From contig SGBD01000001.1 in assembly GCA_004195035.1 (NCBI GenBank), positions 248,001 through 312,000 on the forward strand: DNA of 64,000 nucleotides, in the 5' to 3' direction. Positions 1 through 64,000 of the stretch are shown here, piece after piece. Position numbers and translations under genes: made by a program. The first letter of the stretch is position 1; each line of letters starts with the position of its first letter. The DNA is from Candidatus Acidulodesulfobacterium ferriphilum (GTDB lineage: Bacteria; SZUA-79; Acidulodesulfobacterales; Acidulodesulfobacteraceae). The notes beneath the pieces were generated by a model. It was not told the DNA's origin. It saw nothing but the letters and a program-made list of their open reading frames with translations, and did not search any database.

Positions 1-334
1 CCATACCGTAAAGTTTTGCATGAAAATTAAGATTTTCATAAGCGCTCAGGTCATTATCGAGGGTCGGGTCCTGAAATACAAGCCCTATGGATTTCCTTAC
101 ATCTTTTCTGTTTGTGAGGGTATTATAACCATTTATATATGCAATGCCGCTTGTTTGACGAACCAAAGCGCACAGAATCTTTATAGTAGTTGTTTTTCCG
201 GCGCCGTTCGGCCCCAAAAAGGCAAAAAATTCGCCTTTATTTACGCTAAAAGATATATCATTTACAGCAACTATATCCTTATATTTTTTAACTAAATGCT
301 CGACCAGTATGGCAAATTCAAAATTAACCGGCAT
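1..334 (-). CDS. ABC transporter ATP-binding protein, N-terminal part (runs off the window)
   Basis: This is the first 111 codons of an ATPase subunit of an ABC transporter; the rest lies beyond the window edge. The Walker A motif GPNGAGKTTT is visible at about residues 41-50 and a Q-loop (LVFQDPTLD) near residues 89-97. This layout is typical of DrrA/CcmA-type multidrug or export ATPases, which work as cytoplasmic dimers under a separate permease. The ATG chosen has a GAGAGG ribosome binding site six bases upstream. The signature motif, Walker B and partner permease are not visible, so the substrate cannot be inferred. Confidence 0.9.
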   Translation of the reverse strand, partial: MPVNFEFAILVEHLVKKYKDIVAVNDISFSVNKGEFFAFLGPNGAGKTTTIKILCALVRQTSGIAYINGYNTLTNRKDVRKSIGLVFQDPTLDNDLSAYENLNFHAKLYGM

Positions 335-487
335 AACGACCTCTCGCTTTTAAACATGAAATTTATATTTTCTGGTTCACCTTTTATTGCGCATTATTGA
401 ATAATATTATAAAATATAACATTAGCATAGTAAAACATTAATTTCGCAAGAAAGTTCCGATTTAACGATTTAAAAATATTAATTTTT

Positions 488-862
488 ATGGAAAAAGAAT
501 CTATAGTTCTTCTCGGGCATGGTTCAAGGAGAAGCGAAGCAAATAATATACTTAAAAGCATAGTAAAAATAATCAAGCCGAAGTTTCTTGGAATTAATAT
601 AGAATACGCCTTTTTAGAGCTTGCGGAGCCTAATATCAGGGATATTATAGAAAAATTAGCCGCAAACCGCTATGATTCTATATATGTCATACCGTATTTT
701 TTATATTCCGGAAACCATGTGTCCAGAGATATTCCAGAGATATTAGGCGAGTACAGGGAAAAATACCCTGATATCAAGTTAAAATTAGGAGACTATCTTG
801 GAATTGACGAAAGATTAGCGGAACTTGTAATGGAAAGAATCGAATCCATAAAATTAGCTTAA
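488..862 (+). CDS. cbiX: Sirohydrochlorin cobaltochelatase / ferrochelatase, CbiX short form
   Basis: A small single-domain chelatase that inserts Co2+ (cobalamin route) or Fe2+ (siroheme route) into sirohydrochlorin. The signature GHGSRRSE is at residues 10-17 (His11), and the second metal-binding segment, FLYSGNHVSRDIP with His77, follows. At 124 residues it matches the short CbiX/SirB class that acts as a homodimer. There is no obvious Shine-Dalgarno sequence before the ATG. The next gene, a radical SAM protein of a cobalamin-binding-type family, begins four bases after the stop, so the two are probably one transcript. Siroheme is also the cofactor of DsrAB encoded elsewhere in the window, so either metal is plausible. 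Confidence 0.88.
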   Translation: MEKESIVLLGHGSRRSEANNILKSIVKIIKPKFLGINIEYAFLELAEPNIRDIIEKLAANRYDSIYVIPYFLYSGNHVSRDIPEILGEYREKYPDIKLKLGDYLGIDERLAELVMERIESIKLA

Positions 863-866
863 GCAG

Positions 867-2600
867 GTGAAAAATATTTTCAATAATATAAATATAAACA
901 ATATAAACAAACTCTACGACCTTTACCTTAAATCCGAACAAAACCGTTTAATAAAGCGTAAAGACGCCTCTCTGAACGCCGTCATTGTTTTTCCAAACTA
1001 TTACGGCGTTGCAATGTCAAATTTAGGCTTTTTAAGGGCATACGAATTAATTAATCAATCCGGCTTTATATCATGCGACAGGGCTTTTTTGCAGGATGAC
1101 ACATCAAAAGGCATCATATCCTTAGAAACCGGAAAAAGGCTCCAAACTTACGACCTTATATTTTTTTCTTTAAGCTATGAAAATGATTTTTATAATATTC
1201 TTTCAATTTTAGATGCCGGACAAATTCCGTTTTTATCCGCGGATAGAGACAAAACATTTCCGCTTATTATGGCAGGAGGAGTAATCGCTTTCTTAAACCC
1301 TGAACCTGTCGCCCCCATTTTTGATATGTTATTCGTTGGAGAGGCTGAGGCGATATTCCCTGATTTTTTTAAAAATATTGAAAAGCATAATAGAATATCG
1401 CTAAAAAAAAATAAGAATGAAATTATAGAAGATTGTGGAAAAATTAGCGGTATTTATGTTCCTGCCGCTTATCAATTTATATTTGACGCTAAAAAAGTAA
1501 ATGTATTGAAAGAAATTAAAATCCTTCCCCGTTTCCCCGAAAAAATAAAACGAAGATGGGCGGGCAAAGATTTTATTTCTTCTTCGGCTATTACCACAAA
1601 ATTTTCCGAACTCAGCAACATAAATATGATCGAAATAGAACGGGGATGTAAAAGGGGGTGCCGTTTTTGCAGCGCGGGATATATCTATTTGCCGTTAAGG
1701 GAATCTAAACCCGATGATGTTTTAAAAACGATTGAATCGCTAAATGAAAACGAGAAAGCGGGGTTTGTGGGATTAGGCACAATGGACAGTAAAAATATCA
1801 GGAGGTTTATGGAGTTTTCATTGAACTCCAAAAAACCCTTTTCGTTATCGTCGATAAGGTTTGACTGCCTCGACGAAAATAATTTGAATTTAATAAAAGA
1901 AACTGGTTTAAAGACGATAACGCTCGGCATAGAAACGGGTTCTTCGAGACTTAAAAGATTGATAAACAAAGATATAAAAAATGAGGAAATAATAATTGTC
2001 CTTAAAAATATTATTGAAAAAGGAATAATGAACATAAAGTCTTATTTTATGGTCGGACTTCCTTGCGAAGAAAAACAAGATTTAGATGAGACGATAAATT
2101 TAATAAAAACAATGCAAAAGGAATTCGTATCGTCTTCCAAAATTAACAAAAGGATAGGCTCGCTTACCGTCTCATTTAGCCCGTTTGTTCCAAAAGCATG
2201 GACGCCTCTTCAGTGGGAAAATCTTGAGGATTTAACGATACTCAGGCATAAAATGGATTACATCTCGAACAGCCTCAAACATCTGCCAAATCTTAATATA
2301 AAAATAAACCAGGTTAAAAGCGCTTATATCGAAGCTTTTTTTGCGAGGGGTTCAAGGCTGTCGTTAGATATTCTGATTAATTCCCATAAGAATAAAATAA
2401 GTTTAAAAAAGGCGGCCAAAAGTTCCGGTTTTAATATAAACGACTTTATAAGAAAATTTAATACAAACGAACTTTTGCCATGGGAGATAATAGACCAGGG
2501 TGTCACAAAAAAATATCTTTTAAAAGAGTATAAAAATAGCACCCTCTTTAAAACAACACCTCAATGTTTTGAAGGATGTAAAAGATGCGGGGTGTGTTGA
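867..2600 (+). CDS. Radical SAM protein with N-terminal B12-binding-like domain (TIGR03960-like)
   Basis: An iron-sulfur enzyme expected to cleave S-adenosylmethionine. The N-terminal 190 residues resemble the Rossmann-like B12-binding domain of the TIGR03960 family (FFSLSYENDFYNILSILDAG, then AGGVIAFLNPEP), although no clear DxHxxG cobalamin motif is visible. The radical SAM CxxxCxxC motif is at Cys261, Cys265 and Cys268, and residues 567-577 form an unusual cysteine-rich end (CFEGCKRCGVC) that may bind a second cluster. Translation appears to begin at GTG, overlapping a weak AGGTG ribosome binding site just after cbiX. It converges on the regulator gene downstream with only two bases between the stops. 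Its substrate is unknown. Confidence 0.75.
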   Translation: MKNIFNNININNINKLYDLYLKSEQNRLIKRKDASLNAVIVFPNYYGVAMSNLGFLRAYELINQSGFISCDRAFLQDDTSKGIISLETGKRLQTYDLIFFSLSYENDFYNILSILDAGQIPFLSADRDKTFPLIMAGGVIAFLNPEPVAPIFDMLFVGEAEAIFPDFFKNIEKHNRISLKKNKNEIIEDCGKISGIYVPAAYQFIFDAKKVNVLKEIKILPRFPEKIKRRWAGKDFISSSAITTKFSELSNINMIEIERGCKRGCRFCSAGYIYLPLRESKPDDVLKTIESLNENEKAGFVGLGTMDSKNIRRFMEFSLNSKKPFSLSSIRFDCLDENNLNLIKETGLKTITLGIETGSSRLKRLINKDIKNEEIIIVLKNIIEKGIMNIKSYFMVGLPCEEKQDLDETINLIKTMQKEFVSSSKINKRIGSLTVSFSPFVPKAWTPLQWENLEDLTILRHKMDYISNSLKHLPNLNIKINQVKSAYIEAFFARGSRLSLDILINSHKNKISLKKAAKSSGFNINDFIRKFNTNELLPWEIIDQGVTKKYLLKEYKNSTLFKTTPQCFEGCKRCGVC

Positions 2601-2602
2601 GG

Positions 2603-2938
2603 TTAAGGGGTATGTTGATAATTTTCTAAAAATTTTTCTTCCTTTCTTAAAAGTTCTTCATACATATTTATTAAATTTTTTGCCTCTTTTGTAAGAACGG
2701 ACCCTCCGCCGTGCTTACCGCCGATTTTTTTATTCACCAGCTCAAAGCCGAATCTTTTTTCCATAAGAGTTATAAAACTCCACGCTTTTTTATAAGAATA
2801 CTTGAGTTCTTTCGCGGCAGCAGATATAGAGCCCGAAGATTCAATCTTTTTAAGAAGGATAAGCCTTCCCATTCCAAAAACAGGTTCCCCATCCTTTTCA
2901 AGCCATATTTTTGCTTTTATGTCAAGGTTCTCCCCCAT
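2603..2938 (-). CDS. ModE-type N-terminal HTH transcriptional regulator
   Basis: A 111-residue protein made of a single winged helix-turn-helix of the ModE/LysR-like type. The helix pair is in SGSISAAAKELKYSYKKAWSF (split: SGSISAAAKE then LKYSYKKAWSF) at about residues 35-55, followed by the basic wing around KKIGGKHGGGSVLT. Family members with a C-terminal Mop domain sense molybdate. Here no Mop domain follows, so it is a stand-alone DNA-binding protein whose ligand cannot be told. It starts nine bases after the ftsZ stop and may be read from the end of the dcw transcript. No good ribosome binding site precedes the ATG. Confidence 0.8.
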   Translation of the reverse strand: MGENLDIKAKIWLEKDGEPVFGMGRLILLKKIESSGSISAAAKELKYSYKKAWSFITLMEKRFGFELVNKKIGGKHGGGSVLTKEAKNLINMYEELLRKEEKFLENYQHTP

Positions 2939-2947
2939 TTTTTTATC

Positions 2948-4105
2948 TTAATCCGCCTGCCTCCTTAAAAAGGTTGGTATATCATATTTTTCATTTTCAT
3001 AATCGTCTTCTTCATGATCGCCAAACCTTTCGATATATTCATTTTTATCCGGTTTGCCTGTATTTTGTCCAAATTTATTATTTATATTTATGGTTTCCAA
3101 ATTTTTATCATTTGTCGGATTAGAAACCTGAACAGGGGAAATTTTGACATCTTTCCCAAACCCCGTGGCTATCACGGTTAACATCATCTTGTCCCCCAAA
3201 GTGTCATCTATTACCGCTCCGAATATGATATTAGCGTCAGGATGGGCTTCCGATTTAATCTTCTCGGCAGCTTCATTGACATCAAAAAGCGTCATATCTG
3301 GTCCGCCTGCAACATTGATAAGCAGCCCTCTTGCGCCTTCTATGCTGATATCTTCGAGCAACGGACTTGAAATCGCCTTTTGAGCGGCTTCCAAAGCCTT
3401 ATTATCGCCCTCCGCTATACCTGTGCCCATAAGAGCCATCCCCATTTCCGACATTATAGTCTTGACATCGGCAAAATCGACATTTACAAGACCATGAATA
3501 TTTATTAAATCCGAAATACCTTTAACGGCTTGAAGAAGAACCTCGTCAACCTTTTTAAAGGCATCGACCATCGAGGTCGATTTTCCTGCAACGGCTAAAA
3601 GCCTCTGATTTGGTATTGTTATCACCGTATCCACGACCGATTTAAGTTCCCTTAGCCCTTCTTCGGCCTGCCTCATTCTTCTATTGCCCTCAAAAAAGAA
3701 CGGTTTGGTAACAACGGCAACCGTTAAAGCGCCAATTTCTCTGGCTATTTCGGCAATTATCGGGGCGCCGCCTGTCCCTGTTCCGCCGCCAAGCCCCGCG
3801 GTTATGAAAACCATATCCGAGCCGTTTAAAATTTCTCGTATTCTATCCCTGTCTTCGATAGCCGATTGTTTCCCTATTTCAGGATCTGCCCCTGCTCCAA
3901 GCCCTTTTGTGATTTTTTCTCCAAGTTGAATTTTTATATTGGAAACACTCGCTTTTAACGCCTGAGCATCCGTATTAGCGACGATAAACTCTGCACCAGA
4001 TAAGCCCGATTTTATCATAGTATTAACGGCATTGCTTCCGCCCCCGCCGACGCCCACCACTTTTATTGTTGCCGATAATTCATTGTTTTCAACGAACTCT
4101 AACAT
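2948..4105 (-). CDS. ftsZ: Cell division protein FtsZ
   Basis: Tubulin-like GTPase that polymerises at mid-cell into the Z ring. The GTP-binding tubulin signature GGGTGTG lies at residues 106-112 and an N-terminal glycine-rich loop ([11 protein letters not shown]) at 18-28. A variable linker ends in the conserved C-terminal peptide [11 protein letters not shown] (375-385), which binds FtsA and other anchors. The 385-residue length is normal. It is the last cell-division gene of the dcw cluster, after ftsA, with a GGAGG ribosome binding site ahead of the ATG. Confidence 0.99.
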
Positions 4106-4178
4106 GGTAACCTCCTTGTCTATCTTTAAATATATCGTAAAATGTTTAATGTAAGTTTAGTATTATTATTAAATATTA

Positions 4179-5411
4179 TTAAAAAAATTCCTCCAACAAT
4201 TTTAAGAGCCTGTCCTTTATAGATTCAAAGACATTCTTCCCTCCCCTTTTAAATAACGGCTCTTTATTTTTATTGTTTTTAAAAGCATATTTAACAAGGC
4301 CGACGCCTGTCGAATATACGGGAGAACTTATGACATCCGTTAAGCCTCCGACATCTAAAGGCAATCCGATTCTCACGGGGGCATTAAAAATATCCCCCGC
4401 CAACTCCGAACAACCTTCTATTAGAGCAGCGCCCCCCGTGATAACATAGCCTGAAAGAATCTTGCTTTCTAAGCCGTTTTTTTCGATATTCTTTCTTATC
4501 CATGTAAAAATCTCACCCATTCTCTGCTCGACAATATTGCCGAGAACCTGTCTGGATATCGACCTTGGCGGCCTTCCTCCAAACCCTGGAATCTCTATTA
4601 TTTCATCCTTTCTTGCAAGAGATTCTTTAGCAATACCAAACTTTATCTTTATCTTTTCTGCGTCTAAAGGAACGGTTTTGGTTCCCAGCGATACATCGCT
4701 TGTAATACTTTGCCCGCCCTTGGGTATGACAAATGTGTGTATGATAGTTCCTCCAGAAAATATTGCAACATCGGTTGTTCCCCCGCCGATATCGATTAGC
4801 GCCACGCCCAATTCTTTTTCATCCTCGGTTAAAACAGCCTCGCTCGAGGCAATTTGTTCAAGAATTATATCGGACACATCTAATCCTGCTTTGTTTGCGC
4901 ACTTTACGATGTTCTGGGCGGCTATACTGGACGCCGTAACTATATGAACGCGCGCCTCAAGCCTTAAGCCGCTCATCCCGATAGGGTACTTGATATCATC
5001 CTGGTCATCGACGATAAACTCCTGCGGGATCACATGGATAACCTCATTATCGAGCGGTATTGCTATCGTTTTAGCCGCAGATATCACTCTATCCACATCC
5101 TGCTGGGTAACCTCCCTGCTTTTCACCGCCACAATGCCTCTGGAATTAAAACCTCGTATATGCGAACCGGCAATGCCGATAACGGCCTCCTGAATTTGAT
5201 AACCTGCCATAAGTTCCGCCTCTTCTACCGCTTTCGTAATGGAACCTACGGTATTTTCGATGTTCACTACAACCCCGTTTTTAAGCCCGGCGGAACTGCT
5301 TGAACCTACCCCTATTATTTCGAGGGAATCCTTTTTTACCTCGGCAACTATTGCGCAAACTTTGGTAGTTCCAATATCTAATCCGACAACGATATTGTTA
5401 CTCTTTTCCAA
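4179..5411 (-). CDS. ftsA: Cell division protein FtsA
   Basis: Actin-like ATPase that tethers FtsZ filaments to the membrane and recruits later divisome proteins. The N-terminus has the phosphate-1 signature VVGLDIGTTKVCAIVAEV and the middle has ALIDIGGGTTDVAIF (phosphate 2), both typical of the FtsA/actin superfamily. The extreme C-terminus (SIKDRLLKLLEEFF) is an amphipathic helix that fits the known membrane-targeting sequence. At 410 residues it is of usual size. It lies between ftsQ and ftsZ, as in most dcw clusters. Confidence 0.98.
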   Translation of the reverse strand: MEKSNNIVVGLDIGTTKVCAIVAEVKKDSLEIIGVGSSSSAGLKNGVVVNIENTVGSITKAVEEAELMAGYQIQEAVIGIAGSHIRGFNSRGIVAVKSREVTQQDVDRVISAAKTIAIPLDNEVIHVIPQEFIVDDQDDIKYPIGMSGLRLEARVHIVTASSIAAQNIVKCANKAGLDVSDIILEQIASSEAVLTEDEKELGVALIDIGGGTTDVAIFSGGTIIHTFVIPKGGQSITSDVSLGTKTVPLDAEKIKIKFGIAKESLARKDEIIEIPGFGGRPPRSISRQVLGNIVEQRMGEIFTWIRKNIEKNGLESKILSGYVITGGAALIEGCSELAGDIFNAPVRIGLPLDVGGLTDVISSPVYSTGVGLVKYAFKNNKNKEPLFKRGGKNVFESIKDRLLKLLEEFF

Positions 5412-5470
5412 TTTGACCTCTGAATTTCCACCTTCACGGGTGGGAATTAATTAATTTATATCTATTATTT

Positions 5471-6304
5471 TTATTTAAAAATATCCGAAGGTATCGCAGT
5501 CTTTTTATAGTCCGCAGGCAAAACCCTCGACCCGGGATTTACCGCAATAACCGCCTCATCCTTATACTCTAAATTAATATACTGCTTATACTTAAGGTGA
5601 ATCCTGTTTATTTCATAAAATAGCCTTTTAAGCGTTTTTAGCTTATTTTTATATCTTCCAATTCCAAACTTTATCAATGTACCGTTATTTGTGTAGATTA
5701 CTATACCGTTATCCTTTTCTAAATGTATCTCGCTAATATAATTCGAGATAACGGAAAACTTCGAAATATTTAAAAAATATATGGCCTTTTTTATCTTATT
5801 AAAATAATTATTCAAGCCGTCTTTGTTTAAACCTGTAATAACAGGATAATTATAGCCTATAGTCGAATTTGCCCTTCCCATAATATACCCGCTTTGGCTT
5901 ATATAATACAAATTTTCTTTATTTACTATTGCAAAAACATTCCTTTTTTTTAGGACAATGACAACCTTATCGGGATATTTTCTGTAAACCGTCACATCTT
6001 TAATCCATCTATCCGATGCAATCAACCTCGAAACCCGTTTTAAATCAATATTAAATAAATTTTCTCCTTTATATAAGCCTGCCAGCCTTAAAACTTTCAC
6101 TTTTTCTGCATAACTTATGCCTTTTCCTGTTATACTAATTTTTTTAAGAACGAATAACTTTTTCTTATAAATAATATAGTTATACGCCCTGTACCCAAAA
6201 AAACCGGCGGCTAAAACAAAAACCGTTATCCCTGCGGCATAAATATATTTTAAGAAATGTATCTTCAGGGCTTTTTTTTTATTCTTATTTTTTAGTAATC
6301 GCAT
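5471..6304 (-). CDS. ftsQ: Cell division protein FtsQ/DivIB
   Basis: Bitopic divisome protein linking early and late division proteins. A lysine-rich cytoplasmic stretch (residues 1-17) is followed by one transmembrane helix at about 20-42 and a POTRA-type domain starting near FVLKKISITGKGISY. The FtsQ domain proper follows and ends near residue 255. At 277 residues it is normal. The start overlaps the end of ddl by 20 bases, which fits translational coupling. Divergence is high, as is usual for FtsQ, so the name rests on the topology and the position between ddl and ftsA. Confidence 0.92.
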   Translation of the reverse strand: MRLLKNKNKKKALKIHFLKYIYAAGITVFVLAAGFFGYRAYNYIIYKKKLFVLKKISITGKGISYAEKVKVLRLAGLYKGENLFNIDLKRVSRLIASDRWIKDVTVYRKYPDKVVIVLKKRNVFAIVNKENLYYISQSGYIMGRANSTIGYNYPVITGLNKDGLNNYFNKIKKAIYFLNISKFSVISNYISEIHLEKDNGIVIYTNNGTLIKFGIGRYKNKLKTLKRLFYEINRIHLKYKQYINLEYKDEAVIAVNPGSRVLPADYKKTAIPSDIFK

Positions 6305-7220
6305 CTATGGTGATATTTTCTATTAATTCGTTAAAACTTATGCCTTTATTCCCTGCAATCATTGGAACCAAGCTAAATTCGGTCAATCCCGGAAGCGTAT
6401 TAATTTCCAGCACATAGGCATTCCCTTCGCCGCCTAATATCATGTCGGTTCTTGAAACCCCTTTACAGCCGATAAGTTTATGAGCGTTAACGGCGGCAGA
6501 CTCACATGCGTCATATTCTTCTTTGCTCAGAATAGGATCTAATAAATATTCCGTTTGTCCCTTCGTATATTTAGCGGCATAAGAATAAAAAACATCCTTT
6601 GGCTTTACCTCTACGCACCCGAGAGGCTTTCCCGAAACCACTGCAAATTGTATTTCCCTCCCTTTTATATACTTTTCTACCAATATTTCATCGTCATATT
6701 TAAAAGCATTATTCAGCGCCTGTTCAAGTTCTTCCCCTGTGGAATTAACAATAGAGCAACCGACGCTTGACCCTGAAGAATTGGGTTTAACAAAATACGG
6801 CGGATTAAATTGTCCAAATTTGCTTTTAAAAACCTCCCCTTCCCTATCTTCATCTTTTACAACCAAAAAGAACGGGGGGGTTTTCAAACCATAGTAGCTA
6901 AATATTACCTTCGACCTTATTTTATCCATTGCAATGGCGCTTGCCTCAACACCTGAACCAGTGTATGGAATACCAAATAAATCAAGAACCCCCTGCACCC
7001 TTCCGTCCTCTCCGAAAGTCCCGTGAAGCGCGATAAAACATATGTCTATTTTTTTTAAATTTTCGGTAAAGTTCTCATCCGTATCGAAACCAAAAGCATC
7101 ATACCCCATTCCTATAAACGCGTTTAAAACGGCATTGCCGGTCTTAAGTGATATTTCTCTTTCGGCAGATCTTCCGCCCATTAAAACGCCGATTCGTAAT
7201 TTTTTTAAACTGTCTTTCAT
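6285..7220 (-). CDS. ddl: D-alanine--D-alanine ligase
   Basis: ATP-grasp enzyme that joins two D-alanines for the peptidoglycan stem peptide. The N-terminal motif VLMGGRSAEREISLKTG (residues 13-29) and the ALHGTFGEDG segment that holds the first D-Ala are clear. The ATP-grasp core includes FVKPNSSGSSVG and the metal-binding end VLEINTLPGLTE. At 311 residues it is the short, DdlB-like type usually found inside dcw clusters. It lies between murB and ftsQ. Confidence 0.97.
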   Translation of the reverse strand: MKDSLKKLRIGVLMGGRSAEREISLKTGNAVLNAFIGMGYDAFGFDTDENFTENLKKIDICFIALHGTFGEDGRVQGVLDLFGIPYTGSGVEASAIAMDKIRSKVIFSYYGLKTPPFFLVVKDEDREGEVFKSKFGQFNPPYFVKPNSSGSSVGCSIVNSTGEELEQALNNAFKYDDEILVEKYIKGREIQFAVVSGKPLGCVEVKPKDVFYSYAAKYTKGQTEYLLDPILSKEEYDACESAAVNAHKLIGCKGVSRTDMILGGEGNAYVLEINTLPGLTEFSLVPMIAGNKGISFNELIENITIDAITKK

Positions 7221-7234
7221 TTGATATCCGCGAT

Positions 7235-8176
7235 TCAGATTATCTTTATTTCCGTGCTTAATTTTATGCCCTTCCGTAATAATGCCGTTTTTTGGATGTT
7301 CTTTATTAATTCAAGTATATCTTCCGCACTGGCCATGCCTTTGTTTATTATGAAATTAGCATGTTTATCCGACACTGCCGCATCTCCGTTAGAAAAACCC
7401 TTAAACCCGATTTCCTCGATAATTTTTCCCGCTGAATCGCCTTCGGGATTTTTAAAAATACAACCTAAAGAATATTCCCCCAACGGCTGTCTTAACTTTC
7501 TTTCTTTGAAAAGATTTATATTATCTGCTATCTTTGATTTGTCCGACCTGTTCAGCGATAAAGTTACCCCTGTAATAAAGTAACCTTCGCCCACGCCATT
7601 GACATCAAGATTACGGTATGAAAATTGCAAGTCCTTTTTTTCGATATTTAATTTAATCCCTTCCTTAGTAATAATTTCTATACCCTCTACGATATTCCCC
7701 GCCACGCTTTCCTTAGACCCTGCGTTCATTCTAACCGCTCCACCTAAAGTACCGGGAATCCCAAAAAAGAATTCGCATCCGCTTAAACAATTTTTTACGG
7801 CATAGTTTAAAACTTGGGATAAAGCTACGCCTGAACCTGCTCTTAAACTTATTTTAGAATTATCCTTTTTCTCTGCCGGATAATCTATTTCTTTTATATG
7901 CCGAAATCCCTTTTTAAAAGATATGACGGGAAAGCTGATCCTTGCATCTTTAAAAAGGGTGTTTGTTCCGCGGCCTATTATAATGTAATTGCGAGAGTTC
8001 TCTTTTAACAAACGGATTATAAAAAACAGTTCCTGTTCGTCTTTTGGAAAAATGATTATATCGCATTTTCCGCCTATTTTGATTGAAGTATATAAAGACA
8101 TGGGTTCATTTTCGATGAACTCTACGCCATTTTCTCTTAAACCGTTTACTATGTTTATGTTATCTAAATTATTCAT
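7235..8176 (-). CDS. murB: UDP-N-acetylenolpyruvoylglucosamine reductase MurB
   Basis: Flavoenzyme that reduces UDP-GlcNAc-enolpyruvate with NADPH to give UDP-MurNAc, the second committed step of peptidoglycan synthesis. FAD-binding features are IIIGRGTNTLF (near residue 75) and FFGIPGTLGGAVRMNAG (about 135-152). The C-terminal part has LGCIFKNPEGDSAGKIIEE, with the catalytic glycine-serine-like region of the type II (shorter, YxS-less) enzymes, and a final HANFI motif. At 313 residues it is typical. It follows murC in the same operon. Confidence 0.97.
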   Translation of the reverse strand: MNNLDNINIVNGLRENGVEFIENEPMSLYTSIKIGGKCDIIIFPKDEQELFFIIRLLKENSRNYIIIGRGTNTLFKDARISFPVISFKKGFRHIKEIDYPAEKKDNSKISLRAGSGVALSQVLNYAVKNCLSGCEFFFGIPGTLGGAVRMNAGSKESVAGNIVEGIEIITKEGIKLNIEKKDLQFSYRNLDVNGVGEGYFITGVTLSLNRSDKSKIADNINLFKERKLRQPLGEYSLGCIFKNPEGDSAGKIIEEIGFKGFSNGDAAVSDKHANFIINKGMASAEDILELIKNIQKTALLRKGIKLSTEIKII

Positions 8177-8204
8177 ATAAAAATAAGCTAATAAGTATTA
8201 TTTT

Positions 8205-9662
8205 TCATGATTGTTTTAAAATAAGATTAGCCAATTGAGAAGACGGCTGTCTGTCCTGTTTAACATTTTTAGATTTAACTTTAACCTTACCTGGTTTATC
8301 TTTGCTATTGTACAAAAATTCATCGCAACTCTTTGTTATATCGCCTGCTCCCAAAAATATTACCATTTCCCCGCCTTTTAAAATGGTTTTCAAATTAGAT
8401 GTTATATCCTTCTTATCGGGAACATAATAAACATTTTTATAACCGGCGCAGCGCATCTTTTCACTTAAGGCAAAAGATGACGCCCCTTCTATTTCGCTTT
8501 CTCCTGCCGAATAAACATCGGTTATCATAACGGCATCGGCGATTTTGAGAGAGGATGCAAAGTCTTCCATTAAATTCTTCATTCTTGAATATCTATGAGG
8601 CTGAAAAACGGCAACGATATGCCTGTTCCAATTTTTGGCAGCCTTGAGTGTAGCCGTAATTTCAACAGGGTGATGGGCATAATCATCTACTATTATCAGT
8701 CTGTCGTCTTCTTTTTTAATCTGAAACCTTCTTTCGACTCCATGAAAATTCTTTAAAGCCTTTTGAATATATGCCGTCTTTATTCCCGACTCCACGGCTA
8801 AGGTTATTGCTGCAAGGGCATTTGAAACATTATGAATCCCCGGAACGGATAAGTTAAATTTTCCTATGAATTTCCCTTTTGAATAAGCATCAAAAACCGA
8901 TGAATCTTTCTCGATAGCAATATTCAGAGCGTAGTAATCAGCTTTTTGTTCGATTCCGTAAGTAAAATACTTTTTATTTATTTCGGGGAAAATAGACCTT
9001 AGCAAGCGGTTGTCCGCGCATAGCACGGCAAAACCAAAAAAGGGCGTATTATTAATAAAGTCTTTAAAAGCTGATTTTAAATTTTCTATATCGCCGTAAT
9101 AGCACAGATGCTCATAATCAATGTTCGTGACAACGCAATAATCGGGCTTAAGCTTTAAAAATGAACCGTCGCTCTCATCAGCCTCTACGACCATAAAATC
9201 ACCCTTCCCAACCTTTGAATGCATACCCATTCCAAAGACCTTTCCCCCGACGACAAAAGTCGGATCAAGCCCTGCTTCACCGAATATATTGGATACCATC
9301 GATGTTGTCGTTGTTTTCCCGTGAGAACCCGCAATAGCTATACCCTTTTTTAAGGATAGGAGCTCGGCAAGCATCTCTGCGCGCCTTAAAACCGTAAGTT
9401 TCTTATTTTTCGCATACAAAAGCTCGACATTATCGTCTTGAATAGCCGTAGAATAGACAACCACTTCCGAATCCGCCAAGTTTTCAGGATTGTGGCCAAT
9501 GAAGACTTTACCGCCAATGGATTCTATCTTTTCGATAGTCTTGCTATACTCGATATCCGAACCGGTAACCGCATAACCCGAATTGATAAGAACTTCCGCA
9601 ATGCCGCTCATACCTGAACCGCCAATTCCGATAAGGTGAACCCTTTTGACGCCGTTTTTCAT
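8205..9662 (-). CDS. murC: UDP-N-acetylmuramate--L-alanine ligase MurC
   Basis: Cytoplasmic ATP-dependent ligase that adds L-alanine to UDP-MurNAc. The N-terminal Rossmann domain begins VHLIGIGGSGMSGIAEVL, the ATP loop GSHGKTTTT lies near residue 112, and the UDP/ADP-binding Mur-ligase motifs continue (VEADESDGSF; VDDYAHHPVE). At 485 residues it is slightly longer than average because of a lysine-rich tail (about residues 455-485) with no recognisable fold. A GGAG ribosome binding site precedes the ATG. Confidence 0.98.
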   Translation of the reverse strand: MKNGVKRVHLIGIGGSGMSGIAEVLINSGYAVTGSDIEYSKTIEKIESIGGKVFIGHNPENLADSEVVVYSTAIQDDNVELLYAKNKKLTVLRRAEMLAELLSLKKGIAIAGSHGKTTTTSMVSNIFGEAGLDPTFVVGGKVFGMGMHSKVGKGDFMVVEADESDGSFLKLKPDYCVVTNIDYEHLCYYGDIENLKSAFKDFINNTPFFGFAVLCADNRLLRSIFPEINKKYFTYGIEQKADYYALNIAIEKDSSVFDAYSKGKFIGKFNLSVPGIHNVSNALAAITLAVESGIKTAYIQKALKNFHGVERRFQIKKEDDRLIIVDDYAHHPVEITATLKAAKNWNRHIVAVFQPHRYSRMKNLMEDFASSLKIADAVMITDVYSAGESEIEGASSFALSEKMRCAGYKNVYYVPDKKDITSNLKTILKGGEMVIFLGAGDITKSCDEFLYNSKDKPGKVKVKSKNVKQDRQPSSQLANLILKQS

Positions 9663-9686
9663 TATAACGCTCCTTAAACTTAAATT

Positions 9687-10790
9687 TTATTTTTTGTTCA
9701 AAATTATACCTGTTATATTTAAAGCAGAGTCTTCAATGTCTATTTTTTTTAGATTATTATACATATTATCTAATAATTTTCTATTATAAAATATTTTATT
9801 AATGGTTTGTAATAATTCTTTTGAAAGATTTTTATCGTCTTTTACGGTATAAAAACAGCCCTTTTTTGAAAAAACCGATGCATTTTTCTCCTGATGGTTT
9901 TTGGCGGCATATGGATAAGGCACTAAAATTGCAGGCTTCCTTAGCGCAATCAACTCCGATAAAGTTCCCGCTCCGGAACGGGATATTACGATATCGCTTC
10001 CCGTATAGTAATGTTCTATATTCTTCGTAAAAGGAAAAATTTCGGATTTTTTTATGGGGATTCCGCCGTCATTATAAAAACCCTTAACCGATTCATAATC
10101 CTTATCGCCGGTTTGATGGAATATCGTCAAGCTGTTCAAAATGTCCTTATTAAGCAGCGGCAGCATGCTTATAACCGCCTTATTAAGAGAGGAAGCGCCC
10201 TGCGAGCCGCCAAAAATAAAAAGTGAAAAATCCTTTTTGGCTTCATCTTTAGAAACATCCCTTGCCCCTATATCTGCTAAATCTAAAATATTTTTTCTAA
10301 CAGGGTTTCCCGTAACGATAACCTTGGAAAACGGCAAATATTTTTTTGTCTCGAAGAAAGAGGCAAAAATGGTTACGCCAAGTAATCCCAGTATCTTATT
10401 GGAAAGTCCGGGCATAGCATTTTGCTCCATAACCCCGCTCCTTATTCCCCTTAATTTTGCCATAACGAGCGGCATAAAAGATATGTAGCCGCCTAAGCCC
10501 AAAACAAATTCAGGCTTTACTCTATCATAAATTGCGCTTATATCTTTTGCGGCCTTAAAAAGCCCCTTTACCGATTGTATTTTATTCATAAAACTTTTTC
10601 CCGAAAATCCTTTAACATTTATCGTAAATAATTCAAAATTATAATCATCTTTAAGCCTATTTTCGATTCCTCTTTCCGTTCCTATAAAATAAACCTTAGT
10701 ATCGGGGTCAACGCTTTTTAATTTTTCATAAACCGCAATGCCTGGAAATAAATGCCCCCCTGTACCTCCCCCTGCTATTACGATGTTCAT
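9687..10790 (-). CDS. murG: Undecaprenyldiphospho-muramoylpentapeptide beta-N-acetylglucosaminyltransferase MurG
   Basis: Membrane-associated GT28 glycosyltransferase that converts lipid I to lipid II. The N-terminus has the glycine-rich acceptor loop IAGGGTGGHLFPGIAV and the C-terminal half has FIFGGSQGASSLN and ISRSGAGTLSELIAL, which bind UDP-GlcNAc. The 367-residue length is normal. The gene follows ftsW directly: the start codon abuts the ftsW stop, so the two are likely translationally coupled. Confidence 0.98.
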   Translation of the reverse strand: MNIVIAGGGTGGHLFPGIAVYEKLKSVDPDTKVYFIGTERGIENRLKDDYNFELFTINVKGFSGKSFMNKIQSVKGLFKAAKDISAIYDRVKPEFVLGLGGYISFMPLVMAKLRGIRSGVMEQNAMPGLSNKILGLLGVTIFASFFETKKYLPFSKVIVTGNPVRKNILDLADIGARDVSKDEAKKDFSLFIFGGSQGASSLNKAVISMLPLLNKDILNSLTIFHQTGDKDYESVKGFYNDGGIPIKKSEIFPFTKNIEHYYTGSDIVISRSGAGTLSELIALRKPAILVPYPYAAKNHQEKNASVFSKKGCFYTVKDDKNLSKELLQTINKIFYNRKLLDNMYNNLKKIDIEDSALNITGIILNKK

Positions 10791-11921
10791 CTATATATTT
10801 TTCCTTTTAACGCTTTGCGAAGATATATTAAGCAGAATACCGATCGCAATACATGAAGCCAGCATAGAACTTCCGCCATAGCTGATAAACGGCAGGGCAA
10901 GCCCTTTGGTCGGCAAAAAACCAAGAACCACGCCGATATTTATAAAAGCGCTTAAAACAATAAGGGAAGTAAATCCGTAAGCAAGATATGTCCCGAATAA
11001 ATCCGGCGCGTTTATTGCAATTTTCAGCCCCCTGTATGCTAAAATCAAATAAAGTAAAATAAAAAAAATAACTCCGATAAATCCAAGCTCTTCTCCCACC
11101 GTCGAAAAGACAAAATCCGAATAAGGGGTGGGTAGAAAAAACAGTTTTTCCTTGCCGTTTCCCAGCCCGACGCCATATAATCCGCCTCTTGCAAATGCAT
11201 ACATCGATTGTATAATCTGAAAACCTATACCTGTCTTATCATGAAAAGGATGGAGGAATGCAAGTATCCTGTCTCTCCTGTATGTCACGGTAAAAATAAG
11301 AAAATATGATGCCGCCGCTCCGAACAGGAGAGTAAAAATAAGGTACAGCAAAGAGATTCCACCTGCAAACAACATGATAATAGTAATAAAAAACAAAATA
11401 GACGCCGTTCCGAAATCGGGTTCTTTTAAAAGCAAAATATCTAAAAAACCCATAAATATAAATGGGCTTATAAACATCAGCGAATACCGATTATTATCTA
11501 ATATATCCTTTTTTTTCTCAAGGAAATTAGCCAAATATACGATAAAAATAATTTTTAAAAATTCCGAAGGCTCGATGTTGAAAATCCTTAAATTTATCCA
11601 CCGCCTGGAACCGCCAGCGCTAAGCCCTATATGCGGAACAAACACCAAAAACATCGAAATTATTATTAAAAATAGAATGATGCCGTAAAATGATTTTAAA
11701 TTATGATAATCGTTTCTCATTAAAAAACCGATAAAAAATACAGATATAATAACATATATTATCTGCCTTATTATAAAATGATAGCTTATGCCGTATTCCA
11801 CAATCGAAGCCATTGCACTTGTGGAATAGACCATAATAAGACCCAGCGCTATAAGTATTATCGTCGTTAAAAATAAAGTTATATCATATTTCCTTATAAA
11901 TACCTTTCCGTAATTAATCAT
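10791..11921 (-). CDS. ftsW: Lipid II polymerase / cell division protein FtsW
   Basis: SEDS-family integral membrane glycosyltransferase that polymerises lipid II at the septum together with FtsI. About ten hydrophobic helices are visible. The family signature appears as LGFLPTKGLALPFISYGGSS near residues 331-350, and the motif RRWINLRIFNIEPSE before it corresponds to the conserved SEDS loop. At 376 residues it is typical. RodA would be the alternative, but the position between murD and murG identifies FtsW. Confidence 0.96.
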   Translation of the reverse strand: MINYGKVFIRKYDITLFLTTIILIALGLIMVYSTSAMASIVEYGISYHFIIRQIIYVIISVFFIGFLMRNDYHNLKSFYGIILFLIIISMFLVFVPHIGLSAGGSRRWINLRIFNIEPSEFLKIIFIVYLANFLEKKKDILDNNRYSLMFISPFIFMGFLDILLLKEPDFGTASILFFITIIMLFAGGISLLYLIFTLLFGAAASYFLIFTVTYRRDRILAFLHPFHDKTGIGFQIIQSMYAFARGGLYGVGLGNGKEKLFFLPTPYSDFVFSTVGEELGFIGVIFFILLYLILAYRGLKIAINAPDLFGTYLAYGFTSLIVLSAFINIGVVLGFLPTKGLALPFISYGGSSMLASCIAIGILLNISSQSVKRKNI

Positions 11922-11923
11922 AA

Positions 11924-13363
11924 CTATGCCTCTTCTTTCAAACCCTCATAGCATTTTTTAAATACATCTCCTCTTTCGTTGTAATCCTTAAACATATCAA
12001 AACTGGAAGAGGCCGGTGAAAGCAAAACGATTCCCTTGTTTACCCGCTTACGATCGTTTATTAAATAAAGGAATGATTCTTTAACGGCGCATTCCATATC
12101 GCCTGCCATGAACAGCGGGACATAGCCGTTAAGCGTATCCTTTATAATATTTTTTGTTTCCCCGATTAAAACGCATGCCTTGACGCTATTTTTTATAGGT
12201 TGAATTAAGCATTCATAATTAAATCCTTTATCCTTCCCTCCTAATATAAGAACTATATCCTTATCGCCTTCGCCGGTTTCGCTAAGCGATTTAAGGGCGC
12301 TTACGACCGCCGCGGGATTTGTCGCCTTGGAATCGTCATAAAATTCTATATCTCCGACGCTGCCGATATATTCAACCCGATGCTTTAAAAGTTCATATTC
12401 GGCGCAGGCCGAGGCAATATCCTCCGGCGAAACGCCGAATAAAGCCAAAGAGCAGGCAGCGGCAAGCATATCATAAATAACGAACCTTCTTTTATCCTTT
12501 ACATTTTTTAACGGTATTGTAGCGTCAAAGCCGGTAATATCCTTAAACCTTAAGTGAATCGCATCTTCCTTAAAATATGCGTCGCATTTATTTTCATCTA
12601 ACCCGAACAAAATAGCTTTAGAACCGACGACGCCTTTTAAAATTCTTGAATTATAATCGTCATAATTTAAAATAGCGGCGTCGGTTTGCTTAAGATTTTT
12701 AAAGAGTTTATATTTCGTAAGCCTGTATTCGTCAAAATTTTCATATCTGTCTAAATGGTCGTCTTCCACATTAAGTAAAACCGCAATGTCTGGTTTAAAG
12801 TCGTAAACCCATTCAAGCTGGAAACTTGAAATCTCAAGAATAAAATCATTAAAATCTTTTACGCCCGAAATAAAAGGAACACCGAGATTCCCGCCGACAA
12901 ATGTTGTTTTGCTTAAACCTGCCTTGTTAATAGCCTTCTCGCAAAGGGTGGTTGTTGTAGTTTTTCCATTTGTCCCCGTAATGGCAATAATTTTTGCCGC
13001 TTCTTTATGTTCTTTTGAATTTAACATTTTATAGGCAAATTCAATTTCGCTATAAACAGGAATATTATATTTTTTAAGTTTTGAAATCACATTATGATTT
13101 CTTTCTATCCCCGGACTCGCTATACACCTGCTTATATCCCTGCAATATTTTTCCATAAAAACTTTATAATTAGTTTTATTAAAAAATACGGCGTTTTTAT
13201 GGGCTTTCAAATCCGCCGCTTTATTTAAAGCGTTAATCTTATTGTCTGTCAGAACATCGTCATATACAAATACCCTGTCTAAAGAACCGGGATTTGTTTG
13301 GTTGTTAAGATAATCGTAAACAGCCCTTCCTGTTTTGCCGTAGCCTAAGATTAGCGTGTTCAT
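11924..13363 (-). CDS. murD: UDP-N-acetylmuramoylalanine--D-glutamate ligase MurD
   Basis: ATP-dependent ligase that adds D-glutamate to UDP-MurNAc-L-Ala. The ATP loop AITGTNGKTTTTTLC lies near residues 128-142. The central domain has the LNVEDDHLDRY motif, and FYDDSKATNPAAVVSAL is the C-terminal substrate segment. At 479 residues it is of normal size. The stop is two bases from the ftsW start codon and the gene directly follows mraY. Confidence 0.97.
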   Translation of the reverse strand: MNTLILGYGKTGRAVYDYLNNQTNPGSLDRVFVYDDVLTDNKINALNKAADLKAHKNAVFFNKTNYKVFMEKYCRDISRCIASPGIERNHNVISKLKKYNIPVYSEIEFAYKMLNSKEHKEAAKIIAITGTNGKTTTTTLCEKAINKAGLSKTTFVGGNLGVPFISGVKDFNDFILEISSFQLEWVYDFKPDIAVLLNVEDDHLDRYENFDEYRLTKYKLFKNLKQTDAAILNYDDYNSRILKGVVGSKAILFGLDENKCDAYFKEDAIHLRFKDITGFDATIPLKNVKDKRRFVIYDMLAAACSLALFGVSPEDIASACAEYELLKHRVEYIGSVGDIEFYDDSKATNPAAVVSALKSLSETGEGDKDIVLILGGKDKGFNYECLIQPIKNSVKACVLIGETKNIIKDTLNGYVPLFMAGDMECAVKESFLYLINDRKRVNKGIVLLSPASSSFDMFKDYNERGDVFKKCYEGLKEEA

Positions 13364-14419
13364 TTAAAAAATCCTCAACTTTAAGGTTGAAAGAGCAAAT
13401 ATGGTTAATATTAAGGATATAATCCAGAGCCTTATTACTATCTTTGGCTCCGGCACGCCTTCCATCTCAAAATGATGATGAATAGGAGCCATCTTAAATA
13501 TCCTCTTTTTTCTAAGCTTATAGGAACCGACTTGAAAGATTACGCTTAAAGCCTCTAATACAAATACAAATCCTATTATAACAAGAAGTATCTCCTGCCT
13601 TGAAACTATAGATACATAACCCAAAATAGCGCCTAAGGGTATTGAACCTGCATCCCCCATAAAAACGGATGCGGGATAACTGTTAAACCAGAGAAACCCA
13701 ATGGATGCTCCCAACAGAGCGGCGCATAGAATAACCACTTCTCCTATATTTTTTATATATGGTATGGACAAATAGTTTGCAAATTTATAATTTGAACTTG
13801 CATAAGAAAATATAAGGTAGCCTGCTATGGAAATTGCGAAAATACCTATGGCAAGCCCGTCAAGTCCGTCGGTCAGATTAACCGCATTAGAAGTGCCCAC
13901 GATGATAAACGATGCAAATAAAATAAAATATGGACCTAAATTAAGATAATAATCCTTAACAAAGGGTATAATAACCATGCCTAAAGATTCGTCATGGATG
14001 TATAAAGCGGTGGAGATAAAAAGCGCCGTTAAGCTTTGCATCGTAAACTTATATTTACCCTTCAGCCCTCTCGAAGAACGCCCCTTGAGTTTCAAGAAAT
14101 CGTCCGCAAAACCGATAAGTCCAAAACTAAAAAGCGTAAATAAACCCGTGTAGAGATAAAAGTTGTAAAGTTTAGTAAGCAGCAATACAGGTATTATCAC
14201 GCTGAATAAAATTAAAAGACCTCCCATGGTCGGAATATCTTTTTTTTCCGTTATATGGGATTTTGGACCGTCTTCCCTGACAATCTGGGAAACCTTCATC
14301 TTTTTTAACATTTTAATAAATATATTTCCGAACGCGATAGATAAGATTAAAGATAAAATTATCGCATAAGATGCTCTGAATGTAATATATCTAAAAAAAT
14401 TCGGATTTAAACTTATCAT
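13364..14419 (-). CDS. mraY: Phospho-N-acetylmuramoyl-pentapeptide transferase MraY
   Basis: Polytopic membrane enzyme that transfers phospho-MurNAc-pentapeptide to undecaprenyl phosphate to form lipid I. About ten helices are evident. Diagnostic motifs are the Mg-binding FADDFLKL (about residue 104), NLTDGLDGLAIG (about 181-192) and FMGDAGSIPLGA with a final MAPIHHHFE histidine motif. At 351 residues it matches the family. It lies between murF and murD. Confidence 0.98.
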   Translation of the reverse strand: MISLNPNFFRYITFRASYAIILSLILSIAFGNIFIKMLKKMKVSQIVREDGPKSHITEKKDIPTMGGLLILFSVIIPVLLLTKLYNFYLYTGLFTLFSFGLIGFADDFLKLKGRSSRGLKGKYKFTMQSLTALFISTALYIHDESLGMVIIPFVKDYYLNLGPYFILFASFIIVGTSNAVNLTDGLDGLAIGIFAISIAGYLIFSYASSNYKFANYLSIPYIKNIGEVVILCAALLGASIGFLWFNSYPASVFMGDAGSIPLGAILGYVSIVSRQEILLVIIGFVFVLEALSVIFQVGSYKLRKKRIFKMAPIHHHFEMEGVPEPKIVIRLWIISLILTIFALSTLKLRIF

Positions 14420-14472
14420 AAATATTTTTTCCCTCTTCCAATCCCTCCCCTCCCAGGAAGGGGGGCAACCTG

Positions 14473-15918
14473 TTATATATTGAAATTAAAATATTTTTCC
14501 AGCTTCATTCCTCTCGAGCCTTTTACCAGAACAACGCTATTTTTTTTATCTAGTTTTAAAAATTTTTCTTCGAAAATATCTTTATCGTCGAATAAAAAAA
14601 GTTTGCCTGTATCAAATCCCGCTTTTAAAAGCCCTTCTTTTACATTATCGTAATAATCGCCTTTATAAAAAATATAATCGGCGGACTTGGCCGCTTCTTG
14701 TCCCGCGTTAAAATGTTCGGTTTCGGAAGAATCTCCCAGTTCTAACATATCTCCCAAAACTAATATCTTTTTTTTATCGGGGTAATAGACATTTATCGAA
14801 TTTAACGATGCCTTTAACGAATCGGGATTCGAATTATAAGTGTCGTTAATCAATACATATTCCCTCGACGGATTATCGATTATCTGCATTCTTCCGTCCG
14901 GAAGATCAAAATATTCTAAAGCCTTTATGCCTGAGTCGATATCTACTCCGCAAATATACCCGATTAAGAGCGCGCACAAAAAATCGTATATTAAATGTTC
15001 CCCTTTAAACTTGACATTCGCGGGATACTTTTTACCTTTAAACAAGATAAGCATCCTCGTATAATCCCTTTCGTATCCGATATTGCCGCATATGATATCC
15101 GTCCCCCTTTTTTGCCCGAATCCGAATGAAAGAAAATTAATACCGGGCACCGTCCGATATTTGTCCCCGAGCATTTCGTCATCGGCGTTTAATACTAAAT
15201 AAGAGTCCTCTTTCAGGCTTGAAGCCAAAGCAAATTTTTCTTCAAGCACTCCTTCGAGGTCTTTAAACTCCAAAAGATGAGATTTGCCGATATTGGTTAT
15301 CGCTCCTATATCGGGGGATATAATTTCCGCAAGTTTTTTTATTTCCCCTTTTTTATTCGTTCCTATCTCCAGAATAAGAAATTCATGGTTTGCGTTTAAT
15401 CCTAAAATAGTTTTTGGAACGCCTATAAGGTTATTGAAATTATAAATATTTCTCAGCACCGCCGGGGCGCCGTATTTTCCGGATAATATTTTATAAACCA
15501 TATCCTTCGTCGTCGTTTTGCCGCAGGAACCGGTTATCGCAATCTTTTTTTTCAAATTAAACCGGCTCAAGTACATCTTGGCTATACTGCCGTAAGCATC
15601 CACCGTATCGTCAACCGCTATAATAATTTTACCCCCGTAATCGGATATATCGTAATCTTCGAGAAAACTCCATGAAACAATGGCGCACGGCGTCCCTTTT
15701 TTGAAAACGGAATCGACAAAGCTTTCGCCGTTAAAGGTCTTTCCCTTGAATGCTATAAAAATTGAAAATTGGGCGCCCTTCCGCTGCGGCGGAACTTCCC
15801 TTGAATCCGTAAATATTTCGTTAAAAACAAGGGGAGTCGCTCCGTCTCCGGCTATTACGGTTTTTCCGCCGGTACAATTTAAAATTTCGTCTAATGTCAA
15901 ATTATATTCTATTTTCAT
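14473..15918 (-). CDS. murF: UDP-N-acetylmuramoyl-tripeptide--D-alanyl-D-alanine ligase MurF
   Basis: Last cytoplasmic Mur ligase; it adds the D-Ala-D-Ala made by Ddl. The P-loop AITGSCGKTTTKDMV is near residue 130, followed by LEIGTNKKGEI and the NDTYNSNPDSLKASL motif typical of MurF. Its ATG lies inside the end of murE (17-base overlap), which suggests coupled translation. A GC-rich REP-like intergenic palindrome follows before mraY. At 481 residues it is of normal length. Confidence 0.97.
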   Translation of the reverse strand: MKIEYNLTLDEILNCTGGKTVIAGDGATPLVFNEIFTDSREVPPQRKGAQFSIFIAFKGKTFNGESFVDSVFKKGTPCAIVSWSFLEDYDISDYGGKIIIAVDDTVDAYGSIAKMYLSRFNLKKKIAITGSCGKTTTKDMVYKILSGKYGAPAVLRNIYNFNNLIGVPKTILGLNANHEFLILEIGTNKKGEIKKLAEIISPDIGAITNIGKSHLLEFKDLEGVLEEKFALASSLKEDSYLVLNADDEMLGDKYRTVPGINFLSFGFGQKRGTDIICGNIGYERDYTRMLILFKGKKYPANVKFKGEHLIYDFLCALLIGYICGVDIDSGIKALEYFDLPDGRMQIIDNPSREYVLINDTYNSNPDSLKASLNSINVYYPDKKKILVLGDMLELGDSSETEHFNAGQEAAKSADYIFYKGDYYDNVKEGLLKAGFDTGKLFLFDDKDIFEEKFLKLDKKNSVVLVKGSRGMKLEKYFNFNI

Positions 15919-17521
15919 AAAATTTTAATACTTCTTCTTTATCGCTAAAATGGTATTTGTTTCCTTCTACTATCATATAATCTTCGTGCCCCTTTCCCGC
16001 TATCAAAACTGTATCGCCCACCGTTGAAATAGAAAGGGCCATTTTTATTGCGGCAGACCTGTCTTTGATAATCGTGTAAATATGGTTATTTCGGACATTT
16101 TTAAGTTTGTTTTTAAGTTCTTGCAAATCCACATTTAAAAAATCGATAAATATTGCATTTTCTACCCCAATTTCTATTTCTTTCGCAATCTTCAGCGGCT
16201 CCTCACTTCTTGGGTTATCGGATGTAATTATGGTAATATCGGCAATATCCGTGGAATGTTTGCCCATGAGCGGCCTTTTCCCTTTATCCCTGTCCCCGCC
16301 GCACCCAAAAACGCTTATTAACCTGCCGCCGCTAATATTTCTTAAGGCGGATAAAACCCTTTTAAGCGCGTCGTCGGTATGGGCATAATCTACGCATATT
16401 AAAGGAGTTTCGGCATTGCAGGTATTTACCTTTTCGACCCTGCCCGGAACATTGAGCAGAGTTTTTACGCCCTCCGCTATAAAATTGCAGGGAATAGAAA
16501 GAGCGTACGCCGCACCACATGCGGCAAGAATATTATAGACATTATAACTTCCTATAAGTTTTGAAGAAATTTCTAATCTTTCCTGCCCTGACGGTAAAAT
16601 AACATTAAATTTTAATCCGTCTTTAGAATACGATATGTCTTGCGCAAATATATCGCTGTCTTTTTCCATGCCGTAAGTTACTATGCCTATGCCGCCTTCC
16701 TGCCTGTTTTTAAAAGTGGTATAATCCCTCAACCCGTCTTTTAATTCCTTTATTAACCTTTTTCCATAAAAATCATCGTTATTTATCACGGCGAATTTTT
16801 TTGGCTTATTACTTTTTAAGAGTATTTCCGAAAATAACTTTTTTTTCGCTGAGTAATAGTTTTCCATATCTTTATGGTAATCAAGATGGTCGCGGGTTAG
16901 ATTAGTAAAAACGGCAACATCGCAGGGAACTCCGTAAATCCTGTCCTGAATAAGGCTATGAGAAGATACCTCCATTACGCAATATTTTGCGCCGGAATTA
17001 ACCATATCGCTCAGCATCCCGTTTAATTCGTAAGCGTCCGGCGTCGTATTGCCTGAGTTTACCGCACTGCCGGAGGTTTCATAATATATTGTTCCTATTA
17101 ACCCTGCATTGTTTTTAGCGTTCATTAAAATAGATTTTATTAAAAATGTCGTTGTTGTTTTTCCGTTTGTTCCCGTAACACAGGTAACATTTATTTTTTG
17201 ACCAGGATGTTTAAAAAAGTTTCTGGAAATAATAGCATAAGCCTTCAAGGCATCCTGCGCAATTATTATTGTTACCCCCATATTTTTATCCCTGATTTCT
17301 TTTTCGTAACCCTCTTCATCGGTTAATATTGCGACAGCTCCGTTGGAAACCGCCCCTGATATGTAAATATTAGAGTTAATGTTTACCCCTTTTCTCGCGG
17401 CGAATATATATCCGCTTTTTACCTTGCGGGAATCATTCGATATCCCCAGAATATCTATGTCATTTCTTCCTTCTACGGCAATATTTAAATCATTATCTTT
17501 TATAATATCCTTAAGCTTCAT
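15902..17521 (-). CDS. murE: UDP-N-acetylmuramoyl-L-alanyl-D-glutamate--diamino acid ligase MurE
   Basis: ATP-dependent ligase adding the third stem-peptide residue. The P-loop is in CVTGTNGKTTTTFLIKS (about residue 115). The substrate-selecting motif reads SDNPRSEEP, that is DNPR, which in characterised enzymes goes with meso-diaminopimelate rather than lysine. At 539 residues it is a little longer than usual because of a longer segment before residue 290. It lies between ftsI and murF. Confidence 0.97.
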   Translation of the reverse strand: MKLKDIIKDNDLNIAVEGRNDIDILGISNDSRKVKSGYIFAARKGVNINSNIYISGAVSNGAVAILTDEEGYEKEIRDKNMGVTIIIAQDALKAYAIISRNFFKHPGQKINVTCVTGTNGKTTTTFLIKSILMNAKNNAGLIGTIYYETSGSAVNSGNTTPDAYELNGMLSDMVNSGAKYCVMEVSSHSLIQDRIYGVPCDVAVFTNLTRDHLDYHKDMENYYSAKKKLFSEILLKSNKPKKFAVINNDDFYGKRLIKELKDGLRDYTTFKNRQEGGIGIVTYGMEKDSDIFAQDISYSKDGLKFNVILPSGQERLEISSKLIGSYNVYNILAACGAAYALSIPCNFIAEGVKTLLNVPGRVEKVNTCNAETPLICVDYAHTDDALKRVLSALRNISGGRLISVFGCGGDRDKGKRPLMGKHSTDIADITIITSDNPRSEEPLKIAKEIEIGVENAIFIDFLNVDLQELKNKLKNVRNNHIYTIIKDRSAAIKMALSISTVGDTVLIAGKGHEDYMIVEGNKYHFSDKEEVLKFYENRI

Positions 17522-17555
17522 AAATAGTTCTTACCGATTATTAAAATTTTTTAGT

Positions 17556-19523
17556 TCAAGATTTAAATTTTAGGACAATATTTCTTTCGCCGCTCATATT
17601 CGAACCCGGCTTTATGCTTTGATAATATAAAAAGCCGCTGCCCTTAATTTTTACATGGAGATTATATTGTCTGATTATTTTTAAGGCATCATACATCGTA
17701 TCGCCGTTTAAATCGGGCATCATTCCTGAATAGCCTTTTAATGCCGTTAGCTTTTTCCTGCCCTGTTTCGTTAAAGCAATATTGTTTACATTATTACCTG
17801 ACATCGATTGTTTTTTATACGCCCTTTCTCCCGGGTATATGTTTAATATATTTAAAGCGTTTTTAAATACGCTTCTTACTACCGGAGCGCTCACGGCTCC
17901 GCCGTAATAGCTGATTTTCGACGGTTTTTCCTGCACCACAATCATTGCCAGCTCTGGATGTTTATATGGAACAAACGCCATAAAAGACGCTGTGTATTTA
18001 TTTTTATAATACCTGCCCGTTTTTGGATCAGCTATCTGCCCTGTTCCGGTTTTCCCCGAAACCTTAAAATCTATAAGTTTGCTATACTGCCCTGTTCCGC
18101 CTTTAACGACTAATCTCATCATATGCTTAATCTCTTTATCGACGCGCGGCGTAATAATTCTTTTTAAAACCTCAGGTTTTGCCTTATAAATAACCTTGCC
18201 GTAAGGATTTACAATTTTTTTAATAATATATGGCTTCATTATATGTCCGCCATTTGCGATTGCCGCAAGTCCGGCTATTTCCTGAAGACCCGTAACGCTT
18301 ATTCCCTGGCCAAAAGCCATTTCGCACGGACCCACCTCTGACCATTTATTTAACGGCCTCACTATGCCGTCTGCTTCACCCAAAAGTCCCGCATGAGGTT
18401 TATGTCCAAATCCCCATAAGCCGAACCACTTATAAAGTTCCGCTTTTTTAAATCTCATGCCTATCTGGCACTCGCCGACATTGCTTGAATACTCAACGAT
18501 TTGATTGACGGAGAAATGTCCAAACCAGTTTTCCACATCGCTAACAGTTATTCCGTCTATTGAGTATGATCCATGATGGCAGTTAATTATAGTGCCCGGC
18601 TTAACAAGCCCTTCCATTAGCGCAGCCGAAACCACAAACGGCTTCATAGTAGAACCCGGCTCGAAATCATCGGTAACGGCTCTATTCCTCCAGTATCTTG
18701 CGGAATACTGCCAGTAATAATTAGGATTAAATCCCGGATAATCCGCCATTGCAAGAATTGCCCCAGTATTTGGATCCATAAGTATTGCAAAAGCGCCTCT
18801 TGAACCTGCCGCCTTTGCCTCCTTGTCTAAATAATACTGCGTAATAAATTGCAGCTGTTTATTTATAGTTAAATAAATATTATCCCCATGGGTTGCCTTT
18901 CTAAGCCCGAAACCCTTGATGAATATATACTGCCCTAAACCATCGTGCAAAACCTTTAGTGCGTGTCTGCCGCCCCTTAAAAATTTATTATATTTATATT
19001 CTATTCCCGATAAACCGTTGTCATTAATCCCGACAAAACCTAAAACATGAGCCAATAATGATCCGTTAGGATAGTATCTTACAGGCTGTTTAACTATAAT
19101 AACCCCGCTAATCCCCAGTTTTTCGACATTTTTGGCGATACGCCCCGAAACCCTCCTTTTAATCCATGCAAATTGAATACCCTGATTTAATATTCCAATT
19201 ATTTTTTGAAAACTAATGCCCGTTAATCCGGATAACTTTTCGGCATTTTTAAACTTATGCCTCACCATTAACGGATCAACGGCAATTCCAGGCACATTGA
19301 CGCTTGTCGCAAGTATGCTGCCGTTAGACGAATAAATATTCCCGCGCTCGGGAGTAAAATATACTTCCGCATGAAACTGTTTGCGGGCAAGCTGCCTCAG
19401 TCCTTTTCCTTCGATTATTTGAAGGTTGAAAGCCCTGGCCGCTAATAAACCCCCAAAAATTGCTATGGCAGTAAAACCGATTAGCATTCTCAGCCTTAAA
19501 GTTGTTTTCCATAATTTAATCAT
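17556..19523 (-). CDS. ftsI: Peptidoglycan transpeptidase FtsI (PBP3-like) with C-terminal PASTA-like domain
   Basis: Septal class B penicillin-binding protein. A signal-anchor helix lies at about residues 12-32 and a dimerisation domain follows. The transpeptidase domain has the catalytic SxxK at Ser291 (EPGSTMKPF), the SxN motif (SSNVGE) and KTGTG. The last 60 residues (MPDLNGDTMYDALKIIRQ and onwards) look like a single PASTA domain, which makes the protein 655 residues, longer than E. coli FtsI and more like SpoVD-type enzymes. It overlaps ftsL by eight bases. Confidence 0.96.
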   Translation of the reverse strand: MIKLWKTTLRLRMLIGFTAIAIFGGLLAARAFNLQIIEGKGLRQLARKQFHAEVYFTPERGNIYSSNGSILATSVNVPGIAVDPLMVRHKFKNAEKLSGLTGISFQKIIGILNQGIQFAWIKRRVSGRIAKNVEKLGISGVIIVKQPVRYYPNGSLLAHVLGFVGINDNGLSGIEYKYNKFLRGGRHALKVLHDGLGQYIFIKGFGLRKATHGDNIYLTINKQLQFITQYYLDKEAKAAGSRGAFAILMDPNTGAILAMADYPGFNPNYYWQYSARYWRNRAVTDDFEPGSTMKPFVVSAALMEGLVKPGTIINCHHGSYSIDGITVSDVENWFGHFSVNQIVEYSSNVGECQIGMRFKKAELYKWFGLWGFGHKPHAGLLGEADGIVRPLNKWSEVGPCEMAFGQGISVTGLQEIAGLAAIANGGHIMKPYIIKKIVNPYGKVIYKAKPEVLKRIITPRVDKEIKHMMRLVVKGGTGQYSKLIDFKVSGKTGTGQIADPKTGRYYKNKYTASFMAFVPYKHPELAMIVVQEKPSKISYYGGAVSAPVVRSVFKNALNILNIYPGERAYKKQSMSGNNVNNIALTKQGRKKLTALKGYSGMMPDLNGDTMYDALKIIRQYNLHVKIKGSGFLYYQSIKPGSNMSGERNIVLKFKS

Positions 19524-19782
19524 GAACCATTATAATTTCACCCTCTTTCGGATAGATAAAACCCATCTTTTTGGCAATCTTATAAATCCTCGAAGGCGAG
19601 CTTAATGCCGTTTTTTTAATTAAAAGTTCTTTATGTTTATGTTCGAGTCCCGATTTTATAGTATTTAGTTTGTTAATATCGTATCCAAGTTTTATGCTTT
19701 CCATAGTTGTCCAAACATAAAACATGCCCAATATCGTAAACATTATTATTAAAACAATAAAATACGGTTTTATTTTAGACAT
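19516..19782 (-). CDS. ftsL: Cell division protein FtsL
   Basis: Small bitopic divisome protein (88 residues). One transmembrane helix at about residues 7-26 is followed by a predicted coiled coil (about 30-62) with heptad-like leucines. It would form a complex with FtsQ and FtsB. Sequence conservation is poor across the family, so the call rests on size, topology and position. It overlaps rsmH upstream and ftsI downstream by eight bases each. Confidence 0.88.
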   Translation of the reverse strand: MSKIKPYFIVLIIMFTILGMFYVWTTMESIKLGYDINKLNTIKSGLEHKHKELLIKKTALSSPSRIYKIAKKMGFIYPKEGEIIMVHD

Positions 19783-20662
19783 GGCAAAAAGCCCTCAATT
19801 TTGCGCTTCTTGATCTTGGATTAAATCCGACCTCTTCGCCTTCAGGCAATATCGGTTTTTTGGATAACGATTTAAAATCCGGGTTATTTTTAAAAAAATT
19901 TTTGACTATTCTGTCTTCCCCCGAATGGAAAGACAAAATAGCTATAACTCCTCCTATATTAAGAACATCTTTAAGTTTTCCTAAAAATTCTATTAACGAA
20001 TCATACTCTTTGTTTACAAAAATCCTTAATGCCATAAATGTTTTTGTCGCAGGATCTATTCTTAATTTTCCGGAACCTTTAAAAATAGCTTTTTTTATGA
20101 CCTTCGATAACTCTACTGGGGTTTCTATCCGTTTATTTTTTCGAGATTCCACAATTTTCCGTGCTATTTTTCTTGAGTGTCTCTCGTCTCCAAATCTCCA
20201 TATAATATCCGCAAGAATTTTTTCGGGGTAACGATTCACAACATCGTAAGCGGTTAATCCGTCCCCTTTATCCATTCTCATATCGAGGCCACCCTCTTCT
20301 TTAAAACTAAAACCTCTATCTCCTTCAAGCTGAATCGAACTTATACCGAGATCGAGAATTATTCCGTCAACATTTTTAAAACCCGACTCTTTAACTATCT
20401 TATCTATTTTACTAAAATTTGAATAAAATAACTTAAATCTTTTTCTGTCAAATTCTTTCTCGAGTTCTATTTGAACATTTTTAACCGCGTCCGCGTCCCT
20501 GTCTATGCCGATTAAAAAACCGTCAGGGGAAGATCTTCTCAAAATTTCTTTAGAAAAACCGCCCCCTCCGATGGTTCCGTCCACATAAACTCTGCCAGGC
20601 ATTACATTCAAGATACCGACGGCTTCATTTAACATTACGGGTATATGCTTAAGTCCTTCCAT
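19775..20662 (-). CDS. rsmH: 16S rRNA (cytosine1402-N4)-methyltransferase RsmH
   Basis: SAM-dependent methyltransferase (formerly MraW) modifying C1402 of 16S rRNA in the decoding centre. The start HIPVMLNEAV is followed by the SAM-binding DGTIGGGGFS segment. ILDLGISSIQL and the GGLDMRMD motif are family hallmarks, and the end SAKLRAF is typical. At 295 residues it is normal. A GGGAG ribosome binding site precedes the ATG. It is the second gene of the dcw operon. Confidence 0.98.
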   Translation of the reverse strand: MEGLKHIPVMLNEAVGILNVMPGRVYVDGTIGGGGFSKEILRRSSPDGFLIGIDRDADAVKNVQIELEKEFDRKRFKLFYSNFSKIDKIVKESGFKNVDGIILDLGISSIQLEGDRGFSFKEEGGLDMRMDKGDGLTAYDVVNRYPEKILADIIWRFGDERHSRKIARKIVESRKNKRIETPVELSKVIKKAIFKGSGKLRIDPATKTFMALRIFVNKEYDSLIEFLGKLKDVLNIGGVIAILSFHSGEDRIVKNFFKNNPDFKSLSKKPILPEGEEVGFNPRSRSAKLRAFCHV

Positions 20663-20751
20663 ATTGCTCCCCCGCCGCTACCCCATGCCCATGCCCTCCC
20701 CGATGAAATGGGAGAGGAAATTACGGTTGCTGCATACCCGAACCTGAAGAT

Positions 20752-21195
20752 TCAAAAGCCTATTTGAGACATCGTAGCGGCAATCGATTCAAAATTAGTT
20801 TTGGCGCCTTCGAAGTTTGCGTCCCATAAATCCTTATTCCATATTTCGAATCTGTTTATTATTCCGACAAGTATTATTTCTTTATCTAAGTTTCCACCGA
20901 TTTTAAGCGACTGCGGAATGAGAAATCTGTCCATTTTGTCAAGTTCAACCCCCTCCGCTCCTGAAAAAAAATACCTCAAAAACTCAAGGACATCTTTCTG
21001 CATAGAGGGCAGTTTAAGCGCTTTTTCTTCCAGTTTACGCCATTCTTCCATGGGATAAGCAACAAGGCATTTATCGAGGTTTGTAATTACAAGAGAGGTA
21101 TTGTTATAATTTGAGATAAGAGATTCCTTAATCTTCTGTGGAAGTTTAACCCTGCCTTTGTCGTCGATTGAATGAATATATCTTCCGCTAAACAT
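20752..21195 (-). CDS. mraZ: Transcriptional regulator MraZ
   Basis: AbrB-fold DNA-binding protein that represses the dcw operon in bacteria where it has been studied. The start MFSGRYIHSIDDKGRVKLP is the canonical MraZ N-terminus and gives 147 residues. A GTG 51 bases further upstream would extend the frame, but it lies inside the operator repeats, so the internal ATG is preferred. Both tandem MraZ repeats are visible; the second has GVELDKMDRFLIPQSL. No strong ribosome binding site precedes the chosen ATG. Confidence 0.93.
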   Translation of the reverse strand: MFSGRYIHSIDDKGRVKLPQKIKESLISNYNNTSLVITNLDKCLVAYPMEEWRKLEEKALKLPSMQKDVLEFLRYFFSGAEGVELDKMDRFLIPQSLKIGGNLDKEIILVGIINRFEIWNKDLWDANFEGAKTNFESIAATMSQIGF

Positions 21196-21230
21196 AAAAT
21201 TAAAAATATATTTTAATATATTTAATAAGT

Positions 21231-21256
21231 TACCACTTTTTACCACTTTTTACCAC
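21231..21256 (-). promoter_or_regulatory. Putative MraZ operator: three 10-bp repeats
   Basis: The minus strand carries GTGGTAAAAA twice in tandem, followed by GTGGTA, at an exact 10-bp period. Known MraZ boxes are three or four TGGGN repeats with five-base spacers, also a 10-bp period; here the core is TGGTA. The array begins right where transcription from the promoter upstream should start, so bound MraZ would block initiation. The repeat is seen directly; the role is inferred. Confidence 0.75.
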
Positions 21257-21262
21257 ATTTAA

Positions 21263-21291
21263 ATAATATTAACAAATTTAATAAAAGTCAA
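21263..21291 (-). promoter_or_regulatory. Sigma70-type promoter of the dcw operon
   Basis: On the minus strand TTGACT and TATTAT are separated by exactly 17 bases, close to the consensus. Transcription would start about seven bases on, at the MraZ-box repeats and about 60 bases before the mraZ ATG. The whole dcw cluster downstream has no other gap large enough to hold an equally good promoter. Confidence 0.7.
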
Positions 21292-21294
21292 GCG

Positions 21295-21321
21295 AATTGA
21301 ATAAAAAAATTTTATTCAATT
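21295..21321. terminator. AT-rich perfect inverted repeat upstream of mraZ
   Basis: Two perfect 12-bp arms (AATTGAATAAAA and its complement) flank a three-base loop. It sits between the DsrE-like gene and the mraZ promoter. It may end transcription arriving from the DsrE-like operon, but it has no GC in the stem core and no clean U-tract, so it could equally be an operator. Confidence 0.4.
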
Positions 21322-21396
21322 GGGATATTTAGAAATGTGCATTTAAAAAACTATGGATGGCGTTAATCCTGCGATAGAAATTTTATTTTTAGTATT

Positions 21397-21771
21397 TTAA
21401 AAAAAATAGGTATGATTAACTGTTTGCTTTAAATTATGCAGGGTGAGCATTCCGGCAATTTGAAACGGCTGGATTAGCATATCTTCTTCGAGGCTTAAGA
21501 GTTCTTTGCTTTTTGAGCAGATATACACGGAAGGCGAGTTTTGAAGCAAGCCGGCTAAATTTTCGGCTATTAAATCCTTAAATGTTTTATTTATGCGGGG
21601 ATTTTCGGCTATATTTTTTGTGTAAAGCAATGGAGACTTAGCCATGCTGAATATATAAACCTCCTGTTCCATAACAGCTAAAGTTCTTGCAAATATTAGA
21701 CCTGCTATACATTTTTCCGGTTCTGTTTCGGGGTCGGCAAGCTGGACTATCAAAATTTTTTCGTCTTCCAT
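21397..21771 (-). CDS. DsrE-family small protein, function unknown
   Basis: A 124-residue protein with the DsrE/DsrF-like fold pattern. The first strand (ILIVQLADPETEPEK) is followed by a helix and a second strand (AVMEQEVYIFSMA), as in sulfur-carrier and YchN-like proteins. One cysteine (in EPEKCIAGL, about residue 21) lies in the first loop rather than at the position of the catalytic DsrE cysteine; another lies in VYICSKSKEL. It is the last gene after glpX and an SDR gene and does not resemble the dsrEFH products elsewhere in the window closely. Family assignment is moderate; role unknown. Confidence 0.55.
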   Translation of the reverse strand: MEDEKILIVQLADPETEPEKCIAGLIFARTLAVMEQEVYIFSMAKSPLLYTKNIAENPRINKTFKDLIAENLAGLLQNSPSVYICSKSKELLSLEEDMLIQPFQIAGMLTLHNLKQTVNHTYFF

Positions 21772-21789
21772 TCCGCTTTATATAATATT

Positions 21790-22719
21790 TTAGTTATATT
21801 TTTTATGTAAATATTCTTTAAGCCAGTCTTTTAAGCGCGTTCTTTTTAACTTAAGCAGTTCGTCTGTCTCGCTCATATCCTCGCCGCAAACATTATCGTA
21901 CTTCAGCATCCTAATTTGGTCGGATGTTAACGGCAGATTTTTAACAATGGGTAACGATAATCTTTCGACTATATTTAAAGATTTTTCTGCTATAAAAGAA
22001 GGCGTATGAAGTTTTAATTTCTTGGGAGGGGATAATTCCATAATTAAATCTATCATACCCTCAAAGGTGTAAACATCCGGGCCGCATAGTTGGAAAACCC
22101 TGTTCACCGCCTTTTCGTTATATAAAGAATTGTTATATGCATCGGCAATGGAAAAAACATCTATCGGAGCAAATTTAGTTTCTCCCGTTCCGATTATCGG
22201 AACAAACACCCTTGTTTTTACTAAATTTATGAGATCGTCAAAAAAAGCCGCATTGTCCCCAAAAATCAAAGAAGGTCTGAAAACCGTCCATTTTAAACCC
22301 GAATTTTTAACAAGCGCTTCACCCTCGTATTTTGTAGAAAAGTATTCGGAATCACTAACCGCTGCGCCAAGCGCGCTCATATGGATAAATCTGCCTATGC
22401 CGTTTTTCTTTGCCAAATCCAAGAGTATCTTCACATAATCCACATGAACCTTTTGAAATGAGAAACCCGGCTGGCTTCTTATTATCCCGATAAGGTTTAT
22501 TATTGCGTCAAATCTATTATTGGACAAAAAACCGTTTACGGCATCTTTATCTTCAAGGGTTCCTTCAAAAACTTCGAAGCCCTGTTCTTTTAATTTTGGA
22601 ATTTTCTTTTTATTACGCTCTAAAAGCGTAACGGAAACGCCAAAAGATTTAATTTTTTCGGATACCGCCGAGCCTGCAAACCCGGTTCCGCCGGTAATAA
22701 AAATCCTCATATTCTTCAC
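21790..22719 (-). CDS. NAD(P)-dependent epimerase/dehydratase-like protein (NDUFA9-type atypical SDR)
   Basis: The N-terminus has the Rossmann motif ITGGTGFAGSAV at residues 8-19. The sequence follows the NDUFA9-like atypical short-chain dehydrogenases (LIGIIRSQPGFSFQKVHVDY; FIHMSALGA), which often lack a complete catalytic YxxxK; here EYFSTKYEGE keeps a Tyr and Lys near the usual site. Proteins of this group are linked to quinone or complex I biology in some organisms, but the substrate here is unknown. It lies 12 bases after glpX in the same direction. Confidence 0.8.
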   Translation of the reverse strand: MKNMRIFITGGTGFAGSAVSEKIKSFGVSVTLLERNKKKIPKLKEQGFEVFEGTLEDKDAVNGFLSNNRFDAIINLIGIIRSQPGFSFQKVHVDYVKILLDLAKKNGIGRFIHMSALGAAVSDSEYFSTKYEGEALVKNSGLKWTVFRPSLIFGDNAAFFDDLINLVKTRVFVPIIGTGETKFAPIDVFSIADAYNNSLYNEKAVNRVFQLCGPDVYTFEGMIDLIMELSPPKKLKLHTPSFIAEKSLNIVERLSLPIVKNLPLTSDQIRMLKYDNVCGEDMSETDELLKLKRTRLKDWLKEYLHKKYN

Positions 22720-22731
22720 TCTATAACTGAA

Positions 22732-23688
22732 TTATTTTATTTGCTTGTAATTAAAATAATGAACAGCCTCTATATACCTGACGGTTCCGGTCTTTGACCT
22801 CATGACGACGGAGTAAGTCTTTGCCCCGCCCTGAAAAAAATCCACACCCTTGAGATAATCGCCTCCGGTAACGCCCGTTGCAACAAATATGACATCGCCT
22901 GCGGCAAGCTCGTTAATATTATATGCTTTATTTAAATCTTTTATTCCCATTTTTACGGCTCGCTCTTTTTCCTCCTCGTTCCTGAATGAAAGCCTGCCCT
23001 GCATATCTCCGCCGACGCATCTTAACGCCGCGGCGCCGAGAACGCCTTCGGGAGCGCCGCCGGTACCCATAAGGACATCTATTCCGGAATCCTCTTTTGC
23101 CGTTGCTATCGCGCCTGCGACATCCCCGTCCTGAATTAACTTAATCCTTGCTCCTGTTTTTCTTACCTCTTCTATTAAAGCCTTGTGCCTTTCGCGGTTA
23201 AGAATAATAACGGTTAAATCCTCGACATATCTGTTTAAAACCTCCGCGATTCTGTGAAGATTTTCGGTTGGGGTAAGATTGATATCTATAGCTCCTTTTG
23301 CCTTGGGACCGACGGCTATCTTCTGCATATATGTATCCGGGGCGTGAAGAAAGTTTCCCTTATCGCCTATTGCCATGACGGCAATGGCATTTGGAGCGCT
23401 TGTCGCGGCTAATGTCGTTCCTTCTAAAGGATCAACGGCTATATCAACCTTTTGCCCTTTTCCGCTTCCCACTTTTTCTCCGATATAAAGCATGGGTGCT
23501 TCGTCTCTTTCACCTTCCCCTATAACGATTGTTCCATCGACATCTATATACTCGAGGGAGCTTCTCATCGATTCGACCGCGGCTCTATCCGCCGCCTTTT
23601 CATCCCCTCTGCCGATAAACCTTGCAACGGATATGGCGGCATGCTCCGTAACCCTGACAAATTCGATCGTTAACGCTTTATCATCCAT
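22732..23688 (-). CDS. glpX: Fructose-1,6-bisphosphatase class II
   Basis: Mg2+- or Mn2+-dependent phosphatase converting fructose-1,6-bisphosphate to fructose-6-phosphate, the committed gluconeogenic step. GlpX signatures are VIGEGERDEAPMLYIGE (about residues 56-72), VDPLEGTT (about 86-93) and LMGTGGAPEGVLGAAAL (about 206-222). The 318 residues are typical. It has its own promoter and a GGGGAGG ribosome binding site. Its place after the citrate-cleavage genes suggests it carries fixed carbon from acetyl-CoA towards sugars. Confidence 0.96.
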   Translation of the reverse strand: MDDKALTIEFVRVTEHAAISVARFIGRGDEKAADRAAVESMRSSLEYIDVDGTIVIGEGERDEAPMLYIGEKVGSGKGQKVDIAVDPLEGTTLAATSAPNAIAVMAIGDKGNFLHAPDTYMQKIAVGPKAKGAIDINLTPTENLHRIAEVLNRYVEDLTVIILNRERHKALIEEVRKTGARIKLIQDGDVAGAIATAKEDSGIDVLMGTGGAPEGVLGAAALRCVGGDMQGRLSFRNEEEKERAVKMGIKDLNKAYNINELAAGDVIFVATGVTGGDYLKGVDFFQGGAKTYSVVMRSKTGTVRYIEAVHYFNYKQIK

Positions 23689-23738
23689 AAATCCTCCCCT
23701 GCTTATTCATATACATTATACCTTTTATGTTTTGCCTC

Positions 23739-23767
23739 ATTATACCTTATATTTTATTCTAAAACAA
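23739..23767 (-). promoter_or_regulatory. Sigma70-type promoter before glpX
   Basis: Minus strand TTGTTT and a perfect TATAAT are separated by 17 bases, and the glpX start follows about 50 bases later. A second TATAAT occurs 26 bases downstream without a good -35 element. This suggests glpX, the SDR gene and the DsrE-like gene can be transcribed apart from the upstream citrate-cleavage genes. Confidence 0.6.
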
Positions 23768-23844
23768 GATATAGGCGACCCCGAAATGCCGCGCATCTTC
23801 CGAAGGCGGGAAGAAAAAAAGTGAAGGGGAAAAAAGAAAAAGTT

Positions 23845-24636
23845 TTACCTGCGCTCAGGAACCCCGTCATATTCATGTAAGTGCGGAGCTAATCTCCTGA
23901 AAGGCTTTTCCCTCATCCATTCCTCGAAAACCTGACCGACTAGTCCGGCAGAACGGGCGATAATAAAGAATCCCTTGCCGAGCCTGTAATCGAAACCCAT
24001 ATCGGAAATTATTGCCGCAATGCAGCCGTCAACATTAAGCGGAAGTTTCTGCTCCGGTTTTTTCAGCCTGAATTCATCCGCAATTGCCGCGGCAAGTTTA
24101 ACATAATTGCCGCCAAAATTTAAATCTCCGGCAACCTCCAGAAGTCTTTTTGTTCGCGGGTCAACCGTATGCAATTTATGACCGTAACCCGCGAGCCTTT
24201 TTTTGTTTTTAATTGCGTCATCTACGATATTTTTAGCCATTTCTTCGATGCCCGCAGCCGAGAGGTCTTCTTTCCCCTTCAAATAATCCTGAAACATCCT
24301 GGCGGCTTTTTCTATAGCTCCCCCGTGCGCATCGCCGAGAGTCAATATTCCTGCGGCAACCGCGGCATTCAGTGAATTTCCCCCCGAAAATACCGTTCTT
24401 GCGGCAACGGCTGAAGGTGTTGCAATACCTGCATCTATACTTGAAACAAAAATGGCATCTAACATTTTTGCCTCGTTTGGCGTAGGCATTTCGCCTTTTA
24501 AAAGTAAAAAACAGACTTCGGCATAAGATTTATTGCCGATTAAATTATCGAGATTGTAGCCTCTTATAAGAATCTTTCCATCCTGATTGGATGTAATGGC
24601 AGTTCGCCATTCCTTCTGTGAATTTGTTTCGGACAT
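23845..24636 (-). CDS. ccl: Citryl-CoA lyase (citrate synthase-like)
   Basis: A 263-residue member of the citrate synthase superfamily, too short to be a standard citrate synthase (about 370-430). It matches the stand-alone citryl-CoA lyase, which splits citryl-CoA into acetyl-CoA and oxaloacetate in the reverse TCA cycle. Catalytic histidines of the superfamily are at His104 (GDAHGGAIEKA) and His153 (GYGHKLHTVDPRTKRL). The neighbouring synthetase subunits support this over a citrate synthase role. The same domain forms the C-terminal part of ATP-citrate lyase AclA. A GGAG ribosome binding site precedes the ATG. Confidence 0.82.
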   Translation of the reverse strand: MSETNSQKEWRTAITSNQDGKILIRGYNLDNLIGNKSYAEVCFLLLKGEMPTPNEAKMLDAIFVSSIDAGIATPSAVAARTVFSGGNSLNAAVAAGILTLGDAHGGAIEKAARMFQDYLKGKEDLSAAGIEEMAKNIVDDAIKNKKRLAGYGHKLHTVDPRTKRLLEVAGDLNFGGNYVKLAAAIADEFRLKKPEQKLPLNVDGCIAAIISDMGFDYRLGKGFFIIARSAGLVGQVFEEWMREKPFRRLAPHLHEYDGVPERR

Positions 24637-24685
24637 AGATTTAAACTCCTTTTATTTTTATTATGCATTGATTTTAAAACAACAC

Positions 24686-24723
24686 CTCCCTTAGCCTCAA
24701 CCGCGCAGAAGAAACTAAGGGAG
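24686..24723. repeat. Intercistronic palindrome between ccsB and ccl
   Basis: Perfect 9-bp arms (CTCCCTTAG and CTAAGGGAG) enclose a 20-base loop in the gap between the two genes. There is no U-tract on the minus strand, so it is more likely an RNA processing or stability element, or a REP-like repeat, than a full terminator. Confidence 0.45.
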
Positions 24724-24757
24724 AATGAATTATATTTCTAAATATTGCCGACACGGC

Positions 24758-25756
24758 TTACTTCAATGTGCTATATAATGGTCTGACATCGTTGGATGAG
24801 CTATCCTCAAAATCCCTTTTAACTCCGAGGGAAATCAATGCGTTAACAAGCTCGTGGTAAAATTTCGCGACTTTGATTGTGCCTGTTTTCTTTCCTACTT
24901 TCTCAAGCATTTTTATCTTATTTGTCGCCTTTCCCATGCCCCTTTCCACGATTGCGCCTGCATGTCCAAAAGAAACCCCTTCGGGCATCATCTCCTGAAA
25001 AACACCTGCGACAAAAACAGCTAAAGGCTTAGTATAGCCGCCTTTGGCAACCAGTTCGGCAACCTGTTCTTCATATGTGCCGCCCGGTTCTCCCATTATA
25101 ACGCAAGCCTGAACATTTTTGTCTTTTTCCAGTTCGGGCAAAACATCCGCAAATGTCGTGCAGGCTATAACATCGCCCCCCACTGCCAGCGCCATATATA
25201 TACCAAAGCCCCTTCTTTTAAACATTTCGGATGTGGTAACGGTAAGACCGCCGCTTTTTGAAAGAACGACTATGGAACCGTCTCTAAAAGCAACGCTGGG
25301 GTCTTTCCCCCCGATTGCGCCAATCCTGCCCACAGACGGAACAAAACATCCTAAGGATGTCCCGCCGATAATCGTAACTCCTTTTTCTCTTGCAAGTTCG
25401 TAAATTATAATGGAATCCCTGATAGGAACATGTTCCGTAATGATGTACATTAACTTAATGCCGTTGTCGATTAATTCATAAACGGCGTCGAGCACGGAAG
25501 TGGGAGGGACATATATGAGACCGGTATTTACCGACTGCTTTAATTCCTTAACTTTCAAAGCTTCTTTTACGGTATCGAAAACCGGAACGGGGCAGTCATC
25601 TTTAAGAACGGTTTCACCCTTTCCCGGCGTTACGCCGCATTTTACGATACCGGGATAAAGTTTTTCCGATTCTATAACAACTTGGGAAGCCTCTCTGCCC
25701 GTGATACCGATTACAATAACACCTGTTCCGTCGTTTAAATACTTAGTACCTTTCAT
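24758..25756 (-). CDS. ccsB: Citryl-CoA synthetase small subunit (succinyl-CoA synthetase alpha-like)
   Basis: CoA-binding and phosphohistidine subunit of an acyl-CoA synthetase. The active-site histidine is His265 in VSFGHAGAIVERG, as in SucD. With 332 residues it is longer than SucD (about 290) and close to the 36-kDa small subunit of Hydrogenobacter citryl-CoA synthetase. Together with the large subunit it would make citryl-CoA from citrate, ATP and CoA. The ATG chosen has GGAG nine bases upstream; a TTG five codons earlier lies on that site. A malate-CoA ligase or succinyl-CoA synthetase is the alternative, but the citrate-synthase-like lyase next door favours citrate. Confidence 0.78.
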   Translation of the reverse strand: MKGTKYLNDGTGVIVIGITGREASQVVIESEKLYPGIVKCGVTPGKGETVLKDDCPVPVFDTVKEALKVKELKQSVNTGLIYVPPTSVLDAVYELIDNGIKLMYIITEHVPIRDSIIIYELAREKGVTIIGGTSLGCFVPSVGRIGAIGGKDPSVAFRDGSIVVLSKSGGLTVTTSEMFKRRGFGIYMALAVGGDVIACTTFADVLPELEKDKNVQACVIMGEPGGTYEEQVAELVAKGGYTKPLAVFVAGVFQEMMPEGVSFGHAGAIVERGMGKATNKIKMLEKVGKKTGTIKVAKFYHELVNALISLGVKRDFEDSSSNDVRPLYSTLK

Positions 25757-25771
25757 AGAATTAATCTCCAA

Positions 25772-27013
25772 TCATATCATATTTTTAGATTTTAAAATCT
25801 CGTAAAGCTTTTGCGGAGCCTCCGTAAGCGGGAGTTCCGAATCGTATATCACGCCGTTTATATTATTTTTTACAAAAGAGTCGTAGAGCATCTTTAATCC
25901 CTTTTGATATTCGGGACCGCTTCTTCTGACAACCCATACCAAACCTTCGGGAAATGTTCCGTCCTTTTTCATCTCCTCTATCGCGGAAACAAGACCTTCG
26001 CCGAGCGTAACATCTATTCGCGTATTGCTTGCCGTTCCGCCGCACACCAAAATGGCTTTTAGTCCGGGCTTGGAAAGAATGATTTTAGAAATTTTGTTCA
26101 TCTTTTCCGCCGGCGGATTTCCGCCGATATCGGTAAGATTTGCAGGCTTCATTCCCAGCGCGAAAACCGTTTCTGCCGTGATAGTCGAACCGCCGCCCCC
26201 AAATGTCATCATTCCTATGTCGCCGTCTAATTCAACATAAGAACCTGCTTTCCCCCTGTGGTCGTCTCTGTCTATTAAATGGGCCGCCGCTTCCCTTTCG
26301 GTAAGAGGTCTTCCCATAGCGCCCCTTGCGGTATATATTTTTGAAGGCGCGATTCTCGCATCGTCGTCTATCATCGTTACCGCATCTATTGCAAGAATCT
26401 TTTGTTTTTCGGGGTTTGCCTTATCGCCTGCAATAATTAACGGATTTACCTCTAAAAGCCGGGATTCCGAATTCCAGAATCCCTTATACATATTGGCAAT
26501 AACCTCGGAAAGCTGTCTCAATACCGCTTTGTCGTCAAATCCGATTTCAACTAAATATTCCCTGACTTTATACGGAAAAAGTCCTTCGAGCGGATTTATC
26601 TCAAAGGTAAATATCGTTGACGGATCTTGCTCCTCGATGTCCATTCCGCCCTGAAGCGAAATAACAAAAACCGGGCGCCTCGGTTTTGACGAATATGTAA
26701 AGCTAACATATAGCTCCTTTATTATAGCGGCCTTTTCCTGTATGATGACGCTAACCGGTTTTTCCCCGTAAACCTCTGTCTCCATTAAAGCGCTAACATG
26801 CTCGTTTGCTTCGTCTCCCGTTTTTGCAAACTTAACGGCGCCGGCTTTCCCTCTTTTTCCGACAAGTACCTGCGATTTTATAACGACGTCGCCGTACTGC
26901 TCGACAAAATCCGATATATTTTGTCCGGGATGCTGAACGACTAAATACTTTGGAGTAGGAACACCATATTTTTTAAATATAGTATCGTATGTTTCATATT
27001 CGTAAAGTTTCAT
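25772..27013 (-). CDS. ccsA: Citryl-CoA synthetase large subunit (succinyl-CoA synthetase beta-like)
   Basis: ATP-grasp subunit of an acyl-CoA synthetase. The N-terminal half has an ATP-grasp domain (VVIKSQVLVGKRGKAGAVKF; LLEVNPLIIA), and the C-terminal half is a CoA-ligase domain with MTFGGGGSTITAETVF and ADIGGN-like LTDIGGNPP. At 413 residues it matches the larger (about 46 kDa) subunit of citryl-CoA synthetase better than SucC (about 388). The start chosen (MKLYEYETYD) has GAGGA eight bases upstream; an earlier in-frame start lacks one. Its stop lies 15 bases before the ccsB start. Confidence 0.78.
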   Translation of the reverse strand: MKLYEYETYDTIFKKYGVPTPKYLVVQHPGQNISDFVEQYGDVVIKSQVLVGKRGKAGAVKFAKTGDEANEHVSALMETEVYGEKPVSVIIQEKAAIIKELYVSFTYSSKPRRPVFVISLQGGMDIEEQDPSTIFTFEINPLEGLFPYKVREYLVEIGFDDKAVLRQLSEVIANMYKGFWNSESRLLEVNPLIIAGDKANPEKQKILAIDAVTMIDDDARIAPSKIYTARGAMGRPLTEREAAAHLIDRDDHRGKAGSYVELDGDIGMMTFGGGGSTITAETVFALGMKPANLTDIGGNPPAEKMNKISKIILSKPGLKAILVCGGTASNTRIDVTLGEGLVSAIEEMKKDGTFPEGLVWVVRRSGPEYQKGLKMLYDSFVKNNINGVIYDSELPLTEAPQKLYEILKSKNMI

Positions 27014-27040
27014 AAATAATCCTCGTTTTAACTTATCAAT

Positions 27041-27070
27041 CGGCATTCCCGCTAAGCGGCGGGAATGCCG
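27041..27070. repeat. Intercistronic 12-bp perfect palindrome between icd and ccsA
   Basis: CGGCATTCCCGC and its complement are separated by six bases, 14 bases after the icd stop. No U-run follows on the minus strand, so a complete terminator is unlikely. It could be a stabilising 3' end for the icd message or partial attenuation before ccsA. Confidence 0.6.
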
Positions 27071-27083
27071 TCTTAATTATTTT

Positions 27084-28328
27084 TTACATATTCTGAGCAA
27101 TTCTTTCCGCAAATTGCGAACATTTAACCTCGGTAGCGCCTTCCATCTGTCTTGCAAGGTCATAAGTAACGTATTTCTGCTCTATCGTTTTGTTAATCCC
27201 TTTTTCTACAAGGTCTGCCGCTTCTTTCCATCCCATATGTATCAGCATCATAACCGCCGACAGAATTAAAGAACCCGGATTTGCCTTATCCTGATTAGTA
27301 TATTTGGGAGCAGAACCGTGCGTTGCTTCGAAAACGGCTATGGTATCCGACATATTTGCTCCCGGAGCCATACCTAGTCCGCCTACCTGTGCGGCTAAAG
27401 CATCGGACATATAGTCGCCGTTAAGGTTAGGCAATGCAAGGACAGAATACTCGTCGGGACGAAGAAGCCCCTGCTGGAACATGGAATCGGCTATTCTGTC
27501 TTTTATAATTATTTTGTTTGTGGAACCGGTAACTTCGGCTTCCGGAATTAACCTGTCGCCAAACTCGGCCTTTGCGAGTTCATATCCCCAATCCTTAAAA
27601 GCCCCTTCGGTATATTTCATTATATTACCCTTGTGAACTAAGGTTACGCTGGATTTATTATTGTCAACGGCATACTGTATAGATTTTCTTATAAGCCTTT
27701 TTGAGGCAAAAGGCCCCATGGGTTTTATGCCGATAGCGGCATCTTCCCTGATCTTTTCTTTTATCTTTGGATCTAAACCTATTAAGAAATTTCTAAGTTT
27801 TTTAGCCTCTTCGCTGCCTGACATAAATTCCACGCCTGCGTAAATATCTTCCGTGTTCTCCCTGAAAATAATCATATCGACTTTTTCCGGGTGCTTAACC
27901 GGCGACGGTATTCCCTTGTAATATTTAACAGGTCTTACACAGGCAAAAAGGTCCAGCACCTGCCGGATAGTAACATTTAACGACCTGAATCCTCCTCCAA
28001 CGGGCGTGGTGAGCGGCCCTTTAATGCTGACGGAATATTCTTTAAATGCGGTAATGGTATCCTCCGGCAGATACTGCCCTTCTCCATATTTCTCAACCGC
28101 CTTTTCTCCCGCATAGACCTCAAACCAGTTAATTTTTCTTTTGCCGTCATATGCCTTTTTTACCGCGGCGTTAATAACGATATGCATTGCCCTCGTTAAA
28201 TCGGCGCCGATTCCGTCTCCTTCGATAAACGGAATAACCGGATCATTTGGAACTTCAAATTTGTTTGGCCCTAAGACCTTAATTTTCGAACCTTCCTTAG
28301 GTTCCGTGAGTTTTTGATAAGATGCCAT
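27084..28328 (-). CDS. icd: Isocitrate dehydrogenase, NADP-type
   Basis: Homodimeric isocitrate/isopropylmalate dehydrogenase family enzyme that interconverts isocitrate and 2-oxoglutarate with CO2. The substrate signature is visible as RSLNVTIRQ with downstream [18 protein letters not shown], and NADP binding in [24 protein letters not shown] (two halves: [13 protein letters not shown] and [11 protein letters not shown]). The 414-residue length matches E. coli Icd. As first gene before the citrate-cleavage genes it probably runs in the reductive, carboxylating direction. It has an AAGGAGG ribosome binding site and a promoter about 220 bases upstream. Confidence 0.95.
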
Positions 28329-28544
28329 AGATTACCTCCTTATAATCTATTAATTATTAATGTTGTATAACTTTTATAGTACATATAAAAGCCGGAAATT
28401 TTATTTATAAACACAAATATCCACATAAAGGTATTGTATTATAAACTTTTATTTTACAGGAATTCTAAGCGCGATTAATTGTTAAAAGGCATAAATACAC
28501 TCTGGCGAATATTTATCTTTACATGAAAAATTTAGCTGCTAACG

Positions 28545-28573
28545 ATTATAATAAAACATTTTTTTAAAATCAA
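28545..28573 (-). promoter_or_regulatory. Sigma70-type promoter of the icd/citrate-cleavage operon
   Basis: Minus strand TTGATT and a perfect TATAAT lie 17 bases apart. The start of transcription would leave an untranslated leader of about 210 bases before icd. I see no known riboswitch in that AT-rich leader. Confidence 0.6.
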
Positions 28574-28590
28574 GTAAAAAATTAAATATG

Positions 28591-29829
28591 TTAAATAAAA
28601 TCCTGAAATGAATTCAAGAATCCTTTAAACAATAAAGAGCCAGAATTAAAAAATAAACCGCTGTTTTGCGCCATGATTTCGGAATAGGCATCGGAACGGT
28701 ACTTGTTTTTTGCGCCGTTTATTTTTGTGGAAAACCCGCAGAACGGGACAGGCTCCGGTGTATGTTTTTTTAATTTCACGGGATTATAGTGGTCGGGTAA
28801 AATCATTAAAGTGTATCCGCTAAATTTTCTAAGACCTTCGAGCACGCCGCCGGCGATAAAATTATCGAAATCCTCTATGGCTTTTATTTTTTTGCTTACG
28901 CTTCCTTCATGGGAAGCTTCGTCAGGGGCTTCGACATGTATATATATAAAATCGCCCGAGTTTAAAGACTCGATGCCATAATCAACTTTGCCTTTATAAT
29001 TGGTGTCTAAATATCCCGTAGCTCCCGGAACATTTATAACTTTAAGTCCCGCATATTTACCGATTCCTTTAACAAGATCGACTGCTGAAATAACCGAACC
29101 CTCAATGCCGTATTCTTCTTTTATTGTAGGCATAGAAGGCTTGTATCCCTGCCCCCAGAGCCACACGGAATTTGCTGGAAGCTTGCCGGAAGCAATTCTT
29201 TTTTTATTAATATCATGATTTTCAAGTATTTTTTCCGCCTTTTGTATTATATTGAGTATGCCGCCGCTTGAAGAATTTCCATGGGGAAGATATTCATCTA
29301 TTTGTTGATCGGGTATATCATGGGGCGGAACGGTTTTAAGTCCTTTTATATCGATATTTTTAGCAACCATGAGATGCCTGTAGCTAACCCCGGGATAAAA
29401 TTGAAACCGGCTGTCGCCCAGTTCTTTTTGGAATGTCTCTATTATGCTTTTTGCCTCCTCCGTAGTAATATGCCCGCCGGAATAATCATGCATAATTCTT
29501 TTTCCGTTTTCTTCAAGTATATTGACAAGATTAAGCCTGAAAGCGACATCGTCTGCCTCCAATTCTACCCCCATGCTTGCCGCCTCTAAGGGAGACCTTC
29601 CCGTATAGTATTTAACGGGATCGTAACCTAATATGGACATTGAACCGATATCGCTTCCAGGCAGGCATCCTTCGGGAATGGTTTTAATTAGACCGGTAAC
29701 GCCCCGGCTTGCGATAATATCCATATTCGGGGTACGCGCGTACTCCAACGGGGTTTTCCCGCCAAGCTCCTCTAAAGGGAAATCTGCCATACCGTCGGGA
29801 CATAAAATAATGTATTTATGACTATCCAT
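28591..29829 (-). CDS. ApgM-like phosphoglycerate mutase family protein, putative homoserine kinase
   Basis: Alkaline-phosphatase-superfamily protein of the archaeal-type cofactor-independent phosphoglycerate mutase group. The N-terminus ILCPDGMADFPLEELGG and the serine region PGSDIGSMSILGYDP carry the metal ligands and serine nucleophile of the family; the C-terminal LPDHYNP completes the site. Members found beside hom and thrC have been proposed to replace ThrB as homoserine kinase (TIGR02535). That neighbourhood is present here (hom and thrC upstream in the same transcript) and no GHMP-type ThrB is visible in the window. A glycolytic role remains possible. Confidence 0.75.
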   Translation of the reverse strand: MDSHKYIILCPDGMADFPLEELGGKTPLEYARTPNMDIIASRGVTGLIKTIPEGCLPGSDIGSMSILGYDPVKYYTGRSPLEAASMGVELEADDVAFRLNLVNILEENGKRIMHDYSGGHITTEEAKSIIETFQKELGDSRFQFYPGVSYRHLMVAKNIDIKGLKTVPPHDIPDQQIDEYLPHGNSSSGGILNIIQKAEKILENHDINKKRIASGKLPANSVWLWGQGYKPSMPTIKEEYGIEGSVISAVDLVKGIGKYAGLKVINVPGATGYLDTNYKGKVDYGIESLNSGDFIYIHVEAPDEASHEGSVSKKIKAIEDFDNFIAGGVLEGLRKFSGYTLMILPDHYNPVKLKKHTPEPVPFCGFSTKINGAKNKYRSDAYSEIMAQNSGLFFNSGSLLFKGFLNSFQDFI

Positions 29830-29869
29830 ATATTTAAAATCAAACCTCCTATAATTTATAATTTATAAT

Positions 29870-30937
29870 TCAGGCTAATCCCATAACCTTGAGTACCGAA
29901 TGTTTATCGCATGGAACAATAATCGGTTCTTTCGAGACCTTTATCGCATTTCCGGGATCTTTAAGCCCGTGACCCGTTAAGGTTAAAACACAAACATCTC
30001 CTTTTTTAAAAAATGCTCTTTCGTTTAACTTGATTAAGCCTGCAAGCGTTATTGCCGAAGCCGGTTCGCAAAATATCCCCTCATTTGAGGCAAGCATAGA
30101 ATAAGCCTTTAATATATCTTCATCGCTCACGGCTTCGATTAAGCCCCCGGATTTATCTCTTGCGGCAACAGCCTTTTGCCAGCTTGCGGGGTTCCCTATT
30201 CTAATAGCGGTTGCAACCGTATGCGGTTCTTTTACTATATGATTTAAAACGATAGGGGCGGAGCCTTCTGCCTGAAAACCGAGCATTTTAGGCAGCTTAC
30301 CCCCCTTTCCTGCTTTAAAATATTCCGTGTATCCATTCCAATATGCGGTTATGTTTCCCGCGTTTCCGACCGGAAGCATGTGATAATCGGGAGCAAAACC
30401 AAGCTCGTCTATAATTTCGAAAGCGGCAGTTTTTTGCCCCTCTAACCTGTAAGGATTTACCGAATTTACAAGAGTAACATCGTAATCTCCCGCAATCTCC
30501 CTTGTGATAACTAAAGCCTCATCAAAGTTTCCCTGTATCTGCATCACGATAGAACCGTGAACAAGAGCCTGGGATAGTTTGCCTGCGGCGATCTTTCCTT
30601 CGGGAATTAAAACAAACGATTTTATTCCCGCCCTCGCGGCATAAGCGGAGGCGGAGGCGGAGGTATTTCCCGTCGAGGCGCAAATAACGGCTTTTGACCC
30701 TTCGGAAACGGCTTTGGATACGGCCATGGTCATACCCCTGTCTTTAAAGGAACAGGTTGGATTTAATCCCTCATACTTAAAATATATATCGATGCCGGGA
30801 TTGATAATTTTATGAATATTCCTTGATTTTATCAAAGGGGTATTGCCTTCGAGAATAGTAATAATATGTTTATCGTCTATTTTAGGCAAAAACTCCCTAT
30901 ATCTTTTTATTATTCCTTCATAATTAGGCACTATCAA
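29870..30937 (-). CDS. thrC: Threonine synthase
   Basis: PLP enzyme that converts O-phosphohomoserine to threonine. The PLP lysine is Lys65 in CSFKDRGMTMA. The phosphate-binding glycine stretch is LPVGNAGNITA, and an ICASTGNTSASASAYAARAG segment (two halves: ICASTGNTSAS and ASAYAARAG) typifies the family. It is the compact 355-residue form. The start is TTG with GGAGG six bases upstream. Position between hom and the ApgM-like gene completes a threonine operon. Confidence 0.96.
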   Translation of the reverse strand: MIVPNYEGIIKRYREFLPKIDDKHIITILEGNTPLIKSRNIHKIINPGIDIYFKYEGLNPTCSFKDRGMTMAVSKAVSEGSKAVICASTGNTSASASAYAARAGIKSFVLIPEGKIAAGKLSQALVHGSIVMQIQGNFDEALVITREIAGDYDVTLVNSVNPYRLEGQKTAAFEIIDELGFAPDYHMLPVGNAGNITAYWNGYTEYFKAGKGGKLPKMLGFQAEGSAPIVLNHIVKEPHTVATAIRIGNPASWQKAVAARDKSGGLIEAVSDEDILKAYSMLASNEGIFCEPASAITLAGLIKLNERAFFKKGDVCVLTLTGHGLKDPGNAIKVSKEPIIVPCDKHSVLKVMGLA

Positions 30938-31027
30938 AATTACCCTCCTCTAACCCCTCCCGCAAAGGGATGGAAATAACATATCGTTTAAAATCAGAGA
31001 AATACCCCCATAATTATTAAAAAACGG

Positions 31028-32329
31028 CTAATTAATGCGGTCTTCTATTCTTAAAACGACTGTTTTTGCGGAAACCACATCAAGATTATCGCACAATTTT
31101 ACGCTTTTAAACAGGTCTTCCTCATTGGCTTCATGGGTTGTAATCACTATCGGAACAGAACCCTCGACTTTTCTGCCCTTTTGAATCATGGAGCTGATGC
31201 TAATCGAATTCTCACCCAATATACCCGCTATTTTTGCAAGAACGCCCGGCCTGTCCATAGCCGAAAACCTGAGATAATATCTTGAAATTATCTCGTTTTT
31301 ACTCTTGACTTTAAGTTTATTAATATTTTCCGAAATAATAAAATCGTGATGATTATCGTTGTTTATAATTTTACCGGCGATTTCCATTAAATCTCCCATA
31401 ACGGCGCTTGCCGTCGGGTTGCCTCCTGCGCCGTATCCTGTTAAACTTAATGGTCCCGCATATTTTGTATTCAAGAAAAATGCGTTAAACACTCCATCGA
31501 CCTTTGATAAAAGGCAGGAGGAAGGTATTAAGGTAGGATGAACCCTTATTTCTATTCTTGAATCTTCATTTTTAAGTATTCCCAATAGCTTTATGGTATA
31601 ACCAAGCTCTTTTGAAAAATTGACATCCAAAGGATTTATGTCTTTTATGCCTTCTATTATAACATCTTTTATAGACAAACTTGTGGAAAAGGCGAGCCTC
31701 CCGAGAACAACAAGCTTATGGGCGCTGTCGGTGCCGTTTATATCGAGCGAAGGGTCGGCTTCGGCATAACCTTTTTCCTGAGCCTTTTTTAAAACATCTT
31801 CAAATTTTCCACCCTCATTTGTCATTTTTGAAAGTATGAAATTTGAGGTTCCATTAATTATGGAATAAACCGATTTTATAGAATCCCCCGCAAGACCGTT
31901 TTTTATTGCCCTTAAAATCGGGATTCCTCCGCCGACCGCCGCTTCGAATCCTATGTGGACATTTTTATTCAGACATTGTTTAAATATCTCTTCGCCGTGT
32001 TCCGCCAAAAGGGCTTTATTTGCCGTAATAATACTCTTTCCGTTATTTACGGCCTTTGTTATAAAGCCTTTAGCCGGACCGATACCTCCGATAAGTTCTA
32101 TTATAATATCTATATCTTTATCTTCCAATATTTCGTCAATATTTTTAACCAAAAATCCTTTTACATTTTCGGGGACGGGGTGGCTGTTCCCCCTTGTAAA
32201 TATCTTTTTAATATTAACGGGGACGGAAAAGAGAGAATTGATTTCTTTCTTTCGCTCATTAAATATATGATACAGGCTTGAAGCGACCGTTCCAAAACCC
32301 AGAAGCCCGATATTGATTTCTTTTTTCAT
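31028..32329 (-). CDS. hom: Homoserine dehydrogenase
   Basis: NAD(P)H-dependent enzyme reducing aspartate semialdehyde to homoserine. It has the Rossmann start IGLLGFGTVASSLY, the family motif GNPTASAVMGDLMEIA, and the catalytic segment EKGYAEADPSLDINGTDSAHKL (two parts: EKGYAEADPSLD and INGTDSAHKL). A C-terminal ACT domain (YYLRFSAMDRPGVLAKIAG to the end) suggests feedback control by threonine. At 433 residues it is normal. The start lies 15 bases after the aminotransferase gene stop. Confidence 0.97.
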   Translation of the reverse strand: MKKEINIGLLGFGTVASSLYHIFNERKKEINSLFSVPVNIKKIFTRGNSHPVPENVKGFLVKNIDEILEDKDIDIIIELIGGIGPAKGFITKAVNNGKSIITANKALLAEHGEEIFKQCLNKNVHIGFEAAVGGGIPILRAIKNGLAGDSIKSVYSIINGTSNFILSKMTNEGGKFEDVLKKAQEKGYAEADPSLDINGTDSAHKLVVLGRLAFSTSLSIKDVIIEGIKDINPLDVNFSKELGYTIKLLGILKNEDSRIEIRVHPTLIPSSCLLSKVDGVFNAFFLNTKYAGPLSLTGYGAGGNPTASAVMGDLMEIAGKIINNDNHHDFIISENINKLKVKSKNEIISRYYLRFSAMDRPGVLAKIAGILGENSISISSMIQKGRKVEGSVPIVITTHEANEEDLFKSVKLCDNLDVVSAKTVVLRIEDRIN

Positions 32330-32343
32330 GTTTGCGCCCTTTA

Positions 32344-33555
32344 TTATACCGTCTTGTGAAAGTATTCTTCATTGTTAATAAAATGCTTTACGCCTTTTGA
32401 TGCCTGTCTTATGCGCATTTCATTTTCGACTAAGGCAAAACGGACATATTCGTCGCCATATTCGCCAAACCCGATGCCGGGGGAAACTGCTACTTTTGCC
32501 TTATCTAGAAGCAGTTTGGAAAATTCGAGCGATTTTATTCCTGCGTTTAAAAACCGCTCAGGTATTTTTCCCCAAACAAACATCGTTGCCTTAGGCTTTT
32601 CAATATTCCATCCTGCTATTTTGAAACTTTCTATTAAAACATCCCTCCTCTTTTTATAATGCAAAACCATTTCCGAAATTGCGTTATGTTTCGTCTCTTC
32701 ATTTAAAGCAATAATCGAGGCTATCTGGATGGGCTGAAACATCCCGTAATCGAGGTAACTCTTAATTCTCGAAAGCGCATTTATTAAAACCCTGTTTCCT
32801 AAAGCATATCCAACCCTGAAACCTGCCATGCTATAACTTTTGGACATGGAAAAAAATTCTACTCCCACATCCTTAGCCCCTTTAGCCTGTAAAAAACTGG
32901 GCGCCTTATAGCCGTCAAATGTTAAATCGGCATACGCGTTGTCATGAATTATATATATACCGTTATCCTTTGCAAAATCGACCAATTTTTCAAAAAAATC
33001 GAGCTCCGCCGTGATCGTCGTAGGATTATGCGGGAAACTTAATATTATAAACTTGGGTTTCGGCCATGTCTGTTTTAAGGCGGTCATAAGATTTTCAAAA
33101 AAATCCTCTCCCGGAATCAAAGGTATGCTTCTGACATCGCCTCCAGCGATAATAACGCTGTAAGCATGTATCGGATAAGTAGGGTTCGGCACAAAAGCAA
33201 CATCTCCTTTGTTGATTGTTGCAAGCATCAGATGGCTTAAGCCCTCTTTTATGCCCATGGTAACGATAGCCTCGCTATCCGGATCGAGATCGACATCGTA
33301 ATGTTTTTTATACATATTTACTATGGCAAGCCTTAGCTTATATATGCCTCTGGAAACGGAATATCTGTGATTTCTGGGATTTTTGGAAGCCTCTATTAAT
33401 TTTTCTATTATATAGCCCGGCGTAGGCGAATCCGGATTGCCCATGCCTAAATCTATAATATCGTCGCCGCGCTTTCTTGCCTCCATTTTTATCTTATTTA
33501 CCTCTGCAAAAACATAAGGAGGAAGCCTTTTTATAGTTTCAAAATCTTCTATCAT
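32344..33555 (-). CDS. Class I/II aminotransferase, AlaC-like
   Basis: PLP-dependent fold-type I aminotransferase of 403 residues. The Schiff-base lysine is Lys239 in [15 protein letters not shown]. The N-terminus ([14 protein letters not shown]) and [12 protein letters not shown] match the AlaC/alanine-transaminase and related aspartate aminotransferases that often precede hom in deltaproteobacterial-type genomes. The exact amino-acid substrate cannot be read from sequence. LL-diaminopimelate aminotransferase is a less likely alternative. It lies after lipA in the same direction. Confidence 0.87.
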
Positions 33556-33612
33556 AATGAAATTCCCGTAATTTTACACAATTTTATTTAAATTTTAAAA
33601 CAATCAAAATCA

Positions 33613-34482
33613 TTATAAAGAATGTTTAAAAAATTTTTCTGCGCCGAAAGAACTTCTGACGAGCGGGGCGGAAAAGACATTCTTAATTCCCACTTTTTTT
33701 GCATAGTCTTTATATTCGATAAACTTTTTTAAAGGGACAAACCGTTGAACGGGAATATTTTGAAGAGACGGCCTTAAGTACTGCCCTATGGTTATAAAAT
33801 CTATGCCGTTATCCGCAAGGTCGTCTATCGTTTTAAAAACTTCCCCGTCCTGCTCTCCAAGGCCGACCATAATTCCGGATTTTGTAGTAATATGGGGTCT
33901 TTCCTCTTTTACAGTTTTTAATATATTTAGAGACCGCTTATAAGAGCTTGAAGGCCTGATTGTTTTATATAGCCGCTCTGCCGTTTCGATATTGTGTCCG
34001 AATATATTTATACCGCTGTCAGCGACATCCATAAAAGCTTTTTCGTTACCGTTAAAATCCGATGTCAGAACCTCGACTGTCCGGCAATCGGTATTCCTTT
34101 TAATTGCATCAACGGTTTTAATTATAATACCGGCTCCGCCGTCTTTCAGGTCGTCTCTCGTAACCATAGTAATTACGGCGTGCTTTAAATCAAGAGATTT
34201 CACGGCATAAGCTATCTTCTGCGGTTCTAACGGATCGACAACCTGATTTTCGGAGATATAATCTATATTGCAAAAAGGACACCTTCTTGTACATTTATCT
34301 CCGAGCAGTAAAAATGTAGCTGTTTTATTTGAGTAACAGAGATTAAGATTGGGACATCTCGAAGAAGAACAAACGGTATTAAGCTCTTTTTCCCTTATTA
34401 CATGGAAAGTTTTAGAAATATCTTTTTTGGTCTTTATCTTTAAAATTTCGTTTTTTAAATAATCCGGCAGCCTTTTATTCAC
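33613..34482 (-). CDS. lipA: Lipoyl synthase
   Basis: Radical SAM enzyme that inserts two sulfurs into octanoyl groups. The auxiliary cluster cysteines are Cys38, Cys43 and Cys49 (CSSSRCPNLNLC), the radical SAM cluster CxxxCxxC is Cys64, Cys68, Cys71, and the C-terminal RSSF motif (LVRSSFGAEKFF) is present. At 289 residues it is of normal length. Translation starts at GTG with a weak ribosome binding site. It heads the transcript that continues into the aminotransferase and threonine genes. Confidence 0.97.
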   Translation of the reverse strand: MNKRLPDYLKNEILKIKTKKDISKTFHVIREKELNTVCSSSRCPNLNLCYSNKTATFLLLGDKCTRRCPFCNIDYISENQVVDPLEPQKIAYAVKSLDLKHAVITMVTRDDLKDGGAGIIIKTVDAIKRNTDCRTVEVLTSDFNGNEKAFMDVADSGINIFGHNIETAERLYKTIRPSSSYKRSLNILKTVKEERPHITTKSGIMVGLGEQDGEVFKTIDDLADNGIDFITIGQYLRPSLQNIPVQRFVPLKKFIEYKDYAKKVGIKNVFSAPLVRSSFGAEKFFKHSL

Positions 34483-34609
34483 TTTATAAAAATTATAAAA
34501 ACTATTGCTAATTTTATTAGACTAAAATCATAATGTATTATATTATATAATAAATATCTTATTGTTTATACCATAATATCTGAACAAATTTCAATTAATA
34601 ATTTTATTT

Positions 34610-35077
34610 ATGAATTATCATTATGATGTTAAATTTATGGAACTGGCTCTGGGCGAGGCTAAAAAGGCAAAAGAATGCGATGAAGTACCTATCGGCGCTG
34701 TTATTGCAATAGACAACAGACTGATTGCATCTTCTTTTAATACTGTGGAAAAAGATAAATCAAGCATAATGCACGCAGAAATAAAGGTAATTTTAGAAGC
34801 GCAAAAAAAACTTAATAACTGGAGACTCGAAGGCTGTTCTTTATATGTTACCCTTGAGCCCTGCCTTATGTGCTGCGGCGCAATAGTTTTATCGAGAATA
34901 AAAAGGTTGGTTTACGGAACGAGAGATCCAAAAGCAGGAGCCGTAAATTCGCTTTATAGTACACTTAACGATGAAAGGCTTAATCATAATGTAGAAATAG
35001 TTGCGGGAATTATGGAGTTAGAATCATCCTTCCTGTTAAAAAATTTTTTTAAAGAAAAAAGAAGAATAAACGGTTAA
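34610..35077 (+). CDS. tadA: tRNA-specific adenosine deaminase TadA
   Basis: Zinc deaminase that converts the wobble adenosine of tRNA-Arg(ACG) to inosine. The zinc ligands and proton shuttle are in HAE (His55-Glu57) and PCxxC (Cys85, Cys88 in LEPCLMCCGA). At 155 residues it is the bacterial TadA length. A general cytidine/guanine deaminase is less likely given RIKRLVYGTRDPKAGA. It is divergent from lipA and its stop overlaps the small membrane protein gene on the other strand. Confidence 0.95.
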   Translation: MNYHYDVKFMELALGEAKKAKECDEVPIGAVIAIDNRLIASSFNTVEKDKSSIMHAEIKVILEAQKKLNNWRLEGCSLYVTLEPCLMCCGAIVLSRIKRLVYGTRDPKAGAVNSLYSTLNDERLNHNVEIVAGIMELESSFLLKNFFKEKRRING

Positions 35078-35280
35078 TGTATCCTCGAAAAACCTATTAT
35101 TACCATTATGACCATAATCAATATATAAATTCTTAAAAACCAGAAGGCTATTTTTATCCATCCCCGTATCTCCGCTCTTTTAAGCGGTATCTTATTGTAA
35201 TCCAGAAGTCCTTCGTTCTTAACAAACTCTTCCCAATCTTCGTCCAGATTAACCTTTTTTATAATCTTATTTTCGTTCAT
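35074..35280 (-). CDS. Small single-helix membrane protein, unknown
   Basis: A 68-residue protein with an acidic soluble N-terminal half (EDWEEFVKNEG) and one strong transmembrane helix at about residues 45-64 (WFLRIYILIMVIMVIIGF). A GGAG ribosome binding site stands seven bases before the ATG, which supports a real gene. It lies 40 bases after the NRAMP-like transporter gene on the same strand, so it may be an accessory to that transporter. No family is recognised. Confidence 0.6.
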   Translation of the reverse strand: MNENKIIKKVNLDEDWEEFVKNEGLLDYNKIPLKRAEIRGWIKIAFWFLRIYILIMVIMVIIGFSRIH

Positions 35281-35320
35281 TTTATTCTCCGTAAATTAAA
35301 CTTAGAATATAATAAAATAA

Positions 35321-36685
35321 TTAACCAAAGATGCGCGGAAACATTACCGTTAAGCCGTATAATCCGTTCATCAGCATAAGAAATCCGACTATAATAAAAG
35401 CGGATATATTTTGCCACGGCCTATTGACATGAACCCCCATTATCTCTTTATCGTTTAACAATAAAAGCAAAAACATCATTGCCGCCGGCATAAAAATGGA
35501 AGCTATGACCTGAACGGTTAAATTTAAAAATCCAAGCGGAACATTCGGGATAAGAACTACTGCCCCCGCAAACATGATGCTTACAAGCCCCGGAAGGTAA
35601 AAGTGCCAGCCTTTGAGCGGCGGGAGATTTATGCTTCTTGTCCAGCCGAATGCCTCGCCCATAGCCCATGAGGTGCTTGCGGAAATGGCTATCGCGGCTA
35701 TAAGACCTGCCTCCACAAGCCCAAAAGCAAACAGCTTCATTGCAAGAGGACCCATTTTTAAAGAGACGATAGAAAGAATATTTTGTATATCCAGCTTAGC
35801 GGTGCTATTCGCGCTATAAGCCGTAAAACCGGTTATTATAATTATTGCGATAGCGACTATTATCATAACAAAAGAACCTATAAAGGTATCTATCTGTCCG
35901 TCTCTGATATCTTTGACGGTAAGCCCTTTATCCACAACCGAAGACTGCTGAAAAAATAACATCCACGGGGCGATGGTAGTCCCCAGATTTGCCAGAATCA
36001 CATATATAAAAAGCGAACTTACTCCGCCGGGTATATGCCATGAGGCAAAGCTTTTCGCAACGGCTCCCCAGTGGAGATGCGGGACAAAAAAGACTAACGG
36101 AATAAAAACCAGATTAAATGCCGCAATGCTTAAGCTAATCCACTCCCATGTAAAATAACGCAAAAATAGTTGAATAGATGCGATAATGACAACAGCCGTT
36201 ATCGACGAAATTATCGGAGATACTCCAAAAACCTCCATGCCAAGCGTAATCCCGATAAATTCCGTTATCAATGTTAAAATATTTGCAACGACAAGGTCGA
36301 AAAGACTAAACAGCCCCCAAAATTTTCCATATCTTTTCCATATCATTTCGGCATGCCCCCTGTGCGTAACGGCGCCTAACCTGACGGTCATCTCCTGAAC
36401 TATATAGGCAACCGGAAGCATTAATACCATAAATGGAATAAAAAATCCAATTCCGAATATAGCGCCTGTTTGCGCATAGGTTATAACCCCGCCTGCATCG
36501 TTGTCGGCAATCATAACCAATATACCTGGACCTATTAATGCAAGCAACAGGCAAAGCCTGGAAAAATAACCATATTTTTGCCGCATAAGATGAACCTTAA
36601 GCCTGTCGACCGCCCTGAGCTTTATATCGACAGGCAGTTCGTCCAGTTTATTTTTGTAATCTTCTTTCAATTTTCGCCTCCGCAT
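35321..36685 (-). CDS. NRAMP-family divalent metal transporter, non-canonical metal site
   Basis: Polytopic membrane protein (454 residues, about eleven helices) of the NRAMP family. In canonical Mn2+/Fe2+ transporters helix 1 has DPGN and helix 6 has a metal-binding Met in MPH. Here helix 1 reads DNDAGG (61-66) and helix 6 reads TIAPW (237-241), so the Met is replaced by Ala, as in NRAMP-related magnesium transporters. The substrate may therefore not be the usual Mn2+/Fe2+. The ATG abuts the stop of a 47-codon ORF, which suggests coupling; a TTG five codons inside (end 36670) has a GGAGG site and is an alternative start. Confidence 0.82.
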   Translation of the reverse strand: MRRRKLKEDYKNKLDELPVDIKLRAVDRLKVHLMRQKYGYFSRLCLLLALIGPGILVMIADNDAGGVITYAQTGAIFGIGFFIPFMVLMLPVAYIVQEMTVRLGAVTHRGHAEMIWKRYGKFWGLFSLFDLVVANILTLITEFIGITLGMEVFGVSPIISSITAVVIIASIQLFLRYFTWEWISLSIAAFNLVFIPLVFFVPHLHWGAVAKSFASWHIPGGVSSLFIYVILANLGTTIAPWMLFFQQSSVVDKGLTVKDIRDGQIDTFIGSFVMIIVAIAIIIITGFTAYSANSTAKLDIQNILSIVSLKMGPLAMKLFAFGLVEAGLIAAIAISASTSWAMGEAFGWTRSINLPPLKGWHFYLPGLVSIMFAGAVVLIPNVPLGFLNLTVQVIASIFMPAAMMFLLLLLNDKEIMGVHVNRPWQNISAFIIVGFLMLMNGLYGLTVMFPRIFG

Positions 36686-36829
36686 TTAAAAATTATGTGG
36701 ATAATTTAAGGCATTTAAGGCATTGAGCCGCATAAGGTTGAACGCTTTATAAACGCCGAGGGAGAAAAATGGTGCAAGGATTAAAAGAAATATTGCCAAG
36801 CAGGCTTTACGGATTTTATCCTTTAACAT
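36686..36829 (-). CDS. 47-residue putative membrane micropeptide upstream of the NRAMP gene
   Basis: A short reading frame coding for a positively charged N-terminus (MLKDKIRKA) followed by a hydrophobic helix (CLAIFLLILAPFFSLGV, about residues 10-26). Its TAA is followed immediately by the ATG of the NRAMP gene, so ribosomes could pass from one to the other. A GAGAG ribosome binding site lies six to seven bases upstream, inside the 3' arm of a hairpin. The sequence near its 3' end holds a short tandem repeat (AATGCCTTA twice). No family known; it may be a real small protein or a leader peptide. Confidence 0.45.
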   Translation of the reverse strand: MLKDKIRKACLAIFLLILAPFFSLGVYKAFNLMRLNALNALNYPHNF

Positions 36830-36832
36830 TTT

Positions 36833-36879
36833 TTTCTCTCTTTATAAGTAACTTTAACTGCTTACCTGAAAGAGAGAAA
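36833..36879 (-). promoter_or_regulatory. Hairpin covering the ribosome binding site of the micropeptide/NRAMP genes
   Basis: On the minus strand an 11-bp perfect stem (TTTCTCTCTTT with AAAGAGAGAAA) encloses a loop with a second 6-bp stem (AGGTAA with TTACTT, one G-U pair). The 3' arm contains the GAGAG sequence seven bases before the micropeptide ATG, so folding would hide the ribosome binding site. It is not followed by a U-run. A metal- or temperature-responsive switch is one possibility; nothing shows the signal. Confidence 0.5.
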
Positions 36880-37129
36880 TATTAAAAGATTATACAAAGC
36901 GGATTAAATCAGATAAATTGACGAGGCAGGTGAAAAATTTGTATTTTTTAATATTAGACTCTTAAATAATGAGCTAAAGCCACTTCCTGTATTTGTTAAA
37001 CAACAATGACAGATGATAGTGTGATAGTTACTACTGTCGGGCTCACTTCGCATAAATAACTCCTCTATTTAAATTTTATAAAATATTATCCTTTTTATTT
37101 GCTTTTTATTTGCACTTATATTTTAAAGT
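36880..37129. other. Intergenic region between divergent transporter genes
   Basis: This stretch must hold the promoters of the NRAMP group (minus) and the antiporter (plus). A TATAAT on the minus strand (plus 36889-36894) lacks a good -35. A 49-codon frame on the minus strand (36904-37053) has GAGGA seven bases before its ATG, but the composition (many Ser, Cys, Thr) looks like non-coding DNA. GACAG and CTGTC arms (37009-37038) can form a weak stem. I see no known riboswitch. Confidence 0.35.
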
Positions 37130-38485
37130 ATGCTATTTTATAAAAACTATGTCAAGACAAATTTTAAAATAAATTTTAAAATAGATAAAAATAAAAAATT
37201 TATGTCCCCGTCCATTGCCATCGGCATTTTTGGTATAATAATAATCCTTGGTTTTTTGGGAGAAATACTGTTTCAATACACCAAGCTGCCCTCCATATTA
37301 TTTTTAATGGCCGCGGGACTGCTGCTCGGCCCAATCTATCACCTGTTTAACCAAGATGTTTTTTTATCCTTCGCTCCTTATCTAAGCACATTGGTTTTAG
37401 TTTTAATTATGTTCCAGGGCGGGCTCGAACTCAATTTTCTTACCGTTTTTAAGTCTTCTTTTGTTTCGATGATTTTGATTCTATCGGGTCTGATTCTTTC
37501 AACAGTCTTTGTCGGCGTTATTTTTTATATAATGGGCGGAGCGGATTTCATTCAATCGCTTATGCTTGGAACTATCGTCTCATGTTCCAGTTCGACCGTT
37601 ATAATACCTCTTTTGCCCAATATTAACGCAAGCGAAAAAAGCAAAACCGTAATCGCTATCGAATCTACATTTAACGACGCGTTTGCGATAATACTGCTAA
37701 TTATACTTATAAGTATCGCAAAACATGCTTCCATAAACATGAATTACGGTAAAATAGCCTTTCAAACCGCGTATTCTTTCGGCATATCCGGGCTTATAGC
37801 CACGGTATTAGGGATTGTCTGGTATATGGCGCTTAAGGTTCTCGTAAAAACAAAATTTGCCTACGGGGTCACGTTTGCCGCTATGCTCGTTCTTGTTTTA
37901 ATTATGCACTATGTCCACGGAAACGGCGCAATTGCCATACTCGTCTTTGGAATAATAATGGGCAACGAAGACTTGCTGAACAGGTTTAAAATTAACTTTT
38001 TTAATATGAGTATAAAAAATTCCGTCATAAAACAGTTTAACCATGAGTTCTCATTCCTTATAAGGACGGTATTTTTTGTATTTTTGGGCGTTGTGGTAGA
38101 GCTGGCAAATTTAAACTGGGAGTTTTTTGACAGATTTTTTATAATAATTGTCCTGATTATTTTATCCCGCTATATTGCGGTATGGATAGCTTTTAAATTA
38201 GAGAATAATAAAAAGATAAAAGATGCGCCGCCTACCCCTAAGGAAGAACGGTTTTTCATGCTCTCAATGATCGGGAGGGCTCTGGCAACAGCTATTATGG
38301 CTTATATGCCTTTAAACGAGGGCATCCCTGGAACATCCGCATTTCCGGAATATGCCTTTCTGGTAATCATAACCACGAATATATTACTTACGGTTGGGGT
38401 TTTTATATACAGCAGAAAGGCTAAAAACGCCGCTCCGCAAGCAATTGACGCAAACTTAAGTAAAACCCCCGAAACAAACCCTTAA
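37130..38485 (+). CDS. Cation/proton antiporter
   Basis: Integral membrane exchanger of the CPA family with about twelve helices. The substrate site segment IESTFNDAFAI (ND motif on helix 5) resembles the CPA1/NhaP type, exchanging Na+ or K+ for H+. The N-terminal helix pair GFLGEILFQYTKLPSILFLMAAG is typical of the superfamily. The first ATG gives 451 residues; a second at residue 25 (MSPSIAIG) fits the usual N-terminus better, but neither has a clear ribosome binding site. A bidirectional terminator follows. Confidence 0.88.
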   Translation: MLFYKNYVKTNFKINFKIDKNKKFMSPSIAIGIFGIIIILGFLGEILFQYTKLPSILFLMAAGLLLGPIYHLFNQDVFLSFAPYLSTLVLVLIMFQGGLELNFLTVFKSSFVSMILILSGLILSTVFVGVIFYIMGGADFIQSLMLGTIVSCSSSTVIIPLLPNINASEKSKTVIAIESTFNDAFAIILLIILISIAKHASINMNYGKIAFQTAYSFGISGLIATVLGIVWYMALKVLVKTKFAYGVTFAAMLVLVLIMHYVHGNGAIAILVFGIIMGNEDLLNRFKINFFNMSIKNSVIKQFNHEFSFLIRTVFFVFLGVVVELANLNWEFFDRFFIIIVLIILSRYIAVWIAFKLENNKKIKDAPPTPKEERFFMLSMIGRALATAIMAYMPLNEGIPGTSAFPEYAFLVIITTNILLTVGVFIYSRKAKNAAPQAIDANLSKTPETNP

Positions 38486-38490
38486 AAATA

Positions 38491-38519
38491 AAAAGGCGGG
38501 GAATGTAAACCCGCCTTTT
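38491..38519. terminator. Bidirectional intrinsic terminator
   Basis: Perfect 10-bp arms AAAAGGCGGG and CCCGCCTTTT surround a nine-base loop between two convergent genes. A-rich and T-rich ends give a U-tract on both strands, so it can stop both the antiporter and the hppA transcripts. Confidence 0.9.
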
Positions 38520-38555
38520 AAATATTTATATTTACTTACCTAATCCAGATTTAGA

Positions 38556-40652
38556 TTAATGCCATAAAATTAAAACTATCGGGATTATTAAGATGGTAAA
38601 GATGTTTACGACCTTTATCATAGGGTTAATAGCCGGCCCAGCCGTATCTTTATAGGGGTCGCCGACAGTATCGCCGGTTACGGCAGCCTTATGAGCTTCA
38701 CTGCCTTTGCGGTATGTTTGCCCGTTATATTCAAATCCTTTTTCTATTAATTTTTTTGCGTTATCCCATGCCGCACCGCCGCTCGTCATAGAGATAGCGA
38801 CAAAAAGCCCCGATATGATAGTTCCCAATAAAATTCCGCCGAGAACCTGCGGTCCCATCGTAAGACCGAAAACTATCGGGCCTGCGATAGGTATGAACGC
38901 CGGCAATATCATTTCTCTAAGCGAAGACTTGGTAACTATATCGACGCATTTGCCGTATTCCGGCTTGCCGGTGCCTTCCATAATGCCGGGAATCTCTTTA
39001 AACTGTCTTCTGACCTCTACTACTATATCTCCAGCGGCTTTACCTACGGATTTCATTGCAAGGGAAGCAAAAATGTACGGAAGCATTGCGCCTAAGAAAA
39101 GCCCTATTAAAACTTTGGGCTGAGCTATGGAAAACGATATATCCGGAATGCCGACTTTAATCAAATCGGAATATTCTCCGAAAAGAACTATTGCGGCAAG
39201 AGCCGCCGAGCCGATAGCGTATCCTTTCGTTACGGCTTTGGTCGTATTGCCTACCGCATCAAGCGCATCGGTGGTTTCCCTGACGTCTTCCGGAAGTTCG
39301 CTCATTTCGGCGATACCCCCAGCATTATCGGTAATAGGTCCGAACGAATCGACCGCTATTACCATGCCTGCCATCGAGAGCATACTGGAAGCGGCAATCG
39401 CAACGCCGTAAAACCCTGCGAAATGATAAGAAAGCAAAATGCCGAAAGCGATTGCGATAACAGGAAGGGCGGTTGACATCTGTCCTACGGCAAGCCCTGC
39501 GATAATATTTGTTCCGTGACCGGTAGTAGAAGCCTTAGCTATAGATTTTACCGGCGAAAAGCTAGTCGAAGTAAAATAGTCGGTAATGACGATGATAAGC
39601 CCTGTTAATACTAAGCCTACCAATGCCGAATAATAATAATCTATTGCCGAATAATCGCCGACGCCTTTCATAAAATACATCGTGAAAAAATAATATACTA
39701 TAGCGGAAATTATTCCGGTTGCAAATAATCCTTTATATAAACCCTGCATAATCTTTTCTTTTGTGGGAGCGCTTACGAAAAAAACGCCTATTATAGAAGT
39801 AAATACGGCTATACCGCCAAGCAAAAGCGGATAAAGTATCGCCTTCATTAATGCGCTTTCGCCGTAACCGTGTCCTCTAAAAACGGAATAAGCTAATAAA
39901 ATAGAAGCTATTATCGTCACCGAAAAAGTTTCGAATACGTCAGCCGCCATACCTGCACAGTCGCCTACGTTGTCTCCGACCTGGTCTGCTATAACTGCAG
40001 GGTTCCTTGGGTCGTCTTCGGGAATACCAGCTTCGACTTTTCCGACTAAGTCCGCTCCGACGTCTGCGGCTTTAGTATAAATACCGCCGCCGAGCCTTGC
40101 AAAAACCGATATAAGACTGCACCCGAAAGCAAAGCCTATTAACGAATTTATTACTCCGCCAAGACCGCCTATCGAATGACCGATAAGCATAAAGACCGAT
40201 ATACCCAGAACACCGAGACCGAGAACCATTAAACCGGTGACCGAACCGCCTTTAAATGCAAACTTTAAAGCTGGTTTGACTCCTTTGTGGGCTATCTGAG
40301 CCGTTCTAATATTTGCCCTTACGGCGTTAAACATTCCGAGATAACCGGCAAGAGCCGATAAAATTGCCCCGAGTAAAAAACCGGATGCCGTTAGAATTCC
40401 AAACTGCGGTATCCAGATTCCGCCGACAAAAATTAAGACAAAAATAATAATTCCGACGATAGCAACGGTTCTGTACTGCCTGTTAAGAAAAGCCGTTGCG
40501 CCCTCCTGGATAGCTTTTGCAATCTGCTTCATTTTCTCGGAACCTTCATCATGCTTCAACGCCCATATCGTTACCGATATGCTGTAGATAACGGCGATAA
40601 GACCGGCAATGATTCCAAAAATCATAGCTTTGTCAAAGACATTCATGTCCAA
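38556..40652 (-). CDS. hppA: Membrane-bound proton-translocating pyrophosphatase
   Basis: Integral membrane enzyme (698 residues, about 16 helices) coupling pyrophosphate hydrolysis to ion export. The catalytic loop contains [20 protein letters not shown] and [25 protein letters not shown] at 468-473, with Lys472, is the signature of K+-independent, H+-pumping forms; K+-dependent ones have Ala there. As last gene after qmoABC it can pull the Sat reaction forward by removing pyrophosphate and saving part of its energy as proton motive force. The start is TTG, or an ATG two codons on. Confidence 0.97.
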
Positions 40653-40706
40653 AAACCCCCCGATTAAATTTTAATGAAATTAAATTTAACAAATATGCTG
40701 AACATA

Positions 40707-41879
40707 TTAACTAATTTCAACGTTATTAAGGCTTTTAGCTTTTTCTTTTAAATTTGCAAAATAAATTGCGACTGGTCTGTATGCCAAATGCGACCATTTG
40801 GAAAAAGGGACCTCTATGACTAACATGGGAAATAAAATCATCAGATGAACTATATATATATAAAATATCGAAGAAACCGGGAAATTATATACTATGGCGG
40901 CGCGCAGTATTATTCCGCTGACGCCGGTTAAAAATAACAAGATTACGAACATCCAGTCGGTATGATGAGAGAATTTGCTCCTTTCTATTTTCTTGGTAAG
41001 CCTCTTAATTACAAAATAAACGGTACCGAATATAAGTCCTATGCTGGCAAAATAATCGAATAAAATTATGTGGAGATACGGAAGGCTGTTTTCAGCCTGA
41101 AACCAGTCCAAAAAGAACACTATGCCGACAAACAGTACCACATAACTAATCATAAGAAAAAGATGCGTCAGCCAGAAATTGTATTTTCCGGTCGCAAGTT
41201 TTTTAGAAGAAGATTCCTCTGAATCGTCGCATTTTGCATATCTGTATTGTGTAAAAAAATTGAACATTAACGACCAGCCTTCGGTAAAATAAAGTTTTAG
41301 AGGAATTTTTACGCCCCTATCGCTTAAAACCGTTTTTCTGAACATATTATAAATAAAAGACGTCAGCATTACTCCCAGAAATACCGTAATCGGCCAGTCA
41401 AAAAAATAATCGATTTTATCGGGAGATACCGCCTGTTCCAGAGTAGCGCCTGCCGCGGGATGTAACCCGAAAAGCACAGCCCATTCTATTAAAACCCCCA
41501 GAGCGACTATCAATATCGCAATATATTCCGCATATTTAGATTTGTATAAAATTTTTGATATCCCCGTCCAGTCATATGCGCTTATTAAGAACCGGCGAAG
41601 GGACATCATTAATTCTCCTGGCTCGGCTTTTCTCGGGCAGTTTTTGGAACATTCTCCGCAGTAATAACATAGCCAAGGGTCTAAGTCGCTTACTAACTGC
41701 TCTTTCATTCCCCATCCCGCAAGTATCATTTCCTTTCTAGGAAACGGTCTGTCTTCCGTCGATAATGGGCAAACCGCCGAGCATGTTCCGCACTGGAAAC
41801 ATTTTTTGAAATTGCTTTCACCAACTTCGTTTATATATTCAACTAACTCGTTGTCAGTTTTTATTACGGTATTTTTCAA
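40707..41879 (-). CDS. qmoC: Quinone-interacting membrane-bound oxidoreductase subunit QmoC
   Basis: Fusion of an HdrC-like ferredoxin domain and an HdrE/NarI-like haem b membrane domain. Two [4Fe-4S] motifs are present: CFQCGTCSAVCPLS (about residues 24-37) and CYYCGECSKNCP (about 71-82). About six helices follow with histidines for haem. QmoC links the Qmo complex to the quinone pool so that electrons can reach or leave AprBA. Translation begins at TTG, with a run of nine G bases serving as ribosome binding site five bases upstream. Confidence 0.95.
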   Translation of the reverse strand: MKNTVIKTDNELVEYINEVGESNFKKCFQCGTCSAVCPLSTEDRPFPRKEMILAGWGMKEQLVSDLDPWLCYYCGECSKNCPRKAEPGELMMSLRRFLISAYDWTGISKILYKSKYAEYIAILIVALGVLIEWAVLFGLHPAAGATLEQAVSPDKIDYFFDWPITVFLGVMLTSFIYNMFRKTVLSDRGVKIPLKLYFTEGWSLMFNFFTQYRYAKCDDSEESSSKKLATGKYNFWLTHLFLMISYVVLFVGIVFFLDWFQAENSLPYLHIILFDYFASIGLIFGTVYFVIKRLTKKIERSKFSHHTDWMFVILLFLTGVSGIILRAAIVYNFPVSSIFYIYIVHLMILFPMLVIEVPFSKWSHLAYRPVAIYFANLKEKAKSLNNVEIS

Positions 41880-41896
41880 AATAACCCCCCCCCTTC

Positions 41897-44215
41897 TTAA
41901 AAACCTTTATATGGATTTGGCCCAAGCGATTTAACTTTATTAACGAAATCTTCCACTATTTCAGGCAATTTCATATAGTCTGTATATTCTAGCTGAACCT
42001 GTCTGACTCTTTCTTCCTCAAGAACCAGCCTTGTAAGAGTTTCTTTAAGATTTACCATTCTATACGATGCAAGCTCCGAACCCTTTACGAAATGACACTG
42101 GTAATCGTCGCCGAATTTACACCCTAACAAAAGTATTCCGTCAATACCCTTAGAAAGGGCATCGGCATACCAGACATTGTTGATAGATCCCAGACATCTT
42201 ACAGGCACAACTCTGATATTAGAAGATAAATTTATTTTATTAAGCCCTAATATATCAAGCGCCGGATACGCGTCGTTTTCACATGCGAATACTAGTATTC
42301 TGTAATTCTCATCCGTAGGGTCTTCCGGAACATATAAGCTTTTTATCATCGAGCCAATAATATCAGGCGAATAGTTTTTGAAAGATATAATTCTTACAGG
42401 ACATGCGCCCATACAGACGCCGCACCTTCTGCACCTTTCGGGATTAGGTTTCGGCGTTCCTTTTTCATCCTCGTCTATTGCGCCGAAAGGACATTCCTCC
42501 GTGCATCTTTTACACTGGGTGCACCTCGGAAGGTCGAAAAACGGATATGTCATATCGTTCGAACGGGGATGAACCGCCTTGCCTTTAGAAGTCTGTCTAA
42601 TACACTGCACCGCTTTTAAAACGGCCCCTTTTGCATCGTCCACCGAAAAAACGGTGTCAAGAGGCATCCTGACGGAACCAGCAGGATATATTCCCGTCCT
42701 TCTCGATTCGTAAGGAAAACATATAAAATTAGAATCCGGAAACCCGTAAGCCAGTTCCGGCATTTCTTTTCCCTGCCTGTATGCAAGATTCAATATTCCG
42801 CTTTTATTTATCTGAGCAGATGCGCCGGAATTTACCGCCGCACAAGAAGCCGCTTCGGCTCCTGCCGTTACCGTCCCTGCCGATGCGTTTACCTCTAATT
42901 TTATATCCTGATTCAGTATGGTTTCGCCGGAATTAGGAACCATTCCGGACGCAAGCACGACCATCTCGACATTTAAATCCATATCCCCGCCGAATAGGGT
43001 ATCTTTAACTTTTACATTGATAATATTATTCCCTTCGTCGTAAGAAACGCCGTAAACAATGCCTTTAACCATAAAAATACCTTCGTCGTTCTGCATTTTT
43101 CTATAAAAATTCTCATATTCTCCGGGAGTTCTCATATCTTTATATATTATATAAACATTTGCGTTTGGATTATTTTTTCTGATTAAAGCCGCTTCTTTAA
43201 GCGATGACATACAGCATACTGTTGAACAGTAAGGCAGATGGTTTTCGTCCCTTGAACCCGCGCACTGGATAAATGCGATAGATTTAACCGCCTTCCCGTT
43301 GGATTTTCTTTTTACGGCAAAACTTTCCGTTGTGCCGTTTTCGGAAAGTTCGGAATACAACTCCTCAAGTTCAATGTTAGTTAATATATCAGAGGTCAAA
43401 CCGTATCCTAAGTAATCGAGTTTTTTTGCATCGTAAGGTTTCCAGCCCGTCGCTACGACGATAGAGCCTATAGTTTCGTTTATAACTTCAGCTTTACTAT
43501 CTCCAGCCTCCGGCTCTATCTCAATGCTAAATTTTCCTGGAGCGCCCGATACGGACTTTATTTTAGAATTTTTATAGATTTTAATTTTTTTTGAATTTTC
43601 GACGGTATTTATAAGTCCGTCAAGTCCCTCTTTTATCCAGATGTTTTTATCGAAGGGGGGATTAGTTTCCCATTTTTTATATTTTGAATACGGAAACCCG
43701 CCTAAATTAGATTTTTTCTCGACTAAAACAACGTCATAGCCGGCTTTTGCCGAATTTATCGCCGCGTTAAGACCTGTGACGCCTCCTCCTACCACAAGAA
43801 CGGTTTTATTTAAATCCTGAATAAGAGGTTCAGGAAAGGCAGCTTTTTTAGCTCTCGAAGCGCCCATATTTACATAATCTTCGGCAAGAAGCTGCGTATT
43901 ATTGTCGTTTGGCAGACTAATCCAGATTACATGCTCTCTGAGGTTGACTCTTTCGGTATGAATAGAAAGCGGGTCAAAATTAAATACGTCCTGCTTGGCG
44001 CGCATCGAACAGGCGGCTATTACCAATTTATTTATCTTTTTTTCCGAAATATCGTTTTTTATAAGATTTACGCCTTCCGGTCCGCAAAGAAATTCATGGC
44101 TTACGCATACAACTGGCTTACTCGAATCCTTTGCTGTATTGACTAACCTTTCCACATTAAGATTTTTCCCTATATCGCAGCCGGAACATATATAAATCCC
44201 TAAATTATTATCCAT
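41897..44215 (-). CDS. qmoB: Quinone-interacting membrane-bound oxidoreductase subunit QmoB
   Basis: HdrA-like flavoprotein. After an N-terminal cysteine segment (ICSGCDIG) comes the FAD-binding VLVVGGGVTGLNAA, then two [4Fe-4S] motifs CTQCKRCTEECPFGA and CRRCGVCMGACPV, and a C-terminal MvhD-like domain (VFACENDAYP to ILLLGCKFGDDYQC). This order is that of QmoB, which transfers electrons in the complex with QmoA and QmoC. The start used here has AGGAG five bases upstream; a GTG two codons earlier touches that site. 772 residues. Confidence 0.95.
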   Translation of the reverse strand: MDNNLGIYICSGCDIGKNLNVERLVNTAKDSSKPVVCVSHEFLCGPEGVNLIKNDISEKKINKLVIAACSMRAKQDVFNFDPLSIHTERVNLREHVIWISLPNDNNTQLLAEDYVNMGASRAKKAAFPEPLIQDLNKTVLVVGGGVTGLNAAINSAKAGYDVVLVEKKSNLGGFPYSKYKKWETNPPFDKNIWIKEGLDGLINTVENSKKIKIYKNSKIKSVSGAPGKFSIEIEPEAGDSKAEVINETIGSIVVATGWKPYDAKKLDYLGYGLTSDILTNIELEELYSELSENGTTESFAVKRKSNGKAVKSIAFIQCAGSRDENHLPYCSTVCCMSSLKEAALIRKNNPNANVYIIYKDMRTPGEYENFYRKMQNDEGIFMVKGIVYGVSYDEGNNIINVKVKDTLFGGDMDLNVEMVVLASGMVPNSGETILNQDIKLEVNASAGTVTAGAEAASCAAVNSGASAQINKSGILNLAYRQGKEMPELAYGFPDSNFICFPYESRRTGIYPAGSVRMPLDTVFSVDDAKGAVLKAVQCIRQTSKGKAVHPRSNDMTYPFFDLPRCTQCKRCTEECPFGAIDEDEKGTPKPNPERCRRCGVCMGACPVRIISFKNYSPDIIGSMIKSLYVPEDPTDENYRILVFACENDAYPALDILGLNKINLSSNIRVVPVRCLGSINNVWYADALSKGIDGILLLGCKFGDDYQCHFVKGSELASYRMVNLKETLTRLVLEEERVRQVQLEYTDYMKLPEIVEDFVNKVKSLGPNPYKGF

Positions 44216-44256
44216 TTTCACTCCTCTTTCGAATATGTCTTTTTTCTTTATCTTTT

Positions 44257-45555
44257 TTATAATTTTACATTATGTTGAATTACGGAAAGAGCTGCGGAGG
44301 TCGCAGATTGACCTGACATGTACACATCTAAAGGAAACTTTGCTACTCCTGCTGAGAAAATGCCGCCCTCGAAGTTTTCATTGAATATAAAGCCGTTTTC
44401 GTCTATATCTATTTTTATACCGCCGTCTATTTTAATTCCGTTTAAGTCGTCTTTAATATTAGGATACATGCCGGCCGCAAGAACAACCATTTCCGCTTTA
44501 AATTTAATTTTTTTGCCTGAAAGTATATCTTCGACATCCAGCAAAAGGTCTCCCGTCATATGGTCTTCAGATATTTTTCCTACGACGCCTTTGTTAAATT
44601 TAATATTTTTATCGCAAGTAGCTTTATTGAGGAAATTTTCGTATCTTCCGGGGGTTCTTAAATCTATATAAAAAATAGTCGGGGTAGATGCAGAATTTTT
44701 TTCCCTTAAATAAAGAGCCTGCTTTAAGGATGCCATACAGCATATCGCTGAGCAATAAGGAAGATGGTTTTCGTTTCTCGAACCTGCGCACTGAATAAAT
44801 GCAACGTTGGTTACTTCTTTGTTATCCGAAGGCCTTAATATTTTGCCGTTTGTAGGACCGTTATCCGCTGCAAGCCTTTCCATCATTACATTGGTAATTA
44901 CGTTTTTAAATTTTCCGAATCCTAAGTTTTCTAATTTTTCTACGGCATACGGCTTCCAGCCAGTCGCAAAAATAATATCCGAAACTTTTAATTCTATTAT
45001 ATTTTCCTGAGCATTAAGGTTAATTGCATTATATTTACAAACTTCTTCGCATTTTTTACAGGATGAAAACTTGCAGTAATTTTCATCCACCGTATATTTA
45101 AGGGGAAATGTGGATATGGCAGGCAGATATATTGCTTTGGTCGTGTCCATATCGTAGTTGAAATCATTAGGTCTATCCTCAGGACAGGCTTTGGCGCATT
45201 CCCCGCAAATAGTGCAGTTATCGTTTATATATTGCGGTTTTTGGCGGATTTTAACTTTATATCCCGTTCCGTCTTTATCTTTATTTATTTCTTCTACGAC
45301 GGACGAAATAAAAAACTTTATATTACCTTCGGTCGAGGATTTTATTCGCTTAGTATTTATTTCAAATCCGCAAAATGGAGGGCACAGTTTAGGAAAATAC
45401 TTGTACATTTGCAGAACTCTTCCGCCTATATACGGTCTTTTTTCTACTATATACACTTCTTTATCGACAGATTCGGTAATTTCAAGCGCGGCAGAAACAC
45501 CGCTATGCCCGCCGCCAATTATAAGAACAGAATTTTCATTATTTATCTCGCTCAA
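44257..45555 (-). CDS. qmoA: Quinone-interacting membrane-bound oxidoreductase subunit QmoA
   Basis: HdrA-like flavoprotein of 432 residues. The FAD motif VLIIGGGHSGVSAALEI is at about residues 10-26. Two cluster-type motifs occur in the middle, CTICGECAKACPEDRP and CKFSSCKKCEEVCKYNA; the second is unusual in spacing. QmoA is the subunit thought to contact AprBA. The start is TTG with GGAG eight bases upstream. A hairpin separates the gene from aprA. Confidence 0.94.
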   Translation of the reverse strand: MSEINNENSVLIIGGGHSGVSAALEITESVDKEVYIVEKRPYIGGRVLQMYKYFPKLCPPFCGFEINTKRIKSSTEGNIKFFISSVVEEINKDKDGTGYKVKIRQKPQYINDNCTICGECAKACPEDRPNDFNYDMDTTKAIYLPAISTFPLKYTVDENYCKFSSCKKCEEVCKYNAINLNAQENIIELKVSDIIFATGWKPYAVEKLENLGFGKFKNVITNVMMERLAADNGPTNGKILRPSDNKEVTNVAFIQCAGSRNENHLPYCSAICCMASLKQALYLREKNSASTPTIFYIDLRTPGRYENFLNKATCDKNIKFNKGVVGKISEDHMTGDLLLDVEDILSGKKIKFKAEMVVLAAGMYPNIKDDLNGIKIDGGIKIDIDENGFIFNENFEGGIFSAGVAKFPLDVYMSGQSATSAALSVIQHNVKL

Positions 45556-45677
45556 CTTTACATCTCCATTGCTAAGTTTTTAATTAATATAAAATATAAT
45601 GACGTTTTCTTGATTATTTGCTTACGGTTAATAATTATTATTTAATTATTTTTATCAGATTACTATACATATTAAAA

Positions 45678-45701
45678 CCCCTCCTCATAATAGAGGAGGG
45701 G
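45678..45701 (-). terminator. Hairpin with short U-run between aprA and qmoA
   Basis: Perfect 9-bp arms CCCCTCCTC and GAGGAGGGG with a six-base loop, followed on the minus strand by TTTTAAT, lie 45 bases after the aprA stop. It can act as a partial terminator or 3' end, which would lower qmo expression relative to apr. Confidence 0.65.
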
Positions 45702-45745
45702 AATTATACGAATATCGATTAATACTATTTGATAACTATAAATCT

Positions 45746-47674
45746 TTAATTCTTTGGAACTAATTCGACATAAGGCTTTTTAAATATTTCGGGTTCCCCT
45801 GTTTTCCTGTTGAGTTTTGAATTAACAAACACCTTCCAGTTTTGTTCGTCTAAGTGCGGGTAGTCCATTCTGTAATAGAATCCAGGGTATCTTGTCTCCT
45901 GTCTATATAAAACATGTCTTAAATGGAGTTCTCCGACAACAGACCTGTGATAGTTTTCCCATGCCCTCATTAACTCATGCAAATTAGAAGCGGCAAGTTT
46001 CGGAGCATCGGCTTTAAGCCTGTTTAAAAGGTCTAATCCCCTTAAAAGGTTTGTCTCGCTCGTTCTGTAAAATGTCGAAGTACCGGCAACATATTCATCC
46101 ATAAGTTTATTTAATCTGAACATATAAAGCCTTGGCCTTATATAGTTTGGATTAACATTCGGCTCTGTGGAATAATCCTTGAATTTCTCGTAATTGATCA
46201 TCGGAGCATATATTCTTTCGGCAAGGGTCTTGTTATCCGTGTGGACGGTGGGCGCATAACCGGAATCGTCTAATATAAACCTGACGGCGGATTTGGCAGC
46301 CAATCTTCCCTCGGTATAAGAACCGGATGAAAACTTATGTCCCGAAGCTCCGACCCCGTCGCCGCCGGTAAACAGCCCGTTAACGGTTGTCATACGATTA
46401 TAACCCCAGTGCCAATCTTTAGGCGAAACATCCGAAGGACCGCTAACCCACATCCCGCAAGCTCCCGCGTGCGAGCCAAGGAAATACGGCTCGGTCGGCA
46501 TAACCTCTGAATTTGTCTCTTGAGGATCTATATCCATTGCTGCCCAAAGTCCAGCCTGAGCAACCGTCATATCTAGGAAGTCTTCCCATGCGTCTGCTTC
46601 GAGCGATTTTTTCCTCTTTTCAGGCAGTGTTTCAAAAAGTTTTTTCATTGCGCCCGAGGTATTCATATAAAATGGACCATTGCCTTCGAGCCAATCTTTT
46701 AACATAACATGATTCCAGAGGCAGGTAGCGGGAACATGAGCTTGCCCATACGGAGGATAATCTTTCAGCATATCTCCCCACTTTTGCATATAATCTTCGC
46801 CGTGGGCGTTTAAAACTCTGGATTTAAACAGAGTAAACCAAGCGCCGACAGGACCGTAACCGTCTTTAAACCTGTTGGGAACGAACCTGTTTTCCATGGT
46901 CGTCATTTCGGCTCCCGCCTCATATCCCATAGAGTAGGTTGAACCTGCGTTCCATACCGCGTACCATGTTCTTCCCATACCCTCGGCCTGAGATCTCGGT
47001 CTGAAAACATTAACCGCTCCGCCGCATGCCATTATTACGGCTTTTGCCTTGAATATATAAATCTTCGCATCCCTTAAGCTGAAACCGATTGCTCCGGCAA
47101 CCCTGTTTTCATGCTTTTCGTCCATAAGAAGCTGGATTATAAAAACTCTTTCGTAAATGTTTTCTTCGCCAAGGGCTTTTCTCGCCGCTTCCGCAACCAG
47201 AACCTTGTAAGATTCCCCATGAATCATTATCTGCCATCTACCGGCCCTCATGGGTTTTGCGCCCTCCTCGATAGTTCTTGTATCTTCTTCGTCTTCTTTA
47301 AATATCGGAAGACCGAATTTCTCGAATAGTTTAACCGACGAATCCACATGTCTGCCTACATCATAAACGAGGTCTTCCCTGACTATGCCCATAAGGTCGT
47401 TTGCAACATGTTTGACATAATCTTCCGGAGTATTTTCCGTTCCCAGATAAGTATTGATCGCGGAAAGCCCCATTGCGACGGCGCCGCTTCTTTCGATGGC
47501 AGCTTTTTCGACCATGGTTATTTTCATATCTTTCGGCGCCCATTTTTTAACCTCGAATGCCGCGCCGCATCCCACCATACCGCCTCCGACTATTAAAAGG
47601 TCGGTATTGATTTCTTCTATTGTATAGTTTGCTAAGACATCTGCGCTTGTCATTGAACCTTTTTGATCAGCCAT
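45746..47674 (-). CDS. aprA: Adenylylsulfate (APS) reductase subunit alpha
   Basis: FAD-containing catalytic subunit that reduces APS to sulfite and AMP, or runs in reverse in sulfur oxidisers. The FAD motif NTDLLIVGGGMVGCGAAFE is near residue 20, with ERSGAVAMGLSAINTYLG just after, an AprA hallmark. The substrate region FTGGDGVGASGHKFSSGSY is near residue 430. 642 residues is typical. It follows aprB. No evident defect. Confidence 0.98.
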   Translation of the reverse strand: MADQKGSMTSADVLANYTIEEINTDLLIVGGGMVGCGAAFEVKKWAPKDMKITMVEKAAIERSGAVAMGLSAINTYLGTENTPEDYVKHVANDLMGIVREDLVYDVGRHVDSSVKLFEKFGLPIFKEDEEDTRTIEEGAKPMRAGRWQIMIHGESYKVLVAEAARKALGEENIYERVFIIQLLMDEKHENRVAGAIGFSLRDAKIYIFKAKAVIMACGGAVNVFRPRSQAEGMGRTWYAVWNAGSTYSMGYEAGAEMTTMENRFVPNRFKDGYGPVGAWFTLFKSRVLNAHGEDYMQKWGDMLKDYPPYGQAHVPATCLWNHVMLKDWLEGNGPFYMNTSGAMKKLFETLPEKRKKSLEADAWEDFLDMTVAQAGLWAAMDIDPQETNSEVMPTEPYFLGSHAGACGMWVSGPSDVSPKDWHWGYNRMTTVNGLFTGGDGVGASGHKFSSGSYTEGRLAAKSAVRFILDDSGYAPTVHTDNKTLAERIYAPMINYEKFKDYSTEPNVNPNYIRPRLYMFRLNKLMDEYVAGTSTFYRTSETNLLRGLDLLNRLKADAPKLAASNLHELMRAWENYHRSVVGELHLRHVLYRQETRYPGFYYRMDYPHLDEQNWKVFVNSKLNRKTGEPEIFKKPYVELVPKN

Positions 47675-47740
47675 AAATAATCATCCCCTTAATTTATAAA
47701 TTTTAATTTTAAATTTTAAAAAATTTAAACAAGTTCTCAT

Positions 47741-48175
47741 CTATTTCTGAGGCACTGCAAGCGTCTTTCCGTGCTCATCGCACAAAAGTTCGCTTTTTAA
47801 ATCCCCCTTATTTTCTTCCGGTATCCCATGATACGGGTCGATGCCGCCTTCGGGGGTGGTCCTGATTGGAAATTTAAATCTTTTAATCTTTCCGTTGCGG
47901 AACTTAACCGTCCACATTATGGAGTCCGAAGCCCTCATCGGAATAACGGAAGACCCCATAGGGGCGAAATCCTGGTATGCCCTTACCTCTATGGCAGACT
48001 GAGGGCATATCTTTACACAGCTATAGCACTCCCAGCACTGGTCAGGCTCCTGATTATAAGCCTTCATAATGTCTTTGTTAAGAACCATAAGATCGTTGGG
48101 ACAGATGTACTGGCAGGCAGTCTTATCTCTCCCTTTGCAACCATCACATTTTTCTGCAATTACAAAACTTGGCAT
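47741..48175 (-). CDS. aprB: Adenylylsulfate (APS) reductase subunit beta
   Basis: Iron-sulfur electron-transfer subunit with two [4Fe-4S] clusters: CDGCKGRDKTACQYICP (about residues 9-25) and CWECYSCVKICPQSAIEV (about 47-64). The C-terminal tail wraps AprA in known structures. The preferred ATG (MPSFVIAEKC) has GGAGG seven bases upstream; an ATG two codons earlier is too close to that site. 144 residues. It lies between sat and aprA. Confidence 0.97.
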   Translation of the reverse strand: MPSFVIAEKCDGCKGRDKTACQYICPNDLMVLNKDIMKAYNQEPDQCWECYSCVKICPQSAIEVRAYQDFAPMGSSVIPMRASDSIMWTVKFRNGKIKRFKFPIRTTPEGGIDPYHGIPEENKGDLKSELLCDEHGKTLAVPQK

Positions 48176-48240
48176 TTTCATACCTCCTCAATTAGTGTAT
48201 TATTATTAAATAAAACAATGTAGTATTTACCCTCCCCCAA

Positions 48241-48261
48241 CCTCTCCCTTAAAGGGAGGGG
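48241..48261. repeat. GC-rich palindrome between sat and aprB
   Basis: A 10-bp stem (CCTCTCCCTT with AAGGGAGGGG, one G-T pair) with almost no loop, preceded by CCTCCCCCAA. It looks like a REP-type extragenic palindrome rather than a terminator since no U-run follows. Similar CCCTCCCC-type palindromes occur at other gaps in the window. Confidence 0.5.
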
Positions 48262-48287
48262 AATGAAATGAAGGGATATTATTATTT

Positions 48288-49511
48288 TTATATTTCGCCC
48301 TTTGCAGCCTTGTGCAGTTTAACCTCAACCTTATCTTCTTTTGCAAGGGAAGCATAATACTTCTGTAATATTTTTAAAACCTCAGGTCTAGAAAAATGTT
48401 CGGGTACTTCCTGTCCTTCGGACAACAGCTTTCTGAGCATCGTCCCGCTTAAAGTAAGCCTGTCTTCCTTTGAATGCGGGCATGTTCTGGTAGATGCCAT
48501 ACCGTCGCACTTATGGCAGTAAAATGTCAGGTCCATTTTTAAAGGTTTTAATTCAAGTGCATTTTTAGGAATTTCGTCGAATATCTTATGCGCGTCGAAC
48601 GGCCCGTAATAGTCGCCGACGCCGGCATGGTCTCTTCCTACGATGAGGTGCGAACAGCCGTAATTTTGTCTAAAAACGGCATGAAGCAGCGCTTCCCTCG
48701 GTCCCGCATATCTCATCTCCATAGGATAACCTGCCTGAACAATAGTATTTTTAACAAAATAATTATCTATTAATGTGTTAATGGCAACCGCTCTGACACT
48801 GGCGGGAATATCGCCGGGTTTTAATTTGCCGACAAGCTGGTGAATCAGAACACCGTCCGTAGTTTCTATCGCAACCTTTGCAAGATATTCGTGAGAGCGA
48901 TGCATAGGGTTCCTTGTCTGGAAAGCGGCAACCGTGCTCCAGCCTTTTTCTTCGAATATTTTCCTTACCTCTGCGGGGCGCATATAAATTTCTTTGAACT
49001 CTACAGGATAAGAACTTTCGCTCAAAACCTTAACTTTGCCGGCAATATTAATATCGCCCTGCGCCATGACTTTCTGAACGCCGGGATGCTCCATATCCGT
49101 TGTTCTAAATATTTTTTGGCATTCGTGCGCCTTGTCTATGGAATATTTTTCGCTGACGGTAATTATCCCTATAATTTCCGAGGTTTCAAAATCAAACAAT
49201 GCTACATCTTCCCCGATATTAATTTCGTCGGCCATTTCTTTAGTGGATGAAAGAGTTATAGGTATAGGCCAAAATGTTCCGTCCTGCATCGTAAAATTAT
49301 CGACAACGCCCTTCCAGTCATTTTTGCCCATAAATCCTTCCAAAGGCGTGAAGGCGCCTATGCCCATCATTATCAAATCCGATGTTTCTCTTGATGTCAT
49401 AGGTAGTTTTTTGAGGGTTTTAGCATACTCTTTTGCTTCTTTAAGCTCATGTCCCGATAAAAGTAAGGGCATGAGTCTCTTTTCTTTTCCGTGGGGATTC
49501 ACCAATGCCAT
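48288..49511 (-). CDS. sat: Sulfate adenylyltransferase (ATP sulfurylase), dissimilatory type
   Basis: Activates sulfate with ATP to APS and pyrophosphate, or makes ATP from APS in sulfide oxidisers. The nucleotide motifs [14 protein letters not shown] (QxRN and HxxH, about residues 198-211) and [16 protein letters not shown] are intact, as is the [15 protein letters not shown] cysteine cluster typical of bacterial dissimilatory enzymes that bind zinc. 407 residues. It stands first in the sat-aprBA-qmoABC-hppA run and has GAGG before its ATG. Confidence 0.98.
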
Positions 49512-49673
49512 ATGTTCCTCCGATTTCGGTATATTTTTTATTTTTTATTTTACAAATTTTCGACCGACCCGACTCTTTGCTTTTCTCTTAATAAACGGAA
49601 TATATGAGGTATATTATTAATACATATATACATATAAACTAATATCCATATTATAATAATTTTTAATCTTTTA

Positions 49674-49702
49674 TTTTTAATATTATCTTATAAAAATGTC
49701 AA
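49674..49702 (-). promoter_or_regulatory. Putative promoter before sat
   Basis: A perfect TTGACA on the minus strand is followed 17 bases later by TAAAAA, a poor -10 element, within a 247-base AT-rich gap between dsrH and sat. It suggests that sat-apr-qmo-hppA may be transcribed separately from the dsr operon. No other structure is evident in this gap. Confidence 0.4.
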
Positions 49703-49758
49703 CTATTATTTTTGATAAATTTTTTATTTTTTTTATAAAATAAATTTAGGGACTTTAA

Positions 49759-50058
49759 CTATGCCCATGTCATAGGATTATGCTCTACAACCTTTTCCAC
49801 GAAACCGTTATAATCCAGCAATTTAACATTTTCTATTACCTCGGACTCAAGGATTCCCCTTGCCTTTGCATCTGCCAGAAGGCAATAAACATGATTTTTT
49901 TGCAGTACCTCGTTTATTAAATTACTAAATTTGCCGCCTTTTTTAGCGGCATATACGCCGTCTTCCGTCAACAGCATTATATCGCCCTGGCGAATATAAT
50001 TTATGGCATTATTTAAAGCAGACGACTCGTAAGGCGACTTTTTAACTATATGAAGCAT
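49759..50058 (-). CDS. dsrH: DsrH (TusB-like) sulfurtransferase subunit
   Basis: Third subunit of the DsrEFH (TusBCD-like) complex. The start MLHIVKKSPYESSAL and the MLLTEDGVYAA strand match DsrH/TusB. The conserved Cys near position 20 of Allochromatium DsrH is replaced here (LNNAINY region), leaving one cysteine in VYCLLADAKARG. In E. coli TusB this subunit is structural, so the complex may still work through DsrE. 99 residues, GGAGG ribosome binding site region, 73 bases after dsrF. Confidence 0.85.
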   Translation of the reverse strand: MLHIVKKSPYESSALNNAINYIRQGDIMLLTEDGVYAAKKGGKFSNLINEVLQKNHVYCLLADAKARGILESEVIENVKLLDYNGFVEKVVEHNPMTWA

Positions 50059-50131
50059 CCTTTATTTCCTCCTCGAATTTTATAGATAATATCAATATAA
50101 ACATTACGGAAACCAAAAAATATAAAATATA

Positions 50132-50506
50132 TTAGAAAGGTAAAAAAGCCTTCATTTCATTCATTTTTTGTCTTAAGGCATTCCTATCTATAATCTCGAC
50201 TTCGGTAATTAAATCATTTTCGCTTAATCCTCTTTCTTCAAGGGATTCCTTTTCGACATAAATATGGGATATGTCAAAATCATCTATTAAAATAGGATAT
50301 GTCAGGGAAAAATTTTTCTTTCCGAGCAGCGCAGTATCCTGTCCTTTTTTTAACGAAAATACCCCGTCATCTATAAATGTAACGTTTATATCCTGTTCAT
50401 ATGCCCCAAACATAATCATGGCCTCAATTGCCTCCTGCTCAAAAATCGTTCCGTACGGAGCAGTCCTGCAAATAAACATAACGCTTGTTTTTTCCTTTTC
50501 CTCCAT
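50132..50506 (-). CDS. dsrF: DsrF (TusC-like) sulfurtransferase subunit
   Basis: Second subunit of DsrEFH. The start TSVMFICRTAPYGTIFEQEA and the segments FIDDGVFSLKKGQDT and EKESLEERGLSENDL follow Allochromatium DsrF and E. coli TusC closely. 124 residues is normal. It would form a heterohexamer with DsrE and DsrH that passes persulfide sulfur to DsrC. It lies between dsrE and dsrH. Confidence 0.88.
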   Translation of the reverse strand: MEEKEKTSVMFICRTAPYGTIFEQEAIEAMIMFGAYEQDINVTFIDDGVFSLKKGQDTALLGKKNFSLTYPILIDDFDISHIYVEKESLEERGLSENDLITEVEIIDRNALRQKMNEMKAFLPF

Positions 50507-50550
50507 GTCAAATCCTCTCTAATTTTTTCAATGTTAATATATGTAAATTA

Positions 50551-50901
50551 CTAAAATGTTATTAATCTATCGGACTCTATGCATAATTCCAATAGTTGGC
50601 CTAATCCTGATATTTCGGCCGCACTGGAAACGGTTTGAGCCACTAAACCTCTCCTTTTACCCGCGGCAACACAAGCAATTAACCTGATGCCTTTTTCATT
50701 AAGTCCTAAAAGCAAGTTTCTAATATTTCGCTCATCCCTCGGGGGTTCCATAGTCCCGCAGGTATTGCAAACGCCCTCGTTGTAAAAAAAAACTCCTTTT
50801 ATTTCATGGCCAAGTTCCATGGCCGCAACTATAAAATTATAGGCGCTGTCCATTGCTTGATGAGTATATTGTCCATCTTTTATAAGAACGCCGAACTTCA
50901 T
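50551..50901 (-). CDS. dsrE: DsrE (TusD-like) sulfurtransferase subunit
   Basis: Catalytic subunit of DsrEFH. The conserved sulfur-binding cysteine is present at position 77 in LIACVAAGKRRG, equivalent to Cys78 of the studied proteins; a CNTCG pair at about 45-48 may add a second thiol site. The start chosen (MKFGVLIKDG) has GGAGG before it; an earlier TTG would put the site inside the gene. 116 residues. First gene of dsrEFH, 75 bases after dsrK. Confidence 0.88.
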   Translation of the reverse strand: MKFGVLIKDGQYTHQAMDSAYNFIVAAMELGHEIKGVFFYNEGVCNTCGTMEPPRDERNIRNLLLGLNEKGIRLIACVAAGKRRGLVAQTVSSAAEISGLGQLLELCIESDRLITF

Positions 50902-50991
50902 TGACCCTCCTTGCAAATTAACAAATTAACTTAATTAATTACTTTATAGATAAAAAAGGTATCCGATTTTAAATCAGATAACTTTTTATCT

Positions 50992-52479
50992 TTACATTAC
51001 TATTGCATTACTGACAAGCTGATGAATTCCCCCTACCATTTCCGCATCAAACCCGTAAATAGGAAATATTTTTGTAAACTGGGTTTTGCAAATTGCACAA
51101 ATAAGGGCATAAAAATTAACTCCGTGATTATCGACCGCTTCCTTAACGGTCTGCATTCTCGGCATAGCCCCCGCTATTCGCACATTCATGACTTCTTCGG
51201 TCAACAAACCCCCGCCCGCACCGCAACAATAAGTCTTTTCTTTAGTAGTGCCTGCCCTTAATTCTACAAAACGGTTTGCGGCGGCTTTAATGAGCTCTCT
51301 CGGAATCGTAAACTGGCCACCCTGAAAATCACCCATTCTCGAAGCCCTTGCGATATTACATGAATCGTGAAATGTAACAACCTTATCGTCGTTCGCCGAA
51401 GGATCGAGTTTTATAACTCCGTCCTTTACGAGCCCTAATGTAAAATCGCAAATGTGCATGGGCTGCCTGTATTTGCCATCTAAGAAGTCAAAAGGCCCGT
51501 TCATGGTATTCGAATAGTTATACGCGGCTCTCCATGCATGTCCGCATTCCCCGATGACAACTCTTTTGACCTTAAGCCTTCTGGCTTCGTCCCAGATTCG
51601 TTTATTAATTTCTTTTGCATTCTTATAGCTTCCCAAAAACATACCGAAATTTCCGGCTTCGGATGCATATGACGAAACGGTATAGCTTATGCCTGCCTTA
51701 TAAAATACCTTTGCATATCCTTTAAGCGATTCCATGTGGGGCATTGCAAAAAAATCGGCGGAAGGAGGCACTAACAAAACCTCAACTCCTTCTTCATCCA
51801 TCGGTATTTTAACATCCTTCCCCGATTCTTCCTTTATTTCTTCCTCTAAATCGTCAAGCGTATTTCTTAAGGCGAGAGGGGGTATTCCGATATTATTGCC
51901 GGTTTTATAAACCTTATGAACAACTTCCGTTGCGTATTTCTGCCCAAGACCGATAGAATCCATTATTTGTCTTGCAGCCATCGTTATTTCCGCAGTATCT
52001 ATACCGTAGGGACAATAAAAGGAACACCTTCTGCATTCGGAACACTGATAAAAATATGTAAACCAGTCTTTCAATACTTCTTCCGTCAATTCTTGCGAAT
52101 TTGAAAGATTTTTGAAAAACCCTGCGGGAGTAAAATAATACCTATATACCTTCCTCATGAGTTCCTGTCTCTGAACCGGCATATTGTTAGGATCTGCCGT
52201 TCCGAGGAAAAACTGGCATTTGTCCGTGCATGCGCCGCATCTGACGCAAATATCCATATAATCCCTGACAGCCTTATTGTTATCTAATATCTCTTTAAAA
52301 ACCCCGATAGCCTTTTCCTTCCAGCCGTCCTGTAATTTGGCAGGAAAACCAAGGGCTTCCATGTCGTCTTTTTGGGCTTCAATCATGTGTTCGTAAGACG
52401 TGGCTCCGGGAACTATTTTAGGAATCGAAATCTTTCCGTCCAGAACGGGAACTTTATATTTATCTTTTGGCTTAGCCAT
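50992..52479 (-). CDS. dsrK: DsrK, HdrD-like iron-sulfur subunit of the DsrMK complex
   Basis: Cytoplasmic catalytic subunit related to heterodisulfide reductase HdrD. Two ferredoxin motifs are at Cys78-Cys88 (CVRCGACTDKC) and Cys146-Cys156 (CSECRRCSFYC). The C-terminal half has the CCG-type cysteines for the special [4Fe-4S] centre (GECGHAWRAAYN; TYCCGAGGGLL). DsrK is thought to reduce the DsrC trisulfide or disulfide with electrons from the quinone pool through DsrM. 495 residues. It is preceded by dsrM. Confidence 0.93.
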   Translation of the reverse strand: MAKPKDKYKVPVLDGKISIPKIVPGATSYEHMIEAQKDDMEALGFPAKLQDGWKEKAIGVFKEILDNNKAVRDYMDICVRCGACTDKCQFFLGTADPNNMPVQRQELMRKVYRYYFTPAGFFKNLSNSQELTEEVLKDWFTYFYQCSECRRCSFYCPYGIDTAEITMAARQIMDSIGLGQKYATEVVHKVYKTGNNIGIPPLALRNTLDDLEEEIKEESGKDVKIPMDEEGVEVLLVPPSADFFAMPHMESLKGYAKVFYKAGISYTVSSYASEAGNFGMFLGSYKNAKEINKRIWDEARRLKVKRVVIGECGHAWRAAYNYSNTMNGPFDFLDGKYRQPMHICDFTLGLVKDGVIKLDPSANDDKVVTFHDSCNIARASRMGDFQGGQFTIPRELIKAAANRFVELRAGTTKEKTYCCGAGGGLLTEEVMNVRIAGAMPRMQTVKEAVDNHGVNFYALICAICKTQFTKIFPIYGFDAEMVGGIHQLVSNAIVM

Positions 52480-52554
52480 ACTATTTATCCTCCGCTTAAC
52501 CGTTAAAAATCAAAAAATTACCGCAAATTTGCGGTAATCCGGCATCAATTTAAT

Positions 52555-53316
52555 TTAAATAGATAAATCTTTCGCATTAGGTCTGTAATATCTTTCTTCT
52601 TCCGGATTATCTGCCATTATTCTTGTCGGCGAGAAAAATATCCCGACAAAATGCATCACTTTACTAAACGGAATATAAGCTATAAGCAGCATGACAAGCG
52701 TGTAATGAATTAAAAAAAGAGGATTTGACGGAATGTTAGTAAATTGCAAGCTTAAAAGTCCGTTAATATAAGGATCTAACTGATTATCAACAGTCGTCAG
52801 GGCAGCGGGAGACAAAACGAAATTTAAAGACAATCCTGCCAGACCGATGAGCATTAAAAGAATAAGTATTAAATAATCGGCAAATAACGATATAAATTTA
52901 ACACGCTCCACGACCACCCTCCTTAGTAAAAGGAAGAAAAGGGAAAGCACCATAATAATACCGCAGACTATCCCGATACCGACAAATATGTTATACCACC
53001 AGGGCAAGGGATTAGAATATATAAAATGCCTTAAAAAGTGCATAAATATCAAGATAAAAAACGAAATATGAAAAAGATATCCAAAAATCCATGTCGGCTT
53101 ATTAGATTTAAAAAGACTCTTGAAGAAAAAAACTTCTCCCAAAATTCTGGCAAAAGCCCCGCCGGAAGTCAAAGGAGCAGGCGTAAGAGGAATTTTAACA
53201 GGTTGGGGCGTTGTTGCATATTGATATATTCTTAATACTACCCCGATTATAAAAATCAAGCCGACCGTGTATGTGAATAATAAAAATATTGCTGTCGTCA
53301 AATTAAGAGGCGCCAT
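52555..53316 (-). CDS. dsrM: DsrM, haem b membrane subunit (short form)
   Basis: NarI-like integral membrane cytochrome b of 253 residues with about six helices; histidines in LFHISFFILIFMHFLRHF and FLIHYTLVM could bind haem. It links DsrK to menaquinol. It is shorter than DsrM of Desulfovibrio (over 330 residues from memory) and closer to that of Allochromatium. The usual DsrMKJOP partners J, O and P are not next to it: the genes that follow are dsrK and dsrEFH. Confidence 0.88.
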   Translation of the reverse strand: MAPLNLTTAIFLLFTYTVGLIFIIGVVLRIYQYATTPQPVKIPLTPAPLTSGGAFARILGEVFFFKSLFKSNKPTWIFGYLFHISFFILIFMHFLRHFIYSNPLPWWYNIFVGIGIVCGIIMVLSLFFLLLRRVVVERVKFISLFADYLILILLMLIGLAGLSLNFVLSPAALTTVDNQLDPYINGLLSLQFTNIPSNPLFLIHYTLVMLLIAYIPFSKVMHFVGIFFSPTRIMADNPEEERYYRPNAKDLSI

Positions 53317-53374
53317 ATTTATTCCCCCCTAAATAATAATTTATGTTATTTTATGACATCAAAAACTTTTACTG

Positions 53375-53399
53375 TATAGAGGGATACCCTCCCTCTATA
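53375..53399 (-). promoter_or_regulatory. Hairpin in the dsrC-dsrM gap
   Basis: Perfect 9-bp arms TATAGAGGG and CCCTCTATA with a seven-base loop lie in the largest gap (154 bases) of the dsrA-to-dsrH run, about 70 bases after the dsrC stop. It has no U-tract directly after it. It may stabilise the 3' end of the upstream mRNA, allowing dsrC to be made at a higher level than dsrMK. Confidence 0.5.
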
Positions 53400-53470
53400 T
53401 ATGTTTTGCCCATAGACTAAATAAAACTCCTAAATTTATAAATAAAGCCACAAGTTTATTTATTCACCTG

Positions 53471-53812
53471 TTAAACACAACCCGTGGGTTTTGGAAGTCC
53501 TGCTATTTTGGCAAGCTGTTTAGCAGGACCTTCGGGAAACAGTTCATAAATAAACTTGTTTGCTTCCTTTTTATCGGGCAAATTTTCAAGATTCATAACC
53601 TCTTTTGTAAGAGACTTAATAGCAGGAGCTACTTGAAACTTCTGGAAATAATCCCTGATCCATTCGATAAGTTTCCAGTGTTTTTCCGTAAGCGTTACAT
53701 TTTCCTGTTTAGCCAGAACTTCGGCAAGGCCTTTATCCCAATCGCCTAAATTTTGAAGGTAGCCTTCATCATCAGTTTCAATCTTCTTTCCGTTATAATC
53801 AAACTCAGCCAT
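53471..53812 (-). CDS. dsrC: DsrC-family sulfur carrier lacking the first C-terminal cysteine
   Basis: A 113-residue DsrC/TusE-family protein. Standard DsrC ends in a flexible arm with two cysteines ten residues apart (CKIAGLPKPTGCV type). Here the last one, Cys112, is present (GLPKPTGCV), but the first is Ala101 (GCC codon, in KQLAKIAG). The codons are clear on the minus strand. With one cysteine it cannot form the intramolecular disulfide and resembles TusE in that respect, while length and position between dsrL and dsrM are those of dsrC. GGAGG ribosome binding site. Confidence 0.9.
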   Translation of the reverse strand: MAEFDYNGKKIETDDEGYLQNLGDWDKGLAEVLAKQENVTLTEKHWKLIEWIRDYFQKFQVAPAIKSLTKEVMNLENLPDKKEANKFIYELFPEGPAKQLAKIAGLPKPTGCV

Positions 53813-53868
53813 AAGTAAAACCTCCTGTAAATTTTATTTTAGTTATTAATTAATTTTTTATTTAAAAT

Positions 53869-55581
53869 TTAAATCATGTCTATATAGCCGCAAGGACAGC
53901 TCTCTGCACATTTCTTACAGCCGTTGCAGGTTTCTAAATGAAACTCGAAATGCTGTCCTTTCGGCAGTTTTTTTACCGCGCTCTGAGAACAGTATTCGAA
54001 ACAGCTTCCGCAGTCGAAACACATACCACAGCTCATACATCTCTTTGCCTCTATAATTAATTCATTCATGCCGAGATTGTTTAAAATCCCGTCGAAATCT
54101 TTAACTCTGGCCAAAGGGTCCCTCGAAGTTCTTTTCTGTCTTTCGGAAGTCTGAAAATATGCAATATACATATTTTTGCCTTCCCTGTTTACCGCGTCGC
54201 CGTATTTAATGACCGTTCTTTCGTCTTTCTTTACGGATTCTCCGCTCAGTTTCCGATGTATGGAATATGCCGCATATCTGCCCATTCCTATAGCATCGGT
54301 AACCAATCCGAATTTTAATATATCTCCCCCTGCAAAAACCTTATCTTCGTTGGCTACTAAATAATTATCGTCAACATTTAAAAACTCGTTGTTCGAATTT
54401 TTGGTTAAATTTTCCAGCCCTTTATAATCAGGCTTCTGACCGAAAGAGTATATCAATGTATCAAGTTTAAGATTAAGTTCCCGTCCGCCTTCTATTATTA
54501 TCGGATGAACTCTGCCTGAAGCATCTTTTTCGGAAAGCTTCATTTTTTTCAATCGCACTGCCGTTGCTTTTCCGTTTTCCGTAATAATTTCGTCTAAAGC
54601 AAACAGGAATTCGAATTTAATCCCTTCGGCATAACCTTCCTTTACCTCAACGGAACCTTTTTCTTCTATTTCGGAAACATCGTTTAAGGTTCCTTTATTA
54701 TAGATAAAGGTTACATTGGCGCCCAGCCTTCTTGACACCATTCCCGCATCCATAGCGCTGTCGCTTCCGATAACAACTACTTCTTTCCCTGCGTCTTTAA
54801 TTTCGCCCGAAGCTGCTTTCTGAAGAAATTCTACTCCGGCATAAACATTAGGGGCATCTGCTCCGTTCATCTTCATTTTTATAGGTTCATGCGTACCTAT
54901 TGCGACAAATACCGCATCAAATTCGGATTTAAGTTTATCCATCGCAATATCGGTTCCAATATTCACCCCTGTTTTTATTTCGACGCCGAGATTTTTAATT
55001 CTTTCGACCTCTGCATCTATAATGTCTAACGGAAGCCTGAAACTGGGTATGCCGTATCTTAGGTATCCTCCGGCTTCAGGGAATTTTTCGAATATCACGA
55101 CATTGTATCCCCTGATAGCTAAGTGATAGGCGGCAGAAAGCCCCGCGGGTCCGCTTCCGATAATTGCAATCTTTTCCTTTCTCGGAATATCCGTTATTTT
55201 TTTAAATTGAAGATTATTTTTTATACCGTAATCTCCCACAAACATTTCGATTGCGTTTATCGCTACCGGCTTGTCCTTATGCTTGCGGTTACATTCATCT
55301 TCGCAGGGATGAGGGCAAACCCTTCCCGTCGTGGACGGTAAAGGATTTGACTCGGTAAGCATATAAAACGCTTCCTTAAGAGACTCGTCGACTGGTCTTT
55401 CGTAAGACTCGCTTTGGGCGATGAACTGGATATAATTCCTTACTTTCGTGCCGTTAGGACAGGTATCCATACAGGGCGGCTTCTTTTCGACATATTTAGG
55501 CCTGTAAGGCGATTGCGACATCCCCGATGCGCCCGTCTGTGAAACATTTAACGGTTTTTTAACTTTTTTTAATTCAAGCAT
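53869..55581 (-). CDS. dsrL: DsrL, NAD(P)H:acceptor oxidoreductase
   Basis: Iron-sulfur flavoprotein related to the small subunit of glutamate synthase, working with DsrAB. An N-terminal cysteine region (CMDTCPNGTKVRNYIQ; CPHPCEDECNR) is followed by the FAD motif IIGSGPAGLSAAYHLA (about residue 140), a pyridine-nucleotide motif VVVIGSDSAMDAGMVSRRLG, and a C-terminal ferredoxin part ending CNGCKKCAESCPCGYIDMI. At 570 residues it is shorter than the 655-residue Allochromatium protein, as in the DsrL group found outside classical oxidisers. It sits between dsrD and dsrC. Confidence 0.93.
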   Translation of the reverse strand: MLELKKVKKPLNVSQTGASGMSQSPYRPKYVEKKPPCMDTCPNGTKVRNYIQFIAQSESYERPVDESLKEAFYMLTESNPLPSTTGRVCPHPCEDECNRKHKDKPVAINAIEMFVGDYGIKNNLQFKKITDIPRKEKIAIIGSGPAGLSAAYHLAIRGYNVVIFEKFPEAGGYLRYGIPSFRLPLDIIDAEVERIKNLGVEIKTGVNIGTDIAMDKLKSEFDAVFVAIGTHEPIKMKMNGADAPNVYAGVEFLQKAASGEIKDAGKEVVVIGSDSAMDAGMVSRRLGANVTFIYNKGTLNDVSEIEEKGSVEVKEGYAEGIKFEFLFALDEIITENGKATAVRLKKMKLSEKDASGRVHPIIIEGGRELNLKLDTLIYSFGQKPDYKGLENLTKNSNNEFLNVDDNYLVANEDKVFAGGDILKFGLVTDAIGMGRYAAYSIHRKLSGESVKKDERTVIKYGDAVNREGKNMYIAYFQTSERQKRTSRDPLARVKDFDGILNNLGMNELIIEAKRCMSCGMCFDCGSCFEYCSQSAVKKLPKGQHFEFHLETCNGCKKCAESCPCGYIDMI

Positions 55582-55645
55582 TGTTTATCCTCGTTAATCC
55601 TAGAATATATTTAAGATTTAAAATTTTAATAAAATATTATCAAGT

Positions 55646-55876
55646 TTATTCGGGAAGGGTCAGGAAGCTTCCGCCTGCATATCCATAAACCAGCCTGCCA
55701 TCGTCCATTATTTCTTTCAAGGCTCCCTTAATATCTTCCTTAGATACGCCCTCGGCGGCAAATTCTTTTTCCATCTCTTTTACTATATCGACAGGCTTGA
55801 ATCTTTTTTTGCCCACGTACTCTTTAACAAGCCCGATAATTTTCTCTTCTATTTTATGTTTTGTTTCATCGGTCAT
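55646..55876 (-). CDS. dsrD: DsrD, activator of dissimilatory sulfite reductase
   Basis: A 76-residue winged-helix protein (DIVKEMEKEFAAEGVSKEDI, then GRLVYGYAGGSFLTLPE for the wing). DsrD is found mainly in organisms that reduce sulfite, where it speeds up DsrAB. It follows dsrB after 24 bases, the classical place. Its presence next to dsrL and dsrEFH is the notable feature of this operon. Confidence 0.95.
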   Translation of the reverse strand: MTDETKHKIEEKIIGLVKEYVGKKRFKPVDIVKEMEKEFAAEGVSKEDIKGALKEIMDDGRLVYGYAGGSFLTLPE

Positions 55877-55900
55877 GATATTTTCCTCTTTAAATTTATA

Positions 55901-56986
55901 TTAAAATCTTGCATGGGACGAATAATTCATACTCGTTTCGGCAAGCCTAAAATCATCGACATGGTATTTTGTAAATTCAAATCCCGTTATTTTAAAGAAC
56001 CTCGACCAGCCGATTCTTTCTATCCATTCTATGACTCTTTCGCCCGGCTCGGCTCCTTTTTTGTACGCTTCCAGTATCGTCTTTACCGCCTGAACTGCCT
56101 TATCCCATCTTGGCGGCTCATTAGGTATAAAAGGAACGACTAATTTGGAAAAAGTGGGTTTTGTTCTTGCATTGGAAACCTTTCCGCCTACCCATATCGA
56201 AAGTCCGTCATTCTCGGCATCGGCTATCGGCATTGCAGGACATACGGTATAACAGCTTCCGCAAAACACGCACGTTTCCTCGTTGACTCTGACCGACTTC
56301 TTGTCGCCGACCATTTCGGGTCTTATAGAATTTGTCGGACATGCGGCAATCGTGCTTGGAACTTCGCAAAGATTAACAAGCCTTTCGTGATTAATTTTCG
56401 GGGGTTTTCTATGAGTTCCCAATATAGCTATATCGGACGAAGCAACCGAACCGCACATATTTAAACAGCATGCAAATGCTATTCTGACTTTTGAAGGAAG
56501 CTTATCTTCGACAAAATATTCATACAGTTCGTCCATTACCGACTTTACCACGCCTGATGCATCGCTTGCAGATGTATGACAGTGGACCCAGCCCTGGGTG
56601 TGAACTATATTTGCAACAACATTGCCGATACCGCCGACATTATAGCCTAATTTTTCAAGATCTTTTTTTAACGGTTCGATATTTTTTTCATTTTCTAATA
56701 AAAATTCGACATTATTTCTTGTGGTAAATCTTAGATATCCTCCGCAATATTTATCCGCCATATCGCTTATATCGCGAACAAAACCACTGCTGACCAATCT
56801 CGGCGAACCCATTCTTACTGTATATAGCTTATCCCCATTTTCTGCGACATGCACCATAGTACCAGGATCCAATATCTCGTGGTATGCCCATTTGCCGTAA
56901 TTTTTTTTAATCATGGGGGACAGATAATCATGATAATCATGAGGACCCACATCAGTTATTCTTTTTTTCTTGACCTCTTCCGGCAT
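55901..56986 (-). CDS. dsrB: Dissimilatory sulfite reductase beta subunit
   Basis: Catalytic subunit carrying functional sirohaem-[4Fe-4S] with DsrA. The cluster region includes [10 protein letters not shown] and [11 protein letters not shown], and an inserted ferredoxin domain has [15 protein letters not shown] (about residues 238-252). The start chosen ([11 protein letters not shown]) has GGAGG five bases upstream; the longer TTG start would contain that site. 361 residues is normal. It lies 68 bases from dsrA. Confidence 0.98.
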
Positions 56987-57054
56987 AAAAACCTCCAAAT
57001 TTATATATGGCAACTTTAATTAATAAAATTAAATTAAAAAATAAATATAAATAA

Positions 57055-58251
57055 TTATTCTGCGCCTGCTTCTTCGTCTTCAAACTTTATAAAAGGATTG
57101 CTTCTGGGTTCCCTGACCATATCGATTGTCGGTTCGAGTCCTATTCCTTCGAGGAAGGTGACAAGCCCAACCCTTGCAATAAGTTCGCCTATTCTTTCCC
57201 TGCTGACGCCGTATTCATCCCAGAATTCCCACATATTGCTTATTAATCCTTTAAGCCATTCATAGTCGTTTTTGCTGTCTTCATGAACATCGTAGAAAGG
57301 AATGAGCATCATGCCCATTCTCGGACCGGTAACTAACGGAGCTTTCGCTCCTATTAAAATCGATAAGCCTTTCTGGTCTCCCGATTTAAGCGCCTTAGGC
57401 ATCTCGTTTATACAATGCATACATTTAACGCAGTTAGAATCGTCTATAACAAGATTTTCTCCTTCAAACCACATACATTTTGTGGGACATTTATCTAACA
57501 CGTATTTCTGGACGTTAAATTTTTTAACGTAATTTTTTACTTCACCCTGATTTATTTTTATATTATCCTGCCATGTTCCGATAAATGCCAAATCTGACCT
57601 TGATGCCGCCGCGACGCAATCGTTTGCGCATCCCGAAAATTTCATTTTAAATTTATAATTGAACGACGGCCTGTGCAATTCATCCTGAAAAGCATGGGTT
57701 AAGTCATAGCATATCTGGAGAGTGTCATAGTTTGCAAATTCGCATCTCGCAGGTCCGACACAACAAGACGGGGTACGAAGATCCGAGCCGCTGCCGCCAA
57801 GGTCGAATCCTAATTCTGCGCTTTTTTGAAATAGATCTTCGGCATCGGCCTGTGTAAGGCCCAATATCTGAATATCGCCGGTTGACCCGTGAAAATTAAA
57901 AAGCCCGCCGGCATGCTGGTCTGCTATATCAGCCAATTTTCTCAGAACATCGGAATTATAAAAAAAACCTGATGTCTGGTTTAGCCTGATTGAGTGGCAT
58001 TCCTTGACGCCCGGATATTTTTCCGGAAACTCCGAGAATCTTCCTACCATTCCGGCGCCGTATCCCCTGACGCCCGCCATGCCTCCGTGTTTCCAGTGGG
58101 TAATTTTATCCCTGTAAGATTCTTCGACCTGCCCTAAAAGATCTTCAGTTCTTTCGCTCTTTTCGGCCGCCCTTTCCATTTCTCTAACAAAACTTATCCA
58201 CTTCCCCTTTTTAAGTTCGTCAAGAAGCGGAGTTTCATGTTTTTTACCCAT
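57055..58251 (-). CDS. dsrA: Dissimilatory sulfite reductase alpha subunit
   Basis: Alpha subunit of the sirohaem sulfite reductase that converts sulfite to DsrC-bound or free sulfide, or sulfide/persulfide back to sulfite. Sirohaem-cluster cysteines are in TPSCCVGPARCEF (about residues 168-180) and FSGCANDCVAA (about 210-220). The ferredoxin domain has CPTKCMWF and CVKCMHCINEMP. 398 residues is typical. GGAGG lies four bases before the ATG. It is the first gene after the dsr promoter. Confidence 0.98.
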   Translation of the reverse strand: MGKKHETPLLDELKKGKWISFVREMERAAEKSERTEDLLGQVEESYRDKITHWKHGGMAGVRGYGAGMVGRFSEFPEKYPGVKECHSIRLNQTSGFFYNSDVLRKLADIADQHAGGLFNFHGSTGDIQILGLTQADAEDLFQKSAELGFDLGGSGSDLRTPSCCVGPARCEFANYDTLQICYDLTHAFQDELHRPSFNYKFKMKFSGCANDCVAAASRSDLAFIGTWQDNIKINQGEVKNYVKKFNVQKYVLDKCPTKCMWFEGENLVIDDSNCVKCMHCINEMPKALKSGDQKGLSILIGAKAPLVTGPRMGMMLIPFYDVHEDSKNDYEWLKGLISNMWEFWDEYGVSRERIGELIARVGLVTFLEGIGLEPTIDMVREPRSNPFIKFEDEEAGAE

Positions 58252-58346
58252 AAAACCTCCTTTAAAAAAAAATTAAAAAGACATTTTAAAAAAACGCTAA
58301 ACGCTAACTTAAATAATTTTTACTTAATTAATTAAGATAAGTCTTA

Positions 58347-58397
58347 GCAAAGCGACATGCACCTGCCGCATATATAACGCTGAGGTGCGAGGCTTTT
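58347..58397 (-). promoter_or_regulatory. Structured 5' leader of the dsr operon
   Basis: On the minus strand an outer stem (AAAGC with GCTTT), a GC-rich middle stem (GCACCT with AGGTGC) and a possible inner helix with GCG/TGC arms form one long hairpin, the only GC-rich stretch in a 243-base gap. It begins about 35 bases after the predicted start of transcription and ends about 100 bases before dsrA. It matches no riboswitch I know. It may be a stabiliser or a regulatory RNA element. Confidence 0.5.
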
Positions 58398-58432
58398 TGT
58401 CTTGTAGGTTAATGAACTAAATGTATTATTTC

Positions 58433-58462
58433 CTTATAATCTTTTTACTCCTATATTGTCAA
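58433..58462 (-). promoter_or_regulatory. Strong sigma70-type promoter of the dsr operon
   Basis: Minus strand TTGACA is followed by TTATAA after 17 bases (or TATAAG after 18). It lies between the dsrN/cobB stop and dsrA. No equally good promoter is visible until sat, so dsrA to dsrH may form one transcript. Confidence 0.7.
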
Positions 58463-58494
58463 GAAAAAAATTCTTTATGTATAAAAAATTAACA

Positions 58495-59967
58495 TCATTT
58501 TATTTTTAAAAAATCTTTTTTAACTTCTTTTTTATTTTCTTTTACAAAAGATACCCAGTTTTTAAACCATTTGGGTGCGGAAGGAGAAAATATATGCGTA
58601 TAACTTGCAATCATATTTTTATAAATAATACCGTCGCTTGCTCCGTTTACCCCAAATCCTTTTTTCACATTAAAGACAAAATCCATGTTATCCGGCGATG
58701 GTGTTTCTAAAAATGAATGATGGAACTCGTGTCCTTTAATAAATTTAATCTTATTAAACCATAGCCTGCTATTTTTATCGTAAAAGGCAGGCGTTAATTT
58801 GGTGTAGCCATGCCCTTTAGGTTTTTTCGTTAATTTTACATCGGCATCTATTGCTCCGGTCATTTCGCATACGATATCGCTGTAGGAAATGCTTTTACAA
58901 AGATACATAAGTCCGCCGCACTCGGCATAGACAGGAAGACCCGTTTCAATCTTTTCCCTTATATCTCTTCTTAAATCAATGTTTGACTCTAAATCCCTGC
59001 AGAAAATTTCCGGGAAGCCTCCCCCTATATAAAGGGCGTCAATATCGGGCAGACGGCCATCTTTAAGCGGAGAGAATTTGATTATCTCGCAACCCAAATT
59101 CTCAAGCGCTTCAATATTTTCATTATAATAAAAATTAAATGCATTATCGTAAGCAAGACCTATTTTGACTGTGTTTCGGACATTCCTTGCTTTATTCTTT
59201 TTCCGAAATAAAGAAGGTAAATTTTTAATGCCGCCGTAAGATTTGCCCGCAATTTTTGAAATCTTTATAATGCCATCTATATCGATATAATCTGAAATTT
59301 TAGAAGACATATTGGAAACAAAATTTTCGATGTCTTCGGCGGAAAGCGTAGATAAAAGGCCGAGATGCCGTTGTTTTATGGAAAATTCAGGGTCATTCGG
59401 AACATTACCGATTACCTTAAAATCGGTATAATAATTAATTGCTTTGATTAAATTTTTTTCATGCCTTTTACTGTGCACCCTGTTAAGAATTATCCCTTTT
59501 ATATTTACATCCTTGTCAAAGTTTTGAAACCCTAAAATAAGCGGAACAACCCCCCTGTTTAATTCCCCTACATCGATTAAAAGAATTACGGGGATGTCCA
59601 GGAGCTTTGCCATCTCCGCATTAGAAGATTTTCCGTATATGTCAAAAGAGTCGTGCAGCCCATGATTCCCTTCGACAATGCTAACATCTGAATTAAGCGA
59701 ATATTCTAAAAAGTGCTTTTTAATTTTATTTTTGGACATAAAATAAAAATCCAGGTTATAGCAGTTTTTACCCGTAGCCGTGCTTAACCACATTGGATCT
59801 ATAAAATCGGGGCCCTTTTTAAAGGGTTGAACTATAAGCCCTCTATCCCTAAGCAGCCGCATTATAGCTATAGAAATGGTTGTTTTGCCAGAATTCCTTT
59901 TTGCCGCAGAGATGTAAAATCCGTTGATGCGGTTATTTTTTTTGTTATTGCCGGTAATATCATTCAT
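58495..59967 (-). CDS. dsrN: Cobyrinate a,c-diamide synthase family protein (DsrN, sirohaem amidase)
   Basis: Glutamine-dependent amidotransferase of the CobB/CbiA family. The N-terminal ATP domain has AAKRNSGKTTIS (residues 21-32) and the C-terminal type I GATase domain has the nucleophile Cys350 in VYAECGGLMYLC. In dsr operons this protein (DsrN) amidates sirohaem for DsrAB; elsewhere it acts in cobalamin synthesis. Position just upstream of dsrA favours DsrN, though a cobalamin role cannot be ruled out since cbiX occurs in this window. It overlaps the small gene upstream by eight bases. Confidence 0.88.
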   Translation of the reverse strand: MNDITGNNKKNNRINGFYISAAKRNSGKTTISIAIMRLLRDRGLIVQPFKKGPDFIDPMWLSTATGKNCYNLDFYFMSKNKIKKHFLEYSLNSDVSIVEGNHGLHDSFDIYGKSSNAEMAKLLDIPVILLIDVGELNRGVVPLILGFQNFDKDVNIKGIILNRVHSKRHEKNLIKAINYYTDFKVIGNVPNDPEFSIKQRHLGLLSTLSAEDIENFVSNMSSKISDYIDIDGIIKISKIAGKSYGGIKNLPSLFRKKNKARNVRNTVKIGLAYDNAFNFYYNENIEALENLGCEIIKFSPLKDGRLPDIDALYIGGGFPEIFCRDLESNIDLRRDIREKIETGLPVYAECGGLMYLCKSISYSDIVCEMTGAIDADVKLTKKPKGHGYTKLTPAFYDKNSRLWFNKIKFIKGHEFHHSFLETPSPDNMDFVFNVKKGFGVNGASDGIIYKNMIASYTHIFSPSAPKWFKNWVSFVKENKKEVKKDFLKIK

Positions 59968-60295
59968 CTTGCTTCCTGAGTTCTTTTATTTTTGAAATTA
60001 GATTGAGCTTGTAAGAAGAAAGTTTTTTACCTTCGGTATCTTTGTGTTCTATGGAATATATCCTTTCGGTTCCAAGAATGAATAAGGAAAATTCGTATTC
60101 CGCGGATTTTTCTTTGTCGAAATAGTGCTGATGAAACGCAAATTCATCATCTTCTTCAATTATTTTACTTATGTAAAACACCTCGAGTTTTGCCTGTAAA
60201 GGGAGGCCGTCGAAATATTTAAGCAATTCCAGGATATATTTTTTGCTCAGTTTGGTAATCTTTAAGATATAATCTAAATCATATTTAAATTTCAT
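59960..60295 (-). CDS. Unknown 111-residue protein upstream of dsrN
   Basis: Soluble, charged, mostly helical at the N-terminus (MKFKYDLDYILKITKLSKKY), then strands with many acidic residues around IIEEDDEFAFHQHYFDKEKSAEYEF. No cysteine, no signal peptide, no family recognised. The frame stays open upstream, but that part is the tRNA-Ser remnant, so the ATG at MKFKYD is the probable start. Its end overlaps dsrN by eight bases, which suggests coupled translation and a possible role with sirohaem or DsrAB. Confidence 0.6.
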   Translation of the reverse strand: MKFKYDLDYILKITKLSKKYILELLKYFDGLPLQAKLEVFYISKIIEEDDEFAFHQHYFDKEKSAEYEFSLFILGTERIYSIEHKDTEGKKLSSYKLNLISKIKELRKQDE

Positions 60296-60298
60296 AAA

Positions 60299-60455
60299 AT
60301 GACGGGATGGCGGAGAGAGAGGGATGAGCACTTCAGCAGACACAAAAGCCTTGCTTTTGTAAACGCCTGCTTACGTATCTTACGGACGCTAAAAGCGACA
60401 AACCCCTTTGCGCCCTTCGGGCTTCGGGGGTTCGAACCCCTCTCTATCCTGTCAT
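60299..60455 (-). pseudogene. tRNA-Ser 3' fragment within an inverted-repeat block
   Basis: Positions 60308-60325 repeat the last 18 bases of the tRNA-Ser gene (acceptor and CCA end). About 100 bases of foreign sequence follow, made of successive small perfect hairpins (ACAAAAGC/GCTTTTGT, CGTA/TACG, CGCT/AGCG, GCCC/GGGC), and then GGGGTTCGAACCCC and CTCTCTATCC. The block ends ATGACGGGAT and ATCCTGTCAT are inverted (nine of ten), as in a MITE. It cannot make a tRNA. Confidence 0.6.
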
Positions 60456-60501
60456 AATCAAATGTACTTATTAATTTATTAATTAACTTTATTATCATAA
60501 C

Positions 60502-60593
60502 TGGCGGAGAGAGAGGGATTCGAACCCCCGGTAAGCTTACGCCTACAATTGATTTCGAGTCAATCGCCTTCAACCGGACTCGGCCATCTCTCC
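60502..60593 (-). tRNA. tRNA-Ser (anticodon CGA)
   Basis: Complete class II tRNA of 92 bases including an encoded CCA. The acceptor GGAGAGA pairs with TCTCTCC, the anticodon arm ATTGA-CTCGAAA-TCAAT gives anticodon CGA (codon UCG), the variable arm GTAGGC-GTAA-GCTTAC forms a 6-bp stem, and the T arm has GGTTCGAATCC. It lies between the unknown gene and a TlpA-like gene, followed in tandem by damaged copies. Confidence 0.97.
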
Positions 60594-60594
60594 G

Positions 60595-60854
60595 TTAAAA
60601 AATAATACTTTATATATATTTATATAATCGTAAATTAAATTCCATATTTCATATTGATGGCGGAGAGAGAGGGATGAGCTTCGCTGAACTCCGTTTCCGA
60701 ACCCCCGGTAAGCTTACGCCTACAATGAGCTACGCTGAACTCCGTTTGATTTCGAGTCAATCGCCTTCAACCGGACTCGGCCATCTCTCCGTTAAAAAAT
60801 AATACTTTATATATATTTATATAATTGTAAATTAAATTCCATATTTCATATTGA
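60595..60854. repeat. Tandem spacer repeats of the tRNA-Ser cluster
   Basis: The AT-rich spacer starting TTAAAAAATAATACTTTATA and ending CCATATTTCATATTGA occurs at 60595-60657 and again at 60791-60854 with a single difference (ATCG for ATTG). It separates the tRNA copies and marks the duplicated unit of about 200 bases. Confidence 0.85.
60658..60790 (-). pseudogene. tRNA-Ser copy interrupted by two 21-nt inserts
   Basis: The sequence equals the intact tRNA-Ser except for two near-identical insertions. GAGCTTCGCTGAACTCCGTT plus T (60676-60696) lies in the T loop, and the same element with A in place of the first T (60727-60747) interrupts the 3' side of the anticodon stem. Acceptor ends and CCA are intact. 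Unless the inserts are removed from RNA, it is not functional. Confidence 0.8.
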
Positions 60855-60938
60855 TGGCGGAGAGGGAGGGATAAGCTACGCTGAACTCCGTTTGATTTCG
60901 AGTCAATCGCCTTCAACCGGACTCGGCCATCTCTACCG
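60855..60938 (-). pseudogene. Truncated tRNA-Ser copy with one 21-nt insert
   Basis: The variable arm and T arm are missing and replaced by one copy of the same element (60873-60893). An extra base interrupts the acceptor stem (GGTAGAGA for GGAGAGA). The upstream 60 bases repeat the spacer before the previous copy almost exactly, showing tandem duplication of a tRNA-plus-spacer unit. Confidence 0.8.
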
Positions 60939-60955
60939 TTTTTAAAAAAAATTAT

Positions 60956-61516
60956 TTAACTTGCCTTATTTAATTTACCGAATTCGTAACTCAAATAGCC
61001 CCTCGGTATTTCTCCCGTAAAATGCGCAACGACATATCCATTTTTATTTATAATAAACGATTGCGGTATTTCATATATATTCCCGTATGCTTTTTCGATA
61101 GAATAATCTGCCATGCCTATCGGATAAGTTATGATGCCGCCTTTAAAGGTTTTTACAAAATGCATCACATATTTTTTCCCCTGATTATTAACGGAAAGGC
61201 CGATAATTACAAAACCGTCTTTTTTATGCAATTTATAAAATTTTTCAAGCCTTGGTATTTCGTCCCTGCACGGGGGACACCATGTGGCCCAAAAATTTAC
61301 GAGAATAATTTTGCCTTTATAATTTTTAAGGGATAGAACCATGCCCTGATAATTTAAACTCGGGACAGAAAATTGGGGAGCCTTCACCTCGCTCCCTGAC
61401 TTTTTAACGCCGTTTTTCCATAGCAAAGAAGGCGCTTTAACTACTAAAATAGAAACGACGACAACCGCCGCCACAAAAATTAAAGCCTTAAAAATTTGAG
61501 AATATTTTCTATCCAT
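60956..61516 (-). CDS. TlpA/ResA-type membrane-anchored thiol-disulfide reductase
   Basis: Thioredoxin-fold protein with an N-terminal signal-anchor helix (about residues 10-27) and a periplasmic domain. The redox motif WCPPC has Cys80 and Cys83 in NFWATWCPPCRDEIP, and the cis-proline is in YEIPQSFII. Such proteins reduce apocytochrome c or other periplasmic disulfides. No ccm genes are nearby, so the partner is not known. 186 residues is normal. Confidence 0.9.
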   Translation of the reverse strand: MDRKYSQIFKALIFVAAVVVVSILVVKAPSLLWKNGVKKSGSEVKAPQFSVPSLNYQGMVLSLKNYKGKIILVNFWATWCPPCRDEIPRLEKFYKLHKKDGFVIIGLSVNNQGKKYVMHFVKTFKGGIITYPIGMADYSIEKAYGNIYEIPQSFIINKNGYVVAHFTGEIPRGYLSYEFGKLNKAS

Positions 61517-61723
61517 TATTTATTAAATCCCCCTTATATCTTATGCTTAAATATATTTAATTAATAATTTACTTTTGTAAATTTTAACATAATCTTACAT
61601 TATTATCAAAAAATTATTAATGCAATTTTTATTGGCCTTTAATTAATTTTTAAAATTTTAATTTTTATGATATATTAATCTAAAACTAAAGTTAATTGAC
61701 AAAAGAAGCGGAGGTCTTATTTG

Positions 61724-62590
61724 ATGAAGGTAAACAAGGCAATCTTCCCTGCCGCAGGTCTTGGAACAAGGCTTTTACCCATTACAAAATCTATCCCGAA
61801 AGAAATGCTGGTGTTAGTCGATAAACCGTTAATACAATACGGCGTCGAGGAATGCATAAGCGCAAAAATTAACGATATAATCATTGTAACGGGCAGAGGA
61901 AAAACAGCCATAGAGGATTATTTTGACAGATCAATCGAGCATGAAATTATGCTAAAGGAAAAGGGGAAACACGATTTGTTAAAATCCGTCAATGATATTT
62001 CCGATCGTATCAACCTCACATATACCAGGCAAAAAGAGGCATTAGGTTTGGGGCATGCAATTTTATGCGCTCAAAACATGGTCGGAGAGGAACCGTTTGC
62101 GGTAGTTTTAAGCGATGATATAATAGACTCCGATATTCCGGTAATGAAACAAATGATAGATATATATAAAAATTACAGGTATTCTATTTTAGCCGTTCAG
62201 AGGGTGCAGGACGAGGATGTTTCAAAATATGGAATAATACAGGGAAAGGAAATAGCAAAAGGGCTGTTTAAAGTCGAAGACCTTGTCGAAAAACCTGAAA
62301 TTAACGAAGCCCCTTCTAACCTTGCTATAATAGGCAGATATATTTTAATGCCCCAAATTTTTGATTTCATAAGCAAAACAAAGCCCGGGAAGGGCGGAGA
62401 AATTCAACTTACCGATGCCATTAAATCTCTTCTTTCCATTCAGCCGGTTTATGCCCTTGAATTTGAAGGGGTAAGATACGACGGCGGGAATAAACTTGAC
62501 TTGCTTAAGGCTCAAATAGTGTACGGGCTAAAAAATGCCGAACTAAGGAACGGACTTATAGATTTTATTAAAAAGCTGGATTTTGTTTAA
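61724..62590 (+). CDS. galU: UTP--glucose-1-phosphate uridylyltransferase
   Basis: Makes UDP-glucose from UTP and glucose-1-phosphate for polysaccharide and LPS synthesis. The nucleotide motif PAAGLGTRLLPITKSIPKEM is at about residues 9-28. LVEKPEINEAPSNLAIIGRY and GKGGEIQLTDAI are typical of GalU. 288 residues. The ATG used has GGAGG nine bases upstream; the TTG directly before it is also possible. It is followed by the Hsp20 gene. Confidence 0.97.
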   Translation: MKVNKAIFPAAGLGTRLLPITKSIPKEMLVLVDKPLIQYGVEECISAKINDIIIVTGRGKTAIEDYFDRSIEHEIMLKEKGKHDLLKSVNDISDRINLTYTRQKEALGLGHAILCAQNMVGEEPFAVVLSDDIIDSDIPVMKQMIDIYKNYRYSILAVQRVQDEDVSKYGIIQGKEIAKGLFKVEDLVEKPEINEAPSNLAIIGRYILMPQIFDFISKTKPGKGGEIQLTDAIKSLLSIQPVYALEFEGVRYDGGNKLDLLKAQIVYGLKNAELRNGLIDFIKKLDFV

Positions 62591-62622
62591 ATTTGTTTTG
62601 ATTTTTAACGGAGAGCGGCTAC

Positions 62623-63087
62623 ATGGATTTTCTTGATGAAAATGAAAATTTTAATAAAAAGATAATAAAATTCAAAAAAGAAGTTGAAAGATTGTTTAAT
62701 TATCTTTTTGGATCTTTTTCGCTTGAGGAATCGGCCTATTCCTTTAAAACAAATGGTCCGCCGATAGATATTTATATAAATCGCAGTAAATTAGCAGTGG
62801 AAATAGAACTGCCCGGGGTTTCTAAGGAAAATATTGCCATCGGCGTTCGCGACAATATTCTGGCAATAATGTGGAAACTTGAGCCCAAAACTAATTCTAA
62901 TATCAATTTTTTTTGTTTGGAAAGAAGATTCGGAAAGTTTGAAAAATTTATACTTCTGCCGATAAGCCCCGCCAAACATTTTGTTAAGGCTGTTTTATCC
63001 AACGGGGTTTTAAAAATAAGCTTTGAATTAAGCGATATTTTTATCCACTCGGATGTGGGAATACCTATTCATTATGACGAATCTTAG
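62623..63087 (+). CDS. Hsp20/alpha-crystallin family protein
   Basis: Small heat-shock type chaperone of 154 residues. The alpha-crystallin domain runs from about residue 45 (IDIYINRSKLAVEIELPGVSKENI) through LERRFGKFEKFILLP to the conserved A-x-x-x-NGVL motif (KAVLSNGVLKISF). The usual C-terminal I-x-I motif may be IPIHYDES. GGAG lies nine bases before the ATG. Next to lon, it suggests a protein-quality-control group. Confidence 0.9.
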   Translation: MDFLDENENFNKKIIKFKKEVERLFNYLFGSFSLEESAYSFKTNGPPIDIYINRSKLAVEIELPGVSKENIAIGVRDNILAIMWKLEPKTNSNINFFCLERRFGKFEKFILLPISPAKHFVKAVLSNGVLKISFELSDIFIHSDVGIPIHYDES

Positions 63088-63254
63088 GATTATAAAATAT
63101 ATAAAATATAAAGGCGTAAGATTAAGATACAGGCTTTGGTTATAACAAATTATAATGAACAAATTTTGAGAATTTATAGTATAATAATATTATAATAATA
63201 GATATTTATATATTAGATTCTATTAACACATATTCTATACGGGAGCTTCCAAAT

Positions 63255-64000
63255 ATGGTGAGAGCAAATCAAAAAGATTTTGAAAGTTTATCGGACAACA
63301 TCAGTGAAATTGCGATTGGTAAAGGCGAAGGCGCTGACCAACCCAATTTAGCCGAAGAAATTCAGGTACCCGAAGTTATCCCGCTACTCCCCATCAGGGA
63401 CCTTGTTCTTTTTCCTTTTATGATAATTCCTCTTTTTGTCGGAAGAGAAGCATCCATTAAAGCGGTTGACGAGGCTATAGCTAAAGACCGGCTGATACTT
63501 TTATCCGCTCAGAAGGATATTGTCGTCGAAGAACCCTCGCAGAACGATATTTATGATGTCGGGGTTGTTGCGATGATAATGAAAATGCTTAAACTTCCTG
63601 ACGGAAGAGTTAAGATATTGGTTCAGGGCATATCAAAAGCTAAAATCGAAACATTTGTTCAAATAAAGCCTTTCTACCTTGTAAAAGTATCAAAGATAAA
63701 AGAAGAAAATATTGTCGATATAACGCCTGCTATCGATGCTTTAATGCGAAATGTAAAAGAACAGCTTGAAAAATATGTTTCTCTGGGAAGACTTCCATCG
63801 CAGGATATATTAATAATATTAGAAAATGTCAATAATCCAGGAAGGCTCGCCGATATAGTGGCGTCTAATTTGGGATTGAAAGTGGAGGAATCTCAAAAAA
63901 TATTGGAAGATTCCGACCAAATAGAAAGACTTAGAAAGGTTAACGACATACTGGCAAGGGAAATTGAAATTCTCTCTATGCAGGCCAAAATCCAATCCCA
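63255..64000 (+). CDS. lon: ATP-dependent protease Lon, N-terminal part (runs off the window)
   Basis: The first 248 codons of Lon. The LON substrate-binding domain begins at PLLPIRDLVLFPFMIIPLFVGRE (two halves: PLLPIRDLVLFPF and MIIPLFVGRE), about residues 44-66, and continues through DVGVVAMIMKMLKLPDGRVKI. The AAA+ and protease domains lie outside the window. An N-terminal extension of 40 residues precedes the domain. GGGAG stands nine bases before the ATG. Confidence 0.95.
   Translation, partial: MVRANQKDFESLSDNISEIAIGKGEGADQPNLAEEIQVPEVIPLLPIRDLVLFPFMIIPLFVGREASIKAVDEAIAKDRLILLSAQKDIVVEEPSQNDIYDVGVVAMIMKMLKLPDGRVKILVQGISKAKIETFVQIKPFYLVKVSKIKEENIVDITPAIDALMRNVKEQLEKYVSLGRLPSQDILIILENVNNPGRLADIVASNLGLKVEESQKILEDSDQIERLRKVNDILAREIEILSMQAKIQS

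Follow-up and report, generated by a model that had tools for sequence, protein, structure and literature searches.

Gene content and order of the dsr cluster

The window, which is the whole stretch of 64,000 nucleotides that was analyzed, carries a sat-aprBA-qmoABC-dsr gene cluster on its minus strand (Table 1). The genes are arranged in the order dsrN-dsrA-dsrB-dsrD-dsrL-dsrC-dsrM-dsrK-dsrE-dsrF-dsrH, followed by sat, aprB, aprA, qmoA, qmoB, and qmoC. The lineage, Ca. Acidulodesulfobacterales (SZUA-79 in GTDB), has been reported from acid mine drainage (Tan et al., 2019); among the relatives named in public records are Ca. Acididesulfobacter and the isolate SZUA-79.

Table 1. Coordinates of the cluster genes and of the two key codons of dsrC in the window.
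Feature	Position	Strand	Basis
dsrN / cobB-like siroheme amidase	58495..59967	minus	TIGR00379, 450 bits
dsrA	57055..58251	minus	TIGR02064, 486 bits, over cut-off; closest solved chain 3mm5_A
dsrB	55901..57013	minus	TIGR02066, 504 bits, over cut-off; cluster cysteines kept
dsrD-like ORF, 76 aa	55646..55876	minus	named from its place between dsrB and dsrL and from Tan et al. (2019)
dsrL, NAD(P)H oxidoreductase with ferredoxin domains	53869..55581	minus	NF009410, 536 bits
dsrC, single-cysteine DsrC, 113 aa (Ala101, Cys112)	53471..53812	minus	PF04358, E=1e-39; TIGR03342
Ala101, codon GCC, CysB position	53510..53512	minus	position set by alignment
Cys112 (CysA), codon TGT, sole cysteine of DsrC	53477..53479	minus	codon read
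dsrM, short form, 253 aa	52555..53316	minus	NF038037, 105 bits, under the curated 300; flanked by dsrC and dsrK in relatives
dsrK, CCG/CxxC motif intact	50992..52479	minus	NF045796, 530 bits, over cut-off
dsrE, active Cys kept	50551..50916	minus	TIGR03012, over cut-off; aligned with 2hy5_A
dsrF, lineage-typical Cys13	50132..50506	minus	TIGR03010, over cut-off
dsrH, without equivalent of A. vinosum DsrH Cys20	49759..50058	minus	TIGR03011, over cut-off; alignment
sat	48288..49511	minus	named from sequence and cluster position
aprB	47741..48181	minus	named from sequence
aprA	45746..47674	minus	named from sequence
qmoC, qmoB, qmoA	40707..45555	minus	named from sequence

The dsrD-like ORF gave no Pfam match and is 74-91% conserved in relatives, in which sat is syntenic with 81-94% identity. 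The gene dsrL is located immediately upstream of dsrC, as in all SZUA-79 loci with sufficient flank, and dsrC lies between dsrL and dsrM in all of these loci. Two divergent dsr operon types, with DsrA ~68% and DsrL ~50% identical, were found in the family; the order dsrL-dsrC-dsrM is kept in both, and both encode a DsrC with the alanine described below. The dsrABL operon types (L044-L051; G026 = L134, L135) are spread over genera of one family, with genome G026 containing both, and this distribution is a sign of a putative horizontal replacement of the dsr core. Over most of the tract 50381-50980, which spans dsrE and the first part of dsrF, the identity to locus L040 is ~95-100%, with ~80% in the flanks; toward L029, otherwise the nearest relative, the pattern is reversed, which looks like a recent exchange of dsrE between lineages. 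The DsrL of the window contains FIYNKGT, in agreement with the YNK that was described as an exception of this order in place of the YRR motif of DsrL-2 (PMC7596348).

The single cysteine of DsrC and its conservation

The DsrC of the window belongs to the DsrC/TusE/DsvC family according to PF04358 and TIGR03342, reaching 138 bits with the latter at a cut-off of 53.5, and carries the penultimate CysA (Cys112) inside the conserved C-terminal arm. The second cysteine of canonical DsrC, CysB, which is located eleven residues before CysA, is missing here and in all 25 complete arms of the family. No gaps are needed to align the arm LFPEGPAKQLAKIAGLPKPTGCV with those of A. vinosum (...GPAKQACRFAGLPKPTGCV) and of D. 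vulgaris (...GPGKGACKMAGLPKPTGCV) and other solved DsrC, and therefore Ala101 stands exactly at the position of CysB (D. vulgaris Cys93). Residue 100 is a leucine where the other compared DsrC have alanine, changing 'AC' to 'LA'. Reading of the codons and the gap-free alignment bear out the initial annotation, which had described a DsrC with Ala101 (GCC) and only Cys112. No other cysteine able to replace CysB was found in the whole protein, and an intramolecular trisulfide form of this predicted DsrC is excluded.

In comparison with the DsrC of sulfate reducers and sulfur oxidizers (A. vinosum 1YX3, D. vulgaris 2V4J chain C, A. fulgidus 1SAU), the protein is of the same family and of similar length, is alike in the arm around CysA (GLPKPTGCV) and holds the equal place among the dsr genes. 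It differs from these proteins by the alanine at CysB and the leucine before it, with which neither an intramolecular disulfide nor a trisulfide is possible. The predicted protein is filed here as a member of the DsrC/TusE family with a role in the Dsr pathway, which fails one defining feature of canonical DsrC.

DsrC is encoded in 23 of the 30 genomes of Ca. Acidulodesulfobacterales, and a genome search at the phylum level gave the same 30 genomes as the family search. The 25 complete arms come from these 23 genomes and all of them carry alanine at the CysB position. A second sequence collection gave the same result with alanine throughout. The alanine is thus fixed across the lineage, a point which had been marked for checking, and no cysteine was found at this position in a related species. 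Among 48 loci the alanine is encoded by GCC (19), GCT (16), and GCA (13), with many genomes present in both overlapping collections and counted twice. Since all complete arms have alanine and several alanine codons are used, a read error or chance is ruled out. In addition, the assembly coverage given for the contig of a relative, whose DsrC is 99% identical, is 454x. The C-terminal arm is almost invariant in the lineage and the median pairwise dN/dS of dsrC is ~0.05, a rough value as dS is near saturation; by these estimates dsrC, including the arm, is under strong purifying selection.

The own genome (1.87 Mb, 7 contigs, 97.3% complete) contains one gene of the DsrC family. A second full DsrC elsewhere had been one of three alternatives predicted from the window, beside a persulfide relay with DsrEFH and a different DsrAB/DsrK mechanism, yet neither the own genome nor any other of the 23 genomes with DsrC encodes a two-cysteine form. 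Two genomes (G017 and G026) have two complete DsrC genes each, with alanine in both copies, and the second DsrC match of G024 is an N-terminal fragment. A peptide scan of viral contigs revealed no relative of this DsrC, and a plasmid collection contained only TusE-like genes from enterobacteria and Aeromonas. An error in sequencing or assembly, or a decayed gene beside a full DsrC elsewhere, has a negligible probability in view of 25 copies in 23 genomes with three alanine codons, of the strong purifying selection and of the missing second full DsrC.

Assignment to the Dsr pathway

The presence and absence of DsrA and DsrC match across the 30 genomes with two incomplete exceptions: G014 has DsrAB without DsrC on a contig that ends at 18752, within or just past dsrB, and in G023 (59% complete) dsrB and dsrC were recovered but not dsrA. 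Five genomes with a completeness of 90-99% (G002-G006) and a further one with 86% (G025) have neither DsrA nor DsrC, and keep TusA and full MnmA matches. As DsrC tracks DsrAB and is absent from genomes that have MnmA and TusA but no dsr genes, it can be assumed to serve the Dsr pathway and not tRNA thiolation. Use of the Dsr pathway is not uniform in the lineage, as these six genomes illustrate.

The term TusE-like, which had been applied to the protein, is appropriate for its cysteine content only, as it lies outside the TusE clade and is untied to tRNA thiolation by genome content. Like TusE, the E. coli-type carrier of tRNA thiolation, it has only the penultimate cysteine, and an alanine, serine, or threonine at CysB is the TusE pattern (PMC3397948). 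A TusE for tRNA 2-thiouridine, sitting in the dsr operon by chance, would explain this pattern, but it is very improbable: the gene is absent from the six relatives with MnmA and TusA and without DsrAB, so that a service to MnmA independent of DsrAB is rejected by this indirect test of genome content, the score of 109 bits with the TusE equivalog NF008562 is below the cut-off of 191, and the tail reads TGCV instead of VKCI or AKCL. Many of the tusE-like/DsrC genes of phages (112/141) also keep the second cysteine only (Nat Commun 2021, PMC8190135); those are auxiliary phage genes, whereas the DsrC of the lineage is the only copy and part of a complete dsr operon.

In a DsrC/TusE tree of 81 sequences and 111 columns, a short alignment rooted at the midpoint only, the sequences with alanine form one clade (support 100/100) and the TusE sequences with threonine or serine a separate one (100/99), with two-cysteine DsrC around both. 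The nearest neighbors of the alanine clade are two-cysteine DsrC of Spirochaetia (93/76). Published analysis placed the DsrC of the lineage at the base of oxidative-type DsrC, with the DsrC of Desulfurella in the same group (PMC10504309). The comparison with DsrAB-bearing lineages outside the family comprised few sequences and no Desulfurella DsrC. Taken together, the own tree and the published placement favor the view that a two-cysteine DsrC lost CysB a single time; this loss would date to the ancestor of the lineage as sampled.

Partner proteins and possible mechanisms

The cluster cysteines of DsrA and DsrB are kept and DsrK retains Cys...CCG...CxxC, the same as in DsrK of sulfur oxidizers. 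Any different working of DsrK would therefore not go via altered cluster ligands. Residue 83 of the DsrB of the window is serine, with cysteine in nearly all relatives and compared outgroups. Of the features of type I DsrEFH, the active-site cysteine of DsrE (A. vinosum Cys78) is present in the window and kept in all complete DsrE, and Cys20 of DsrH is missing in the window and present in the DsrH of L045, L050, and L051.

Lineage alignments of the Dsr proteins, together with outgroups, revealed no strictly conserved cysteine that replaces CysB. The cysteines Cys181 and Cys259 of DsrA seemed to be lineage-specific against three outgroups and were rejected, since they are common to the solved DsrA 2xsj_A. 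Likewise, Cys344 and Cys464 of DsrK are also found in DsrK of sulfur oxidizers, and the CxxC-like cysteines of DsrE are not conserved in the family. Cys13 of DsrF is present in 19 of 20 lineage sequences (leucine in L033), with asparagine in four outgroups, and may be a weak candidate for a stand-in thiol. Genome G000 has nine TusA-family and 12 DsrE-family matches, including three of the DsrE family in a row (C4:221805-224852), which by these matches is a large predicted repertoire for sulfur transfer.

The accepted trisulfide model, in which sulfite reduction is coupled to energy conservation at the membrane, is built on the two-cysteine arm of DsrC. The DsrC of the lineage is probably a functional, dedicated protein of the Dsr pathway that lost CysB once and works with one thiol, with a persulfide on Cys112 and the second thiol from elsewhere. 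Sulfur would be carried as a persulfide on Cys112, which may be loaded by DsrEFH or, with DsrL as the electron donor, by DsrAB during sulfite reduction. As this DsrC cannot close an intramolecular Cys-S-S-S-Cys trisulfide, the second thiol would come from another molecule, either a second DsrC, a sulfurtransferase (DsrEFH, TusA) or a small thiol, and the product would be an intermolecular di- or trisulfide. DsrMK would then reduce this two-molecule bridge or the persulfide directly. Enzymes of the HdrB/HdrD kind with a CCG motif reduce a bridge between two molecules. DsrK has the same catalytic CCG motif as the related HdrD/HdrB, whose substrate CoM-S-S-CoB joins two molecules as proposed here; in DsrK of the lineage the substrate would be a protein persulfide or a mixed trisulfide, so that by analogy only, a reduction of either form by DsrMK is plausible. 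For A. vinosum it was shown that DsrEFH can load DsrC with a persulfide as long as the penultimate cysteine is present, CysB being dispensable, and that binding of persulfide or sulfite to DsrC requires the penultimate cysteine alone (Stockdreher 2012, PMC3397948). Based on this, the loading half of the cycle can run in the lineage as well.

As to the direction of the pathway (reductive, oxidative, or both), dsrD and the reductive DsrAB argue for reduction, and DsrEFH and the oxidative-type DsrK for oxidation. If DsrC were a carrier for oxidation only, sulfur would pass from TusA via DsrEFH to a persulfide on Cys112 and on to DsrAB, an outside thiol would free sulfite from the Cys112 sulfonate, and sulfate reduction would not be the main task. 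The operon with DsrEFH and DsrL, the match of DsrK to its sulfur-oxidizer counterparts, the published place of the lineage's DsrC at the oxidative-type base (PMC10504309) and the sufficiency of A. vinosum Cys111 for persulfide and sulfonate binding (PMC3397948) are in line with this. However, DsrAB was reported to be of the reductive type (Tan et al., 2019), a dsrD gene is present, and in the A. vinosum model it is CysB that releases sulfite, so that the gap remains here too; this explanation is unlikely. Even less probable is a DsrC that is no redox substrate and only gates or activates DsrAB, while DsrAB and DsrL reduce sulfite fully to sulfide with six electrons. DsrL gives electrons from NAD(P)H to DsrAB in related systems (PMC7596348) and CysB is missing throughout the lineage, as such a role would allow, but Cys112 is invariant, as is almost all of the arm, and the neighboring DsrMK has been retained with its catalytic motif unchanged.

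CysB has been held to be strictly conserved in organisms with a sulfur-based energy metabolism (Stockdreher 2012, PMC3397948), a published rule which the predicted DsrC of this lineage breaks. The initial annotation was right in calling a DsrC without CysB unexpected in a dsr operon; the surrounding sat-aprBA-qmoABC-dsr cluster is complete. No earlier mention of this exception was found in the open-access literature, a scope outside of which several key papers lie. In practice CysB is used to separate DsrC from TusE, and published selections retain two-cysteine sequences only (PMC5516251, PMC6129605); an annotation rule that demands two cysteines will miss genuine DsrC of the Dsr pathway.

With a full sat-apr-qmo-dsr gene set and a one-cysteine DsrC only, the lineage either bypasses the trisulfide or uses the thiol of a partner. 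We tentatively propose, at somewhat less than even confidence, that a presumed sulfate-reducer lineage of phylum-level rank may operate the DsrAB-DsrMK cycle with no trisulfide formed within one DsrC molecule, via an intermolecular protein heterodisulfide or trisulfide or by direct reduction of the persulfide, in which case CysB would not be obligatory for energy conservation based on Dsr. The last step of sulfide production in these presumed sulfate breathers would then depart from the textbook.
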